From Lactarius indigo (Eukaryota; Basidiomycota; Agaricomycetes; Russulales; Russulaceae), in NCBI GenBank assembly GCA_025766275.1, contig JAFKAC010000002.1, positions 806,001 through 870,000 of the forward strand: a stretch of 64,000 nucleotides of DNA, given 5' to 3'. Below the pieces are notes generated by a model. That model was not told the origin of the DNA. It did no database searches and saw only the letters and a program-made list of their open reading frames with translations. Below, in pieces: positions 1-64,000 of this stretch (the first letter of the stretch is position 1; each line of letters starts with the position of its first letter). Made by a program: the position numbers and the translations under genes.

Positions 1-1030
1 AAGGACATAGTTGTCTGTGGATGTGATTGTTGGCCACCAGGGACGACGCAAGAGTCACTGCCTCGGATAGAGTAAGCGGACGTGCAAACACTACTCGGTT
101 GCCATCGCCTTGAGAGAATGTCCTAAAGCTGAGGAAGAGCATGTCGAACTGTCGCAGAGCTGGATAAGGAGGCGATGGCATTCGCGGATATCCCGTTTTG
201 TGGCATATTTTGAGTCGAAACAGAAGTATACCATCAACGCTGACCCGGTCGCTCGTTTTCGAGTCCCGTCTTCTTCAATGATCGTAACATAAACTTTCCG
301 GGGCAAACACAGCTGTGTGGAACCAACGCCCGAACGATTACAATTTCAGGGATCCACCTAGGAGGAAAATCAACATCTGCTGAAGGTGTAAAACAGGGGG
401 AAATAAATACTTTCCTGGTAGATCCAGACAAAGGAACAATTTTTTAAGATTGTAACCGATGGAAAGGTTGGAAGAGTGGCTCCTTTTCAGGGGTTGCTTT
501 GCGCACGGCTGGTGAAGGAATTCATGCGTTCGTGACTCACATGTGGGTACTAGTAAGAAGTAGCGACTCACGCAAGATTTTCCCTCTCACCTTCAAGCCA
601 GATGAACACAAAACGATGTTTACGCACCCTCGCTGTTCCTCATGCTATTATCAACCCCACGTACGACCTCCTCAACCTTCTCGAGGCCTTCCTTGACACT
701 GTATGAAATGTCTAAGTAGAGCAAACAAAGCAGATCAGACTCATGAGACCGAGGGAACTGGGAGAACCTGTTGTTACCTACAGGAGCTTTCCTATCACCC
801 ACGAGCCTCACATACCCACGAATAGTACGATAGAGAAAAATAGGTTGGAAAAATCACGTAGACGTGACCAACATTGAGTCTGAGGAGAACGAATAGGAAC
901 AGTGGTCACTGAGCGAGTCATGCAGCGGAGAGGTCGATTTCCAAAATAAGGTAACCGTTATCAGACATAAAATATTACATTTCTCAGTTCCAGGAACTGA
1001 GACGCTGTCACTCAGCCTCTTTCCGAGTCA
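1..1030. other. No gene recognised
   Basis: I see only short frames here with no family resemblance, no clear splice pattern and no repeat. The last part may hold the promoter of the gene starting at 1031. Confidence 0.4.
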
Positions 1031-4000
1031 ATGGCATACCACTATGACACTTATCGTGAGGAACTCGGAAAAGCGTATCCTGGTTTCGGCTACGCCCTGT
1101 GGGAGCCGGACCCGGGAGAACAGAGCCCTCCTGTTGGGGTTGGCGACGTCGGTTTCATTCGCGAAGGCAGATTTCACCGCCTGTTCAACGCTCTACTCCC
1201 GGCAGACGATCCATCCCATGAAATTTTCGGCGTACCGGCGGATCATAAACCACTTCGGCTCAGCGTGCCGAATCATATCAATCGTGGAGCCCTCGCACCC
1301 AACGCGTTCTACTCTTATGGGGTCACCATGGTTTCTGGTGGATTTGGGGTACTCGCCGCAACGTATACAATCTGCACGTCATCTCGAAATTTGCCGCATC
1401 GCTGACGTCTCTTCAGGACAATGGGGTCTGCGGAGGTTTCGTTCTCGTGCACGAGGAAGCGCGGGGCCGTATTGTCCTTTCCCGTGGTAGCTCGGCGTGA
1501 AGACACCGTCAGTCAGGATCATTTCCGCAAATGGATTATCAGGCACGTCGACTCCTGGTTTGCCTTTACGCAAGTGCACGGACTGGGGATAGAGATGGAA
1601 GACATAGTTCTAGTCACTGGGTGTCATCACACAAGATCTTGGACTAATATCGCTTTCAATGAGGTTCAGACCGGTGCACAGTTATCTCTCAAGGTTGATG
1701 TCGCCGACTCTTTGGGCGCTAACATCAATTGGGGAGTTTCGAACGTCCGTATTCATGGGACGGTGCACAATCAGGGCCCAAGCGGTGAGGTATGTGGCGC
1801 GCAGGTCGCAATTTCCCGGTGGATACTGAAAAGCTTCTACGCCTTTCCATTAGAACCTACCTGAAAACCAATGCATATTTGTCCGAGGATTTCGTGTCAA
1901 ACGTACCCTCAAAATATTTCCGAGAGTAAAAGGAGCAGCAGAACCTACTCCAGACTCAAGTGGGAGTGACGACGAGCCGGAGACGGAAGCGGTGTCGATA
2001 CCTAGTTTTGCCAAGGTAAGATTACCCTCTTTGACTTCCTAGCTCTCACCTAAGCTTTCAAAGCATCGGGATCCCTTACACATATTATTAGAATATATCG
2101 CTGAAGTGAATATCTCACTACTCGAATTCGTTTGACTCTAACGTGGACGTTACAGCGGGCGCCGCATTGCGATTTAGTCCTCGTTCACGACGACGACTTG
2201 GAACGAATTATTGGAGCCGGTGATGGGACTGTGAGTAACGGTCATGTGTGAGCGTATTATCGGTTCCTTCATTTCATATAGTCCCTAGATACCCTCCAAC
2301 CAGCCGAGGTGGTGAGTTACCTCCAGAGGTCGAAATTCGAGGTCGAAGTCTCAGTCATGCCCGGTATGCACCTGTTGGTGTTACGATCTTCTCCGATTTT
2401 CATAGTAATGGCGCTCACACAGACCCTTTTCCTGCCAACGATGAAGGTTCGAGTGAAGATACGAAACACAGGACGGTGGCGATGCTTTCGGAGCAGCTCA
2501 AAAGTTTGGGTGGGCGTTCACATGTTTTTCCGAGTTGGGGATAGCGCCACTCAGCCAAGACGAAATTTTATGACAGACCGTCCTTCCTCCGACATCCCAT
2601 CGCGTGTCCAATCTCTGGACGAGAAATACAAGCGCCTATTGAAGGAAATAGGGGAGGCTAAACGTTCGCAGGCCCATTGTCTTTTACAATGTCTCGTGGT
2701 AGCGATTCGGCCACTTCGTGTCGAAGAGCTCGCAGAAGTTCTCGCACTCGATTTTGATGGGGCTCAAGAAGGCATACCGGAACTGAAGAAGGACTGGCGG
2801 TGCAACGACCCAGAACAAGGCGTCCTGTCAATGTGCTCCGGCTTGATCGATATTGAATACGACAACGTTTTCCGTTCCCGAGTCGTACGATTCGCTCATC
2901 CTTCGGTGAAGGAGTTCTTGACCTCGGACCGTCTTGCCACCTCACATGGAGATGTTTCATGCTTTCACACCACTCTTTTGTCGGCCCACACGACCATCAC
3001 CCAGGCTTGTTTGGGAGTCCTGCTCCAGTCGGGCAACAGTGCTAATATTGAAAATCGATCTCCTCTGGCAGGATATGCTGCACAGCACTGGGTAGACCAC
3101 GCCCAGTTCGAGAATGTGGCGCTTCGCGTAGAAGATGGGATGCGACGCCTTTTCGACCCAACAAAACTACATTTCATGGCATGGCTTCAGTTGTACGACA
3201 TCGACGAAGGCTGGAACCTGTTCAGAGATTACGGTAAAACGGAGACTCGCGCAACTCCCCTTTATTACGCTTCTTTGGGCGGGTTCTATGGCTTGGTGGT
3301 CCACCTCATCTCCGAGCATCCACAGCACATTAATACTAGGGGTGGGCTTAATCGTAGTCCACTGGTGGCGGCGTTGCACAAGCGGCACTTCCAGATCGCA
3401 GAACTACTCTACGAGCACGGCGCAGCCGTGGACGTCAGGGGCTCCGAAAGTCAGACGCCATTGCATGCTGCATCTTTAGAAGGACTCGCTGACGTAGTGG
3501 GATGGCTACTTGCCCATGGCGCGGACGCAAATTCAGCGGATGGCCTCTCCGGGTCGACACCACTCCATTGGGCAGCGGCGAATGGGCACCCAGAAGTTGT
3601 CCACATGCTACTTGGACACGGCGCCGATGTGAACGTTGCGAACAAAGATGGCCATACTCCGCTGCACTTGGCATCAAAATTCAGTCACCTCAAAATCGTG
3701 AGCCTTTTACTCGAACGCGGGGCGGATGTGAACGCAAAGGACTTCAACAACTTGACGCCCCTGCACGTCGCCTTGTCCGACGGGCAGGCCGAAGCCATGG
3801 AACAACAAAACACGAGTGGAGCGAGTCTTGGGGCAGATGGTGCTAAGGCATGGGAAGACAGCCCCTCGACGACACCACTGCATCCCGCGTCGTCCAAGGG
3901 GCAGCCTGAGGCCGAAATTTTGCGGCTGTTGATCAAGCATGGTGCGGACGTTAACGCACGGAACGAGAGTCACTCGACCCCGTTGCATCTTGCGTCGTCT

Positions 4001-4258
4001 GGGGGGCAGACAGACACCGTACGGCTACTAATCGACTATGGAGCGGACGTCAACGCACGGGACCAGAGCTACTCGACACCGCTGCATCTCGCATTGTCTG
4101 CGGGGTCGGTTGAAACTGTGCAGTTATTAATCAATTGCGGGGCAGATGTAGACGCAAAGGATGACGAAGACCAGACTGCGTACCAGGTTGCACGGTCGGG
4201 AAAACACCCAAATCATGGAGTGATTGCACAACTGTTGTCAGATTATCGCGCCAAATGA
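1031..4258 (+). CDS. Family copy 1: N-terminal domain of unknown function joined to post-NACHT-like region and ankyrin repeats
   Basis: Multi-exon gene starting MAYHYDTYREEL. Exons seen: 1031 to about 1363, then about 1416-1789 (GSAEVSFS to GPSGE), NLPENQCIFVRGF (1853 on), DPLHILLEYIAE (to about 2106), VLVHDDDLERIIGAGD (2157 on) and SLDTLQPAEVVSYL (2281 on). From 2590 the frame reads like the segment that follows the NACHT NTPase in fungal NACHT-ankyrin proteins (LLKEIG, RVEELAEVLALDFDG, FAHPSVKEFLTSDRLA, AAQHWVDHAQFENV). About eight ankyrin repeats (3230-4240, GADVNA-type turns) follow, to a stop at 4256. No Walker A loop is visible. The N-domain is shared with copies at 4741, 15238 and 18995; its function is unknown to me. 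The exon joins at 2400-2580 do not keep one clean phase by eye, so either the linker model is incomplete or a frameshift is present. A role in NLR-like sensing is inference only. Confidence 0.6.
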
Positions 4259-4740
4259 TCGTAGAATGTAACGTCTACAACTTCTCTTCCTTTCTTGCTA
4301 CCTCTATATTGTTTCGTGTATGTTTCTAAGAAATTTCCCTCATGCAGAAAAGAAAGGAGTTGCTGTGAGTCCTCGAAGTGTATTGTCTAGGGGAGTGAGG
4401 GGGAGTCACGTCGTGCCGATTCCAACTTGCTATGTCGTTGTCGTTGTCCTAGCCATATTAGCCCGTGGGTTGCTTCAGATCATCAGATTAAGATCCCTGA
4501 TACCACCCGTCATGATCACCTTGTCATCGTGGTCGTCGTCACCTTATTACAATGGTTGCCAGGTCAAAACTTCTGCAGGTCGTAAACACGAACAAGGTGA
4601 GTCTAGTTATCTAATATCGAAAATTCCAACCTCCACTTCAAGAAGCAAGCAAGATTGGGATCGACACATTTAACACAAACCACCTGTGTGCCTGTATGTA
4701 CCACTGGCATATGATTGCTTAGATAACAGCAAATGCCTGA
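4259..4740. other. Intergenic, no gene recognised
   Basis: This is the 3' flank of copy 1 and the 5' flank of the pseudogene copy. No coding family, tRNA or repeat was recognised. Confidence 0.4.
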
Positions 4741-6218
4741 ATGCTCGTGCTCTATTCCGCTCACCGGACTTCCTGCGGGGCCTTCATGGCGCACTATGAC
4801 ATGTTTCGTGTTCAACTAGCAATTGCGCATCCTGCTTATGGCCACGCCTTGTGGGAGCCGGACCCGGAAGAACGGTACCCTCCTGCTTGCCCTCCTGTTG
4901 AGGTTTTTTTTTTAAAAAAAAAAAAAACCGTGTTTATTCCCGGACAATATAACAAATACAAGACCGGTCTTCAACTCCCTACAGAGCAAAATTTACGAGA
5001 AGTAACGTAACTGAGTCACGTGCACCAAGTGTTAGACGTAAGTAGTGGAGCCACCTCACTAGAGGAAGGCAGAGAACCAAAGGAAAGAGGGTAGCATACC
5101 GTGCAAATAAAAGATAACGGCAGAGGAGAAAGGTAATAGTAAGTAGCGGGGCAGCCCACTAGGCCGGGTCCAAGTCATCCTCCTGTTGAGGTTGGTGATG
5201 TTGGTTTCACTTGCCAAGGAAAATTCCACCGCTTCTTCAATGTCCTGCTCCCGGAAAACCACCCTTCCCATAAAGAGTTTGGTGTACCAGAGCACCACGA
5301 AACACTCCAAACCACTGTGCCAAATCACATTGACCATGGGACCCTTCAGCCTAACTATCTCTGCTCACATGGGGTCACCGTGACATTTGGTGGATTAGAG
5401 GTCTACGCCGCAGGGTAATCAGATTATACATTCCAAAATTTGCTGAAGCCCCTGACATTTCTTTAGGCCCCCAGTCCCAGGCTCTGTGGAAGTCTCATTT
5501 TCGTGTAGAAAAAAGCCTGGTGCCGTATTGTCCCTTCTGGTAGCGGCTCAGCGTGAGGACACTCTTGCCCAGGATCATTTCCGCACATGGATAATTGAGC
5601 ACATTGACTCCTGGTTCGCCTTTTCGTAACAACACAGACTGGGGATAGTGATGGAAGACATAGTTTTAGTCATTGAGTGTCACCGCACAAGATCGTGGTC
5701 TAATATTGCTTTCTATGAGAGTCGGGCAGACGCACAGGTATTTTTTGGGGTTCAAGTCCCTGGGGTCCTTGGAACCTCCGTTACTTGGCAGGCTTTGCAC
5801 CAACGTATCCAAGGAGCGGTGCTAAGTCATGGGCCAAGCGGTGGGGTATGAGGTGCGCAGCTTGCAATCGCCGATGGATACCGAACAGTTCCAACTTGTT
5901 CCATTAGAACTTGCCCGAGAATCAGTGCATATTTATACGGGGATTTCGTGTCAAACGTACCCTCAAAATGTTTCCTAGGGTAAGAGGAGCAGCAGAACCT
6001 ACTCCAGACTCAAGTGGGAGTGATGATGAGCCAGAGACAGAAGTGATGTCGATACCCTGTTTTACAGGATTGCTTTCTTTGGCTTCCTAGCTCCCATATA
6101 GGCCCTCGAAGTACCAGGATCATCTGCACATATTGCTGGAATATATCGCCGGCGTGAATATTTCACTACATGAACTCCCTTCTCCTGTGACTCTAATATC
6201 AGTGTTACAACAGGCGCC
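4741..6218 (+). pseudogene. Family copy 2, 5' part (broken)
   Basis: Decayed copy of the same N-domain: MAHYDMFRVQLA, HALWEPDPEE, then GDVGFTCQGKFHRFFN after an insertion, a second exon with SAEVSFSCRKKPGAVLS, and DIVLVIECHRTRSWSN. It is broken by a 275-bp insertion at 4904-5178 and by a stop (TAA) around 5627, where copy 1 reads on through WFAFTQ. The later exon with YIAG is present at about 6133. The copy is cut at 6218 by a solo LTR and resumes at 12524: joining the two sides with one copy of the GCGCC target duplication restores the sequence seen in copy 1 at about 2155-2180. Confidence 0.8.
4904..5178 (-). mobile_element. Short retrocopy or SINE-like insertion with 13-bp target duplication
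   Basis: A 275-bp insert inside the pseudogene is flanked by the exact 13-bp direct repeat CCTCCTGTTGAGG (4891-4903 and 5179-5191). Its left end is a run of T followed by a run of A. Read on the minus strand, the insert ends in an AATAAA-containing segment followed by homopolymer, as expected of a poly(A)-primed retrocopy made by LINE-type machinery. No coding frame is recognised. It could be a SINE or a processed copy of a non-coding Pol II transcript; no clear tRNA-like head was seen. Confidence 0.75.
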
Positions 6219-6922
6219 TGTCACGGACGCTCTATTTTTGCCTTATTTTTCCATATTTTTATGGATTTATTGGGTAAAGGTACGAGTCTCCAACGTTGTG
6301 TCAAAAACCCAAGTCCTTATCATTAGATGTGATAAGATGGTTAGTCACGTGATGCCAACATGTGCACCCACAAGCACGTGACCCTGGGATAGTAACTTCC
6401 TCATCGGTCGTTACCTCTTTAGGTCACTTTCCTCATTAGTACAGAAGTTTCTCATTGGACGATAAGCAGGGAACATTCTAGATAGTTCTAGACTACGTTG
6501 TTATAGGGTTGTGACTCATAGATAAAGACACGTCATTGTTCTGTCAGCGTTAATGACTGTGCATCAGTCAGCACAATAAGATAACGCTATTATTAGACAC
6601 GACGCGTCAGCGTCTGACTCATTACTATTACCTATACCTTTAGTAACAAGGTTCGATAGTAATTCGAACTCAGCCGCAGCAGTGTATATAAACCCTCATG
6701 TAGCGTCCTGAGTGGAACCAACTTGTCCTCTTGGTTCTCCACTCAGGTGCGTATTCCTCTTGTACTTCCCTTACTTCTCCAATGTTAACTTGTCCTCTTG
6801 GTTCTCCACTCAGCGTGCCATAGCGTGATCACCTTGCCTTTGGACTTGTATAAAGTCCTCAAAGTGTGCATACCCTCCATTGTGACTGTACATTCGGCGC
6901 GTGACTTGTCTCCGCGTTAGGC

Positions 6923-8361
6923 AGGCGCCATTTTTCCGCAGAGAATCACGCCCCCGAAAAGGAAGGTGCCAAGTAAGTCACGTTTTTTCTGTCATTACAA
7001 AATGGGCATCCCCGAACAACATTCAAGCTCCGTTTAAAAGTGTACTTCCCTATTCGTACACAAGAACTTCATTTGTTTTTTTACAAAATTCCCACAAGTT
7101 AGCATCAAGATAAATATATTTTTTTATTATCTAATTAGTCTACTACAAATTTTGTCTAAGTCGTAGGATGGCGCGCGAAAGCGGGCGGGCGTGGTAAATG
7201 CGTCTGCAGGGAAACCGCGGGCCCTGCCTGCTGCGCGCAGCGCGTGAGGAAGCGGGGAGGGGCGCCCTCGTACGCCCCTTTCGCGCAAATAAAGTGGCGC
7301 GGCCACGGGGAAAGAGGTGGAGGGCGGTGTGCCCTCGCGTGCCCGCGTGAACCTGGGGGCATGGACAGGGTGAGGCCGGTGGTAGCGGGGAGAGGCGGCG
7401 GTGACGCACCTTTGTGCGCCCCCCTTTCTGCGCGAATGGGTCGGCGCGGACTGGGGGCGAAGGGTGGGGCCGGGGCAGCGGGGATGGGTGCCTTCGTGTG
7501 CCCCCCTTCCACGCGAACGGGGTGGTGTGCCCACGAGGGAAGAGGGGCGAAGGGGCGGTGGCGCTGCGGTGTGAACTGGGGGCGAAGGGGCGGCGGCGCG
7601 GCGGCACGAACTGGGGGCGAAGGGGCAGCGGCGCGGCGGGGCTGCGGCACAAACTGGGGGTGAAGGGGGGGCGGGGCTGCGGCGCGAACTGAGGGCGAAG
7701 GGGGGGCGGGGCTGCGGCGCGAACTGGGGATGAAGGGGGGGCGAAGGGGGGAGCCCAGCGCATACGAAAAGAGGCGGGGGCAGCTTACCTTTGTGCGCCC
7801 CCCTTTCCGCACACGAATGAGGCGGCGTGGATTGGGGGCGAAGGGAGGGGCTGGGTGCACCGGGGAGAGGAGGGGGTGCGTGCTTCATGCACCCCCCCCC
7901 TTCCGCGCGAGCGGGGTGGCGTGCCCACAGGGGAACGGGGGCGACAGGGCGAGGGGGGGTGGTGCCATCTTTCGCCCCCTTCCCTCGTGGATGGGGCACG
8001 TGCCTTCGTGAGGGGATGCGGATGGGGAGGGAGGGGAAGGGGAGGGGGGGGCGTACCCTCGTGCCCCCTGCACCTCCTTTTTCTGCGCACAGGCGGTGGT
8101 CAACGTGGAAGGGGGAGAGCGCGGGCGACTCACCTTCGCGCGCCCTCTTTCTGCACGTGAATGGGGCGGCGTGCGACATGGGGAAAGGGAGGGGCGGGCG
8201 ACGCGGAGGAGGAGAGGAGGAGGGGAGGGAAGAGGGAGGGGAGGGCGTCCTATGCTCTTTGCACACCCAATTCTGTACGAATTGGGTGGCACGCAGCAAG
8301 ACGGGGGGAGGAGAGGGGTGGGGGCAGTGGGGGGAAAGTCGTTTGGGGGGAAAGAAGGGGG
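6923..8361 (+). repeat. MULE left terminal inverted repeat (about 1.44 kb)
   Basis: Matches the reverse complement of 11080-12442. The outer 240 bases are AT-rich, and the inner 1.2 kb is strongly G-rich on this strand, built of degenerate blocks of about 100 bp that each contain runs such as GGGGGCGAAGGG. It is longer than the right repeat by about 75 bp because of an extra tandem GGGCGGGGCTGCGGCG unit near 7640-7730. Confidence 0.9.
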
Positions 8362-8515
8362 AGACGGGAAGACGGGAACGGGCATGGTGTTTTTAGTCAG
8401 GAACACGAAAATTTATTTGACATTTGGAAATATACTAGTGCTAAAATTGGCGGTGACTAATGTATTTGTATGCAATAATTGAACCAGAAATACTACTCTA
8501 TCGAGAGATCTGGCC

Positions 8516-10792
8516 CTATGGGGGGAGCTGGGAGCGTGCAAGGGTGTTTGCCTCTGCAGAGGCTGCGTCCGGCTTTGCTCGTTTACCGGATTGTTCCCCT
8601 CCACTGTAGGGATCAGCAAATATTACCAATTTCCTTTTCCCACTTGGTCCGATGTGTCGGGTTGTTGAATTAGGCGAGATCGGTGCCACCGGCTGTTGGC
8701 GACGCTTAGGTGATACCCGGCTACCCATCTTTTGGGTCGTTTCCTTCCAGTGGTTCCTGTTGGGTGACAGCCTGTCCCTTTTCGGAAGGGCTTCAGATTG
8801 TGATCCAGTAAGTGGCAATGCCTCCCCAGGGCCAGATGAAGGAGCTTGAGATGAGATTTTAGTGGGTGTAACCACTTGGATGCATGTATTTTGCGCCTGT
8901 GCAGTGGGGGAGTTCTGGCCCTGCACAGCAGCAAGGTGCTTGCAGTGCCGGATCCTCGGGAAGTCCAGGCAATTACATGTTGCCGCGGAGATGTCAACAA
9001 CATATTGACAGCCCGGAAATGACTGAGATGCCACATGAAATTTGCCGTTGCCGAGTGGTGCTATTGAACTTCCGGAAATGGTTTTAGATTTCACTAAAAT
9101 TGCGGCTTCATGCTTCTTAGCAAGATCTAGGCCCTCAAAGCCAATTTGCTGGCACTTATGCCGGTGCTCATAGTAATGTGGCAGCATTCTTCGGGTAAGC
9201 GTAAAGATCAAATGATCAATCCGCCGATTGCGCTTTCCCTCAAGCCAGTGGGACTTCAATATGTGATGATATCTGGATATGAATTAAGTTTCGCTTATTC
9301 AGCAGATAGGAAAGTCGGCTTACGATTCAAGAAGCATATTTGTGTCCCCTTCCTCAAATATAACTCGGGACTTTCTGGTCAATGCAGACCACATATGGAC
9401 CATGGGGATCCATTGCAGTTGAAAATAATCAGTAAATGATTGAGGGTTATCTGGATTGCTTAAGATCTCCTCCCAGATCGTCCCAAACTCGACCAGATCA
9501 GAGGTCTGGACCAATTTCTTAATCAGGTCCCATAACTTTGGGAAATGATCGGTCCGGAAATGTGATTGGACAGCATGAAGCACATGCCACCTGCACAGCA
9601 GCACCTGAGTTTGAGGGAATACAGTTTGTAAGGCCGAGATCTGGGCCTGATCGCAATCTGTCATGAAGTAATTGGGCCGGACTTCAGGGTTCCATGACTG
9701 AATTAAATTCAAGAAATAGGTTATTGTTGCTGCCTGTGTATTGGATGACAGCATCCAAGCAACCGGAACTCCTGTCAGATCGGAGATCAGTCAAATTTGT
9801 GAAAGTGCAATCATTTGCTTACCATGCCCCCACTGGTCCCTTGCCATAACTGTAGTTAGCATCACCCCTGAATAATATGTCGTGTTGTGGGTTGCATCAA
9901 TGCCAAGAATGCCACTGCCAAGCCGCCGGAAAGCGTCAGACTGAAAGTTAGTTTGGAGGGCCAGCATGAACAGATCCTCTGCTAAATCCGATCCAGGAGG
10001 TGGCAGATCTAGTTTGTCTTTGCAGAAGGTATTGGCCCCCTCCTCTCTGAGGATATCCAGCCAAAGTTTCATAGAGATCTCATCTTTTGCATGCAATTGA
10101 GTCTCATCTTGTTCAACCTCCTTTGCAATCCGGTTTATGTCATTCATTTGTATGTAATGATCACGATCGCGATCAGAAGCGGAATCACGAATAGACTGGA
10201 GCTAAGAAGTGAATTAGCCGATGTCATCAATAAAGCGGTGATTACATACGACTTCCGAGCGTTTGGTCCCCTGCTTCAAAGACTCCTTTACTTGTTCTCT
10301 GGCTGCTTTGGAAACTCGAGTGTAGATTAGGTTTTCAATATTGATTGGGTGATCATGGTCCTTCTGGTAACGCCCCAACAGGATATTTGTCCCAGGGTAA
10401 GCCTTGAGATCCACCCTGCAAGTGCATCCAGTCCGCTTAGAGCCGATCTTGCGGATCTGATTTGGCTTCTTCTTTTCATAAGGTTTGATCCCGCCAGTCC
10501 CTTGACGTGTGCACATGTAAATGTGCTTCCAGGTGTAATTCAAACCTTTAGGTTCTGTCTTGGCAAGGCAAATTTCAACTGAATCTTCCCGCTCCACTCC
10601 CTGTCGCCATGTGTCAAATTCGGCCAGAGAACCCCAAGATAGATCATAGCGGCCAGGCTGTTGGTCATACCAGAAGCTTCCCCGGGCACGGGAATTACCA
10701 TTCCCATTGGTGTCCAGTATCACGGGCTGAGTGGCTGCCACAGCAGGTGCCGCTGAGGTAATAGATAAGCGAAAGGGAGGAAGGGTTGTCAT
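8516..10792 (-). CDS. MULE transposase with SWIM zinc finger
   Basis: Four exons on the minus strand: 10250-10792, 9823-10201, 9324-9771 and 8516-9272, with GT...AG introns of about 50 bp. Together they give 2127 nt, a closed frame of 708 residues. It cuts and moves the surrounding element. The catalytic DDE core is visible: the first Asp in LGIDATHNT (exon 2), the second in FMTDCDQAQ (exon 3), then the CRWHVLHAV Cys-His pair, and the Glu at the exon 3/4 join (NMLLES). A SWIM finger, CNCLDFPRIRHCKHL (CxCxnCxH), lies in exon 4. The N-terminal region has a Cys-containing TGCTCRVDLKAY segment and HDHP, likely the FAR1/WRKY-like DNA-binding zinc module usual in MULEs. The C-terminal 120 residues are Ser/Pro/Lys-rich and may carry the nuclear signal. 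No inactivating change was seen. Confidence 0.88.
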
Positions 10793-11079
10793 GAAGATAA
10801 GTTTGCAAAATTAGGAGGCAGACTCCACTGCTCCCTGCTCATTACTGACCACAAAATATATAATAAATGGTTTATATTGAGTGCACACTTGGGTTTAGTG
10901 GGATATAGAGGCATTAAAGGCTGAGATGCCTGTGCAGCTGGACTGGAATGTAGCAACTTTAGTGCACTGGCAGTTTCCTTATTTGTGAGTTATATTAAAT
11001 ATTACCAAGGAGAATAACTACTTTAATTATTTTGTATCCGCGTCGGCCGCGCCACCGGTTTTGCTTCCGCCATGGAGAC

Positions 11080-12442
11080 CCCCCTTCTTTCCCCCCAAAC
11101 GACTTTCCCCCCACTGCCCCCACCCCTCTCCTCCCCCCGTCTTGCTGTGTGCCACCCAATTCGTACAGAATTGGGTGTGCAAAGAGCGTAGGACGCCCTC
11201 CCCTCCCTCTTCCCTCCCCTCCTCCTCTCCTCCTCCGCGTCGCCCGCCCCTCCCTTTCCCCACGTCGCACGCCGCCCCATTCGCGTGCAGAAAGAGGGCG
11301 CGCGAAGGTGAGTCGCCCGCGCTCTCCCCCTTCCACGTTGACCGCCGCCTGTGCGCAGAAAAAGGAGGCGCAGGGGGCACGAGGGTACGCCCCCCCCCCT
11401 CCCCTTCCCCTCCCTCCCCGTCCGCATCCCCTCACGAAGGCACACGCCCCATCCACGAGGGAAGGGGGCGAAAGATGGCACCACCCCCCCTCGCCCTGTC
11501 GCCCCCGTTCCCCTGTGGGCGCGCCACCCCGCTCGTGCGGAAGGGGGGGGGTGCATGAAGCACGCACCCCCTCCTCTCCCCGGTGCACCCGGCCCCTCCC
11601 TTTGCCCCCAATCCACGCCGCCTCGTTCGTGCGCGGAAAGGGGGGCGCACAAAGGTAAGCTGCCCCCGCCTCTTTTCGTATGCGCTGGGCTCCCCCCTTC
11701 GCCCCCCCTTCGTCCCCAGTTCGCGCCGCAGCCCCGCCCCCCCTTCGCCCTCAGTTCGCGCCGCAGCCCTGCCCCCCCTTCACCCCCAGTTCGCGCCGCA
11801 GCGCCGCCGCCCCTTCGCCCCTCTTCCCTCATGGGCACGCCGCCCCGTTTGCGTGGAAGGGGGGCACACGAAGGCGCCCATCCCCGCTGCCCCGGCCCCA
11901 CCCTTCGCCCCCAGTCCGCGCCGACCCATTCGCGCAGAAAGGGGGGCGCACAAAGGTGCGTCGCCGCCGCCTCTCCCCGCTACCACCGGCCTCACCCTGT
12001 CCATGCCCCCAGGTTCACGCGGGCACGCGAGGGCACGCCACCCTCCGCCTCTTTCCCCGTGGCCGCGCCACTTTATTTGCGCGAAAGGGGCATACGAGGG
12101 CGCCCCTCCCCGCTTCCTCACGCGCTGCGCGCAGCAGGCAGGGCCCACAGTTTCCCTGCGGATGCATTTACCACGCCCGCCCGCTTTCGTGCGCCATCCT
12201 ACGACTTAGACAAAATTTGTAGTAGACTAATTAGATAATAAAAAAATATATTTATCTTGATGCTAACTTGTGGGAATTTTGTAAAAAAACAAATGAAGTT
12301 CTTGTGTACAAATAGGGAAGTACACTTTTAAACGGAGCTTGAATGTTGTTCGGGGATGCCCGTTTTGTAATGACAGAAAAAACGTGACTTACTTGGCACC
12401 TTCCTTTTCGGGGGCGTGATTCTCTGCGGAAAAATGGCGCCT
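11080..12442 (-). repeat. MULE right terminal inverted repeat (about 1.36 kb)
   Basis: Inverted copy of 6923-8361 and C-rich on the plus strand. Identity starts at the element edge and stops abruptly at about 11080, just beside the GCCATGGAGACC segment. Scattered single-base and small indel differences from the left arm are visible. Confidence 0.9.
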
Positions 12443-12523
12443 GCGTTAGGCTTGGGTGTGCCACCTGTTCAGTTCGCTTACCTCACCTTGGTCTAGTTGT
12501 ACGCGATAAGTCATACCGCTACA

Positions 12524-14580
12524 GCGCCACATTATGATTTGGTCCTCGTTCAACCTCCGACGACTTGGAACGAATTGTAGGAGACGGCCATAGGACTATA
12601 AGTAAGGATCTTGCTTACACATTGTCAATGGTTACTTCATGTCCATAGTCCTTGGAAACCCCAGATGTGTTGACGTATCACCCAGAAAGGTCTCCGCTTA
12701 AGATCACGGTTACGTCTGGTGAGTATCATTCATATACAGTAAACACACTCATATTCCAGATTCTTTGCCATTCAACCAAAAACAGATACTGAACACGTGA
12801 GGGTGGGAATGCTTTCCAAGCAGCTCAAAACTCTGGGTAACATCTTGCATATCTCCACGGTGACACTGGCGCTTATCCGACAAAACACTGCAACAGACCA
12901 CCTATCCTCCACGTCGTTCCCTTCCCACATCCCTGTCAATACAACAAATGGAGATGGCAGTGTCCAAGTTGATGCAACTAGTTCACCATCTGTGTGAGTT
13001 ACTTGACCTTACTCTTTCGGCAGAATTAATTCATGGCGCATTTGTAGACCTGCGCCTGGACCCCTAGCTACCGCTTCCGAGTCAGAGCCGTGAGACTAAC
13101 ACTTGATGGTGCCTTCACGTGTCTTGATACGCTCTTCTAGAGATGACCATGGCTCGGAGTGCCTTCCAGGATATCGACAGACCGAGTACTCAATGCACAC
13201 TCGATCTCTCTCGGGCAACGACAAACGGGCCGCCTCTTTTCCACTGGGGTTCCCACCTTCACTTCTCCCACAACCGACTTACCCTATGCGCGGTGACGAG
13301 AGTACACGGTCTCTAATGGCCACTTCGTCTCAGCAAGAGATTGGACGAGACAATCACTTCTCATATTCGCCCTCTGATCACGACGCCCGCCCTACCATGA
13401 GCCAACCTTCTGTTCCCCACCTGATGCTCCAGACCATCTTTGATGCTACTTTTTTCTACTTTTTCTTGAATTAGGTTTACATACCGGTGCAGCATTGGGC
13501 TAACTACAAAATCGGTCGGGTCCGAATCGCAGCCAGTAGAACGATCACTTTGTACATTCACTATAGACACAAGATACCTCAGGCCTCATGGTCAAGTCCC
13601 GTCATGAGCCACCCAATACCCTTTACAGTAGTTAGAAGGGAGACTGCTTCGGCTACGTTGGCCCCGTACGTTGGCGGGGAAGCAAAAGACCTTGAAGCAG
13701 ACTTAAAGGGGGAGAACCAGGCCGGCCACATTTTGAATGTTTGAATATGGAACGTATGGAACCTTTGAACCGCTACAGTAACTTACTGTACCACTATGGT
13801 ACGGCAAAGATCCGGGCAGGGTCTGGGAGCGCTCCGCACACTCATCATCCTCTCCCTGGCCCTTGAATACCATTGGCCTCAAAAAAGATGAAGGAAAAAA
13901 CACTCCTGATTCCTGAACTATACCACGCGGCCCGGGGGAGAATGCTTGGGCGAATGTAGACTACACATTGAATGGTGCGGGTCATGGTGCCAGTGTCCTA
14001 AAACACCAACTAGTACCACAAAAAACGCCACCAGCCCACCCATGACCTACAGTATGAGGGATCCCGCTTCGGCTAGCTTGAAATACTGGAAAATTGCCTC
14101 CCACAGAACATCGTGCGTACCCTCAGAGAATTACCCCAATCTTTGGACGAGACATACGAGCTCGTGCTGAAAGAAATAGGGGGGGACAAACCACTTTACG
14201 CTCATCGTCTGTTTCAGTGTCTCACCGTGGAGACTCAGCCAATTCGTGTCGAAGAGCTTGCAGAATTCGACTTTGATGGGGCTCAAGAAAGCATACTGGA
14301 GCTGAACAAGGGCTAAACGATGGGACCTCGAAGAACTAGGCGTCCAGTCTGCGCACTCTAGCTTGGTTGTTATCGTCGCGAAACTAGTATGCACTTCCCG
14401 TACTGTACACACGTCGTACAATTCGCCCGTTTTTCGGTGAAGGGATTCTGGACCTCGGATCGCCTTGCCACATCACATGAAAATATTTCACGCTTTCATG
14501 TCTCACTTATATCATGATATCATTATCGCCCAGGCTTATTTGGCAATTCTTCTCTAGCTGGACATGCTGCACAGCATATA
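12524..14580 (+). pseudogene. Family copy 2, 3' part (broken)
   Basis: Continuation of the pseudogene after the solo LTR. The VLVHDDDLER exon is frameshifted (12529-12590), a following exon (12657 on) matches SLDTLQPAEV, and VRVGMLSKQLKTLG (about 12800) matches AMLSEQLKSLG of copy 1. Further on, 14060-14310 encodes the NACHT-ankyrin linker in pieces (NCLPQN, LRELPQSLDETYELVLKEIG, RVEELAEFDFDGAQES), ending at a stop at 14314. Frames and stops are inconsistent up to the AGHAAQH segment near 14570, where similarity ends abruptly. The missing ankyrin part reappears at 17680. Confidence 0.75.
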
Positions 14581-15237
14581 CTGACGGAGGTATCTGGCGC
14601 CGCTGTCGTGTTGAGTATTCGGCTCTCAGCCTCTCGCCTATAATTTTATTGGTCTGTCTAGTTAGGTCGGGATTGTGTTGGGTAGTTTGGCTTTTTATTT
14701 TGTCCAGAAGAGGCAGTTTTCTAGGGGGGGTGGCATGGAGGGTAATTTTGTCTGTCTGTTTCGAGTGAACTTCGGTGTATTGTGTCTAGGCCAGTTGTGA
14801 GTGAGAGTGGAGGCTGTTCTACTGTCATGGCAACGTTTCCCACCCCCCCAGACCAATCCTTACCCCCCCTGATTAGCTGTGGGAAACTTCACCACGGCGG
14901 TGGTTGCAGAACAAGGAGACCCCTCAATGAGAGTATTGTTGTTGGATGTAGTACGATTAGTCATCAGCTATTTATGCTTACAAACCTCAACGTTTCGGAC
15001 AATAGCTCAGGCTCAGGCAACCAATCCCGAACAGATCCGAGTCCTCATAGGCATGTACTCTCTTTTATTTGGAGCCTGCAACTCCTTTTAGAAGAACATT
15101 GGATCCACCGTCGAAATGTACCATCTGATGGGCTGTGTCTCAGGATGTGTAATGTGACGTAACAACAATCCTTTAAATACCTTGTTGGTGCGCTGAATAA
15201 ATGTCTAGTAGTTTTCCCAGATATATCCTGCCCTTCA
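14581..15237. other. Non-coding; includes likely promoter of copy 3
   Basis: No gene is recognised. The last about 140 bases resemble the block just before copy 4 (about 18870-18994): both share ATCGAAATG...ATCTGATGGGCTGTG and a GTTTTCCCAGA...CTGCCC stretch before the start codon. The two zinc-finger copies were therefore duplicated together with upstream sequence. Confidence 0.45.
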
Positions 15238-17599
15238 ATGGCACTACCAAAGACCCACCATTACGACACTTTTCGCGAGGAACTTGCGAAAGCGTATCCT
15301 GCTTTCGGTCATGCTTTGTGGGACCCTGATCCTGGAGAATACCCCCCCGTTGAGGTTGGCGACGTCGGTTTCATTCGCCAGGGAAAATTCCACTGCCTGT
15401 TCAATGCCCTCTACTCGGAAGACCATCCATCCAATCAAAGATTTGGTGTACCAGAGTATCACGAACAACTTCAGCCCGTACCAAATCATATGGACCGTGG
15501 GGCCCTCCATCCCAACACTTTATACTCTTACGGGGTCTCCGTAGTATCTGGTGGGTTAGAGGCACTTGCCACAGGGTAATCGAACTGCACATTTTAAATT
15601 TGGCTGTGTCACTGACAGTCTTTCAGGTCAATCGGCTCTGCGGAAGTCTCGTTTTCATTAAAAAGGAAGCAAGGTGCCGTATTGACCCTTCCAGTGACCG
15701 CTCTACGTGAGGACACCCTCACTCAGGACCATTTCCGCGAATGGATAATTACTCATATCGACTCCTGGTTTGCCTTCACACTAAGACTTAGACTGGGAAT
15801 AGGGATGGGGGACATAATTCTAGTCACTGGGCATCATCGCACAAGATCTTGGTCCAATATCACTTTCAACGAGGTCCAAACGGATTCACAATTTTTGCTT
15901 CGGGTGGAAGTCGCTGGTGAATTTGGCGCTAGTGTCAATTGGCGAGCTTCGAACCTCCGGATTCAAGGGGCGGTACCCAATCATGGGCCAAGCGGTGAGG
16001 TATGTGTCATCGATTGCAAGGGTCAATGGATAGTGAAAAACCCTACTGTAGAACTTACCTAAGAATCAATGCATATTTATTCGAGGATTTCGGGTCAAAC
16101 GTACTTTTCTCGGGAAGATCCCGCGAATCAAAGCAGCGGCGGAACCCGAGCCAGGTCCACCCAGGCCCGGGAGCGAGCCAGAGGAGGAGCTAGTTTCGAT
16201 ACCCAGTGATACCGAGGTATGATTACTCTTTTTGACATTCTAGCCCTTATATATGTGTTCCAAGTACCAGGATCCTCTACACGTATTGCTGGAATATATT
16301 GCGAAAGTGAGTACCACCGTTTCACCACGTGATCATGTTATTTCTAACGTGGGCGGTGTAGTGTGCGCCATATTGCGAGATGGCCCTAGTTCACGATGAC
16401 GACTTGGAACGAATTATAGGAGCCGGCGATGGGGTTGTGAGTAAGGATGATGCATAGGGGTTATTATTGATCCTATCATGTCCATAGTCCCTGGAATTCT
16501 CCAAACCAGATGTGGTGATGGATTACATCGAAAGGTCGAACATTGAGGTCACCTCGTCCAGGATCCGTGAGTACTTGACAGTGTTATAATACTCTCCTTT
16601 TTTCGTAGTCATGCTCAAAAGTTTAGGTGTGTCTTCATACGTTTCTTGGCGATGGCATCGCTTACTAATAGCTGATGCTATTACTTACTATTAGACGAGG
16701 ACTGAGGTGTTTTACTATAGTAGATATCGCGCCTTGGGATGCGCCATCTCGGACGGACCCCTTTCCCCACCGGGACTGGGAAGAAGATCTGGAAGAAAAT
16801 CTGGGAACCATCGACAGGATTGTGAGTGAAGACCGTGTATAATCATTATTATTTATTCCGTCATGTCCATACTCCCTGGGACCCCTCCAGCCAACTGGGC
16901 CTCTGGCGATTTTCCTCGAATTGTTTGAGACCAGAGCCATGTCCAGTGAGCACCCGTTGGTATCATGATGCTCTTTGGTTAACACCTTCGCACAAAAGAC
17001 TCTTCGCCCGCCAACGATAAAAGTCCCAGAACAAGTACGGATCACACGACCGTGTCGATGCCTTGCTTGCCACTCAAAGGTCCAATTTTAGGTGATACTT
17101 GAATGTTCGATGTCAGCATGTCGAGGGTTTCTGATTGTCAGAGTTAGTTGCTAGCATCTCTAGCAATGTAGGGTGCGGCAAGCGCCTTGGAACGCAAGAG
17201 CTTGGGCAGCATGAAATCGATAACCACAGTCCGCCATGCCACTGCCCGCTCTGCCTTCACGTAGGGAGGGATACCTCCCACATAAATTCCCACATTCTGA
17301 ATACCCACGGCGATGTACTCTCCGCCGAAACCTTGGAAGAGGTCTCCGCCCGGGATCTGGTCGAGTTCCTAAACACCGACGAACACCTACACCGCAGCGT
17401 GATACCGCAGGCCGAGGCTGGCGCATCCTCCACGCCTCTTTCCCTTGCTCCTACAACGGAAACCACGAAACGGCCAATGCTACCACACCCGCTGCACGAC
17501 TACGACATCGCAGAGGCCTCACCAACTGCACTTATTGCGACATCACGTCACTCACGACAAGTCTCGAGGCAGCCTAGCGAGCCTCGAGGTTCTCCTTAG
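15238..17599 (+). CDS. Family copy 3: N-terminal domain plus C2H2-type zinc-finger tail
   Basis: Exons seen: 15238-15575, 15627-15999, 16052-16216, 16244-16306, 16362-16436 and 16488-16566, all joining in phase. The first two encode the shared domain (HHYDTFREEL, GDVGFIRQGKF, IDSWFAFT, GDIILVTGHHRTRSWSN). The third begins NLPKNQCIFIRGF. Exons 4-6 form a small module (KYQDPLHVLLEYIAK, ALVHDDDLERIIGAGDG, SLEFSKPDVVMDYIERS). A diverged second copy of exons 5-6 follows at about 16720-16960. The terminal exon (from about 17171) encodes a zinc-finger region: a degenerate first finger (only one of the first Cys pair, then H-x4-H) and an intact CPLC...HINSHILNTH finger, then a Pro/Ser-rich tail ending SEPRGSP. 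Nuclear or nucleic-acid binding is plausible but unproven. Exon joins between 16567 and 17170 are uncertain. Confidence 0.62.
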
Positions 17600-17679
17600 A
17601 TTAGAATTGTTTTACAATTGATTTTTGTACATAAGAACGCTCGGGTCGCTCCCCTATGGCCGATGGTTCTGCACGGAAC

Positions 17680-18330
17680 TCGGCAGACCGTGCCCAGTTC
17701 GAGAATGTGTCGTTCCGTGCAAAAGAATGGACGTAATACCCTTTGACCCATCCAAACCACATTTCACAGCGTGGCCCAAGTTGCACGACGTCGACAACGG
17801 CTGAAACCAGTTCAAACTAACGGAACTCGGCGGCACCCTCTACTACGCTTCGTTAAGTGGATTCCGCGACCCGACTGCCAACCTCGTCGCCAAGTATCTA
17901 TAGTGTGGTACCAGGGATGGTCTTAATCACAGTCCGCTTGTGGCGGCATTGCGCAAGCAACACTTCAACATTGTAGAACTACTCCTTCAGCACGATGCAG
18001 CTATGGATGCATCCTGCGTCTGCAGATGGACTTGCTAAAGTCGTGGAATGGCTACTCGACCATGACGCGGACGCGAATTCAGTACAAGATCGCCTCTCGA
18101 CTCTACTCAATATGGCAGCGGCGAATGGGCACCTAGAAGCTGTTCGGATACTGCTGAGCGGTCGTGGTGTAGACGCCAGCGCTGCAAACGACGATGGCCA
18201 TACTCCATTGTACCTGGCATTAGAAAACGCTCACCTCGAAACATTGCGCCTATCTCCATATCCGTTGCTTCCACACAGAGAAGGCGGTGATTCTGGGCGT
18301 CAGGGGGTGATGCGCTGGAGTGTGACATAG
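17680..18330 (+). pseudogene. Ankyrin-repeat remnant of a copy-1-like gene
   Basis: Starts at DRAQFENVSFRAK (copy 1: DHAQFENVALRVE) and runs through several broken ankyrin units: HASADGLAKVVEWLLDHDADANS, NMAAANGHLEAVRILLS and DDGHTPLYLALENAHLETL, with stops and frame changes before and between. It begins where the pseudogene at 14580 leaves off (about 25 bp missing). The zinc-finger copy 3 therefore appears to sit inside, or to have been placed by recombination into, the old ankyrin gene. Confidence 0.7.
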
Positions 18331-18994
18331 GCTCCCCGGTGAGGTTATGGATGAAGGAGGGAACGAGGCGTCGACCTCACTAGTCGATTTCCCAATTAAT
18401 GAACATGCGGCGTCTTGCCATTTCCTTTCGAAAGCCAAGTTATTTGTCGATCCACCCTCTCAAATGACCATAGACCGGGGAATGTGCTTCTACTCTTCAT
18501 ATAAATATACCTATCCGTGTTATCTTGCCGCGTGTATGGCAAATTAGTCGTACAATAGCGCTGCGCGTGAGCTGCCAAATGCCCTTACGCTAGAGCATGT
18601 ACTATAATCACATGGTGTTGGGCTGCTTGAGCAGTGCCCATATTTATTCTGGGCACTACGGCACGAAGAATGGCCTTAGTTTATCAACAATAGAGGCTTG
18701 CCTGGAGGCTTGAACTTGTGCAGTGGGTGGTAGTCGTGCAAGTATGGTGGTAGGAAGTTCACTAGCGGTCTCCGCCGGGCCGTGAAGACCGGTGCTGTTT
18801 GGTTCTGTGCCGCGCCGGGCCGCGAGAATGGTTCCATTTTACTTTCAGCAGAACCGTGACATTGAACTTATCATCGAAATGGACTATCTGATGGGCTGTG
18901 TACAGCAACGTGACAATGCCGTGGCGCGCCAAATAGACATCTAGTACTGTAATAGGGTTTTCCTGGGGTTTTCCCAGACCCACACTGCCCCTCA
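18331..18994. other. Non-coding; likely promoter of copy 4
   Basis: No gene is recognised. Bases about 18870-18994 resemble the block before copy 3, as noted there. Confidence 0.4.
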
Positions 18995-21579
18995 ATGGCT
19001 CTATCAAAGACATATCATCACTACGACACATTTCGCGAAGAACTCGCGAGAGCGTATCCTGCTTTCGGCCATGCTTTGTGGGACCCGGATCCGGGAGAAT
19101 ACCCCCCCGTTGAGGTTGGCGATGTCGGTTTCATTCGCCAGGGCAAATTCCACCGCCTATTTAATGCTCTCTACTCGGAAGACCATCCATCTAATCAAAG
19201 ATTTGGTGTACCAGAGGATCACGAACAATTTCAACCCGTAACAAATCATATAGACCGTGGGGCCCTCAAACCCAACACTTTCTACTCTTATGGGATCTCC
19301 GTAGTATCTGGTGGTCTGGAAGCACTTGCCACGGGGTGACCGAACTGTACATTTTGATTTTACCCGTATCACTGACAGTTATTCAGGTCAGTCGGCTCTG
19401 CGGAAGTCTCGTTTTCATTAACAAAGAAGCAGGGTGCCGTATTGACCCTTCCAGTGACCGCTCTGCGTGAGGACACCCTCACCCAGGACCATTTCCGCGA
19501 ATTGATCATCAAGCGTATCGACTCCTGGTTTGCCTTCGCACAAAACCTTGGACTGGGGATAGGGATGGGGGACATAATTTTAGTTACTGGGCATCATCGC
19601 ACAAGATCTTGGTCTAATATCACTTTCAACGAGGCTCAGACGGACGCACAGTTTTCGCTTGGGGTAGATGTCGCCGGTGCTTTCGGTGCCAGCATCAATT
19701 GGCGAGCTTCGAGCCTCCGAGTTCAAGGGGCGGTACCCAATCATGGGCCAAGCGGCGAGGTATGTGTCGCCGACTGCAAGGGTCATTAAATAGTGAAAAA
19801 TTCTACTGTAGAACTTACCTGAGAATCAATGTGTATTTATCAGGGGATTTCGGATCAAACGCACTCGTTTCAGGAAGATCCCGCGAATCAGAGCAGCGGC
19901 AGAACCCAAGCCAGATTCACGCTGGCCCCGCTGGCCTCGCTGGCCTCGCTGGCCCGGGAGTGAGCCCGAGCCTGAGGAGGAAGTGGTTTCGATACCCAGC
20001 GTTACCGAGGTATGATTACTCTTTTTGACTTTCTAGCCCTCATATATGCGTCCAAAGTACCAGGACCCCCTACACGTACTATTGGAATATATTGCGAGAG
20101 TGAGTGCAGCAGTTCCGTCTCATGTTTTCACCACGTGACCATGTTATTTCTAACGTGGACGGTGTAGCGTGCGCCAAATTGCGATATGGCCCTAGTTCAC
20201 GATGACGATTTGGAACGAATCATAGGAGTTGGCGATGGGGCTGTGAGTAAGGGTCATACATAAGCGTTATTATTGATCCTATCGTGACCATAGTCCCTGG
20301 AATTCTCCAAACCAGATGTGGTGATGGATTACCTCGAAAGGTCGAAGATTGAGGTCATCTCGTCCAGGCCCCGTGAGTACTCACCGTAGTTGTGATGCTC
20401 TCCTATTTTTATAGCAAACGCTCTCGCACAAAAGATTCTTCGCCCCCCAATGATACAATCCCAAGACCCGATGCGGGGCACGTGACTGCGGCGATGCTTT
20501 CCACTCAGCTCAAACGTTCAGGTGTGTCTTCATGCGTTTCTTGTCGGTAGTATTGCTTCAATGATACTAAAACTCACTATCAGACGATGCGAATGTGAGT
20601 GCCGCAGATATTTGTTGTGTTTTCGCTGCGTAACCATATAGACGGCACAGCATGTGCCGCTTTGCGAGATGGATGTCATTCAAGATGACAATTGGGAACA
20701 AATTTTAGGAACTAACAATGAGACTGTGAGTGAGGATCGTGTATAAGCCTTATTATCTATCCTTTCACGCCCATAGTCCCTGGAATTCCCCCAGTCCACT
20801 GCAGCCATCATAGATAGCCTATTCAGGGTGCCAGACTTGGTGCCAGATGTCGGTGCAATTCCAGATGCCATGTGGGATTACTTCGGATTGCCGAACCCTG
20901 AGACTGGGGCCATGTCCGGTGAGCACCCGTTAGTGTCTAGGTGCTCTTCGACTTACACGACCAATACCCGAGATTCACGTTTTGGGTTCAGCGATCAAAT
21001 CCCAAATATGGAACACGTGATCTCGGCGATGCCTTCCGATTCCGGGCAACTCGAAAGTTCAGGTGCCGTTTTAACGTCCAATGTTAGCATATCTAGGGTT
21101 TCTGACTGTCAGAATCAGTAGCTGGCACCCTTAACGATGTAGGCCATCTTTGCCATGTGTGCGACATGCGCTTTACAAGCTGGTCAAATCTCATGCGGCA
21201 TGAAATCCAAGTTCACGCTCCGCAACGCCAATGCCCGTTCTGTTCTTACCAGTGGAAGCGTCCCAACAAAATAAAGGTCCACCTTTTGAGTACCCACAGC
21301 GATGTACTCTCCCCCGAAACCAAGAAAAGAATCTCCGCCCTGAGAGGCCAGGATCTGGTCGAGTTCTTAGATACCGACGATCAACTACGGGGACATATGA
21401 TACCGCAGGCCGGCGGGTCCTCCACACCTCTTTACTCTGCTGCAACGAGAACCACGAAACAGCCAATATTACCAGGTCCGCTGCCCGATTACGATATACC
21501 AGAGGCCCCACCAGCTACACCCAAAGCGACATCACCACACTCACTACAGACCCTGAGCGAGCCTCGAGGCTCTCCTTAG
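18995..21579 (+). CDS. Family copy 4: N-terminal domain plus two C2H2 zinc fingers
   Basis: Best preserved zinc-finger copy. Exons 18995-19335, 19387-19759, 19812-20009 and 20037-20099 match copy 3, followed by VHDDDLERIIGVGDG (about 20167-20241) and SLEFSKPDVVMDYLERS (about 20296-20372). A conserved AMLSTQLKRS exon lies at about 20418-20520. A second, diverged pair of module exons occurs at 20653-20910 (EMDVIQDDNWEQILG, SLEFPQSTAAIIDSL). The last exon (21142-21579) has finger 1 CHVCDMRFTSWSNLMRHEIQVH and finger 2 CPFCSYQWKRPNKIKVHLLSTH, both with complete Cys2His2 ligands, then an LVEFLDTDDQL segment and a Pro/Ser/Thr tail ending SEPRGSP. Exon 3 contains a short tandem expansion giving repeated Trp-Pro-Arg. 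Some exon phases around 20380-20420 are unresolved, so a frameshift cannot be excluded. Function unknown. Confidence 0.65.
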
Positions 21580-21699
21580 ATTAGAATAATTTTCCAATTG
21601 TTTTCTGTACATAAGACCCCTCGAGAAGATCACTCTGGTTGGGTGATTCCCTCTTGTTCCCGCTGAATTTCCCGACGTGTTGTGTCAATACAACGATTA

Positions 21700-22078
21700 C
21701 TGTACTATGCCTGATCACCCATTCGGACGGGACCACTGAGTCAGACGGTCACGGTTAGTCACGGTCCGATTTTGGAAGATTTGGAACTCCGATCGACCGA
21801 AGAGGCAAGGCAGCTCACGTGCACTTCCCTCCACTTTCGGAAGAGTAGTCGGTCACTAAATTAAACCCCAACACGGCGTGGTCGGCAGGCGTGACATAGA
21901 GCCTTTTTCCTAACTTCGCAACACAACAAGATTTTAACAAAAAAAAAAGTTCGAGTACATAGGTGTACTACTAGACATTGTTTATTTAATTTTGTGAGGA
22001 TTGAGCCAGAGGTGAGTGAGATAATTGATGTGTTTGACTCAGTGGTGCCGTTCGAATGAGTGATCAGGCATAGTACAG
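21700..22078. mobile_element. MITE-like element (379 bp)
   Basis: Terminal inverted repeats of 26 bp with one mismatch (CTGTACTATGCCTGATCAC on the left, its complement on the right) enclose AT-rich non-coding sequence. No convincing target duplication was found next to the ends, so the superfamily is unclear. Confidence 0.6.
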
Positions 22079-22484
22079 GTCATAACTATGACCGGGTGTT
22101 TCCATGTCCAAAGTTCAACGTTCGTCGTTCAACACCAAGATGACCGTGAAACGATGCGCGGTTGAGCGCGCCTATGATTCACAGCTACTAGTCGTACGTA
22201 TTGTACGGCGATTACACAGCATGAGCGAAGGGTGGTTGCGTGAGTAAGAGGCGCCAATCCGGAAACGATCAGCGTACGGAGGATTTCGTAAAGTGGTATG
22301 GCAAAGTGACATAACGTAGGTGATTGTACCGGGGTGGAGGGTATGATGGTCATGACTATATATGCAGTGTAGGTGTGTTGAACCAGTAATAATAATATTG
22401 CGGAAGGATGAGCTTCCAAATCCATGAAAGTCACGTCACGTCACGTCTCGACACAAGCGACCGCAGGAGGAGGGGGGGAGCGCC
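22079..22484. other. Non-coding; 3' flank of SAM synthetase
   Basis: No gene is recognised. It contains the likely 3' untranslated region of the minus-strand gene starting at 23884. Confidence 0.4.
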
Positions 22485-23884
22485 TCACAAAACCAGTTGC
22501 TTGGGCTTCTCCCATGTGTAATCGGGGTTGCCGAAGTGGCCGTACGCCGCGGTCTTGCGGTAGATCGGCTTTTGCAGGTCGAGCTGCTTCACGATCACAC
22601 CGGGCCGAAGGTCCCAGTTCTTGCGGATGATCTCGACAAGCTCCAAATCAGATTTCTTGCCCGTGCCGTATGTGTCGACAAAGATCGACAAGGGCTCGGC
22701 GACGCCGATGGCGTAGGAGAGTTGGACGAGCGCACGGCGAGCAAGGCCACCAGCGACGAGGGACTTGGCTAGAGTAAAGCATAAGTACGAGGAATGATAT
22801 AATTTGTTCAAAGAACGTACCAATCCACCGCGCGGTGTAAGCAGCCGAGCGATCAACCTTGGAGAAGTCCTTTCCTGAGAAGGCTCCTCCACCGTGCGCG
22901 CCCCAACCGCCATAAGTATCGACGATGATCTTGCGACCAGTCAAACCAGCATCACCCTGGGGACCACCAATGACAAAGCGGCCTGACGGTTGGATCTAAA
23001 GATGGATAAGATCGCTAAGTCTATCTTTTGTACGCGTAAGGTCAATCGATCCCGTACATGATAGATGGTCCGATTGTCAAGAAGGTTCTTCGGGATAACC
23101 TGCTTGATCACCTTCTCTAATATCTCCTTCCGGAGGTCCTCCGTCGAGATCTCCTCAGCGTGCTGTGTCGAGATGACGACCGTGTCGACGCGCAGGGGGA
23201 TAGTCGCACCACCGTCCTTCTTGTACTCGACCGTGACCTGGGTCTTCGAGTCGGGGCGAAGCCAGGGGAGCAAGCCGGATCGGCGCGCGGCGGCCAAAGC
23301 TGCATTGAGCTTGTGGGCGAGCATGATGGTGAGCGGCATATACTCAGGCGTCTCGTCGGTGGCATAGCCAAACATGATGCCCTGATCGCCAGCGCCGTGG
23401 TCCTCGAGCGAGCCGTGATCAAGACCCTGTGCGATATCGGGGGACTGCTGCTCGATCGCGACGAGGATGTTGCACGTCTTGTAGTCGAAGCCCTTGGACG
23501 AGTCGTCGTAGCCGATGTCCTTGATGGCATTGCGGATGACCTTCTGGTAGTCGAGCTGCGCTTTGGTGCTGATCTCGCCGAAGACCATGATCATGCCCGT
23601 CTTGGAGGCGGTCTCGCAGGCGACCTTGGACCAAGGATCCTGCTCGAGGCAGGCATCGAGCTGTGCAACGCGTCAGACGCTGGCGAAATACGTGGCGTGG
23701 CATCTGCGGAAACTTACGATAGCATCGGAGACCTGGTCGCAGATTTTGTCTGTCACGAAAAATTAACACTAGAAAGTTTAGAGTGGACGAAAAACGTACC
23801 AGGGTGACCTTCACCGACTGACTCGGATGTGAAAAGGAAATGGCCGGGTGAGAGGGTAGAGTGGGCGGCGCCGTTGACGGTCAT
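22485..23884 (-). CDS. SAM2: S-adenosylmethionine synthetase (methionine adenosyltransferase)
   Basis: Five exons: 23800-23884, 23718-23749, 23058-23660, 22821-22995 and 22485-22768. The total is 1179 nt, a closed frame of 392 residues, the usual size of the family. The cytosolic enzyme makes S-adenosylmethionine from ATP and methionine, releasing phosphate and pyrophosphate. Family motifs are clear: [13 protein letters not shown] near the N-terminus, [15 protein letters not shown] in the third exon (the family's ATP-binding signature) and [19 protein letters not shown] in the fourth (phosphate-binding loop). The start at 23884 (MTVNGAAHS) puts the first motif at the expected distance. The second exon is only 32 nt. 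All introns have GT...AG borders and are about 50 bp. This is a single-copy style housekeeping gene next to YMR1; its high GC and codon use differ from the transposons around it. The yeast paralogues are SAM1/SAM2, so the symbol names the family. Confidence 0.95.
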
Positions 23885-24161
23885 TTTTTAAGGGAGGAGG
23901 AAGGTTCAAGTTGTATGCGTCAATGAGGGGGGAAAGGAGGAGTTGAGAGACAAAGCAAACGAGGGCCCTTTTTAACGAAAAAAATTGAACATAAACAATT
24001 AATTAGGGTTACGCCATAACCAGATATCACGCCATCTTATCCCATCGTATGACATGAGCAAGTGGTTCTATCCTTCTCAAGTAAGTTACACGTACACATG
24101 TATCAAAGTACCCTAAACGCGACCGCAGCGAATACGATGACCGAAAACGTGCCCCCCGTTC

Positions 24162-27100
24162 CTACCACATTCCTACGCCCAGAGGGTCCATCTCCTCCGC
24201 GGTTGAGCCAGCCGGCACCTTCGGCGTCTCATCAACGGCGCTTGATGACGACGCCATTGATGACAATACCAGCGCGTCCCCCGGATCTGCTGTATGCACG
24301 TGTGATGTTACAGCAGCAGGCTTAACCAACAAAGGAGGAGAGCTATTAGGCAGCGCCACAGACGGGTCCACTGGCAGCGCCGCGGCCAGTCCATGCGTGG
24401 CAAATGGGTCCCCCTGCAATTGCTGGCGGCGCTCGTCAGCGCGCGCCTGTGCCCGCGCGGTGTTCCACGGGTTATCCACGAGCACCGAGGGGATACCGTC
24501 CAGCCCCCGCGGCGGCGGCGTCGACGAAACCGGCGACGGTGCCGATGCCGATAGCGACGAGACCTCCCACGGGTTGCTAGAGAACGTGCTCGGCCGTACG
24601 GCCTGCGCGACGCGCGGGGGATCGAAGCGCGAGAAGGTGGACGGGGACGTGCCGGCGCCCCAGTCCTGTAACTCCCCGGAAGCGGCAACGGCGCTTGAGC
24701 TCCGCGGGCGCGGGTCGCGCGCGGTGCCGTAAGCATCTTGTACGGCGGAGATCGCCGCGCCCGCGCCGGACGAGAGGCGGTCCCACATCGAGCGCATGCC
24801 CCCGCTCGCGGTGCCGAACAGGTCCGCCGCAGGTGCCGGGCGTACGGATCGGGGACTGGTAGCGAGTGGGCTTGGGACTCGCGCGGGTGCCGGTGATGGC
24901 GTTGGGGCGGGCGATGAGGAGAGCACCGGAGGTGGGGTGGCAGTTCCTCGAGAGGGTGGTCCTGATGGAGATAGCGAGATACCCACATCTGGGAGCGCGG
25001 GGTCCTCGTCGAGGCTCTCAACGATGCTCGATGTGAATGCCGGTAGGGGCGCGGGTACCGCAGTGTAACGCCCGTTCATCTCCTCGTCGCTGCGGCCATA
25101 GAGCTCGTTCCAGAAACGCACGTCTTTCGGGTTTGGGAAGAGCACGCCCTGGTCGGCATTCGGCGCGCGACTTGTGGGGTCGTCCAGCGCGGGGTTGTAG
25201 TCCGGGTTGATGTACGTCTCGGCTTGTGGTTCCGAATTTATGGAGTCCCAGACGGACACGGTGCCCGTTGCGCCTTCACGGCGCTCACGTTCCGAATTGA
25301 AGAGGAACGTGCCGAATTGGCAGGAATAGAGGTGCGTGTGCAGGTCGCGAAGGAGGAGCTCGTTGAACTCGAAGCGCGCAGGGAACTGTCGTTGGATGTT
25401 GTGCACGGCCTCCAGGAACTGATGGAACACGGGACTCGTCTCCTTGATATGATGGTTCCCTACAAACCGATTTTGCACGCTCGCGAACAAGGCCTGCGCG
25501 ACGTCCGCGCCGCCGCCACCGTCCACCGGCGGCGCCAAGAAGAACTTCTCGCTCGAAAGGTGTCCGCATCGGTCCAAAAACCGATGACCAAAGCTCAAGA
25601 AATCCTTCTCTATTAACACCTGGAAGCCGCGAGTCGTGCGGTAATAAGGATCCAGACAAAGCTGCGAGACTGCGGAGAGCTGTGACGTGCGGTCCCACCC
25701 ATCCGAGCAATGGATAAGCACGTGTGAATGGTTGACGTGGACATTCCGAACGATGATCAGCGTGCCCTCCAAAATCGCGACCTGATGCCGCAGCCAGCCA
25801 GACCGCCGCAGCGCCTGACGGTCAACAGGAAGCACAGCGGCGCTCGTCCCCGGGAGGTCGCCCGAAACGCTCGCAGCAAGCGCCTCAGACTCGCCGAGCG
25901 CGTCTATCACTTTATTGAGCGAGTCACGCATCGTGTGGATATTGTCGATCCCGAGATAGGCCTTCTTGCAGTCCTTGTAGTGGTCCATGTTCTCCGTGCC
26001 GGCACCTTTGGCGGTGTTGGCAACGGCATTGGTCGTCGGTCGCGCATCTATGATGAGATTGGTGGCGGTCGCGCCGAATACGGGCTGTGAGACGCGGGAC
26101 TCGGGTGCTCGGTGCGAACTAAATATCGCCTCGACGAATTTCTCGTCTTGTATTGATCGCGCATTGGTGAGGCCCACCATCGGCTGACTTGATCGGGTGA
26201 TGCTCCCCTATGTGCGAACCTATCAGAGGACCAAAAACGAATGAGATTAGGAGGCTCACAAAGTTGGCCCAGTGCAGGTACGTAAGCGCCGGTACGCGGC
26301 ACTTGCTACGGTACTTTGCGCCATATTGCAATGTAGAGTCGCTGATTTTGGTGGGAACGACTAGACGCGACGGGTACGTGGGACAAAACTAGAATGTAAG
26401 AGACGCACTAGCGTTACAGATAAATATCATAGGTCACACGGAAAGGGGTGAACGTACGGTGTAGTCCTTGTTGATATCGGTGAAGCGCCACGCCTTGGAG
26501 CGTGTGCCGACGCCCATACGGCCAAACTCTTCGCGCGGAGAATACAGAGTCCACCCGTTCGAGGCAGTCAGAGGGGGGGAGGGAGTGTAATTGAAAGCGT
26601 ATAGCTGTGTCACAGAGTCTACGTATGCAAGTAGCTAGTAAGCGCTTGACACGGGCAGACAGGAGCTGGTATACACACCTGCGACAGTCAATTCCTTTAC
26701 GGTTTCGAACACATCAGTAGCTTCGGCGTCCTGCTCGAATGATAATGAAAAGGTTTCGAAGGTGCGACACCGGAAGGAGATGGGACACTGTCCGCTCAGG
26801 GTCTGAGGTAGACGATTGACGTGATTGATCAATGGGTACGCAACCTGGTCAGGGATCGTACTATCGTGTCAGAGAAATTGTAGGTGGTACGTGGGGATTG
26901 TCAACTCGCCCACATCTCGGATTGGGTGTCGTCATCGTAAGAAAAGATGAGATGGTGAGCCGTGAGATGGAGCGTCCCTGGCAGGGTTCTGCCAGACTTG
27001 CTGCACAACACGTTCGAGACCTTTCAGGGCACAGGTCAGGGTCGTTCTGTGCTATTTAGGCCGCACAGCGAAGTACCTTGGGTATTCGAATGGCGTCCAT
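24162..27100 (-). CDS. YMR1: Myotubularin-type phosphoinositide 3-phosphatase
   Basis: Six exons: 27077-27100, 26910-27020, 26679-26844, 26458-26618, 26260-26388 and 24162-26207. Together they total 2637 nt, a closed frame of 878 residues. The enzyme removes the 3-phosphate of PI3P (and PI(3,5)P2) on endosomal and vacuolar membranes. The N-terminus (MDAIRIPK, GTLHLTAHHLIFSY) is the PH-GRAM domain. The catalytic CX5R loop reads HCSDGWDRTSQL in the last exon, which also has the family segments YLHW and SQPMVGLTNARS just before and across the exon 5/6 join. The C-terminal 300 residues are Ser/Pro/Ala-rich and look disordered. Intron 2 appears to use a GC donor (TGG|GCGAGT), because reading on meets a stop and the GC...AG splice restores the conserved EMW-VAYPLINHVNRLP join. 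No transmembrane segment is seen. Confidence 0.92.
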
Positions 27101-28254
27101 CGCACGAGCCGAAGAAGTAACACGACGGCGGACTGCCCGTCTTCGTAGTGTTAGGCGTTGTTTGTGTCTATGTGTCCTCTGCCCTTGCTGGGGCGCTGAT
27201 GCGTTGGTGCTTTCCAACTGTGGAGACACGGAGGCAGAGAAGCACATGATAATCGATAAGTGCAAGGTCGACAGCTAGAGAGGTAGATTACTTGTGTTTG
27301 CATGTGCTCGCACGCCCGTACGACCCACGTTTGGACCTTCACTCGGACCCTCCAACTGTGGATTTTACAGCGTATTCCCCTTGTCGTATGACACGGACGA
27401 GGCGCCCGCTTATTTGCTCTCTCGGGAAACATGCTGAGCGCACCAGGATCAAACTCATAGAGATGCGGTTACGGTCGCGAGGCTCGATTACCTGAGTTTT
27501 TGCTCTCAGGTCAATGTATGAACCTTGCTGGTCACTAACGAGGTACATAGAGGCATTTCTTGCGTAGATGCAGTCGCTTTTTCAAGAGCTCCAGTACTCT
27601 TTGTGACCAACTTCCTGCTACGTCTGCACTTGGAAATTGCGATGGTGATGGGAGCATCGACCTCGCGGCACACCCCGTCGTTCAGTACAGTAACGTTCAG
27701 TCCATACAGTAAGTTACGACAAATACAAGCGCCCGTGCCTTGGGCTGTGTTTGCACACGCCAAAGTGCGGGGCCCAAGCGGGGGGCCATCGCAGCTGCAT
27801 ATTCGAAGGTATTACAATAACTTGAGAATTGTTCCGCTTGGATGATAGTCGTATCCCCTCCCCGCATGCTGGAATGTCGTATCTCAAACACAGTCCAGTA
27901 TCCAGCGGTATTACAGTGCTGAGATCTGAGACGCGGCAAAGTTTTTGATGGGCAATTACGTAGAAACTGGAAACGTAATTTATAGTTGAGCGCCTCTGCG
28001 CTGGTCTCCGTATGCCGCTCTCAAATTGACGACCCCCTGCGCCAGGAAGATATATGGCGGAAACTACGTGTCTCTGTTTGACCACGTACAGCATGCCGGA
28101 AAAGAAGAGTACCAGACGTACCAGGCGCTCAGTCATCCGGAGTCATACCAGTAGTAAGTCCGATCTACAGTGACTGCCATAAGCTCTTTCCCTGACCACG
28201 TCAAACATCCTTCCTTTGTCGTCAAGAAATTTCCAAATACTTTCCTCTCACAAC
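27101..28254. other. Intergenic, no gene recognised
   Basis: Divergent spacer between YMR1 and the F-box gene; it must hold both promoters. Short frames here show no recognisable family. Confidence 0.4.
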
Positions 28255-29704
28255 GATAAATACCCTCCCAGACGAAGTCTTTCTTGAGATATTTGATCAG
28301 TATCGATCGGTCAAGACGTGGAGCCGGCCGGGTTCGCAAGGATGGTGGTACACTCTCGTTCATATATGCCGGAGATGGCGACGACTCGTGTTCGCATCGT
28401 CCATCAGATTAAACCTCCAGCTCCGCTGCACGTTCGGGACGCCGGTGAACGACATGATACGCCACTCGCCCCCATTTCCGCTCGTCTTGGACTATGGACC
28501 CCACATTCTCAAGAAGTGGACCGCGGAGGACGAATTGGGGTTCCTACTTGCTTCGCAGCATTTACCACGGGTTAGCGAAATCGTACTCAGCGCGCCGGGA
28601 TTGACGCTTGCTAAGTTGACCACGGGTATGACCGAGGTGGCCCCAAGACTTGAGACCCTCAGCCTTCACTCTCAGACTTCAGAGATCGTTCTCCCAAAGC
28701 GATTTCTCGAGGGCGGTGCCCCTCAGCTATGTCATCTGATACTCACCGGTGCTGCCTTGTCGCCGTTGCAACCATTGCTATCGTCTGCAACGTCTCTTGT
28801 GTCGCTTGTCCTCGAACGCATCCCGAGCTCTGCATATTTCTCACCTGACAGTCTCGTCGCTCAATTAAGGACGATGCCCTCCCTTCAAGTACTATCCATA
28901 AGTTTCCTCTCCACGGTTCCTCGCCCAGGTTTCAGGGGCGAACGTCTTCTTCCTCGGGCCCAAATGGCGCGCATAGAGCTACCTGGGCTCACACAGCTGA
29001 TCTACCGAGGCGTCTCCGCATACATCGAGGCTCTGCTCTCACGAATACTCTTACCTCGCATAGAGGACGTCGACATCGCCCTATTCAACCAACTCACTCT
29101 AGACATCCCACGCACCTGCGAGTTCGTCCGCGAACTCGACTCCCTCCGGCCCACCCGTGCCCGCATCGACTTTGCCGAGACCTCCGCGCACGTCCTCGTT
29201 TCCGCCCCGCAGTCCACCACATCGTCCCCAGACGTATTCCTCAGCATTTCTTGCACACGTCTCGACTTCCAAGTCTCCACGACGGCCCAGCTCTGCGCCG
29301 GGCTGTCCGCGACGCTCCTGCCGGTCGAGGAACTCGTGCTCGGGTTCCATCAGGGCGGCACGCTGCCGGAGGAGGTCGACCCAGCACTGTGGCGGGGGCT
29401 CTTGGCGCCATTTGGTCGCGTCGGCACGCTGCGGGTGCACGTCGCGCTCGCTACTGACGTCGAGTGCGCGCTGAGGTTAGGCCCGGCGGATCAGCTGCTG
29501 CTCCCTGAGCTAAAGGAACTCGTGCTGTTGCATGGCAGCGACGAAAACACGCTCAAGTCTGCGTCTGCTACGTTCAGCGCGTTCGTCGATGAGCGGGACG
29601 GTGTTGGTCGTCCCGTAAAGATTCACTCTCAAGACCTAAGTAGATTAGTGGAAAGTGAAACTGGTGAGCCCATACTTACCGAACGGCAGAAGAAGTTGTA
29701 CTGA
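28255..29704 (+). CDS. F-box/leucine-rich-repeat-like protein
   Basis: One long frame carries an F-box at its start (INTLPDEVFLEIFDQYR, then WYTLVHICRRWRRLVFAS, about 28256-28400), followed by about 430 residues of Leu-rich irregular repeats (LETLSLHS, LCHLILTGAAL, LVSLVLERIPSS, LQVLSISFLS, ELVLGFHQGG). This is the layout of the large Agaricomycete F-box families, which act as substrate adaptors in SCF ubiquitin ligases. The stop is at 29702. The true start is not certain: the frame stays open upstream of the F-box without a nearby ATG, so a short first exon probably lies between about 28130 and 28250. The substrate is unknown. Confidence 0.75.
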
Positions 29705-29959
29705 TCAGCGCGTCCAGCGAAGGCCGTCTCATCTCGGAGAAGACTTCAGAAGTCGTAAAAAAGTTACTTTCTATTGTCTGAGTCAGCCGTGGAGAGATAT
29801 CATTTTCCAATTCACGTAGTTTTTTTTCTCGATGCTCCATCCAGAATATTGTTAAGAAGAATCCCCATCCAGAGCACTGTGCCATAAATTTCGACTCCCC
29901 ATGTCATCGCACTCGGGGAAAGGCAGTACCATAGCCCTCATATTGGTATCATATCGACA

Positions 29960-30095
29960 CATCAGGAAAAACCTACTTTGCTAATTTGAGATAATTTCCA
30001 TATTGAGCAAGAATTATTGACATCTTAGTGACAGCTAGCGTTCGCCAGTCTTAATTATCTCAAATTATCTCAAATTAGCAAAGTTTTTCCTGATG
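29960..30095. mobile_element. Short MITE-like palindrome (136 bp)
   Basis: Terminal inverted repeats CATCAGGAAAAAC...GTTTTTCCTGATG extend inward through TTTGCTAATTTGAGATAATT and its complement, with an extra CAAATTATCT repeat on the right arm. No coding capacity and no certain target duplication. Confidence 0.6.
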
Positions 30096-30253
30096 CACTT
30101 GGAGAACGTAAATGCAAATATGTGTCAACGGCCACGACTTTAGCCTTCACTCTCAGTGGCCTGCACCAACGACGCCGCTGCTGCCGAACGTGGTAGGATA
30201 TTGCACCGGAATGGCTTCACATACCTACGATAGATTCCACATTAGCTTTTTGC

Positions 30254-32206
30254 TTATTCAAATGCCGAGGCAACGCACGATATAGCGCCCGATGTGTATG
30301 CCTCCTCGGGCGGCCCGTCCTCGGTTGGGGTAATATCAAAGGCAGCCAATATTCCCACAATATTCAACCAGATGCTTGTGCGCGCGAGGACGCGACCTGG
30401 GCATTGTCGTGCTCCGAAACCGAACACTTGATTTGGGAAAGCTGGGGCATCTGGGGAAAGCCAGCGCTCGGGATGGAACCGGTCTGGCTCCGCGAAGACA
30501 GTTGGATCGTGCATCATTCCCCTAGGAATCGTTGTGGGTTGATCCACGAGAAAAGGGCGGGCTTTGGGAGAGGCGTACCACACGTTTGGAATGATCGTCG
30601 AGCCTGCAGGAATGTAATAGCCTTCGTAGACGTCACTTACTATGACCTTGCGTGGTCCGCCTGTCAGATTCAGTTGCTATCACCACAAATGTCGTGACAT
30701 GTTATAACATACCTAAAGGAGTGACCGGATGCCAGCGTGAAACCTCTTTGAGCACTGCTTGCACATATGGAAGCGCGTCTTGATCTGAGAAATCCGGAAG
30801 GCGTGAATTTCCGACGACTTGATCGATCTCAGCTTGCGCTCTCCGTTGGACTTCTGGGTATAGTATCATTGCGAGGATGAATGTCTGCAGTGCAGAGACG
30901 GTCTACGGAGGGCTTCAGCTAACCATAGAGCGACGTATTTGAGTGCCCAACTTGAACTCACAGTGTCAGCGCCACCCAAATACATCGAAGCAGGGATAGC
31001 CCTAGCAACCCACAGATCTTCCTCAGTTGGATCCTCATCGAGCTTTGAGATGAGTTTTGCGGCGACGGAGGGAGCGGCAGTCCCGGCGGCCTAAATGAAC
31101 CCATCATCAATATGATGAATAAAGAGGTACCTTCAATTCTCACAAGTTCGCCCTTGACTTTATCGTATGTGGTCTTCACAGCGCCAACAACTATAGGGTA
31201 CCATTCGCGTGCATACCGCTTGTACCGAGCTCCTGGAAACCAGCTTGGCATGTTAATCACTGCAACCATTATCAGATCCCGGATTCTTTCCAGATATCAC
31301 GGCAGTAAGTACACCAGGGGATTAAATTAAGGAGCATGGCTTCCTTGGTTGTGCAGGCTACGGCAGCGCGCAGAACATTTTCTGCGTTTGCCACATATGG
31401 GTCATTCTCTGGGAGCACATCGATCCCATATGCAATCGACATGATGACTTGTCCAGCCATACTTTCTCCTGAAATCAAATATATATATTCGACGCAACCA
31501 GGGTACTCACTGCCTGAGGTGCTGTGCGAAATGTTCTGGGGATGAAAGCAGGTTGCGAAGAAGACGGTGGACGGCTTGTTGCTCGAGCGGTTGGTACGCC
31601 TCGAGTTCAGCGGGACTCAAGTAGGCCTGGAATTCGCGACGCGAGTGACGCCACGCGGACCCGTATTGTGCAAGGCCAAGATGGTAGTCCATTCCAGCAC
31701 TTGAGGTACAGTAAGTTAGCATCAGAATATAACGGGGTGTAGTGACCCATAAGACCTGGACATACAGCTCTTGCAATACGACCAGATGTGGTCTTATAAG
31801 CACATTAGATTGGTCAATAATAGAACAACTTCCACATCGCCCGTCTCACCTATCAGAATAGATAGAGGAACGTTTCTCAAGTAATTCATTTGCAGCTTTT
31901 ATCGAGTTGAGGATGACGATATGCGATCCCATTACATCGACATGGATAACGTCAGACCCTGACGAAGGCCAATCAGCAGGGACAAGGAGAGTGCACATGT
32001 CTCCCACCTAACGTTTCAGACCACTTCTTGTATGTGAGCCATTCCTCTTGCGATGGCATGCTGAAGAGATTTCCAACGACCGGCAGACGCCTGGGTCCTG
32101 GTGGATAGGGTAGGTGGCGCTTGCTGGCGCGCAATACGAGTAATGCCAAGCCACTGAAACCCGCCACGACGGCAAGGAGAAAGTCATATCGAGCAAGGTC
32201 GAGCAT
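30254..32206 (-). CDS. Cytochrome P450 monooxygenase, copy A
   Basis: Multi-exon microsomal P450. The start at [13 protein letters not shown] (32206; an in-frame Met also lies 10 codons upstream) gives an N-terminal membrane anchor followed by the Pro-rich hinge [14 protein letters not shown]. Other visible parts are [19 protein letters not shown] (after intron 1), [15 protein letters not shown] (B'-C helix), [16 protein letters not shown], the I-helix stretch GGADT spanning an intron, [13 protein letters not shown] (ExxR), PERW and the haem loop [11 protein letters not shown] with its ligand Cys (about 30390-30425). The stop at 30254 follows [10 protein letters not shown]. Introns are numerous (about ten) and about 50 bp, and I did not resolve each one. 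No disabling change was noticed. Substrate unknown. It is a close paralogue of the genes at 36760 and 40228. Confidence 0.8.
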
Positions 32207-33199
32207 CTCGAGAGGTGCGGAGCAAACAGGGCGCATTAGGCACTTTCTTTTATCGTGCAGCGACCCTCCAGATCATCAGATATGGCCGATGTAGGATCAT
32301 GGGAACTCGAGCGGCAGGCAAGCGGCACCCTCGCGATCTTCACAGTTGCCAATGCCTATGAGTTCACAGATTACAGTCGTCGCGTGGGAAATACATAACG
32401 CGTTGGACAGCAGTTCCCTCGGTAGGGTCAGAAGAGCTCACTCAATTTGACAGAACCTTGTTACTCGTAAGTCTGGGTCTGCTGAGCTGCGGCAGTGGAA
32501 CAAACTTGACTGGAAGTGGCAGTGGACGAAGAAGTTGCCGGCCCGGTCCGGTAATCACACCGACGGCCGACGTTCATGGGAACGTATACGCTAAGGCGCT
32601 AGCGGTGGGTGGCGGGCTAAGACTCTCGGACTCAGACTCCCATCCCGTTCATATCGCCGCCAACGAAGGTCGGGGTAGCTAGCGAGTTACACAAACCATA
32701 GGCACAAAACCTGACCGGCCTGACCGAGAAATCATGAGGGGTTGCGTCCTCTTATTGTGATGTGGGACCCCGTCTCACGTATCCACGTTTCATTCGCTTC
32801 TCTCGGCGCTCTTGTCATTGAATTCGTGGGTCGTATCTCAATTCTCAAACCTGATGGATGCAACGCTGTCACGACGATGGGGTTGTTTCTTTATGGAGCA
32901 GGCACGTACACGCGGCCAGTAATCAATACCGATTGCAGACTCCGATCCTGGGAAGAAGCTGTGCGCCTGTGGTCCATGCTACCTGTCTCATCACCAGTGA
33001 TTGTCACGGGAACAATATCCACGGCGATGATAGGCGTTTTTCATGGCATCTCAGCCACCAGCGTCTTTGATCTCGTTTGCGCTCACAATCATAAAAATCG
33101 GATTATAAAGTCCTCCCTGTCTGTGGCGCTCGGACACACTATCCCCACCACACTGTGGCACCCCTCTTCTCCGTCCACTTCTTGGTATCTACAAAACCA
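32207..33199. other. Intergenic, no gene recognised
   Basis: Shared upstream region of P450 copy A (minus) and the membrane-protein gene starting at 33200 (plus). An open frame at 32742-33203 has no recognisable domain and I do not call it a gene. Confidence 0.4.
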
Positions 33200-34977
33200 A
33201 TGACTGATTCGCCAACCGCTTCCCCGGAAGTCATCAGAGTGTAAGTTCGGTGACACTGCAGAATGCTGGTTTACCTGATTGTCCCCTGTTCATCTCGCAG
33301 AGCTGCTCCTCTTGTGCGCTTGACTTCGCCCAGTTTTACATGGAAGTGTTATCCTCAACAATCTGTATAGCTCTTCGGCCGTCTATTCAACTGGACACTC
33401 TACGGCGTTCTCTGCGTCCAAATTTGTACGAGGCCTCTCCCTCGAAACCTCGGCTGATTTCACTCAGCCACGTTCAGACGTATATAGCTACAATTTTCCA
33501 GAAGACCCGCGACCTTTAAAATTTCTAGGTTAGTCTTCGATGTTACTCAGGAGCACTATGGCGTCAAGACATACTCTGAACAGCTTACTTCATTTTCCTG
33601 TTGGAGACTGTTCAAACTGCGCTGACAGGCGCCGATATCTACTATTGGTTTGTTGCTGGATTTGGCGATGTGGAGCGCTTCGGGAAATCCCATTTCTCCC
33701 CCATAGACATTCCCATCATGACTGCAGTTGCTTCTCTCACCGTGCAAGGATACTTCTGTCATCGGATTTGGATACTAACAAATAGGCGGTCGTGGATCTG
33801 TTGGATTATCGCTGTCGTATGTATTCATCCCTTACCCTCCCCGCATTCGCCGGGCTCTGATGTTTGCCTGAATACAGACCGCGGTTACTCAAGCAGCCGC
33901 AGAGATGTGGCTGAGTATCGCAGTCAGTACCGTACACACTTTACCGACACGCCTTTCTTAGGCAGCATTTAGGCCCTCATGGTTGAGAAATATGTGGTTT
34001 CCAAGACGGCTTTATATGTACACACACTCGTTTCGGTCCATGCCTCCATCCCACCTCATGCATTGCTGTGTTAGTTATGGTCTATATCAAGTGCTGTGGC
34101 GGACATTCTGATTGCGGTGGCAATGACGTTGCTGGTACAGGATTATCTTATTGGGTCCTTACCTACACTGACCGAAATCCTGATCTTTCTGCATAGCTAA
34201 GAAGGGCAAGCAGCAAGTTCTCCAACTTCGTATTGGTTCGCGTGATAAGACTTACTGTTGAGACAAATACACTCACTGGTACCTGTTTCTCGGAACACCT
34301 CACACGGATGGGCATCTAACTTCTTATTAAGCCAGCGTCGCTCTCGTGGCCCTTGTGCTTTATGTCGCCTTCCCCGTAAGTCCGATCGAGATATGTCACG
34401 ATTCATCTTTTGACCCGATCGCCTTGTCTACAGAACGAGCTATACTACGCATACGCGTACGTTCTTCAATCCGTTTCTGTGCAGCTTTCCGACTAATGTG
34501 AACAGAGTTAATATTCTCGGGAAACTGTGAGAGATACATTATACACCATGTAGGAGCCAAAGTGCTGATAGATGTGTCAGGTACTCCAACACGCTCTTAG
34601 TGAGCCTCAATAATCGCATCTACTTCCGTGAACACAAACCACCTGGACATGGTGATAGCTCTTTCCTCACGGTCACCGACGGGATTTGCCCCGCCGCGCC
34701 ATCACCGCCCCGTTTCGCAGTACTTGGACCACAGCTACGAACACCAACGGGTGACAGTTCCCAGCTCTCCACCATTTCTCAGCCCGCGGAGGTAGATAGG
34801 GGCAAAGGCGACTCGGACGATACCAGCACCAACTGGTCTCCGGTAGGAAGGACTTCCCGTTACCGCTGTTATCATATGCCAACCTTTTTCAACGGTTCGG
34901 CTCTGCAGGAATGCGGATCGGTCCTGCCGCTACCAGAAAACGCGGGCACGATTACCAGCCAGGACACCTCGGTCTAG
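33200..34977 (+). CDS. DUF6534-type multi-span membrane protein
   Basis: Multi-exon gene starting MTDSPTASPEVIRV. Recognisable pieces, in order: RLFNWTLYGVLCVQ (about 33380), YSYNFPEDPRPLKFL-like (about 33480), ETVQTALTGADIYYWFVAGFGD (33602), SPIDIPIMTAVASLTVQGYF (33697), SSAVADILIAVAMTLLL (about 34085), RLTVETNTLT (about 34245), SVALVALVLYVAFP (about 34335), NELYYA (about 34437) and YSNTLLVSLNNRIYF (about 34580). The tail runs to a stop at 34975. These are successive hydrophobic helices of a fungal integral-membrane family common in Agaricomycetes, of unknown role. Introns have GT...AG borders. Some stretches (33300-33370, 33960-34080) are hard to place, so partial decay is possible. It lies between two P450 copies. 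Confidence 0.6.
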
Positions 34978-35814
34978 GTGTGCGGCATGCGACACTCCGT
35001 GATACCAGCACATTTCATTCTCTCTATTTATTTTACTCGATAACTATTCCATCTTATTGTCAAGGTGTATTCTTAGAACAAACGCGAACGCGCCGAGCCC
35101 GTCACGAGGGGGGGCATCAACATACTGACTACATTTTTCCTCTCGATATCTATCGCCCTCGATTTCGGCCTTTGTGCCGCCTCTTTTATCCCCACCTGAC
35201 TCATTAATATGTGTTCATATCTTACTTTTTAATACTTTGATATCCTTTCTTGACAACGCGTTCATAAACGCGTCTAGTATGGTCATACTGATGTAATTTT
35301 GTGATTTCTGCCAATTTCGCTCGTCTCCGTCTCAGGCCTCACCTCCATTATCACTACATTCTATCACCCCTCCCTTGCCATTACTTTACCTCAAGGACCG
35401 GGTATGATTTACGTGTATTTTTTGATTGGATAGCCCTAGTCCCTGCCTGTGTGCCGTCATACGCAGACGTTCGTCAATAGATCGCACCTTGCCGGAGCCC
35501 ACACAGCCGGAACTGACAGCGCTGATCATCCACGCCACGAGCATTCCTGGCCGGCTATGATGACGACACGGGCGACCCTGATAACGACCATGGCGGTGCA
35601 GCCGCCAAATTACTTACGATGTGACGTTATCTAGGATATTGATCATAACATCGGTGTTTCAGACTGGCGTTCTGGCCAGTGGGTCGATGGCTTCGGTCAT
35701 GCAATTATTTCCTGTACAGTGGATACCTCACAACAAATGAGGGAAAATTAGCTGACAGTGCGACATTGTAGCTAGGAAAGGTACGATTGGGAAATATTGG
35801 ATGATATAACATAC

Positions 35815-36056
35815 ACCCCGTGGGAGCCAAAGTGCTGACAGATGTGTCAGGCATTTCAATACACTCTTAGTGAGTCTCGACAATCGCATTTACCTCATGA
35901 ACACAACCACCCGGACATGGCTATGGCGCTTACAGCCGCCTCACTCTCATCGCCCTGTTTCGCTGTCAGAATTGCTGTACCTGGGCTGCAGTCGTGAACA
36001 TCAGCAGGTGGCAGTTTTTCAGCTCGCACCTTGCCCGGACGGTGGAAGTAGATAAG
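35815..36056 (+). pseudogene. Partial duplicate of the DUF6534 gene 3' end
   Basis: The GGAGCCAAAGTGCTGA intron end and the exon with NTLLVSLDNRIYL repeat the sequence at about 34553-34620 of the neighbouring gene. The copy then diverges, with a shortened tail (stop at 36053). No upstream helices are found, so this is a truncated copy. Confidence 0.65.
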
Positions 36057-36759
36057 TCAGAATGAGAGACACCACTAATATATATCCGGTAGGTGGAATT
36101 TCCCGTTACAGGCGCCATCGCATACCAACGCTCCTGAACGGCTCAGGTATGCAGGAAGTCACAATGCAGGTCACGGTCTACTATTAGGCCTATTCCACCA
36201 CTACCGGCGGCATGGCGGGCCGGCTATCGGCCAGGACAAGTGCCGCGTGCGATACTCCGAGATGCCAGTACGTTTCTCCTTGCGTTTCTCTCTCGCACAT
36301 TTGAATTTTTGCCTCGGCCAATATTCTGTCTTATCTTCGTTGTTGTAAACGTGCATTCTCGGAACATGCGCAAGCGCGCCGATGTCACTAGGGAACGCAC
36401 CAGCATACCAACGACGTTTGTTTTTGTCTCGACTACTCAAGCGACTACTTATAATTTCGGAAAACTGAAAACATGGAAACCCCAAAACTGCAACCAGCGT
36501 TGATTCTGGGTACACCACGTAAAACATGTATCTATCGACTAGTAATAGACTATGCTAGTCAGTAGTTTCTTGGTTTCCGCACTTTTCTGATATTTCCTAG
36601 TTTCCCTTGTTTGTCTTTCGTCCTTCCACTAGGTTTCTGGGAAAAGGGACCACGACCTCACCCTTCAATCTCCGTGGCCCGCACTAACGATGCAGCTGCT
36701 GCCGAACGCGGTAGGATGTTGCACCGGAATGGCTTCACATACCTACAATACACTCTACA

Positions 36760-38717
36760 TTAGCTCATTATTTCGTGGAACGGAAGTGAAGCGACGCACG
36801 ATACAATACCCGATGAATACGCCTCCTCAGGTGGCCCGTCCTTGGTGGGTGTAATATCGAATGCGGCCAATATACCTGCAATATTAGACCAGATGCTTGC
36901 ACGGGCGAAGAAACGACCTGGACACTGTCGTGCTCCGAAACCGAATGCCTGATTTGGGAAAGCTGGGGCATCCGGGGAGAGCCAGCGCTCGGGAAGGAAC
37001 CTGTCTGGCTCCGCGAAGATGGCAGGGTCGTGCATCATTGCCCTGGGAATTATTGTGGTCGGTGCATAGAAAAAGAAAGCTACTGTGAGTCGCACCACGT
37101 GTTTGGAATAATCGTTGAGCCTGCGGGAATATAATACCCCTCGTAGGTGTCACATACCATGACCTTATGTGGTACACCTGTTAGAGTAATCGTATTGTTA
37201 TTGCCACGAAAATCATGTAAGACACACCTAATGGAGTAACTGGGTGCCAGCGTAAAAATTCTTTGAGCACTGCTTGTACATATGGAAGTCTGTCTTGGTC
37301 TGAGAAATCCGGAAGGCGTGAATTCCCGACTACTTGATCGATCTCGGCCTGCGCTTTCCTCTGGACTTCAGGGTACAGTGTCATTGCGAGGATGAATGTC
37401 TGCAGTGCAGAGACAGTCTACGAAAGGCTTCAGCTATCTAGTAGTGCGTATGCGGATACTCGGCTCAAGCTCACAGTATCAGTGCCGCCCACATACATAG
37501 TATCAGGGACGACCCTAGCAACCCATAGGTCTTCCTCCGTTGAATCTTCATCAAGTTTAGATATAAGTTTTGCAGCGACAGAGGGGGTGGCTGTCCCGGC
37601 GGCCTAAATAAACACACCATTAATATAATGAGTAAAGAGGCATCTTCGACACTCACAAGCTCCCTCTTGACTTTATCGCATGTGGTCTTCACAGCGCCAA
37701 CAACGATTGGATACCATTCGCGTGCATACCGCTTGTACCGAGCTCCTGGAAACCAGCTTGGCATTTTGACCACTGCGACCATATATCAGTTGCCCCCTTT
37801 CCAGATAAGACGGAAGTAAATACACCAGGGAATTGAATCAAGAAGCATGGCTTCCTTGGTTGTGGCGACTGCAACAGCACGCAGAACTTTTTCTGCGTCT
37901 GCCACATATGGGTCATTCTCTGGGAGTACGTCGATACCATAGGCAATTGACAGGATGACTTGTCCCGCCATGCTTTCTCTTGAAATCAAATGTATATATC
38001 CGACGCAACCAGGGTACTCACTGCCTGAGGTGCTGTGCGAAATTTTCTGGGGACGAAAGCAGATTGCGAAGAAGACGGTGGACTGCTTGTTGTTCAAGCG
38101 GTTGGTATTCCTCGAGATCGGTGGGACCCAAGTGGGCCAGGAATTCACGGCGCGAGTGACGCCATGCGGGACCGTATCTTGCAAGGCCAAGATTGTAGTC
38201 CATTCCGAAGCTTCGGGTACCAGCTATGAGAATGAGACCGGATGCCAGTATATAGGACTTAGACGTACAGATCTTGCACCGCGACCAGGTGTGGTCTTAG
38301 AAGGGGATTAAAATAGTCAATTGCGCAGAGTTGCGCTTTCTCTATCTCACCTATCAGAGTAGATAGAGGAGCGCTTCTCAAGTAAATCTTTTGCAGCTTT
38401 CATCGAGTTGAGTATAATAATATGCGATCCCATTACATCGGCATGGATAACGTCAGAGCCTGACGAAAGCTTAGCGGTGTGGGGAGACGATGAGGAGGGT
38501 GCACATATTTCGGACCTAACTGCTCAGACCAGTCCCTGTATGTGAGCCATTCCTCTCGTGACGGCATGCTGAATAGATTGCCAACGAGCGGCAGACGCTT
38601 GGGCCCTGGTGGATAAGGTAGGCGACGCCTGCTGGCACGCATTAGTACAAGCAATGCCAAGCCGCTGACGCCTATCACGACGGCGAGGATAAAGTCGTAT
38701 CGAAAGAATTTGAGCAT
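36760..38717 (-). CDS. Cytochrome P450 monooxygenase, copy B
   Basis: Paralogue of copy A with the same exon pattern. The start MLKFFRYDFILAVV (38717) begins the membrane anchor, followed by the hinge YPPGPKRLPLVGNL. It shows [36 protein letters not shown] in the I-helix across an intron, [13 protein letters not shown] (ExxR), PERW and the haem loop [11 protein letters not shown] (about 36907-36947), with a stop at 36760 after SLPFHEIMS. The 3' flank (about 36650-36760) matches the 3' flanks of copies A and C, showing that the repeated unit extends beyond the coding region. Substrate unknown. Confidence 0.8.
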
Positions 38718-40227
38718 GAAATGAGGAGGTCCGGAGCGAACAGGGTGGATCGAACACACACTTTTATCGTGCGGCGACTCTCAGGAACCCAGGTCAGCGG
38801 ATATAACCGTTATAGGATCATGGGAACTTGGGGCGGGAGGTAAGTGGCATCTCCGCTGTTGCAGACGCCCATGAGTTCACAGACTGTAGCTGTCGGGTGA
38901 TACATAACCGTAATCACTTTGATCAAGTTTCTTTGTAGGAAACCAGCCGGCACCATACGGGGCTGAGTTATCAATAAGCGTACCTGATACGGATTTGTAT
39001 ACGGTCCAGTCGGAGAGAACATAGGAGCAAGTGTTCTTGCCTCCTACTAACCCCCATCATACCTACGCTGCGCGTCCCTCGTAAATGGACGAATAATATA
39101 CTTTATTCTCCTTACAATTTGACAGAACTTTGCTCTTGATAGACGCCCCAGACTCAGTCACGGAAAATTCGCAGGCACTGAGTACTGAGTACTGAGTACT
39201 GGGCTTGGTACCGGGTACACGTCGACATTCCAATCAGAAGATCAGATTGACTCTACACTGGCAGTTGGGGTCCCATAGAATAATGCGGTTTGTTCCTGAC
39301 TCAGTCCTACAGAATAACGTAGTTAGGCTTGGTTCAGCGGCAGCAGCAAAGCTACTGTAAAGGCCTATGATAGCATCAGCGACTCGATGGGTGTGTGAGG
39401 TACCGATGGGCTGCCAGGGTCTAACCCAAAACGGACAACTGACGCGGTGCCAGTACAGCCGGGGAGATAGGCCCGCTCGAGGCAGTCACACGCGTCCAGG
39501 TGGAGCTTCGATCGATCCGCTTTTCACGGCGTCACTGCACGCCATCCTAGAACATTATGTCGAGATCCCCACCCCACAAATCGATCTACTACGGGCTTGC
39601 CAAAGGCTGGTTCCTAGCAGTAGCGAAGTTGTGTGTCTGGTTAATGACCTGTTCCGTGTCGTCTCTACAATATTTCTTATGGAACAAATATGCCCTTGTC
39701 ATGGCACTTCCTTTCCTTCCATCCTCCCTGAAACAATTGTTTGAGCATATTTCTTTCCTTACCCGATTATTCACAGACAGGACAACGGCGAGGCACAGTA
39801 TCGCTCTTTCCCCCTCGGCTTCCAATCCTTCTCGTGCTGATAGCTACCTTCGTCGCCTCAAATATCCCTACCGTTTCCCATCGTCCAGGGAACCCCTTCA
39901 AGTGGTACTACACCTCTTCTCATTCTACACTCATACTTATCGTCCCACGTGGTGCGAGCATTCTCAAGGCCCTTATCATACGCATCAGCAAACCCCACGC
40001 TTCCCAAGGTTTCTGTTACAGGCGCTACGATCTGGCTCTCGCTCAAAACTCCAGAGTCAAAAGATATCACACCACTTCTCATGACGTAAACAGCCACGCA
40101 AGCGTGACAATGGCCTCGACCTTATCATTCATTCACTCTCGGTGGCCCGCACCAACGACGCTGCTGCTGCCGAACGCGGCAGAATATTGCACCGGAATGG
40201 CTTCACATACCTATAATACGCTTCACA
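38718..40227. other. Intergenic, no gene recognised
   Basis: Holds the promoter of P450 copy B and the 3' flank of copy C (40100-40227, shared with copies A and B). A short tandem repeat of CTGAGTA occurs at about 39178-39200. Frames at 39541-40277 have no family resemblance. Confidence 0.4.
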
Positions 40228-42188
40228 TTAGTTTTTCCTTGTTTCACGGGACGGGGGTGAAGCGACATACGATATAACACCCGACGAATACGCTTCCTCA
40301 GGTGGCCCGTCCTCGGTAGGGGTAATATCGAATGTGGCCAATATACTCGCAATATTAGACCACACACTTGCACGGGCGAGGAAGCGACCTGGACACTGTC
40401 GTACTCCGAAACCGAATGCCTGATTTGGGAAAGCTGGGGCATCTGGGGAAAGCCAGCGTTCGGGATGGAATCGGTCTGGCTCCGCGAAGATGGTAGGATC
40501 ATGCATCATTGCCCTGGAAATAGTCGTGATTGATTCACGGAGAAAGGGCACGTGTAAGAGGCGTACCAAATGTTTGGAATAATTGTCGAGCCTGCAGGAA
40601 TGTAATACCCCTCGTAGATGTCACTTGCTATGACTCTGTGTGGTACACCTGTTAGGATAATCATAGTGCCATCACCGTGAATATCGTGACATGTGAGAAC
40701 ACACCTAATGGTGTGACCGAATGCCAGCGTAATACCTCTTTAAACACTGCTTGCACATATGGAAGTTCGGCTTGATCCGAGAAATCTGGGAGGCGTGAAC
40801 CTCCAATGACCTGATCGATCTCAGCTTGGGCTTTCCTCTGGACTTCAGGGTACAGTGTCATTGCGAGGATGAATGTCTCCAGTGCAGAGACAGTCTACGA
40901 AATGCTTCAGCGAGTTAGTGGCGGATGCTCAACTTGAACTTACGGTGTCGGCTCCGCCCAAATACATTGAACCAGGGACGGCCTTAGCAACCCATATGTC
41001 TTCCTCTGTTGAATTCTCGTCAAGTTTAGATATAAGTTTCGCGGCAACAGAGGGAGCAGCCGTGCCCGCAGCCTGAATGAACATATTATTGATACAATGA
41101 GGAAAGAGACACCGAAAACACTCACGAGTTCCCTCTTGACTTTATCGCATGTGGTCTTCACAGCACCAACAACAATCGGGTACCATTCGCGTGCATATTT
41201 CTTGTAGCGTGCTCCTGGTAACCAGCTTGGCATTTTGATCACTGCGATTGTTTATCAGTCTCCAGACTCCCAGATACACATAAGCTGGTGGTAATTACAC
41301 CAGGGAATTAAATCGAGAAGCAAGGCTTCATTGGTTGTGCTGACTGCGCCGGCACGGAGAACTTTTTCTGCGTCTGCCACATATGGGTCATTCTCTGGGA
41401 GCACGTCGATCCCATAGGCAATCGACAAGATGATTTGTCCCGCCATACTTTTCTCTTGAAATCAACAAATATGTTCGACATAATCAGGATACCCACTGCC
41501 TGAGGTGCTGCGTGAAGTTGTCTGGGGACGAAAGCAGATTGCGAAGAAGACGGTGGACTGCTTGTTGCTCGAGCGGTTGATATGCCTCAAGATCGTCGGG
41601 ACCCAAGTGCGTCTGAAATTCACGGCGCGCGTGACGCCATGCAGTACCGTATCGTGTAAGGCCGATATTGTAGTCCATCCCAAAGCTTCGGGTACCAGTT
41701 ATCAGGGTATGACCCGAATGCTAGCCCATAAGACATACAGGTCATTTATAACGACCAAAGGTGGTCTTAGAAGTGCATTAGAATATTCACTAATAGAACC
41801 ATTGCGCTCTCACCTATCGGAATAGTTGGAGGAGCGCCTCTCAAGTAATTCGTTTGCGGCTTTCATCGAGTTGAGTATAACAATGTGCGATCCCATCACA
41901 TCGACGTGGATAACATCAGACCCTGACGAAGGCCAATTCAAAGTGAGCGGGGACAAAGTGAAGACGGGGAGAGTACACGTGTTCCAGACCTGACTCTCTA
42001 GACCAGTTTCTGTATGTGACCCATTCCTCTTGTGATGGCATGCTGAATAGATTGCCGACGACTGGCAGACGCTTGGGCCCTGGTGGGTAAGGTAGGCTAC
42101 GCTTGCTGGTACGCCATACGAGTAATGCCAAGCCACTAAAGCCCGCCGCGATGGCGAGGAGAAAGTCATATCGAGCGAGGTCGAGCAT
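40228..42188 (-). CDS. Cytochrome P450 monooxygenase, copy C
   Basis: Third tandem P450. The start [13 protein letters not shown] (42188; a further in-frame Met exists upstream at 42242) gives the anchor and the hinge [14 protein letters not shown]. Then come [55 protein letters not shown] in the I-helix across an intron, KEVLRWHSVTPLG (ExxR kept), PERW and FGFGVRQCPGR (haem ligand Cys kept, about 40377-40420). The stop at 40228 follows SRETRKN. Exons and splice sites line up with copies A and B. Closest in sequence to copy A at the N-terminus. Probable endoplasmic-reticulum enzyme of unknown substrate. Confidence 0.8.
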
Positions 42189-42889
42189 TTTGAGAGGGGG
42201 TTCAGAACCAGGGCGCATCGAACCCTTTCTTTTATCGCGCAACGGCCCTCAAGATATTAGGTCATGTTGTAGATCATGGGAACTTAGACCCAGCCTGAGA
42301 GCGCCAGCAGCCTAGTAAAATCGCGTAAGTGTCATCTCACGGACAGTGCCTAAGTCAATGTCATCCCACGACCCTTGCTGCGGGCTTTGTTCTTGCTGAC
42401 GGTAGCTGCCAGGGAGGAGAAATATAACGCAGCCCCGATTCTTTCATCCAGTCAGATCCTGAGTGACTGATTTAACAGAATTCCAGCCGTTTTCATAACG
42501 TGTGGAAGACTTGCTGGAAGACCTTGAAGAAAATACTTTGTTCGAGTTGCAACTTAGTCAAACTTAGCCGAGGCACACAGGCACGTGGATGGCCCCATGT
42601 AATGAGATCGGAAGGTCATGCGGTCATGTGGGACATGTGAAGTCAGATCTACGTCGTAGCCCCGACTTTTGATTTTGCCTACAGTAACTTTTACGTCCCA
42701 CAACTCGAGGCTCACTGGCATACTTTGAGGGGATATCTCCGCACAGGAAAGGAACTTCTTAGCCCTCGTATTGGTCTCATTTCTATCTCCATTGGTACTA
42801 ATTTCTGTTGATATCTACGGCAAACAAATATCGACACTTGGAGAAGGTAACAGCAAACGCGACATTTAGACGACAGAGCAACGCTGTGG
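42189..42889. other. Intergenic, no gene recognised
   Basis: Upstream region of P450 copy C; nothing further recognised. Confidence 0.4.
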
Positions 42890-43217
42890 GTCAACGACCA
42901 CAACCCCATCCTTTATTCTACGTAGCCCGCACCCACGACATACCTGCTGCCAAACGCGGAAGGACATTTCACCGGAATGACTTTATGTACCTGCAGTTGC
43001 TACTATATGAGCTTTTCCTTATCTCGTGGAATAGGTGCCGAATCGACGCACGCACCCCACGAAACCCGATGAATACGTCTCCTCAGGCTGCCCTTCCTCG
43101 CCGAGGTAAGGCCCGTAGGGGTAATATTGAAAGCAGCCAAAATTCCCACAATATTCAACCACAAGCTTGCGCACACAAGGACTCCGGACCGGACACTATC
43201 GTGCTCCGAAAACGAAG
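42890..43217 (-). pseudogene. P450 3'-end relic, fourth tandem copy
   Basis: Shares the P450 3' flank (CGACCACAACCCCATCC, CCGGAATGACTTTATG) and the last exon up to the haem loop. The frame is shifted so that the Cys-containing loop reads SEHDSVRSG, and an extra stretch interrupts the post-haem helix (about 43100-43115). No upstream P450 exons follow. Confidence 0.75.
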
Positions 43218-44239
43218 GGATGTGCGAGGTGTGGTGTGGGTCACTTCCCACCTTGCACACCTCCTCTAGAGCGGCGGGTACGAGAATTAGTCGAACTGTG
43301 CCAGGTACCGGACCTAGTTCACTGAGACGTCTTTACGTTGAAACTCCAATCATTGAGAAGGGAAGTTGTGTGATAAAAAAAGGAAGTGGGAAAAGACACG
43401 TGAGTCGTATTCATAGTCACTGGTGGCAGATTGATAAATTTAAACGTCACTGAACCCGTGCCGTAATAGTATCAACTGTATCGAGTGGATAACTATAGCC
43501 GCCATTTACTACCCATCAAATGCCATTTACCGTTGGCTGTTTGCCATGCACCTGTTCTAAGTTCTCGTCAAGGTTCTCGTTGCACTTTCTCCAGTCAAAT
43601 GCTGCCACCTGCAGACACCCTTAATCAACCACACCATTCCAGTCGACTCACGAGTCACGTCGTCATCAAGGGTCCCGCCTTGGAATAGTATCCCTGCTAA
43701 TGTATTCCCTACCATTCCCCAACTTGCACGCCTTCATTGACCGACTTTTTCGGAACCCTTTAACATCGTTCATCCCTACATTCCTGGCTGATGATTGGTC
43801 CAGAGTTGTGCTCGTGATCTTGGACGAAGGTGCGCCCAACTTTTCTTCCATTCTCTCTTCGAATTCTTACCTTTGTTCCTCCTCGTAATGCACCTTGTCG
43901 ATGCCACCTGCGTCGCTTCCTCGACCATATTTCGACTATTCACACTCCTTTCAACTTGAACCTCCTGCCGGTGCTTGTTTCCATTTCTCTTATTGAATTA
44001 TTTCCTTTTGATACTCTCCCGTTTCATCTTGACACTTTCTCTAGTACAGTACTCATTGACAGCGCCGCCTCTGGGGTGGCGTAGTTTACAGTAACCTCAC
44101 CCCCAATCCTCTGCTTTCCATCTTCCATCGAGATCCAGAGGACCTTTTCGTTTACTTTTCCCCACTTTTGTTATCCTTCCTCACAGTTTTCAACTTAGTG
44201 TTTTCAACAACAGCTACCCTTACTTACAGACACATGACG
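43218..44239. other. Intergenic; upstream region of the lectin gene
   Basis: No gene is recognised. The 43700-44340 part is markedly C/T-rich, as is common upstream of highly expressed fungal genes. Confidence 0.4.
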
Positions 44240-44247
44240 TATATAAG
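44240..44247 (+). promoter_or_regulatory. TATA box of lectin gene
   Basis: TATATAAG about 110 bases before the lectin start codon, inside a C/T-rich leader region. Confidence 0.6.
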
Positions 44248-44355
44248 GCTTGGTCTTACATCCAATAAAATCACCTCTCCTTTCCCCTCCTCTGTTTGAT
44301 CCCCTGTTCTGTCTTGCCCTACTCACCCACACGCTTTCAAGCACGTACACCAGTC

Positions 44356-45150
44356 ATGCCCACCCTCTCCACATTCGACAATTCCCAGAGCACATTGACC
44401 TTCCCTCGCCCATTCGTCCACTCCCCCCGCGTAGCCTATGGCCTCCGTAAGCTCGATATGGGAAATAACGCCGACATCCGCGTTAACTCGACGGTCCAGG
44501 ACGCCACGAAGACTTCGGCCAACTGCAAGATCGCCCCCTGGGCTGATACCACTCTCTACAGTGCCGTAGTGGATGCGATCGCTCTCGCACCCGCTGATCT
44601 GGATTTCCTCACCGGCGAACACACGCGCAACCTCTATAGCAATCCTAATGACCCGGCATCTGTGCGCATTGACTTTGAGCGCCCGTTCGTCACTCCTCCC
44701 AAGGTCGTCGTATTCTTCAACAACATCAACCTCGGCAAGAATAACAACTGGCGTGTCAAGACTACTGCCGCAAGCGTCGACGTGAAGGGATTCACGCTCA
44801 ATATCGAGACCTGGTCAGACACGGTCCTCTACGCCGCGCGGGTTGGCTGGATTGCTTATCCAGAGGATCGCGAGCGCATTTTTAGCGCATCTGTTAACAC
44901 AATGGACGTTCGTCCTTGGAACCAACCTCAGCCAAAACAGAGTAACAAAATCGGATTCGGCGCTGTCGAGTTCTTCAAGGCGCCCTCGGTCTTTATCGCT
45001 TTTAACCAGCTCGACATTGACTACAAGGCCAATTTTCGCGTGAATTCTTACGTCGAGAATGTCACCACGACCGGTCTGGAGTGGCACATTGAATCCTGGG
45101 CCGACACGACCCTTTATTCTACTGGGGCCACTATCATCGCATTCAACTAA
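44356..45150 (+). CDS. H-type lectin-domain protein with three tandem domains
   Basis: Intronless 264-residue frame. It holds three copies of the H-type lectin fold (about residues 14-80, 100-165 and 195-263). Each copy opens with a Phe-rich strand (FPRPFVHSPRVAYGL, FERPFVTPPKVVVFF, FFKAPSVFIAFN) and contains an N-W/F-RV stretch (IRVNS, WRVKT, FRVNS). Each ends in the repeated WxDTxLY motif (PWADTTLYSA, TWSDTVLYAA, SWADTTLYST). H-type lectins bind GalNAc-type sugars in animals and Dictyostelium; binding here is inferred. No signal peptide or membrane segment is seen, as is usual for cytosolic fungal lectins. A TATA box and C/T-rich leader suggest strong expression. The sequence after the stop has a possible 3'-UTR intron (GTAAGT at about 45169 to TAG at about 45234). 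Confidence 0.85.
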   Translation: MPTLSTFDNSQSTLTFPRPFVHSPRVAYGLRKLDMGNNADIRVNSTVQDATKTSANCKIAPWADTTLYSAVVDAIALAPADLDFLTGEHTRNLYSNPNDPASVRIDFERPFVTPPKVVVFFNNINLGKNNNWRVKTTAASVDVKGFTLNIETWSDTVLYAARVGWIAYPEDRERIFSASVNTMDVRPWNQPQPKQSNKIGFGAVEFFKAPSVFIAFNQLDIDYKANFRVNSYVENVTTTGLEWHIESWADTTLYSTGATIIAFN

Positions 45151-46679
45151 CAATTGGCAGCATCAGCCGTAAGTTATTTTTTCTTCCGCTCTGACAGGAT
45201 AACTAACTTTCTGAATACCACGTCCGTTTACTAGGATGTTGGCGTTGGATCACCTCGGGCGATGGGCAATTTTTTCTTTCTTTTTTTCCGATGATTAAAG
45301 TGTGCCTTCTGTTACGCTTCGCTGAATCGACCGTATGATACTCTTTTCTTTGTGCTTCCGTAACCTGTTGACTCGACGTACTGAACTGACTCGGAGCATA
45401 TGACTCGATATCATGACTCGATTGTTACAGTTTTATGGACTGTCTGTAAACCTCCAGAGCCCTAAGTTCAACCTACTGTATTCAAATGCAGTAGGTTGTA
45501 TATGCATAAGACCGCAGGCCAAGTCATCGTTAGTTAACAAATGGTGCCAAGAATGCCGCAGTTGACTCAGACGGGGCATGAAGAGACAACGACGCAGCGG
45601 CGGATCGACAAGAGAAGGGTTCTGGAATACCTTTATAAGGGCCTGTCCGGCGCGGCTGGGCCCTGAAACAATGTTTCAATGGACCCTCTGTTTCCCACCT
45701 GGGAAACAGAGGCTGCGGCGAAACATTGTTTTAATTATCCAGGACCTCCGAACGCATTGACATACAAAAATAAAAACATTGTTTTGAATCGTCTCGTTAC
45801 ATGACAAAGCGTGACATCGTTACATCAAGATCCTGAGCACACCTACCAAATTGAGTGGCAAGCGCGAGAATCAGAGCCGCCATGAGGCTCATCCCCTCAC
45901 CACTTACTATATGGCATGCAAGTCCTGCCACGAGGCAAGCTGCAAATAACAACTATGGAGGCCACTACAGTGCCAGCAGCAAGGCAGTGTTATAGCAGGA
46001 TCCAAATCGATAGACCCCTTCAACAAATACACAAGGTGCGGACTTGAAAGTTTACTAGCGGGGTTCATAATTAAGTCAGAGGAAAAATGTTTTTAAAATT
46101 AGTTATGTCGCAAGAATCGAGTTATAAAATAGTTGTCCCAACATATTGCTCGGCAGCGTTGCCATCCCTCCCAGTTTGAGCACGCACACACTTTGCTCAA
46201 GATATATATACAACATCTCAGTCCCACATCATGTCTCACAGTATGCAGTTTCCTTGCAATGGTGTGGCACACCAGCCTGAAGCTGCGCTTGTTGAGCTGC
46301 GAGTCAAACTTCGTGAAGCATGGGACACTGAGAGTTAGTATATAACAGGGGTTTCCGAACCCGGTATGGCCCAAGGGTTCGGGCGGGTACGGAATTTGTG
46401 ACCCTCACGAAACCCTTACCCAATGTCACAGGTCACGGGTTTTGTTGGGCACGCAGGTCACCGGACCGGGCGCTGCTGCAACGTGTCAACAACCACCACA
46501 GCAACATTCATGTCCAATGCAGTCCTCGTCAACTGCATTCATTTGGTCCAGGAAACCCTCAAGAAGCTACTAGGCTAAGTGGTCTTGCCATGTCATTTTA
46601 GCTGACTTTTCGCTAACTACAATATTGTGTTTTTTTTTTTTTTACTGTCTAGGTTTAAACACGCTCTCTGGGCGCCACG

Positions 46680-46945
46680 ACATCACAACACCAACATGGT
46701 GCCACGACTCGACATCACCACGACACCATGACACAGACGCAGCGCCGACACCACGACATCAATATGGTGCCAACCGACGCGGTGCCGCGACACCACGACT
46801 CTGACACAGCGCCCTGGCACCATGACACTGACATGGCGCCACAATGTCACGATACCAATGCGGCGCTGTGACACCACAGCAGCAACGTGGTGCCACGACC
46901 CCGTAACACCGATACGGTGCTGCGACACCCACAACACCAACGCGG
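46680..46945. repeat. Degenerate minisatellite (GACACCACGACA-type units)
   Basis: Roughly 35-bp degenerate units built on GGTGCCACGAC / GACACCA / CAACATGG repeat about seven times inside the fold-back element. Open frames across it are a by-product of the repeat. Confidence 0.6.
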
Positions 46946-47260
46946 CTTGCAAGCCTCACCCACAACGCTATGGCCTTCTTAGATTACAACTATTAGTGTA
47001 GTACAGTTACTAAATATACACTAGTCCTGTCGGACACATGAAAAGGTAATTTTCACCATGCGGCCTGAGGTATCTTAGTCATATCACCCCGTTGCATGGC
47101 AAGCACGACTTAGCATTGAAAGCGATAAGTATAATTTTATTCATTTATTTGTATTTATAACATTTATTTTCTGTGGGAAAAAAGGCCGGCATGAGTCGTT
47201 TAAACCCCGGTACCACTGTACTCGAAATGGAAGGGGCCTATCGATTTGGATCCTGCTGTA

Positions 47261-47841
47261 ACAATATTTATACCCTTGCTCTCACTTAGTACAGCATAGA
47301 TACGATTATTGCTGAATATTGAAATGGAAGTCTAATTACTGTTATATGCGCGCACGCCTTATGAGTGCCAACGTGTGGAGCATATATTGTAACACAGGTG
47401 GTCACAGTCACTCTTGACACAGAGAAAGTCAAAGGAAAAAGAGGTCAGACCTCTTTTTCTGGTTGGCAGGGAGAATCTCATTCTTGTTTCTCAGGGCCTG
47501 TCCGGCAAACGCTTTCTTGCGCAAGACATGGGCCAAACCATAAACAATGTTTTAATTAATTGAGAATGAGAATGTGACGTGTTCGGCAAACCTTGTGTCA
47601 CGAGAGACTGAGAAACAAGAATGAGATTCTCCCTGCCAACCAGAAAAAGAGGTCTGACCTCTTTTTCCTTTGACTTTCTCTGTGTCGAGAGTGACTGTGA
47701 CCACCCGTGTTACAATATATGCTCCACATGTTGGCACTCATAAGGCGCGCGCGCATATAACAGTAATTAGACTTCCATTTCAATATTCAGCAATAATCGT
47801 ATCTACGCTGTACTAAGTGAGAGCAAGGGTATAAATATTGT
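47261..47841. mobile_element. Nested palindromic element with TA target duplication
   Basis: 581-bp element with about 235-bp inverted arms (ACAATATTTATACCC at both ends) flanked by TA (47259-47260 and 47842-47843). Deleting it restores CCTGCTGTAACACTGCC, which matches the other arm of the host element (CCTGCTATAACACTGCC). The TA duplication fits Tc1/mariner-type MITEs. Its spacer (47496-47607) holds a further fragment starting GGGCCTGTCCGG, related to 48185-48256. Confidence 0.75.
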
Positions 47842-48195
47842 TAACACTGCCTTGCTGCTGGCACTGTAGTGGCCTCCATAGTTGTTATTTGCAGCTTGCC
47901 TCGTGGCAGGACTTGCATGCCATATAGTAAGTGGTGAGGGGATGAGCCTCATGGCGGCTCTGATTCTCGCGCTTGCCACTCAATTTGGTAGGTGTGCTCA
48001 GGATCTTGATGTAACGATGTCACGCTTTGTCATGTAACGAGACGATTCAAAACAATGTTTTTATTTTTGTATGTCAATGCGTTCGGAGGTCCTGGATAAT
48101 TAAAACAATGTTTCGCCGCAGCCTCTGTTTCCCAGGTGGGAAACAGAGGGTCCATTGAAACATTGTTTCAGGGCCCAGCCGCGCCGGACAGGCCC

Positions 48196-48714
48196 TCAGT
48201 CTCTCATGACACAAGGTTTGCCGAACGCGTCACATTCTCATTCTCAATTAATTAAGGGCCTGTTCGGTTCAGATTCTTTTGAGAATCTGACACCAGATTC
48301 TTTCAGTGTGACATTACATAAGACACACCGTGTGTCTCATCTCATATTCTGAGAGAAGAGCATTCTCATCAACGGGTGACTCAGTATATGTTTGGTCTAT
48401 GGTGCACGCAGGATTTGGGGGATGTGAAGCCTCGCTTGCAGTCGTGCAAGCCTCCGCGGGGCGGGAGATGTCGTATGCGGGTCCGTGGCGATCGCGGACG
48501 TGTCGGTGTTGAAAGGCTAAGGCCGCGCGAGAGTGCAGCGAGGACGGGAACGGAAATGGTGGGCTACGGGTAGCCCTGCTGAGTTGAGTCAGCGCAAGTT
48601 GTTGGAAACAGTCGGGCCTGCTTCTGCGTGGCGCGAAACTTGGCATAGGGGCCACCCGGGTCGGGAACGCGTCGGGTTCGAGTTTCTAAGGCTGCGCGCG
48701 AGTGCGGCACGCTG
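48196..48714. other. Non-coding, with fragments of the same MITE families
   Basis: 48196-48256 repeats (inverted) the spacer of the element at 47261. A further GGGCCTGTTCGG terminus starts at about 48255. No gene is recognised up to the LTR at 48715. Confidence 0.45.
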
Positions 48715-49292
48715 TGTTACGCCCTAGCAGGGGCGTGGGTTCTAAAGGCTCTGAATCACACAAGTATCAAGCGAAGACCTCTGTTGTCTTATTGCTATGA
48801 AATACGAGTGATAAAGTGTGGCACAAGGTGCAGCACTACTCTGTAATGTAGGACTCCTCGTCCGAAGTGTCTAACACTTCTCTACACTTGATCTTGCTAG
48901 TGCACAGAGTATAACAGGTGTAACGCGTTGATATAGTTCAACTGCAAAGACTTCGAAGTGTCCTGGTTAGGGACTGAGGTAGGGGATGCACAAGAAGAGA
49001 GGGATAAGGCGAGGTCACACCAAAGTACGGAGGCAAGATTGCTAGATTGCAAACGAAGCCAAGTCTGGCTTCCTACGGTCTATGGTACAGGTTTATATAG
49101 GACAGGGTTCCAAACAACATGAACACAAGTCCACACAATATCAAAGAGACTAAACGGAGTAAACAGAAGTTCGGATCAAAGTAACAGCGCCACTAGTAAC
49201 AGTAGCTCCTTTGGTAACAAGGTATGGTACAGAAAGGGGAAAGCAGAGTGGAGACATACTGTGGCTTAGGTCCGAAGCGTCGGATCATAACA
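48715..49292 (-). repeat. 3' LTR of outer gypsy element
   Basis: 578 bp and nearly identical to 62325-62902. The bases just inside it on the minus strand, GAGAGGGGCTCA, are the likely polypurine tract. Confidence 0.93.
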
Positions 49293-49318
49293 TGAGCCCC
49301 TCTCTAAGTCAACTCTCC

Positions 49319-51304
49319 CTAGAGTGCTTCGAAGTCCATCAGGTCATAGACATCGTTGTCTACGTCATTGGAGGGGGTGCTTTCGCGAGGGAGGGGGCAG
49401 CGATGTTGGCGAAGGAAGTTGAAGGGACCATGGGCCCCACACTTGCGACAATTTTCATACTTGGGGCACTTGATTTCTTCATGGCTGTTGCTGGTAAAAC
49501 ACTTGCCACACCACTGAGTGCGTTCTTCTGGGGCTGGCCAGAGGCACTGATAGGGGAAGTGGTCGGTGCTAGAACACCTCCAGCAGAACTTCTGTTTTTG
49601 AGGGCAGGCGAAGGAGAGGTGGTCTTCAGACTGGCACCTGTAACAAAGTCGAATGGTGCCAGTCTCCTTCTTGTTGGCTCTGCGCTTGCGTCTCTTCTTC
49701 CTTTCTGCAGAGGGGCTAGGTCCTTCTGGTTCGTCGTGGAGTCGTGGCATGGAGTGGTAGCGAGGTGGAGCAGGGGCAGGAATGGGGTGGACTTCAAAGG
49801 GGTGAGTTTCTTCTTCCGGAGGAGGGGGGTGTAGTGTGAGCCATCGGTCTGCAATCCGGACATAGGCCTTGTGTTCTTGCAGCCTTCTTCGGGTGCTGGT
49901 TAGTTGCATGTCCATGTTGAGGAGGTGCCTTTTGAGGGGCTCCATCGTCTTGTACAGGCCTTCAATCTCCTTTCGGAGGGCCTTCTGGTTTCGCAAGAGT
50001 CGGCGAGTCCTGGAGATTTCTGCTGTGAGGCGGTCATCTTTAAGGTCTTCTAGGACTTCATCGACTTGTCTGGCTGTGGGGGAAGCTTCGTCCAAGTTCT
50101 GCATCTGAGCTGGGGTGATGGGGGGAGTTGGGTTGTGGGGGTTGTCGTCTCTGGGAAGGAGGAAAAGGGGGAGGCCATAATGAGGGAGGTTTTTGCCCAT
50201 GGTGCCGATGACATCTTCTTTGTTTTCACTGATCTTGATCCATTTGGCATCCTTTCGGATGTACGAGGTTGGGTCAGCGTCGTCAGGGATGAGGAAGTGG
50301 ACATAGCGGCTGCTCCAGGGGTCATTCAAGAAGAAGGGGTAACCAGGGTCGTCGTCTTCTTCAGCAGCGATGTGCATCCTTTCGTAGTTAATGGGGAGTG
50401 CGTCCATGATTGGGTCGTTGATTATTTCGCTGAGACGAGCCATGGTCACTCTAGGATCAGGGGGGGAGGTGGTAGGTCGGTGTATCTCGGGAGTAGGGGG
50501 AGCTGTGTGTCCAGGAGGGGGAACACGAAGGGCTATTCCTCCTCCTTCTGTTTCTATGACGCTGGGCAGGGTGGGATCGATGGGTTGTGGTTCCTGGATG
50601 AGTGAAGGCAAGGAAGGGGGTCGTGCTGGGAAGGGAGAATAGCCAGAGGAGGGTGTGACAGAGGGTGTTTCGTCAAAGGAGCCTCTTTCCATGGCACGAG
50701 CAACAAGACGTTCTACAGAGGAGGAGCGAGAGGGCATGGTGAGGAAGCTAGTGGGGAAGGTGGTTGCTGTTCGTACTGTTACTTCCTTTCGTTTTAACCA
50801 TTGCTTTGCTCCTTCGCTTCTGGGGTTGCTTTCAAAGTGTTCCTGAATAAGTTCTGGGGCGTTGAGGTTCTTTTCTGGTTCCCAACTGTTGTGTGCATCG
50901 GAGTATCCCTTCCACCTGATTAGGAACTGTAACTGGTTCCTGTGGCGTCGTGTTTCTAGTATTTTCTCGACTTCCCACTCCTGTTCTCCATCTACTAGAT
51001 CTGGGGGTGGTTCCGTAAAGTTCTTTCCATGTATGGAGGTTTCTTTGTATGGCATCAGGAGTGACGCATGGAATACTGGGTGGATCCACCACTGATGGGG
51101 AAGTTTCAGGGCATATGTGGTGGCGGAGATCTTCTTTGTGACCCTGAAGGGTCCATATCTTTTTGGGGCTAACTTGAAACTAGGGTGCGTTGTTTTCAAG
51201 TTCCTGGCATCCAGCCACACACTATCTCCTTCTGTGTGTTGTTCGAAGCGAGAGGATCCTTTGTAGAGTGACTGTGCATGGGTAATTGCTGCTTGGGCGG
51301 TCCT
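49319..51304 (-). CDS. Outer gypsy pol, C-terminal part: integrase end, chromodomain and zinc-knuckle extension
   Basis: Continues the pol frame interrupted at 57542. After the integrase C-terminal region (LAPKRYGPFRVTKKI, HPVFHASLLMPY) comes a chromodomain (EWEVEKILETRR, FLIRWKGYSDAHNSWEP), typical of chromoviruses, which steers integration to marked chromatin. The frame then stays open for about 470 more residues. That extension has a Pro/Ser-rich stretch, a likely coiled coil (ISRTRRLLRNQKALRKEIE) and a Cys/His cluster near the end: CYRCQSEDHLSFAC, CWRCSSTDHFPYQC and CGKCFTSNSHEEIKC, the first two exact C-x2-C-x4-H-x4-C knuckles. The stop is at 49319. This extension is absent from the inner element, whose pol ends soon after the chromodomain. 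Confidence 0.9.
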   Translation of the reverse strand, partial: RTAQAAITHAQSLYKGSSRFEQHTEGDSVWLDARNLKTTHPSFKLAPKRYGPFRVTKKISATTYALKLPHQWWIHPVFHASLLMPYKETSIHGKNFTEPPPDLVDGEQEWEVEKILETRRHRNQLQFLIRWKGYSDAHNSWEPEKNLNAPELIQEHFESNPRSEGAKQWLKRKEVTVRTATTFPTSFLTMPSRSSSVERLVARAMERGSFDETPSVTPSSGYSPFPARPPSLPSLIQEPQPIDPTLPSVIETEGGGIALRVPPPGHTAPPTPEIHRPTTSPPDPRVTMARLSEIINDPIMDALPINYERMHIAAEEDDDPGYPFFLNDPWSSRYVHFLIPDDADPTSYIRKDAKWIKISENKEDVIGTMGKNLPHYGLPLFLLPRDDNPHNPTPPITPAQMQNLDEASPTARQVDEVLEDLKDDRLTAEISRTRRLLRNQKALRKEIEGLYKTMEPLKRHLLNMDMQLTSTRRRLQEHKAYVRIADRWLTLHPPPPEEETHPFEVHPIPAPAPPRYHSMPRLHDEPEGPSPSAERKKRRKRRANKKETGTIRLCYRCQSEDHLSFACPQKQKFCWRCSSTDHFPYQCLWPAPEERTQWCGKCFTSNSHEEIKCPKYENCRKCGAHGPFNFLRQHRCPLPRESTPSNDVDNDVYDLMDFEAL

Positions 51305-51696
51305 TGTCACGCCACTGTCGGGGCGTGCGTCGAGTCGGTCTGTAACAGGTCCTGCCTAAGGCAAAGGATACTGAGTCGGTCCGCTGCTGAGCAGAACGGC
51401 ACCTAGGTCTGCGGGTGTTCCTTGATATAGCTCAAGGCAACAAGGCTTCAGAGAAGAGGGCTGTGATAGAGATGAGAGGAAGGCACTGAGGGGACTGGAC
51501 AGTATATTGACGAAGCCAAAGCTAAGGACATACAGGGTGTGCTACAGGGTTTATATAGCTAGTGTCCAGGGGTGCCAGCGAGGCAATACAATGCCAGCGA
51601 GACAACTGCCAGCAAGACAACTGCCAGCGGAGCAAAGAAGTGAAGGAAGAATGGAAAAGAAGAGAAGGAGGGGCAAAGTATGGGGCGTTCATGACA
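51305..51696 (-). repeat. 3' LTR of inner gypsy element
   Basis: 392 bp, identical by eye to 57150-57541. The adjoining AACGGGGGTAA on the minus strand is the likely polypurine tract. Confidence 0.95.
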
Positions 51697-51707
51697 TTAC
51701 CCCCGTT

Positions 51708-54700
51708 CTAAGAGGTGAATTCCACGTCACCAAGTTGAATGGCATCTGGATGCATGTCATGGAATGCCTGGATAAGGTCAGGGGCGTGGACATTGCTATG
51801 GGGTTCCCAAGTGTTGTCTGCGTCAGGGTATCCTTTCCACTTAATGAGGTATTGGAGTTGGCGGCGTCGTCTTCGCGAATCGCAAATTTCTTCGACCTCA
51901 TACTCTTCCTCCCCATTGATAAGGTCAGGGGCTGGCCGCGAGAAGTTCGGGCCGTGCTCGGTAGTTTCGTGGTAAGGGAGTAGAAGGGATGCATGGAAGA
52001 CATTATGGATCTTCCATGTCGATGGAAGTGCCAGCTGATAGACGACGTGGGAAATGACCTTAGTAATGGGGAATGGGCCATAGCATTTGGGTGCCAGTTT
52101 AGTGGTGGGGTGTGACGTGGCGAGATTCTTCGCCTCCAGCCAAACGAGGTCGCCTTCTTTGTAGGGAACAAAGGACGCAGGAATTTTGGTGGTTATCTCC
52201 TGAGCCGCCTTGATGCCCTGTTGTGCTAGCGCACGTAAGTCTGAAACTGCAGTGAGTCGCTCGTTGACAGATGGGGCAACCTGGTTGGTTAGATGAGTGC
52301 CAGGGGTGCGAGGGGTGTGTCCCATGAGGAGTTCGAATGGGGTGCGGCGCGTGGTGGCATTTGGCCAGCTGTTGTGCGCAAACTGGGCAGAGGGGAGCCA
52401 GTCTACCCAATCTGTCTGTCGTCCGTTGCAGAAGAAGCGCAGGTATTGTTCCAACCACTGGTTGGATCGCTCCGATTGTCCATCTGTCTGTGGGTGATAA
52501 GCAGTTGAAATGTTCTGTGTGATTCCCAAGGATTTGCACAGTTGCCGAGAGAAGGCAGAGGCAAAGTGGGGGTCTCGGTCGGTGATAACGCGAGTGGGTA
52601 GTCCAAAGTGGGGGTAGACGTGTCGGTGATAAAGTGCTGCTACTCCGGGGCCATCGATCGACTCTTTGCAAGGGATGAACAGTGTCCCCTTGGTGCAATC
52701 GTGGTCTGTAATTGTCAATATGGAGTCAAACCCATGAGAGAGGGGGAGTTTGGTGATAAAGTCCATAGTCACTGTTTCAAACGGTCGCGCTGAGGGGTTG
52801 GTGGTAATTGGAAAAGGTGGGGGTCGCGGCCGATGGGAAATAGCTTTGTTTGCCTGACAAGCAGCGCAGCCTTTAACGTAGGCTATAATGGTGTTTCGCA
52901 TTCCTGGCCACCAGTAGTCGCGTGAAACCAGGGCGTGTGTGTTCGCGATTCCTGGGTGGCCGGCGCTAGGGGAATCATGATAAAGGGAAATTACCCCCCG
53001 CCGAAGACCGGGGTCTTCCACGACCACGAGGCGGCCGTTATGCCACCAGGAAGCATCAGAAAAGGATAGGTCGTAAGCGCCTTTCCAGCGCAGAATAGTG
53101 GGGATATGTGACAGTTGGAGGGTGCGAACATCCTGTTCAAGAGAGGAAAGCTGGGCAGCATGGGCGAAAAGGTGCGTGGGAAGGACAGTGATGTCATGGT
53201 TGTCGGTAGAACCATCATCGTGGTCGGGCCGACGAGAGAGAGCATCAGCACGGTTAGTGGCGCCAGGTTTGTGGACAAGTTTAAGATTGTATTCCCCAAG
53301 CAGGGGGATGTATCTGGCGACGCGTCGGTTGATTTTATGAGGTTGTTTATAGTACTGGAGGTTCGCGTGATCTGTATAAATAGTGACGGGGTGTGGTGAG
53401 CCGAGGAGGAAGTGTCGCCACTCTTTAAGGGCAGTAATAACCGCAAGGAGTTCTCGGTCATGGATATCATAGTTGCGCTCTGCCTCATTAAATGTTTTGG
53501 AGTGGTAGGCGACTGGGCGGGGCTTACGGTTGGCATCACGCTGATATAGGATGCCACCAGTGGCAAAGGCAGAAGCATCAACTTCGACCTCAAAGGGAGC
53601 GCTTAGGTCAGGTTGCCAGAGAACTGGGGCGCTGGTGAGGATGGTAACAAGCTTATCAATGGCAGTCGTGCATTCAGGTGTCCAGATAAAGGGGCAGTCC
53701 TTTTTTAGGAGATTAGTAAGTGGGCGAGCAATATTGGCGAAGCCTGGAATAAAGGGTCGCTGGTATCCAAAGACGCCTAGGGTGCTGCGTACTTGTTTAA
53801 CCGTTTTAAGGGTGCGAGGCCAGTCTCTGAGTCCAGCGAGTTTTGCAGGGTCAGCTTCGATTTTGTCGCCTTCAAGGATAAGCCCCAGATACTCCACTCG
53901 TCGTGCTTCAAAGGTGCACTTTTCTGGTTTGAGGAAGAGACTCTCACGTTCCAAGATGTCAAGTACTTCATGGACGATGGTACGGTGGAGGGGAAGGTCA
54001 TCTGGGGTAGCAATAAGAATGTCGTCCATATAGTCGAAGACATAGCGGCGGCTCTCTGCCTTTAGCTGGGTACGCAGGATGGTGTCCATCATGGCTTGGA
54101 AGGTCGAGGGTGAGTTGGTTAGCCCAAAAAACATAACGCGCGGTTCAAACAGTCCTTCCTCTGTTTTGAAGGCTGCTTTCCATTCGTCGCCTTCCTTAAT
54201 TCGTACGTTATTATACCCCCATCTGATATCGAATTTGGTGTAGAGGCGGCTGCCTCTGAGGCCCTCTGTGAGGGTCTTAATGAGGGGAAGAGGGTACGTG
54301 TTGTGAATGGTGTGTTGGTTTAGGCGTCGATAGTCTTGGACTGGCCGTAGTTTTCCATCCTTTTTCTTAATAAAGAAAAAGGGGCTGGCGTAGGGGGAGT
54401 GTGATGGGCGAATGTACTGCTTTGCCAGATGTTCATCTAAGAATTTTCGCAGTGCCCCGCGCTCATCTTTAGTTAGGGGATACACCTTACAGTCAAGGGT
54501 GGTAGGCGCGTCCGGGGCGAGCTCGATTGCGTGATCCCAGTCACGTGATGGTGGGAAGCGTTGAGATTCCACTTCGGAAAACACCTTAATGTGGCGTTGG
54601 TATTCGGCGGGGATCGAATCCTCGGTAAGCTTCGCTTTATCTTTATTCGCTTCTATGGCCCACTGTTGGGCTATGTTCGTTCCTCGGATTGCCTCCCCTC

Positions 54701-55361
54701 CTGGTATTCTGATATGTAGCTTGTCCCCAGCCTCCCAGGGGTCGATGGCGTCTACAAGCGACCGCCATTCGTTAAAAGCAGCCGCCCTTACGACTAGGTA
54801 AGGTGATAGTGCCCGGTGTTGACCCTTTTTCGTTACAGGGCTCATTTTTCGCGTTTGATCGTCGATCGGCTTTGTTTCCGAGCTACAGGGGTCGTTCTGG
54901 ACCACAAATGTGTCTCCCCTATTAGGGGCTTCGTCTTGGATTGTGGTAGACCGGCGCGTTGTGGGCACGAGGAGGGTGGACAGGTAGAGGGGTTCTGGGG
55001 TGAGTACTCCTTGTTTCCAGTCGATTGTTGGCTCGAATTGCTGAAGCCAAGGATACCCTAATAGGATGTCATCATTCCCTAGGTCTGTGACGTAGAAACG
55101 TTGGGTTATCTGCTGATTTCTGAGTCGTACTTTTAATGCGACGTATTTGTCAATTCGTCCTGCTCGGTTTTCGGTGCCGTCGACGTTTCGAATTGTTCGA
55201 GCAGTGGTGAGTTGTCGTGTAGGGAGCCGTAATCGTTGGGCGACTCTGGAGTGAATGAAGTTTTCGGTTGCGCCGCTATCGACAAGCGCAATTTCGGCCG
55301 TTTTGCAAGTAGATTGGAAGATAACTGATATTTGCAGGCTGTTCTGTCGGCATACGTACAT
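51708..55361 (-). CDS. Inner gypsy pol polyprotein (PR-RT-RH-IN-chromodomain)
   Basis: A 1217-residue uninterrupted frame. Domains in order: aspartic protease (IALVDSGATENFIHS, near residue 30), reverse transcriptase with the YMDD box (VFDYMDDILIATPD) and CKVYPLTKDERGAL, and RNase H (FEVEVDASAFATGGIL, NYDIHDRELLAVI). The integrase follows, with an HHCC zinc module (HDSPSAGHPG...CAACQ), catalytic Asp in MDFITKLP and ITDRDPHFAS and Glu in TDGQSERSNQWLEQ. The chromodomain is last (YEVEEICDSRR, LIKWKGYPDADNTWEP). The first in-frame ATG is 55361, 48 bases past the gag stop, but this frame is already open at the gag stop, in the -1 frame relative to gag. The junction contains GGATTTTTAG, compatible with -1 slippage. 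No broken motif was seen. Confidence 0.95.
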   Translation of the reverse strand: MYVCRQNSLQISVIFQSTCKTAEIALVDSGATENFIHSRVAQRLRLPTRQLTTARTIRNVDGTENRAGRIDKYVALKVRLRNQQITQRFYVTDLGNDDILLGYPWLQQFEPTIDWKQGVLTPEPLYLSTLLVPTTRRSTTIQDEAPNRGDTFVVQNDPCSSETKPIDDQTRKMSPVTKKGQHRALSPYLVVRAAAFNEWRSLVDAIDPWEAGDKLHIRIPGGEAIRGTNIAQQWAIEANKDKAKLTEDSIPAEYQRHIKVFSEVESQRFPPSRDWDHAIELAPDAPTTLDCKVYPLTKDERGALRKFLDEHLAKQYIRPSHSPYASPFFFIKKKDGKLRPVQDYRRLNQHTIHNTYPLPLIKTLTEGLRGSRLYTKFDIRWGYNNVRIKEGDEWKAAFKTEEGLFEPRVMFFGLTNSPSTFQAMMDTILRTQLKAESRRYVFDYMDDILIATPDDLPLHRTIVHEVLDILERESLFLKPEKCTFEARRVEYLGLILEGDKIEADPAKLAGLRDWPRTLKTVKQVRSTLGVFGYQRPFIPGFANIARPLTNLLKKDCPFIWTPECTTAIDKLVTILTSAPVLWQPDLSAPFEVEVDASAFATGGILYQRDANRKPRPVAYHSKTFNEAERNYDIHDRELLAVITALKEWRHFLLGSPHPVTIYTDHANLQYYKQPHKINRRVARYIPLLGEYNLKLVHKPGATNRADALSRRPDHDDGSTDNHDITVLPTHLFAHAAQLSSLEQDVRTLQLSHIPTILRWKGAYDLSFSDASWWHNGRLVVVEDPGLRRGVISLYHDSPSAGHPGIANTHALVSRDYWWPGMRNTIIAYVKGCAACQANKAISHRPRPPPFPITTNPSARPFETVTMDFITKLPLSHGFDSILTITDHDCTKGTLFIPCKESIDGPGVAALYHRHVYPHFGLPTRVITDRDPHFASAFSRQLCKSLGITQNISTAYHPQTDGQSERSNQWLEQYLRFFCNGRQTDWVDWLPSAQFAHNSWPNATTRRTPFELLMGHTPRTPGTHLTNQVAPSVNERLTAVSDLRALAQQGIKAAQEITTKIPASFVPYKEGDLVWLEAKNLATSHPTTKLAPKCYGPFPITKVISHVVYQLALPSTWKIHNVFHASLLLPYHETTEHGPNFSRPAPDLINGEEEYEVEEICDSRRRRRQLQYLIKWKGYPDADNTWEPHSNVHAPDLIQAFHDMHPDAIQLGDVEFTS

Positions 55362-55408
55362 GCTGTCTACTTGGAAGGCTCGAACCCAGGCCGTGGGATT
55401 CGAGCTGG

Positions 55409-57115
55409 CTAAAAATCCTCGTCGGTGAAGAGGGCGTCGAGGATGGCCTCCTTTTCATCGTTTTTCATGGCGCGGACCTGGGCGACGAAGCTGTCGCCAT
55501 TCTTCTTGGGCTGGGTCGGTACGGAGGTGCTGGGGGCGGGTGCTACTGGTGCTGAGATTGGTTCGACTTCGGCGATGCGTGCGGAAGTTGTATTTCCGCG
55601 ACGGTTGTCGTTCTGGCGGATCGTTGTTGCCCCGCCGCTGGTTTGGCCCGTTGATCGTTTTGGGCAATCGCGCGATAAGTGGCCTTTGCCGAAGCAGCGG
55701 AAGCAACGGCCTTCTGAGCGGCAACGTTGCATTTCTTCGTCGGTCAGCGCGATACGAGCGCGATCGATGTCCATTGCATCAGGGTCGCGGATCGGGGTCG
55801 TGGTCTGCTGACTGGGTTGGTTATTGGTGCGTCGTCCTCCTCCTTGGTTGCTACTCGAATTGAGCAGCTGAAACCATTCCTGTTTAGTTTTTCCGCCAAT
55901 CTTTTTGCCCCCATCGTTGAGGCCTACACAAGCGCGAAGCATCGCGTACTTCCGTTGTTCTTTTTGGGCTGATTCGACCCATTGGGTAAAGGTTTCAGGT
56001 ACGGTGTCTCGTTTCAAGATGGCCGATAAGAGACCACGCGGCAATCCTCCTGAATAGAGGTCGACCGTTGCTGCGGCGTCGAGAGCATATCCTGCCTTCG
56101 CGGCAAGATTCTGGAATGTCGCTGTATACGTGTCAAGGTCTGATCCCTTCATTTGGAGTGCTTTTAGAAGCTGGTAAGCGTCCTGTTTTTCCGTGACGTT
56201 GGTGTATGCTGATTTAAAGCTAGTGACGAAGTCGTTCCATAGTGACTCATCGGTTTTTGGGATAGCGGCTGTCGTCGTGCCACTAACTTTTGTTCGGAGC
56301 CCCTCGAGTTGGGTGTCAACCCAATCGTCGACATTGGGTCCTCGGATGAAGGATAGCGCGAGGTACACGTGTTGGTAGGGTGATCTGATAACGGATGAAT
56401 CTTCATTCATGCCGCGATACAGGTCGAATTCCCGTAGGAACTTCTTCGATTTATCGTGGGAGCCATCGAATATGGCTGGGGAGTTGCCGCTGAGCTTTCC
56501 TCCCGAGGAGGCGTTGGCTGCGGATCCTGAGGACATAGTGGGTACTGATGGGGTGATAACGGGTGGTGCGGTGACGGTAAGAAGAGGTGGGAATACAGGT
56601 GAGACGGGTGCCGAAGCAGCTGCGATCTGCTGCCAGAAGTCTGGGGCGTCGATGGGTACGTTCTCTAGAACTGTGTCGAGTTCGTTTTTGATTGGTGCTG
56701 ACACGTCAGCAGGTGCTTCCTCGGTGGGAACACTGTCCTCAAGAGGAGAGTCTACGCGGATTGGTGCGGTTGGTTCAGGGAAAGTTTCGGGGTGGTCGAG
56801 GTGATACCGTTCGGGGTTCTCGTCGTCCTCTGGGTTCCACCAGCCAAGACCGACGTCGTTATTTCGGGGAATAGCAAGGGATGTCTTTGTGAAGAATTCG
56901 GTACCACGCCTTTCAAGGACGTGCCAACGGTGGTTTATGAAGTCGAGATTGTAAATTCGTCCGTTGAGGAGGGCTCGGTAGCCTCCGCGTCTGTCAACGT
57001 GTGAGGTGTTCCAGTAGGCACACCCTAGTACGTGTGTCGGTAAGTCGTCTTGCCAGCGGCGGAATACTTCGGTCCACTGGTCGTCGGGAAGGAGATCGAG
57101 CTCGATGCTAGCCAC
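55409..57115 (-). CDS. Inner gypsy gag, with GTG-started N-terminal extension
   Basis: Open for 568 codons from GTG at 57115 (setting GCCACCGTGGC, a perfect Kozak context but for the first base). The first ATG in any frame after the predicted RNA start is 56536 (MSSGSAAN), about codon 194. The extension is conserved with the outer element (GLGWWNPEDDENPE against GLGWWNEEDEQNPE), so it is coding. After 56536 come the gag capsid-like region (FDGSHDKSKKFLREFDLY, FIRGPNVDDWVDTQ) and one CCHC zinc knuckle, CFRCFGKGHLSRDCP, for RNA packaging. The stop at 55409 follows DEDF. The likely products are a short gag from the ATG and a longer one from GTG. Confidence 0.88.
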   Translation of the reverse strand: MASIELDLLPDDQWTEVFRRWQDDLPTHVLGCAYWNTSHVDRRGGYRALLNGRIYNLDFINHRWHVLERRGTEFFTKTSLAIPRNNDVGLGWWNPEDDENPERYHLDHPETFPEPTAPIRVDSPLEDSVPTEEAPADVSAPIKNELDTVLENVPIDAPDFWQQIAAASAPVSPVFPPLLTVTAPPVITPSVPTMSSGSAANASSGGKLSGNSPAIFDGSHDKSKKFLREFDLYRGMNEDSSVIRSPYQHVYLALSFIRGPNVDDWVDTQLEGLRTKVSGTTTAAIPKTDESLWNDFVTSFKSAYTNVTEKQDAYQLLKALQMKGSDLDTYTATFQNLAAKAGYALDAAATVDLYSGGLPRGLLSAILKRDTVPETFTQWVESAQKEQRKYAMLRACVGLNDGGKKIGGKTKQEWFQLLNSSSNQGGGRRTNNQPSQQTTTPIRDPDAMDIDRARIALTDEEMQRCRSEGRCFRCFGKGHLSRDCPKRSTGQTSGGATTIRQNDNRRGNTTSARIAEVEPISAPVAPAPSTSVPTQPKKNGDSFVAQVRAMKNDEKEAILDALFTDEDF

Positions 57116-57135
57116 GGTGGCTAGTTCTGAGGTCG

Positions 57136-57149
57136 TTAGCTTTGGCTTA
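57136..57149 (-). promoter_or_regulatory. Self-priming primer-binding site, inner element
   Basis: The bases directly inside the 5' LTR (57136-57148) are the exact 13-base reverse complement of 57358-57370 in the LTR, which lies about 32 nt past the TATATAA box (57396-57402), where the RNA should start. This is the Tf1-type self-priming arrangement; no tRNA-like TGG start is present. Confidence 0.8.
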
Positions 57150-57541
57150 TGTCACGCCACTGTCGGGGCGTGCGTCGAGTCGGTCTGTAACAGGTCCTGC
57201 CTAAGGCAAAGGATACTGAGTCGGTCCGCTGCTGAGCAGAACGGCACCTAGGTCTGCGGGTGTTCCTTGATATAGCTCAAGGCAACAAGGCTTCAGAGAA
57301 GAGGGCTGTGATAGAGATGAGAGGAAGGCACTGAGGGGACTGGACAGTATATTGACGAAGCCAAAGCTAAGGACATACAGGGTGTGCTACAGGGTTTATA
57401 TAGCTAGTGTCCAGGGGTGCCAGCGAGGCAATACAATGCCAGCGAGACAACTGCCAGCAAGACAACTGCCAGCGGAGCAAAGAAGTGAAGGAAGAATGGA
57501 AAAGAAGAGAAGGAGGGGCAAAGTATGGGGCGTTCATGACA
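57150..57541 (-). repeat. 5' LTR of inner gypsy element
   Basis: 392 bp with a TATATAA box at 57396-57402 (minus strand). It drives transcription leftward. No ATG occurs from the predicted RNA start to gag codon 194. Confidence 0.95.
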
Positions 57542-60402
57542 GTCCTTCTGGCTTCCTGGATTCGCTCCAATCTCTCTTGTGTTCCTGGTACTGTGGTCGT
57601 TCTTTCTGGTTGGTGTACTCTTGGGATGTATCCAAGGATTAATTCGTAGGGTGCCTTTTTAGTGGTTGCGCTTGGCCAGGAGTTGTGGGTGTACTGTGCC
57701 AGTGGTAGTAGCTCCGTCCAATTGTCTTGTTGATGGTTTATGAACATTCGGAGGTACTGTTCTAACCACTGGTTTGTTTGCTCTGATTGTCCATCTGTTT
57801 GTGGGTGGTATGCTGTGCTGATGTTTTGTTCTATGTCAAGCACTCTGCACAGTTCTTTGATGAACTTCGCTGTGAATCTGGGGTCTCTGTCAGAGATGAC
57901 CCTTCTTGGTAGTCCATAGTGTGGCAGGACAGTTTTGGCATAGAGTTTTGCCACTCCTTCTGCGTCTATTGTTTCGCTGCATGGGATAAAGAAGGCTGCT
58001 TTGGAACAGTCATGATCCGTGATGGTGAGAATTGTGTCATTGTCTTCTGATTGGGGTAGCTTTGTGATAAAGTCTAGAGCGATGGTTTCAAAAGGGAGTG
58101 CTTCTGGGTTAGTCTTGATGGGGAATATCGGCGGTTTCGGGTTCCCAGGGAAGTTCTTGTTTGATTGGCATGTGGCACAGCCCTTTACATATGCGGATAT
58201 GTCGTCTTTCATGTTTGGCCACCAAAAGTCTTGTGACACTAACCACAAGGTCTTTGTTATTCCGGGGTGTCCAGCTGTTTTTGTATCGTGAAACAGGGAA
58301 ATTACCCCCCTCTTTAGCGGTGTGTTGTCCACAACCACCAGTTTGTCACCTCTCCACCAGTGTTTGCCTTGTTTTACTAGGTGGAAGGGGGCGGCCCACT
58401 CGTCCAGAGTGTCTTGGTGGTCTAATTGGTGTGCCATGACCCGGTCATCTATCCTTATGGAGAGAGCGGAGTTTGCGAAGATGGTTGGGGTCAGGACCAC
58501 TACATCAGTGTTATCTCCTGCTCCGGTGTCGTGGTCAGGGCGTCTTGACAGGGCATCAGCATGGTTTTGGGGTCCAGGTTTGTGGTGAAGTTTGATGTGA
58601 TAGTCTGCAAGTCTGGGGATGTAACGCGCCACTCTCCTATTGATTTGTCGAGGGTGACGATAATACTCTAGGTTTTTGTGGTCTGTAAACACTGTGATTT
58701 CGTGGGGGGATCCTAAAAGAAGGTGTCTCCAGTGTTCCAGTCCTCTGATTACTGCCAGGAGTTCCCTGTCATGGATGTCATAGTTGCGCTCCGCTTCGGA
58801 AAATGATTTGGAGAAGTATCCCACAGCTTGTGGTTTGTTTCGGCTGTCTCTTTGTGTTAAGATTGCCCCTGTGGCGAAAGCGGAGGCATCTACTTCTAGT
58901 TCGAAAGGTTTGTCCATATCTGGTTGGCATAAGATGGGGTCTTTGCACACAAGCGTGATGAGGGCTTCTAAGGCTTCTGCTGCTTCCTTTGTCCATCTGA
59001 AGGGTCCTTCTGACGTCTTTATTGTGTCCGTGATGGGTCTTGCTAAGTGAGCGAAGTTGGGGATGAAGGGTCGCTGATAACTTAGTGTTCCCAACACGCT
59101 TCTTGCTTGTTTGACTGACTTGATGTCTCTTGGCCAGTCTTTTAGTCCTTCTACCTTCTTTGGGTCGATTTTGATTTGAGACCCATCGATGACAATGCCT
59201 AGGTAGTGGATCTTTCTTTGTTCGAACACGCATTTCGATGCTTTAAGGAAATAAGATTCCTTTTCACAGATTTCCAAGAATTCATGTACAATTTGTCTGT
59301 GGCGTTCTGTATCTTCTTCTGTGGCTATCAGGACATCGTCCATGTACACAAATAGCTCTCTTGGGTATTTGTCCATAAGTGGTCGAAGTATTCTGCTCAT
59401 GGTTCTTGCAAAGGTGGCTGGTGCATTTGTGAGGCCGAAGGTCATGACTCGAGGGATGAACAGCCCCCTTGGTGTCTTGAAGGCTGCCTTCCACTGATCT
59501 TCCTCTTTTATGCGGATATTATGGTACCCCCATCTGATATCGAATTTTGAGAACAGTGTTTTTCCATTTAAGTTGGTCAGGATGTCGGAGATGAGAGGTA
59601 GTGGGTAAGTGTCTTTTATTGTCCAGGTGTTTAGGGGTCTGTAGTCCAGGATAGGGCGCAACCCTCCGTCTGTTTTCTTTCTGAAGAAGAAGGAGGAAGC
59701 GTAGGGGGAGCTTCCTTCATAGATGTATCCTTTTGCTATGTTTTCGTCGAGATATGCTTTCAACTCCTTGTCTTCTTCTGGAGTCAAGGGGTAGATTTTG
59801 CAGTTGATCTTGTTGGGTGCATCTGGTCGCAATGTGATGGGATGGTCTTCTTCTCTTTCTGGGGGAAAGCGTTGTGCTTCTTCGTCTGAGAATACTTTGT
59901 TGTGGCGCTGGTATTCTTCTGGGATTGCAGTTTCTTTTACTGGGTCAAAGGTTGTTTTGGTTGCTGCCACTTTCGCTTCTTGGTGTCGCTTTCTTCGGAA
60001 GCGGTACCCTCCTGTCAGGATGGTGATGGCTTCTCCTTTCAGCTCTTGTTTCTTCCAGTCTATGTCTGGGTTTTCGTGTTCGAACCAGGGGTATCCAAAG
60101 ATCATTCTGTCTTCCCCTAAGCTAGTTACGAAAAACTGGAAAGGAGTTTCTTCTTCTCCTCTTTTTATCCATAGCTGGCATGTTTCTGTCATGGTGCCAT
60201 CTTTGTTTAGCGATCCATCTACATTCCGGACCAATCTGGGTGGTTTCAGAGGAGTGGTTCCTAGTCCAAGTTTTTGGATTAGGTTTTGGTCGATCAGGTT
60301 GTCTGTTGCACCGCTGTCTAGCAGCACATTTATGCGAGCTTCTTTGTAGTAAAGGCGAACGAGGACTTTGATTGTCATAGCACTATCGCGAACACTATAC
60401 AT
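57542..60402 (-). CDS. Outer gypsy pol, N-terminal part (PR-RT-RH-IN), cut by inner element
   Basis: The first ATG of the frame is 60402 (MYSVRDSAMT); the frame opens a few codons earlier and overlaps the end of gag in the -1 frame. Domains: protease INVLLDSGATDNLID, reverse transcriptase with LFVYMDDVLIATEED, RNase H FELEVDASAFATGAIL and NYDIHDRELLAVI. The integrase has its zinc module (HDTKTAGHPG...CATCQ) and catalytic residues in ALDFITKLP, VISDRDPRFTAKF and TDGQSEQTNQWLEQ. The frame runs to the insertion point at 57542 and resumes at 51304. Beyond 57542 the host frame would read into the inner LTR. Confidence 0.93.
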
Positions 60403-60425
60403 TGAATTGGCCTCCCTGTCAGCTC

Positions 60426-62117
60426 TCACAGGTCGGCATCACAAAAATCCTGATCTAAGGCATAGTAGCGTCTCTTTTCATCCTCAGTCATGCCTTGGAC
60501 GAGTGCATGGGCTTGTCGGACTTTATCTTCGGTTGTGGTAGCAGCCACTGATGAGGTGCTTGCTTCTGGGGTGTATGGGGGTGCAGTGTCCGCTTCCTGG
60601 GTGTCTGTGGCTCTGGCTTTGGTTTGGTTGGTGGTGTTTTGTCGTTGACAGTTCCTGGCCATGTGTCCTTGTTGTCTGCATTTGAAGCAGCGTCCTTCTT
60701 TCATGAGGGCTTTCTTTTCTTCTTCAGTAAGCTTCTTAAAGGGGGTGGAGGTGGTGGCATCTACATCCATCGCATTTGGGTCCCGCTTTGGTCGTCCTTG
60801 GTGGACATTCTGGGTTGGTCCTGGGTTTCTATTCCCTGGTCTGGCTTTTAGTAGCTTCCAGCGTTGGTGTTCTGCTCTGGCAGCGGTTTGCCACTCGTCC
60901 ATGGTGTTTGGGATGGTGGTTCGCATAAGGCAAGCACGATACAGTCCTGTGGGTAGTCCTCTTTTGAAGAATTCCACCGTTCCAGGGGCATCTCTTGCCC
61001 ATCCTGCTATTCCTGCAAGGTGTTCGAAGTCGAGGATGTAACTGTCCAATGCTCCACCCTGCATCGTCAAACTGATGAGCTTCTGATAGGCTCTTTCTTT
61101 GTTTAGAGTGTCGGTCCAGTCTCTGTCGAAGGTGTCAAGAAAACCGTCCCAAAGATCTTTGCTGTTTTTGGTGAGGGCTTTGGTGGGGTCTGCTAGTGCC
61201 GCTTCCATGTCATCTTCGGTTTGGTTGACCCACAGCTGTACACCGGGTCCTTTGAACATTGTAAGGGCGAATAGTACCCGTGCATAAGGTTCTTTGATAA
61301 GTTCATTCTCGCTGTTTAACTTGATGTATCGTAGTAGTTCTCTTTTGAACTGACCACTCTCTGTTCTATCTCCGGTGAACGGAGTAGGGGGCGCTCCTTT
61401 GAGTCCTCCTGAGCTCGTTGTTGGTGTTCCTCCTGTTCCGGTGCTTGAGCCGGTACCTGTGCCAGTGCCTGTGGCGTTTATGGCTGACATGATAAGTGTT
61501 GGCTGTGGTGTGATGGGGATCTGGGGTGGTTCGACTGGGGAGGGCAATCTGATTGGTGGTAGTGGGGCTGGGAATCCTTCTTCCGCTGGGGATGGTTCTA
61601 TCCAGATAGGGATAGTGGGGCTGGCTTGTGACGAAGCTTGTGTGGGTACTGTGATGTCTAGGCGGTGTTCTGAGGAGTGGGATAGTTCTGAGTGTGATTC
61701 CGCTTCGTCTGAGCTGGGTTCTTCTTCTGATGAGTCTTGTTGTAGTCCGTATGTTCCCCTGGTGTTTTTTGGTGCTGAGGATGATTGTTGTGTGGGCGTT
61801 TCTGGGTTCTGTTCGTCTTCTTCGTTCCACCAGCCTAGTCCTTCAGCAAATCTGTGTGGTGTGATGTTTATGGCTCTGGTGTGGTATGTATTCTGAAAGT
61901 ATCGGAGGATGTACCAGTTGTTGTTGATGAATTCCACTGGTCTGAGTTCGCCTTTGATGAGGCACTTGTAACAAGGTGGTCTGCCTGATGTTGTGGCCCA
62001 GCGAGCTCCTTTTCCTAGTTGACTGCTTTTAACGTGGTGTGGGAGGTCGTCTTGTGTTCTGGTTGTGACTGGGGTCCAATCGTTGTCTGATTCAAAGGTG
62101 ACACTGATGCTAGCCAC
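60426..62117 (-). CDS. Outer gypsy gag, with GTG-started N-terminal extension
   Basis: Open for 563 codons from GTG at 62117 (A at -3, G at +4). The first ATG in any frame after the predicted RNA start is 61490 (MSAINATG), about codon 210, just before a Gly/Thr-rich stretch. The upstream part has the conserved blocks NNNWYILR and GLGWWNEEDEQNPE, shared with the inner element, and an acidic Ser/Glu-rich stretch. Downstream are the capsid-like segment (FTGDRTESGQFKRELLRY, FKGPGVQLWVNQ) and a CCHC knuckle, CFKCRQQGHMARNC. The stop at 60426 overlaps the pol frame by a few bases; unlike in the inner element, no obvious slippery run lies in the short -1 overlap. Confidence 0.88.
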   Translation of the reverse strand: MASISVTFESDNDWTPVTTRTQDDLPHHVKSSQLGKGARWATTSGRPPCYKCLIKGELRPVEFINNNWYILRYFQNTYHTRAINITPHRFAEGLGWWNEEDEQNPETPTQQSSSAPKNTRGTYGLQQDSSEEEPSSDEAESHSELSHSSEHRLDITVPTQASSQASPTIPIWIEPSPAEEGFPAPLPPIRLPSPVEPPQIPITPQPTLIMSAINATGTGTGTGSSTGTGGTPTTSSGGLKGAPPTPFTGDRTESGQFKRELLRYIKLNSENELIKEPYARVLFALTMFKGPGVQLWVNQTEDDMEAALADPTKALTKNSKDLWDGFLDTFDRDWTDTLNKERAYQKLISLTMQGGALDSYILDFEHLAGIAGWARDAPGTVEFFKRGLPTGLYRACLMRTTIPNTMDEWQTAARAEHQRWKLLKARPGNRNPGPTQNVHQGRPKRDPNAMDVDATTSTPFKKLTEEEKKALMKEGRCFKCRQQGHMARNCQRQNTTNQTKARATDTQEADTAPPYTPEASTSSVAATTTEDKVRQAHALVQGMTEDEKRRYYALDQDFCDADL

Positions 62118-62312
62118 GATTGTGGTCTGTCTTGGGTGCTGGTTTGTGTAAGGGGATGGCTGAAGCGGCCTCTTGTGTCAAGGAGGATCCGTCGCCCGGC
62201 TATGCCGTCGTTTCTGGTTCTGTGGAGTGTCTGGTTGTTGGCTGATGCGTCCTCTTGGATCGTCGCCCACTCTGCTGTGTGGCAGTAGTGTCTTGGGTGT
62301 GTTGGGAGTTGT

Positions 62313-62324
62313 AGACTTGGCTTA
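62313..62324 (-). promoter_or_regulatory. Self-priming primer-binding site, outer element
   Basis: Bases 62313-62323, directly inside the 5' LTR, are the reverse complement of 62666-62676 in the LTR, 33 nt past the TATATAA box at 62703-62709. Confidence 0.78.
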
Positions 62325-62902
62325 TGTTACGCCCTAGCAGGGGCGTGGGTTCTAAAGGCTCTGAATCACACAAGTATCAAGCGAAGACCTCTGTTGTCTT
62401 ATTGCTATGAAATACGAGTGATAAAGTGTGGCACAAGGTGCAGCACTACTCTGTAATGTAGGACTCCTCGTCCGAAGTGTCTAACACTTCTCTACACTTG
62501 ATCTTGCTAGTGCACAGAGTATAACAGGTGTAACGCGTTGATATAGTTCAACTGCAAAGACTTCGAAGTGTCCTGGTTAGGGACTGAGGTAGGGGATGCA
62601 CAAGAAGAGAGGGATAAGGCGAGGTCACACCAAAGTACGGAGGCAAGGTTGCTAGATTGCAAACGAAGCCAAGTCTGGCTTCCTACGGTCTATGGTACAG
62701 GTTTATATAGGACAGGGTTCCAAACAACATGAACACAAGTCCACACAATATCAAAGAGACTAAACGGAGTAAACAGAAGTTCGGATCAAAGTAACAGCGC
62801 CACTAGTAACAGTAGCTCCTTTGGTAACAAGGTATGGTACAGAAAGGGGAAAGCAGAGTGGAGACATACTGTGGCTTAGGTCCGAAGCGTCGGATCATAA
62901 CA
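62325..62902 (-). repeat. 5' LTR of outer gypsy element
   Basis: 578-bp LTR with a TATATAA box at 62703-62709 on the minus strand; it pairs with 48715-49292. Confidence 0.93.
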
Positions 62903-63205
62903 CGCTGGGGAATACGAGGGGTAAGCTACTCTGAGCTTTGAAATGTGAGGGGAGGTCTCTATTCTAACTTGAGGTGTAAAGTTGTAAATACATGTGCTAC
63001 ATACTGGGGGTGTAGACTAAGGAAAGAGGGTGCATAGATATAAAAAAACGAGGGAACAGGGGAATGCTATGAAACACCTATGGAACTGTCCAGAGGGAGT
63101 GGGAAGCCGCCGACTCAGAGAGCGCGGGAAAGCGGCGCTTAGAGAGCGCAGAAAAGCACGGGCAAGTGCGGGAAAGCGCAGATGAGCGCAGAGGGCATGG
63201 GAAAG
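62903..63205. other. Spacer between two gypsy elements
   Basis: No gene is recognised. It ends with an imperfect repeat of GAGCGC / GGGAAAGCG units (about 63110-63190) just before the next LTR. Confidence 0.5.
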
Positions 63206-63669
63206 TGTTACGGTTTTCGCATCGGACCCTTACTGCACCGGTTGTGGCTACGGCTGTAAGGTATATTAGTCACGGACTCGGGGTTTACGGTAGGAGTTAG
63301 GCGGTAGAGGATGACTCGATCCTAGTACAGGTAGTAGTAGTATTAGGATTGCGGTACTTACGCGATACGTTGGACGCTACGTTACGGTGACTCATAGCAG
63401 CGCTTGAAAGCCTGCTCTTCTTGTATTTAAGGTAGCTGCGGAAGACCAAGATACGCCATCTTGGTCTTCTTCAATCGTCACTTCTAGTCTCTTCTATTCT
63501 CATCTCTAAAGACGCGCCTTCCATCAGAGGAAGAGCCCTATCCTGAACCTAGTGTCTGCGTACATCTAGAACCCGCCTTCGAGCCATACGCCTCTGCGCG
63601 TGACCAGCTAAGTCATAAAGAGTCGCCTTAATCAAGCTCAAGTCGAGCTAACGTCGTGACGGCGTTACA
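63206..63669 (+). repeat. 5' LTR of third gypsy element
   Basis: 464 bp with TG...CA borders and a TATTTAA box at 63424-63430. The partner LTR lies outside the window, so the borders rest on the terminal signature and the self-priming match. Confidence 0.75.
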
Positions 63670-63689
63670 TTAAGACCAAGATACTCATT

Positions 63690-64000
63690 GTGGCGACTAT
63701 TAACACCAGAGAACAGTGGACGAATTTCCGTCCTTATCATCTAGACCGAAGAGGAGACCGTAACGTACCAACCCGATTCCTAGGAGCAGCCAGGTGGAGA
63801 GACCGAGGAGACGAAACCGGATATTTTGTGGAATTCAACGGACCCACGAGGTTCAGACCTGTTGAGTTCAATTTCGATCACCTGTGCTGGGTAGAAATTA
63901 CGTGGAACCCCATAGACCACCGCTGGGACGTCATCAGGCCAGCAGGAAGACAATACCAGTGCGACATCGACGCATGCGAACTCAATTCACGGGCCGACTG
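63690..64000 (+). CDS. Third gypsy gag, N-terminal fragment from GTG
   Basis: Open to the window edge (311 nt) from GTG at 63690 (ATTGTGGCG: A at -3, G at +4). It resembles the extensions of the other two gags: VATINTREQW against VASIELDLLPDDQW, and HRWDVIRP against HRWHVLER. No in-frame ATG is present. The only ATG in any frame from the predicted RNA start onward is at 63973, out of frame. Confidence 0.72.
   Translation, partial: MATINTREQWTNFRPYHLDRRGDRNVPTRFLGAARWRDRGDETGYFVEFNGPTRFRPVEFNFDHLCWVEITWNPIDHRWDVIRPAGRQYQCDIDACELNSRAD

What the first reader, a model, noticed from the sequence alone, without database searches (positions are those of the whole stretch)
61488..62676. AUG-free 1.2-kb leader and GUG-started gag extension in the outer gypsy element
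Seen directly: reading the minus strand from the predicted RNA start (about 62676) to 61490, no ATG occurs in any frame, while the opposite strand of the same stretch has about 22. The gag frame is open from GTG at 62117 in a strong Kozak setting, and about 210 codons precede the first Met. The extension is conserved in sequence with the inner element, so it is translated or was until recently. Selection against AUG in all three frames suggests scanning ribosomes start weakly at GUG (long gag) and otherwise reach the first AUG (short gag). This would resemble the non-AUG glyco-gag of some retroviruses but in a fungal retrotransposon.
Basis: partly seen in the sequence, partly recalled or inferred. 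Interest (0 to 1): 0.88.

Follow-up and report, generated by a model that had tools for sequence, protein, structure and literature searches.

The report
GUG-started long Gag in mushroom retrotransposons
In what is likely a mushroom genome, three families of retrotransposons keep a protein-coding extension of their gag (capsid) gene that opens at GTG rather than ATG and is depleted of ATG in every reading frame, so one RNA is predicted to give a scarce long and an abundant short Gag protein.

Summary
In detail: the minus strand from 62676 to 61491 has no ATG (about 10 expected; 21 on the other strand), and the gag frame is open from GTG 62117, 209 codons before the first Met.

It is not a quirk of one copy. 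Three families in the window share it: A (outer), B (inner), C (right edge, + strand). All predict a Tf1-like self-primer at the RNA 5' end (57 of 57 copies complementary, two by paired changes). By exact patterns the start codon is GTG at 122 of 133 A and 185 of 187 C sites genome-wide; all exceptions are ATG, and three of five read are broken. The extension is under purifying selection (dN/dS 0.16 in B, 0.05 in C). Non-triplet length changes occur just upstream of GTG in all three families. Out-of-frame ATGs are depleted in the extension (0/21, 13/57, 6/96 observed/expected) but not in gag downstream.

Most likely, weak GUG initiation makes long Gag; ribosomes that pass reach the gag AUG and make short Gag. 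Translation itself is untested. The principle is known (RTBV, PEG10, MLV glycogag); this GUG form, kept across self-priming fungal Ty3 families, was not found described.

The parts
62325..62902 (-). 5' LTR of outer element (family A), 578 bp, TG...CA; 3' LTR at 48715-49292; 5-bp target duplication CAGCG
62666..62676 (-). Predicted first 11 nt of family A RNA (self-primer AGACTTGGCTT)
   Evidence: complementary to the primer binding site
62313..62323 (-). Family A primer binding site AAGCCAAGTCT
61491..62676 (-). ATG-free stretch: 559-nt leader plus 627-nt extension
62115..62117 (-). GTG, predicted start codon of long Gag (A at -3, G at +4)
61491..62117 (-). Gag N-terminal extension, 209 codons, no Met
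60426..61490 (-). Short Gag from first ATG to TGA; weak Retrotrans_gag and CCHC matches, both below Pfam cut-offs
57150..57541 (-). 5' LTR of inner element (family B), 392 bp; 3' LTR 51305-51696, identical; target duplication AGGAC
57358..57368 (-). Predicted first 11 nt of family B RNA (AGCTTTGGCTT)
57138..57148 (-). Family B primer binding site AAGCCAAAGCT
56537..57115 (-). Family B extension, 193 codons from GTG in GCCACCGTGGC, no ATG
55409..56536 (-). Family B short Gag; Retrotrans_gag just above the Pfam cut-off (24.3 vs 24.1), CCHC below it
63458..63468 (+). Predicted first 11 nt of a family C element RNA (ATCTTGGTCTT)
63672..63682 (+). Family C primer binding site AAGACCAAGAT
63690..64000 (+). 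Start of family C extension from GTG (ATTGTGGCG), running off the window; one out-of-frame ATG at 63974

Best explanation
In three families of predicted self-priming Ty3/gypsy elements the gag reading frame carries a conserved, Met-free extension of about 170-210 codons that begins at a conserved GTG, and scanning ribosomes are predicted to start there weakly to make a long Gag while most would pass on to the first AUG and make the short Gag. Shown by sequence: the GTG and its A(-3)/G(+4) context are kept in nearly all copies looked at; codon constraint covers the extension (clear in B and C); length changes off the triplet are tolerated just upstream of the GTG; ATG is depleted from the predicted RNA start to the gag AUG and not beyond it. 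Inferred: that RNA starts at the self-primer, that GUG is decoded by initiator tRNA, that both products are made with long Gag the minor one, and that the extension serves as an accessory domain on a minority of Gag molecules in the particle.
For: (1) Start codon: A at -3 in 57 of 57 copies with GTG (8 A, 29 B, 20 C); G at +4 too, but A and B copies were located by the motif GTGGCTAG, so +4 counts freely only in the B alignment and in C. Whole-genome patterns with exact flanks: A 122 GTG vs 11 ATG, C 185 GTG vs 2 ATG. In the dN/dS sets GTG is invariant in 16/16 (B) and 20/20 (C), while only 23 of 130 (B) and 22 of 197 (C) fourfold sites are invariant and 0 of 6 other majority-GTG Val codons in C; A (6/6) is too young to tell (220 of 257 fourfold sites invariant). 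(2) Translation: dN/dS of extension 0.155 (95% 0.119-0.197) in B and 0.050 (0.031-0.073) in C; gag core 0.074 and 0.040. (3) Frame boundary: LTR end to GTG differs off the triplet in 1 of 8 A, 3 of 29 B and 6 of 20 C copies. (4) ATG depletion: leader 2 vs 38.4, 3 vs 34.0, 4 vs 32.6 expected (A 8, B 20, C 20 copies); out-of-frame ATG in extension 0 vs 21.2, 13 vs 56.6, 6 vs 96.1, but in gag core 81 vs 63.5, 148 vs 167.6, 305 vs 285.2 (A 6, B 17, C 20 copies). (5) RNA 5' end: primer and binding site complementary in 57 of 57 copies, two B copies by paired changes. (6) Relatives elsewhere: P0002 and P0005 (Lactarius) and P0006 (unnamed ENA record) read Val where the start codon is expected; codon not seen.
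Against: No RNA, ribosome or protein data. 11 of 133 A and 2 of 187 C sites carry ATG at the start codon, and two of the five A cases read (L079, L080) are open as far as read. One of 30 fetched B loci (L035, decayed) also has ATG. 20 of 48 copies carry at least one ATG before the gag Met, 12 of 20 in B. Family A dN/dS is imprecise (0.22, 0.07-0.52) and its second half is not clearly constrained (0.63, 0.19-2.7). P0001 starts with Met at this position, which may be a GTG read as Met or a real ATG. P0003 and P0004 do not reach the start; P0004 and P0006 each have one Met inside the extension part. Copies are related, so counts are not independent; C copies were picked for long frames.
Confidence: 0.83

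Rival explanations
1. Only the long Gag is made, from GUG; the downstream AUG is not a used start.
For: Extension and gag core are both constrained and in one frame.
Against: It does not explain why out-of-frame ATGs are depleted across the extension but near expectation right after the first Met, in three families.
Confidence: 0.1
2. The extension is untranslated leader; translation starts only at the first AUG, and the open frame is a relic.
For: A scanning leader is expected to avoid ATG anyway. Of five group D copies with the same primer site whose ATGs were listed, two (L046, L048) have none from the predicted RNA start to position 1165; L053 has one at 751, and L041 and L044 have one or more.
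Against: dN/dS 0.16 (B) and 0.05 (C), long open frames from GTG whatever the phase upstream, and Val at the expected start in relatives from other sources.
Confidence: 0.03
3. An upstream AUG is supplied by splicing or by transcripts starting upstream in U3 or host DNA.
For: Family A has an ATG in U3 at 62730. Lactarius gene models join upstream residues to this domain.
Against: 40 of 48 copies have no ATG at all between the predicted RNA start and GTG. Primer/binding-site pairing places the RNA end downstream of U3. The upstream residues of P0002/P0005 and of P0006 fit the primer site read in two different frames, so they look like modelling artefacts (inference, DNA not seen).
Confidence: 0.04

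Closest known systems
Rice tungro bacilliform virus ORF I (Caulimoviridae; PMC5902531, passages seen)
   Same: Non-AUG start (AUU, about 10% of ribosomes) on a long ORF devoid of internal AUG, so that ribosomes scan about 900 nt on to later AUGs.
   Different: Separate ORFs, AUU, and a shunt around a leader with short uORFs; here one frame, GUG, and in most copies no AUG uORF because the leader lacks ATG.
PEG10, a retrotransposon-derived mammalian gene (PMC2800197, passages seen); its place in the sushi group is recalled
   Same: In-frame upstream non-AUG start plus AUG start on a gag-derived frame, both shown used.
   Different: CUG, only 34 residues upstream, host gene; here GUG, about 170-210 residues, in mobile elements.
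MLV glycogag (PMC5120145, listing with start of abstract seen; CUG start is recalled)
   Same: Longer Gag with an N-terminal extension (88 residues) made beside normal Gag.
   Different: Glycogag is glycosylated (abstract) and membrane-bound (recalled); here no membrane-like stretch in the three extensions tested (highest 19-residue hydropathy 1.33).
Tf1/sushi self-priming Ty3/gypsy elements (PMC7175516, passages seen)
   Same: First 11 nt of RNA complementary to the primer site; chromodomain and Tf2-1-like SH3 domain in pol of A and B.
   Different: No GUG-started Gag extension was found described in the paper searches made (listings).

Membership tests
Tf1/sushi-type self-priming chromoviruses | First 11 nt of RNA complementary to the primer site after the 5' LTR | tested here: met
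   57 of 57 copies in three families, two with paired changes; RNA end itself is predicted
Tf1/sushi-type self-priming chromoviruses | Ty3/gypsy pol with chromodomain | tested here: met
   A and B: RVT_1, RNase H, integrase H2C2, SH3_Tf2-1, Chromo above cut-off; C pol only seen in part and not scanned
Tf1/sushi-type self-priming chromoviruses | Primer is cut from the RNA 5' end and used | not testable with these tools
   needs biochemistry
Glycogag-like Gag | In-frame N-terminal extension of gag without AUG | tested here: met
Glycogag-like Gag | Signal/membrane segment in the extension (recalled as defining) | tested here: not met
   no hydrophobic segment in one copy each of A, B, C
RTBV-like leaky scanning | Long ORF cleared of AUG after a non-AUG start, ending at a used AUG | tested here: inconclusive
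   clearing and its end point met by counts; use of either start could not be tested
RTBV-like leaky scanning | Ribosome shunt with a short uORF before a stem | tested here: not met
   no ATG in the leader, hence no AUG uORF, in 40 of 48 copies

The most novel reading that the evidence does not exclude
A conserved GUG start behind and across an AUG-cleared region is an ancestral, programmed way of setting the ratio of two capsid proteins in self-priming fungal Ty3 elements, and in families B and C the same 5'-end/primer-site duplex that starts reverse transcription sits only 7-22 nt before the GUG and gates whether an RNA is translated or copied.
Probability: 0.3. Interest if true: 0.85.

Novelty: new variant of a known kind. 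Interest (0 to 1): 0.72.

Why it matters
Few retroelements are known to fix the ratio of two Gag forms at initiation, and a conserved GUG start is rare in eukaryotes (both recalled). These elements exist in many copies of different ages, which gives a natural mutational scan of a non-AUG start site and of leaky scanning over 170-210 codons. It also shows a blind spot: gene finders that demand ATG miss this domain's start or attach doubtful upstream residues, as in the Lactarius models, so the Gag N-terminus of such elements may often be mis-annotated.

Tried and rejected
Structure of the extension: the family A model reached mean pLDDT 62 (residues 1-80 about 80, beta-rich) and Foldseek gave no PDB match at E<=0.001; the family C model was poor (pLDDT 41) and was not searched. 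No PDB sequence match at E<=1; no Pfam match inside the A or B extension (the C extension was not scanned).

A stable hairpin downstream of GUG that would boost initiation: local folding energies show no shared peak. Splicing and U3 starts: see rivals. Relatives in viral contigs: none; phages: none. Protein searches: A extension 1 hit of 43 candidates, B none of 82, C 5 of 113. That ATG-start family A copies are one successful subfamily was checked on five of 11: they differ from the eight GTG copies by 1.8-15.6% and from each other by 4.5-15.7%; L082 and L083 have stops and L081 a frameshift within the extension.

Rows dropped: B, 30 fetched loci plus the window copy; L033 (start cut off by an insertion; the other half, L058, reads GTG) and L035 (ATG, no primer found) are left out of the 57; nine more are left out of the ATG counts because the frame breaks before a Met at codon 150 or later. 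dN/dS used 6 A, 16 B, 20 C copies with long frames. The 8 A copies are the top 8 of 40 scored. The primer in A and C copies was located by its exact sequence, in B by a looser pattern; the only copies lost to this are L033 and L035.

Full report
Observation. The minus strand from 62676 to 61491 has no ATG; 10.2-12.2 are expected and the other strand has 21. The gag frame is open from 62177 to 60426; GTG lies at 62117 and the first Met at 61490. LTRs of the outer element are 62325-62902 and 48715-49292 (99.8% alike); the inner element (LTRs 57150-57541 and 51305-51696, identical) sits inside the outer pol.

Where the RNA starts. In the outer element (family A) the 11 nt AGACTTGGCTT at 62676-62666 is the exact complement of AAGCCAAGTCT right after the LTR. 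Tf1 uses this layout for self-priming, with the first 11 nt of its RNA pairing to the primer site (PMC7175516, passages). Families B (inner) and C have their own versions. Over 57 copies (8 A, 29 B, 20 C) the pairing is perfect in 57; two B copies (L024, L031) changed on both sides together. This makes the predicted RNA start credible, though unmeasured.

Three families. The inner element has the same plan: GTG at 57115 in GCCACCGTGGC, no ATG from 57368 to 56537. A third, family C, begins at the right edge of the window on the + strand (GTG 63690) and has many copies (1683 first-look candidates, 150 scored). Pol identity is 58% between A and B over 800 aa; the piece of C-type pol in L058 is 35% identical to A and 44-55% to B. 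Gag cores share 26-31%; extensions share 31% (A/B, 203 aa) and 24% (B/C, 149 aa), while A/C gave no clear pairwise match. Extensions begin V-A-S or V-A-T in the copies listed. Homologues of the C extension occur in Lactarius (4 of 5 hits), so the host is likely a mushroom of that kinship (inference).

Start codon. A stands at -3 in 57 of 57 GTG copies and G at +4 (A and B copies were located by GTGGCTAG, so +4 is free only in C and in the B alignment). Of 30 fetched B loci, 28 have GTG, one (L035) ATG, and one (L033) is cut by an insertion. Whole-genome counts with exact flanking letters give A 122 GTG to 11 ATG and C 185 GTG to 2 ATG. No CTG or TTG was found by those patterns; in A the G is in a CpG, so G-to-A decay is expected. 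Five of the 11 A exceptions were read: L082 and L083 have stops and L081 a frameshift within the extension, L079 and L080 stay open as far as read, and they do not form one close group. In the dN/dS sets GTG is invariant while 107 of 130 (B) and 175 of 197 (C) fourfold sites vary; A is too uniform to be informative.

The extension is coding. dN/dS is 0.155 (B, 16 copies) and 0.050 (C, 20 copies), against 0.074 and 0.040 in the gag core; in A (6 copies) 0.219 with a wide interval. Spacing from LTR end to GTG differs by non-triplet amounts in 1 of 8 A (the window copy), 3 of 29 B and 6 of 20 C copies, while the frame from GTG is long and open in the A and C copies concerned and in the three B copies (423-571 codons), so the constrained frame does not run on upstream. 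In Lactarius models P0002 and P0005, and in P0006, Val stands where the start is expected (V-A or V-Q before TTR.QW, as in copy L058), after residues that fit the primer site read in different frames (inference from protein). P0003 and P0004 do not reach the start. Between the start region and the gag Met, P0001, P0002, P0003 and P0005 have no Met in the part present, P0004 and P0006 one each. P0001 (50% identical to A) begins with Met there, which can be GTG read as a start.

ATG clearing. Leaders: 2, 3, 4 ATG against 38.4, 34.0, 32.6 expected by dinucleotide shuffles (A 8, B 20, C 20 copies). Extensions, out-of-frame ATG against synonymous shuffles that keep the protein: 0 vs 21.2, 13 vs 56.6, 6 vs 96.1; the same test on the gag core gives 81 vs 63.5, 148 vs 167.6, 305 vs 285.2 (A 6, B 17, C 20 copies). 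Clearing thus ends at the first Met. 28 of 48 copies have no ATG at all before it (A 6 of 8, B 8 of 20, C 14 of 20); clearing is weakest in B. Copies are related, so I rest on three families agreeing rather than on the summed counts.

Mechanism. The simplest account is weak GUG initiation giving long Gag, with leaky scanning over about 500-630 nt to the AUG of short Gag. RTBV does the same in principle: AUU, about 10% use, ORFs devoid of AUG, about 900 nt scanned (PMC5902531, passages). PEG10 uses a CUG and an AUG on one gag-derived frame (PMC2800197, passages). The ratio here is unknown. The function of the extension is unknown; its first ~110 residues are the most constrained part (dN/dS 0.095 in B, 0.040 in C, no nonsynonymous difference in A), and no Pfam or PDB relative was found for A or B. 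I propose an accessory domain displayed on a minority of Gag in the particle (inference). In single-sequence folds of one copy each, the 5' end pairs with the primer site, which ends 22 nt (B) and 7 nt (C) before GUG but about 195 nt before it in A (and coordinates); this could couple translation to reverse transcription, which is speculative.

Novelty. Paper searches (listings only) showed nothing that describes a GUG-started Gag in a fungal Ty3 element; the library holds open-licence papers only. I rate it a new variant of a known kind.

Noticed in passing
60426-60438 and 55409-55454 (minus): Gag and pol overlap in the -1 frame in A and B near GGATTTTT; family C has GGGTTTT (L059). In A the -1 frame has a stop just after that site, so pol of A may start another way.
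   Followed up: partly
49322-50830 (minus): Outer element pol carries a long C-terminal tail after the chromodomain, with several zinc-knuckle-like motifs by eye (one weak Pfam match); the inner pol ends soon after its chromodomain.
   Followed up: partly
L039, L041, L044, L046-L057; also upstream of B copies in L042, L043, L045: A fourth group (D) shares the primer site of B; the one long frame scanned (L046) has no Pfam match. Possibly non-autonomous riders.
   Followed up: partly
G000 C20, C190, C222, C261: Family A 5' ends occur as divergent pairs at the same 3.74-kb spacing in four places, suggesting a palindromic derivative.
   Followed up: no
L058 and L033 (C35): A family C-type element is inserted in a family B element 10 bases after the first base of its GTG.
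   Followed up: partly
45638-48255: Nested inverted repeats (355 nt, 100%; 236 nt, 98%; 61 nt, 97%) beside the outer element.
   Followed up: no
30132-43182: Three diverged direct copies of a unit of about 2 kb, with part of a fourth; an H-type lectin ORF follows at 44269-45147.
   Followed up: no
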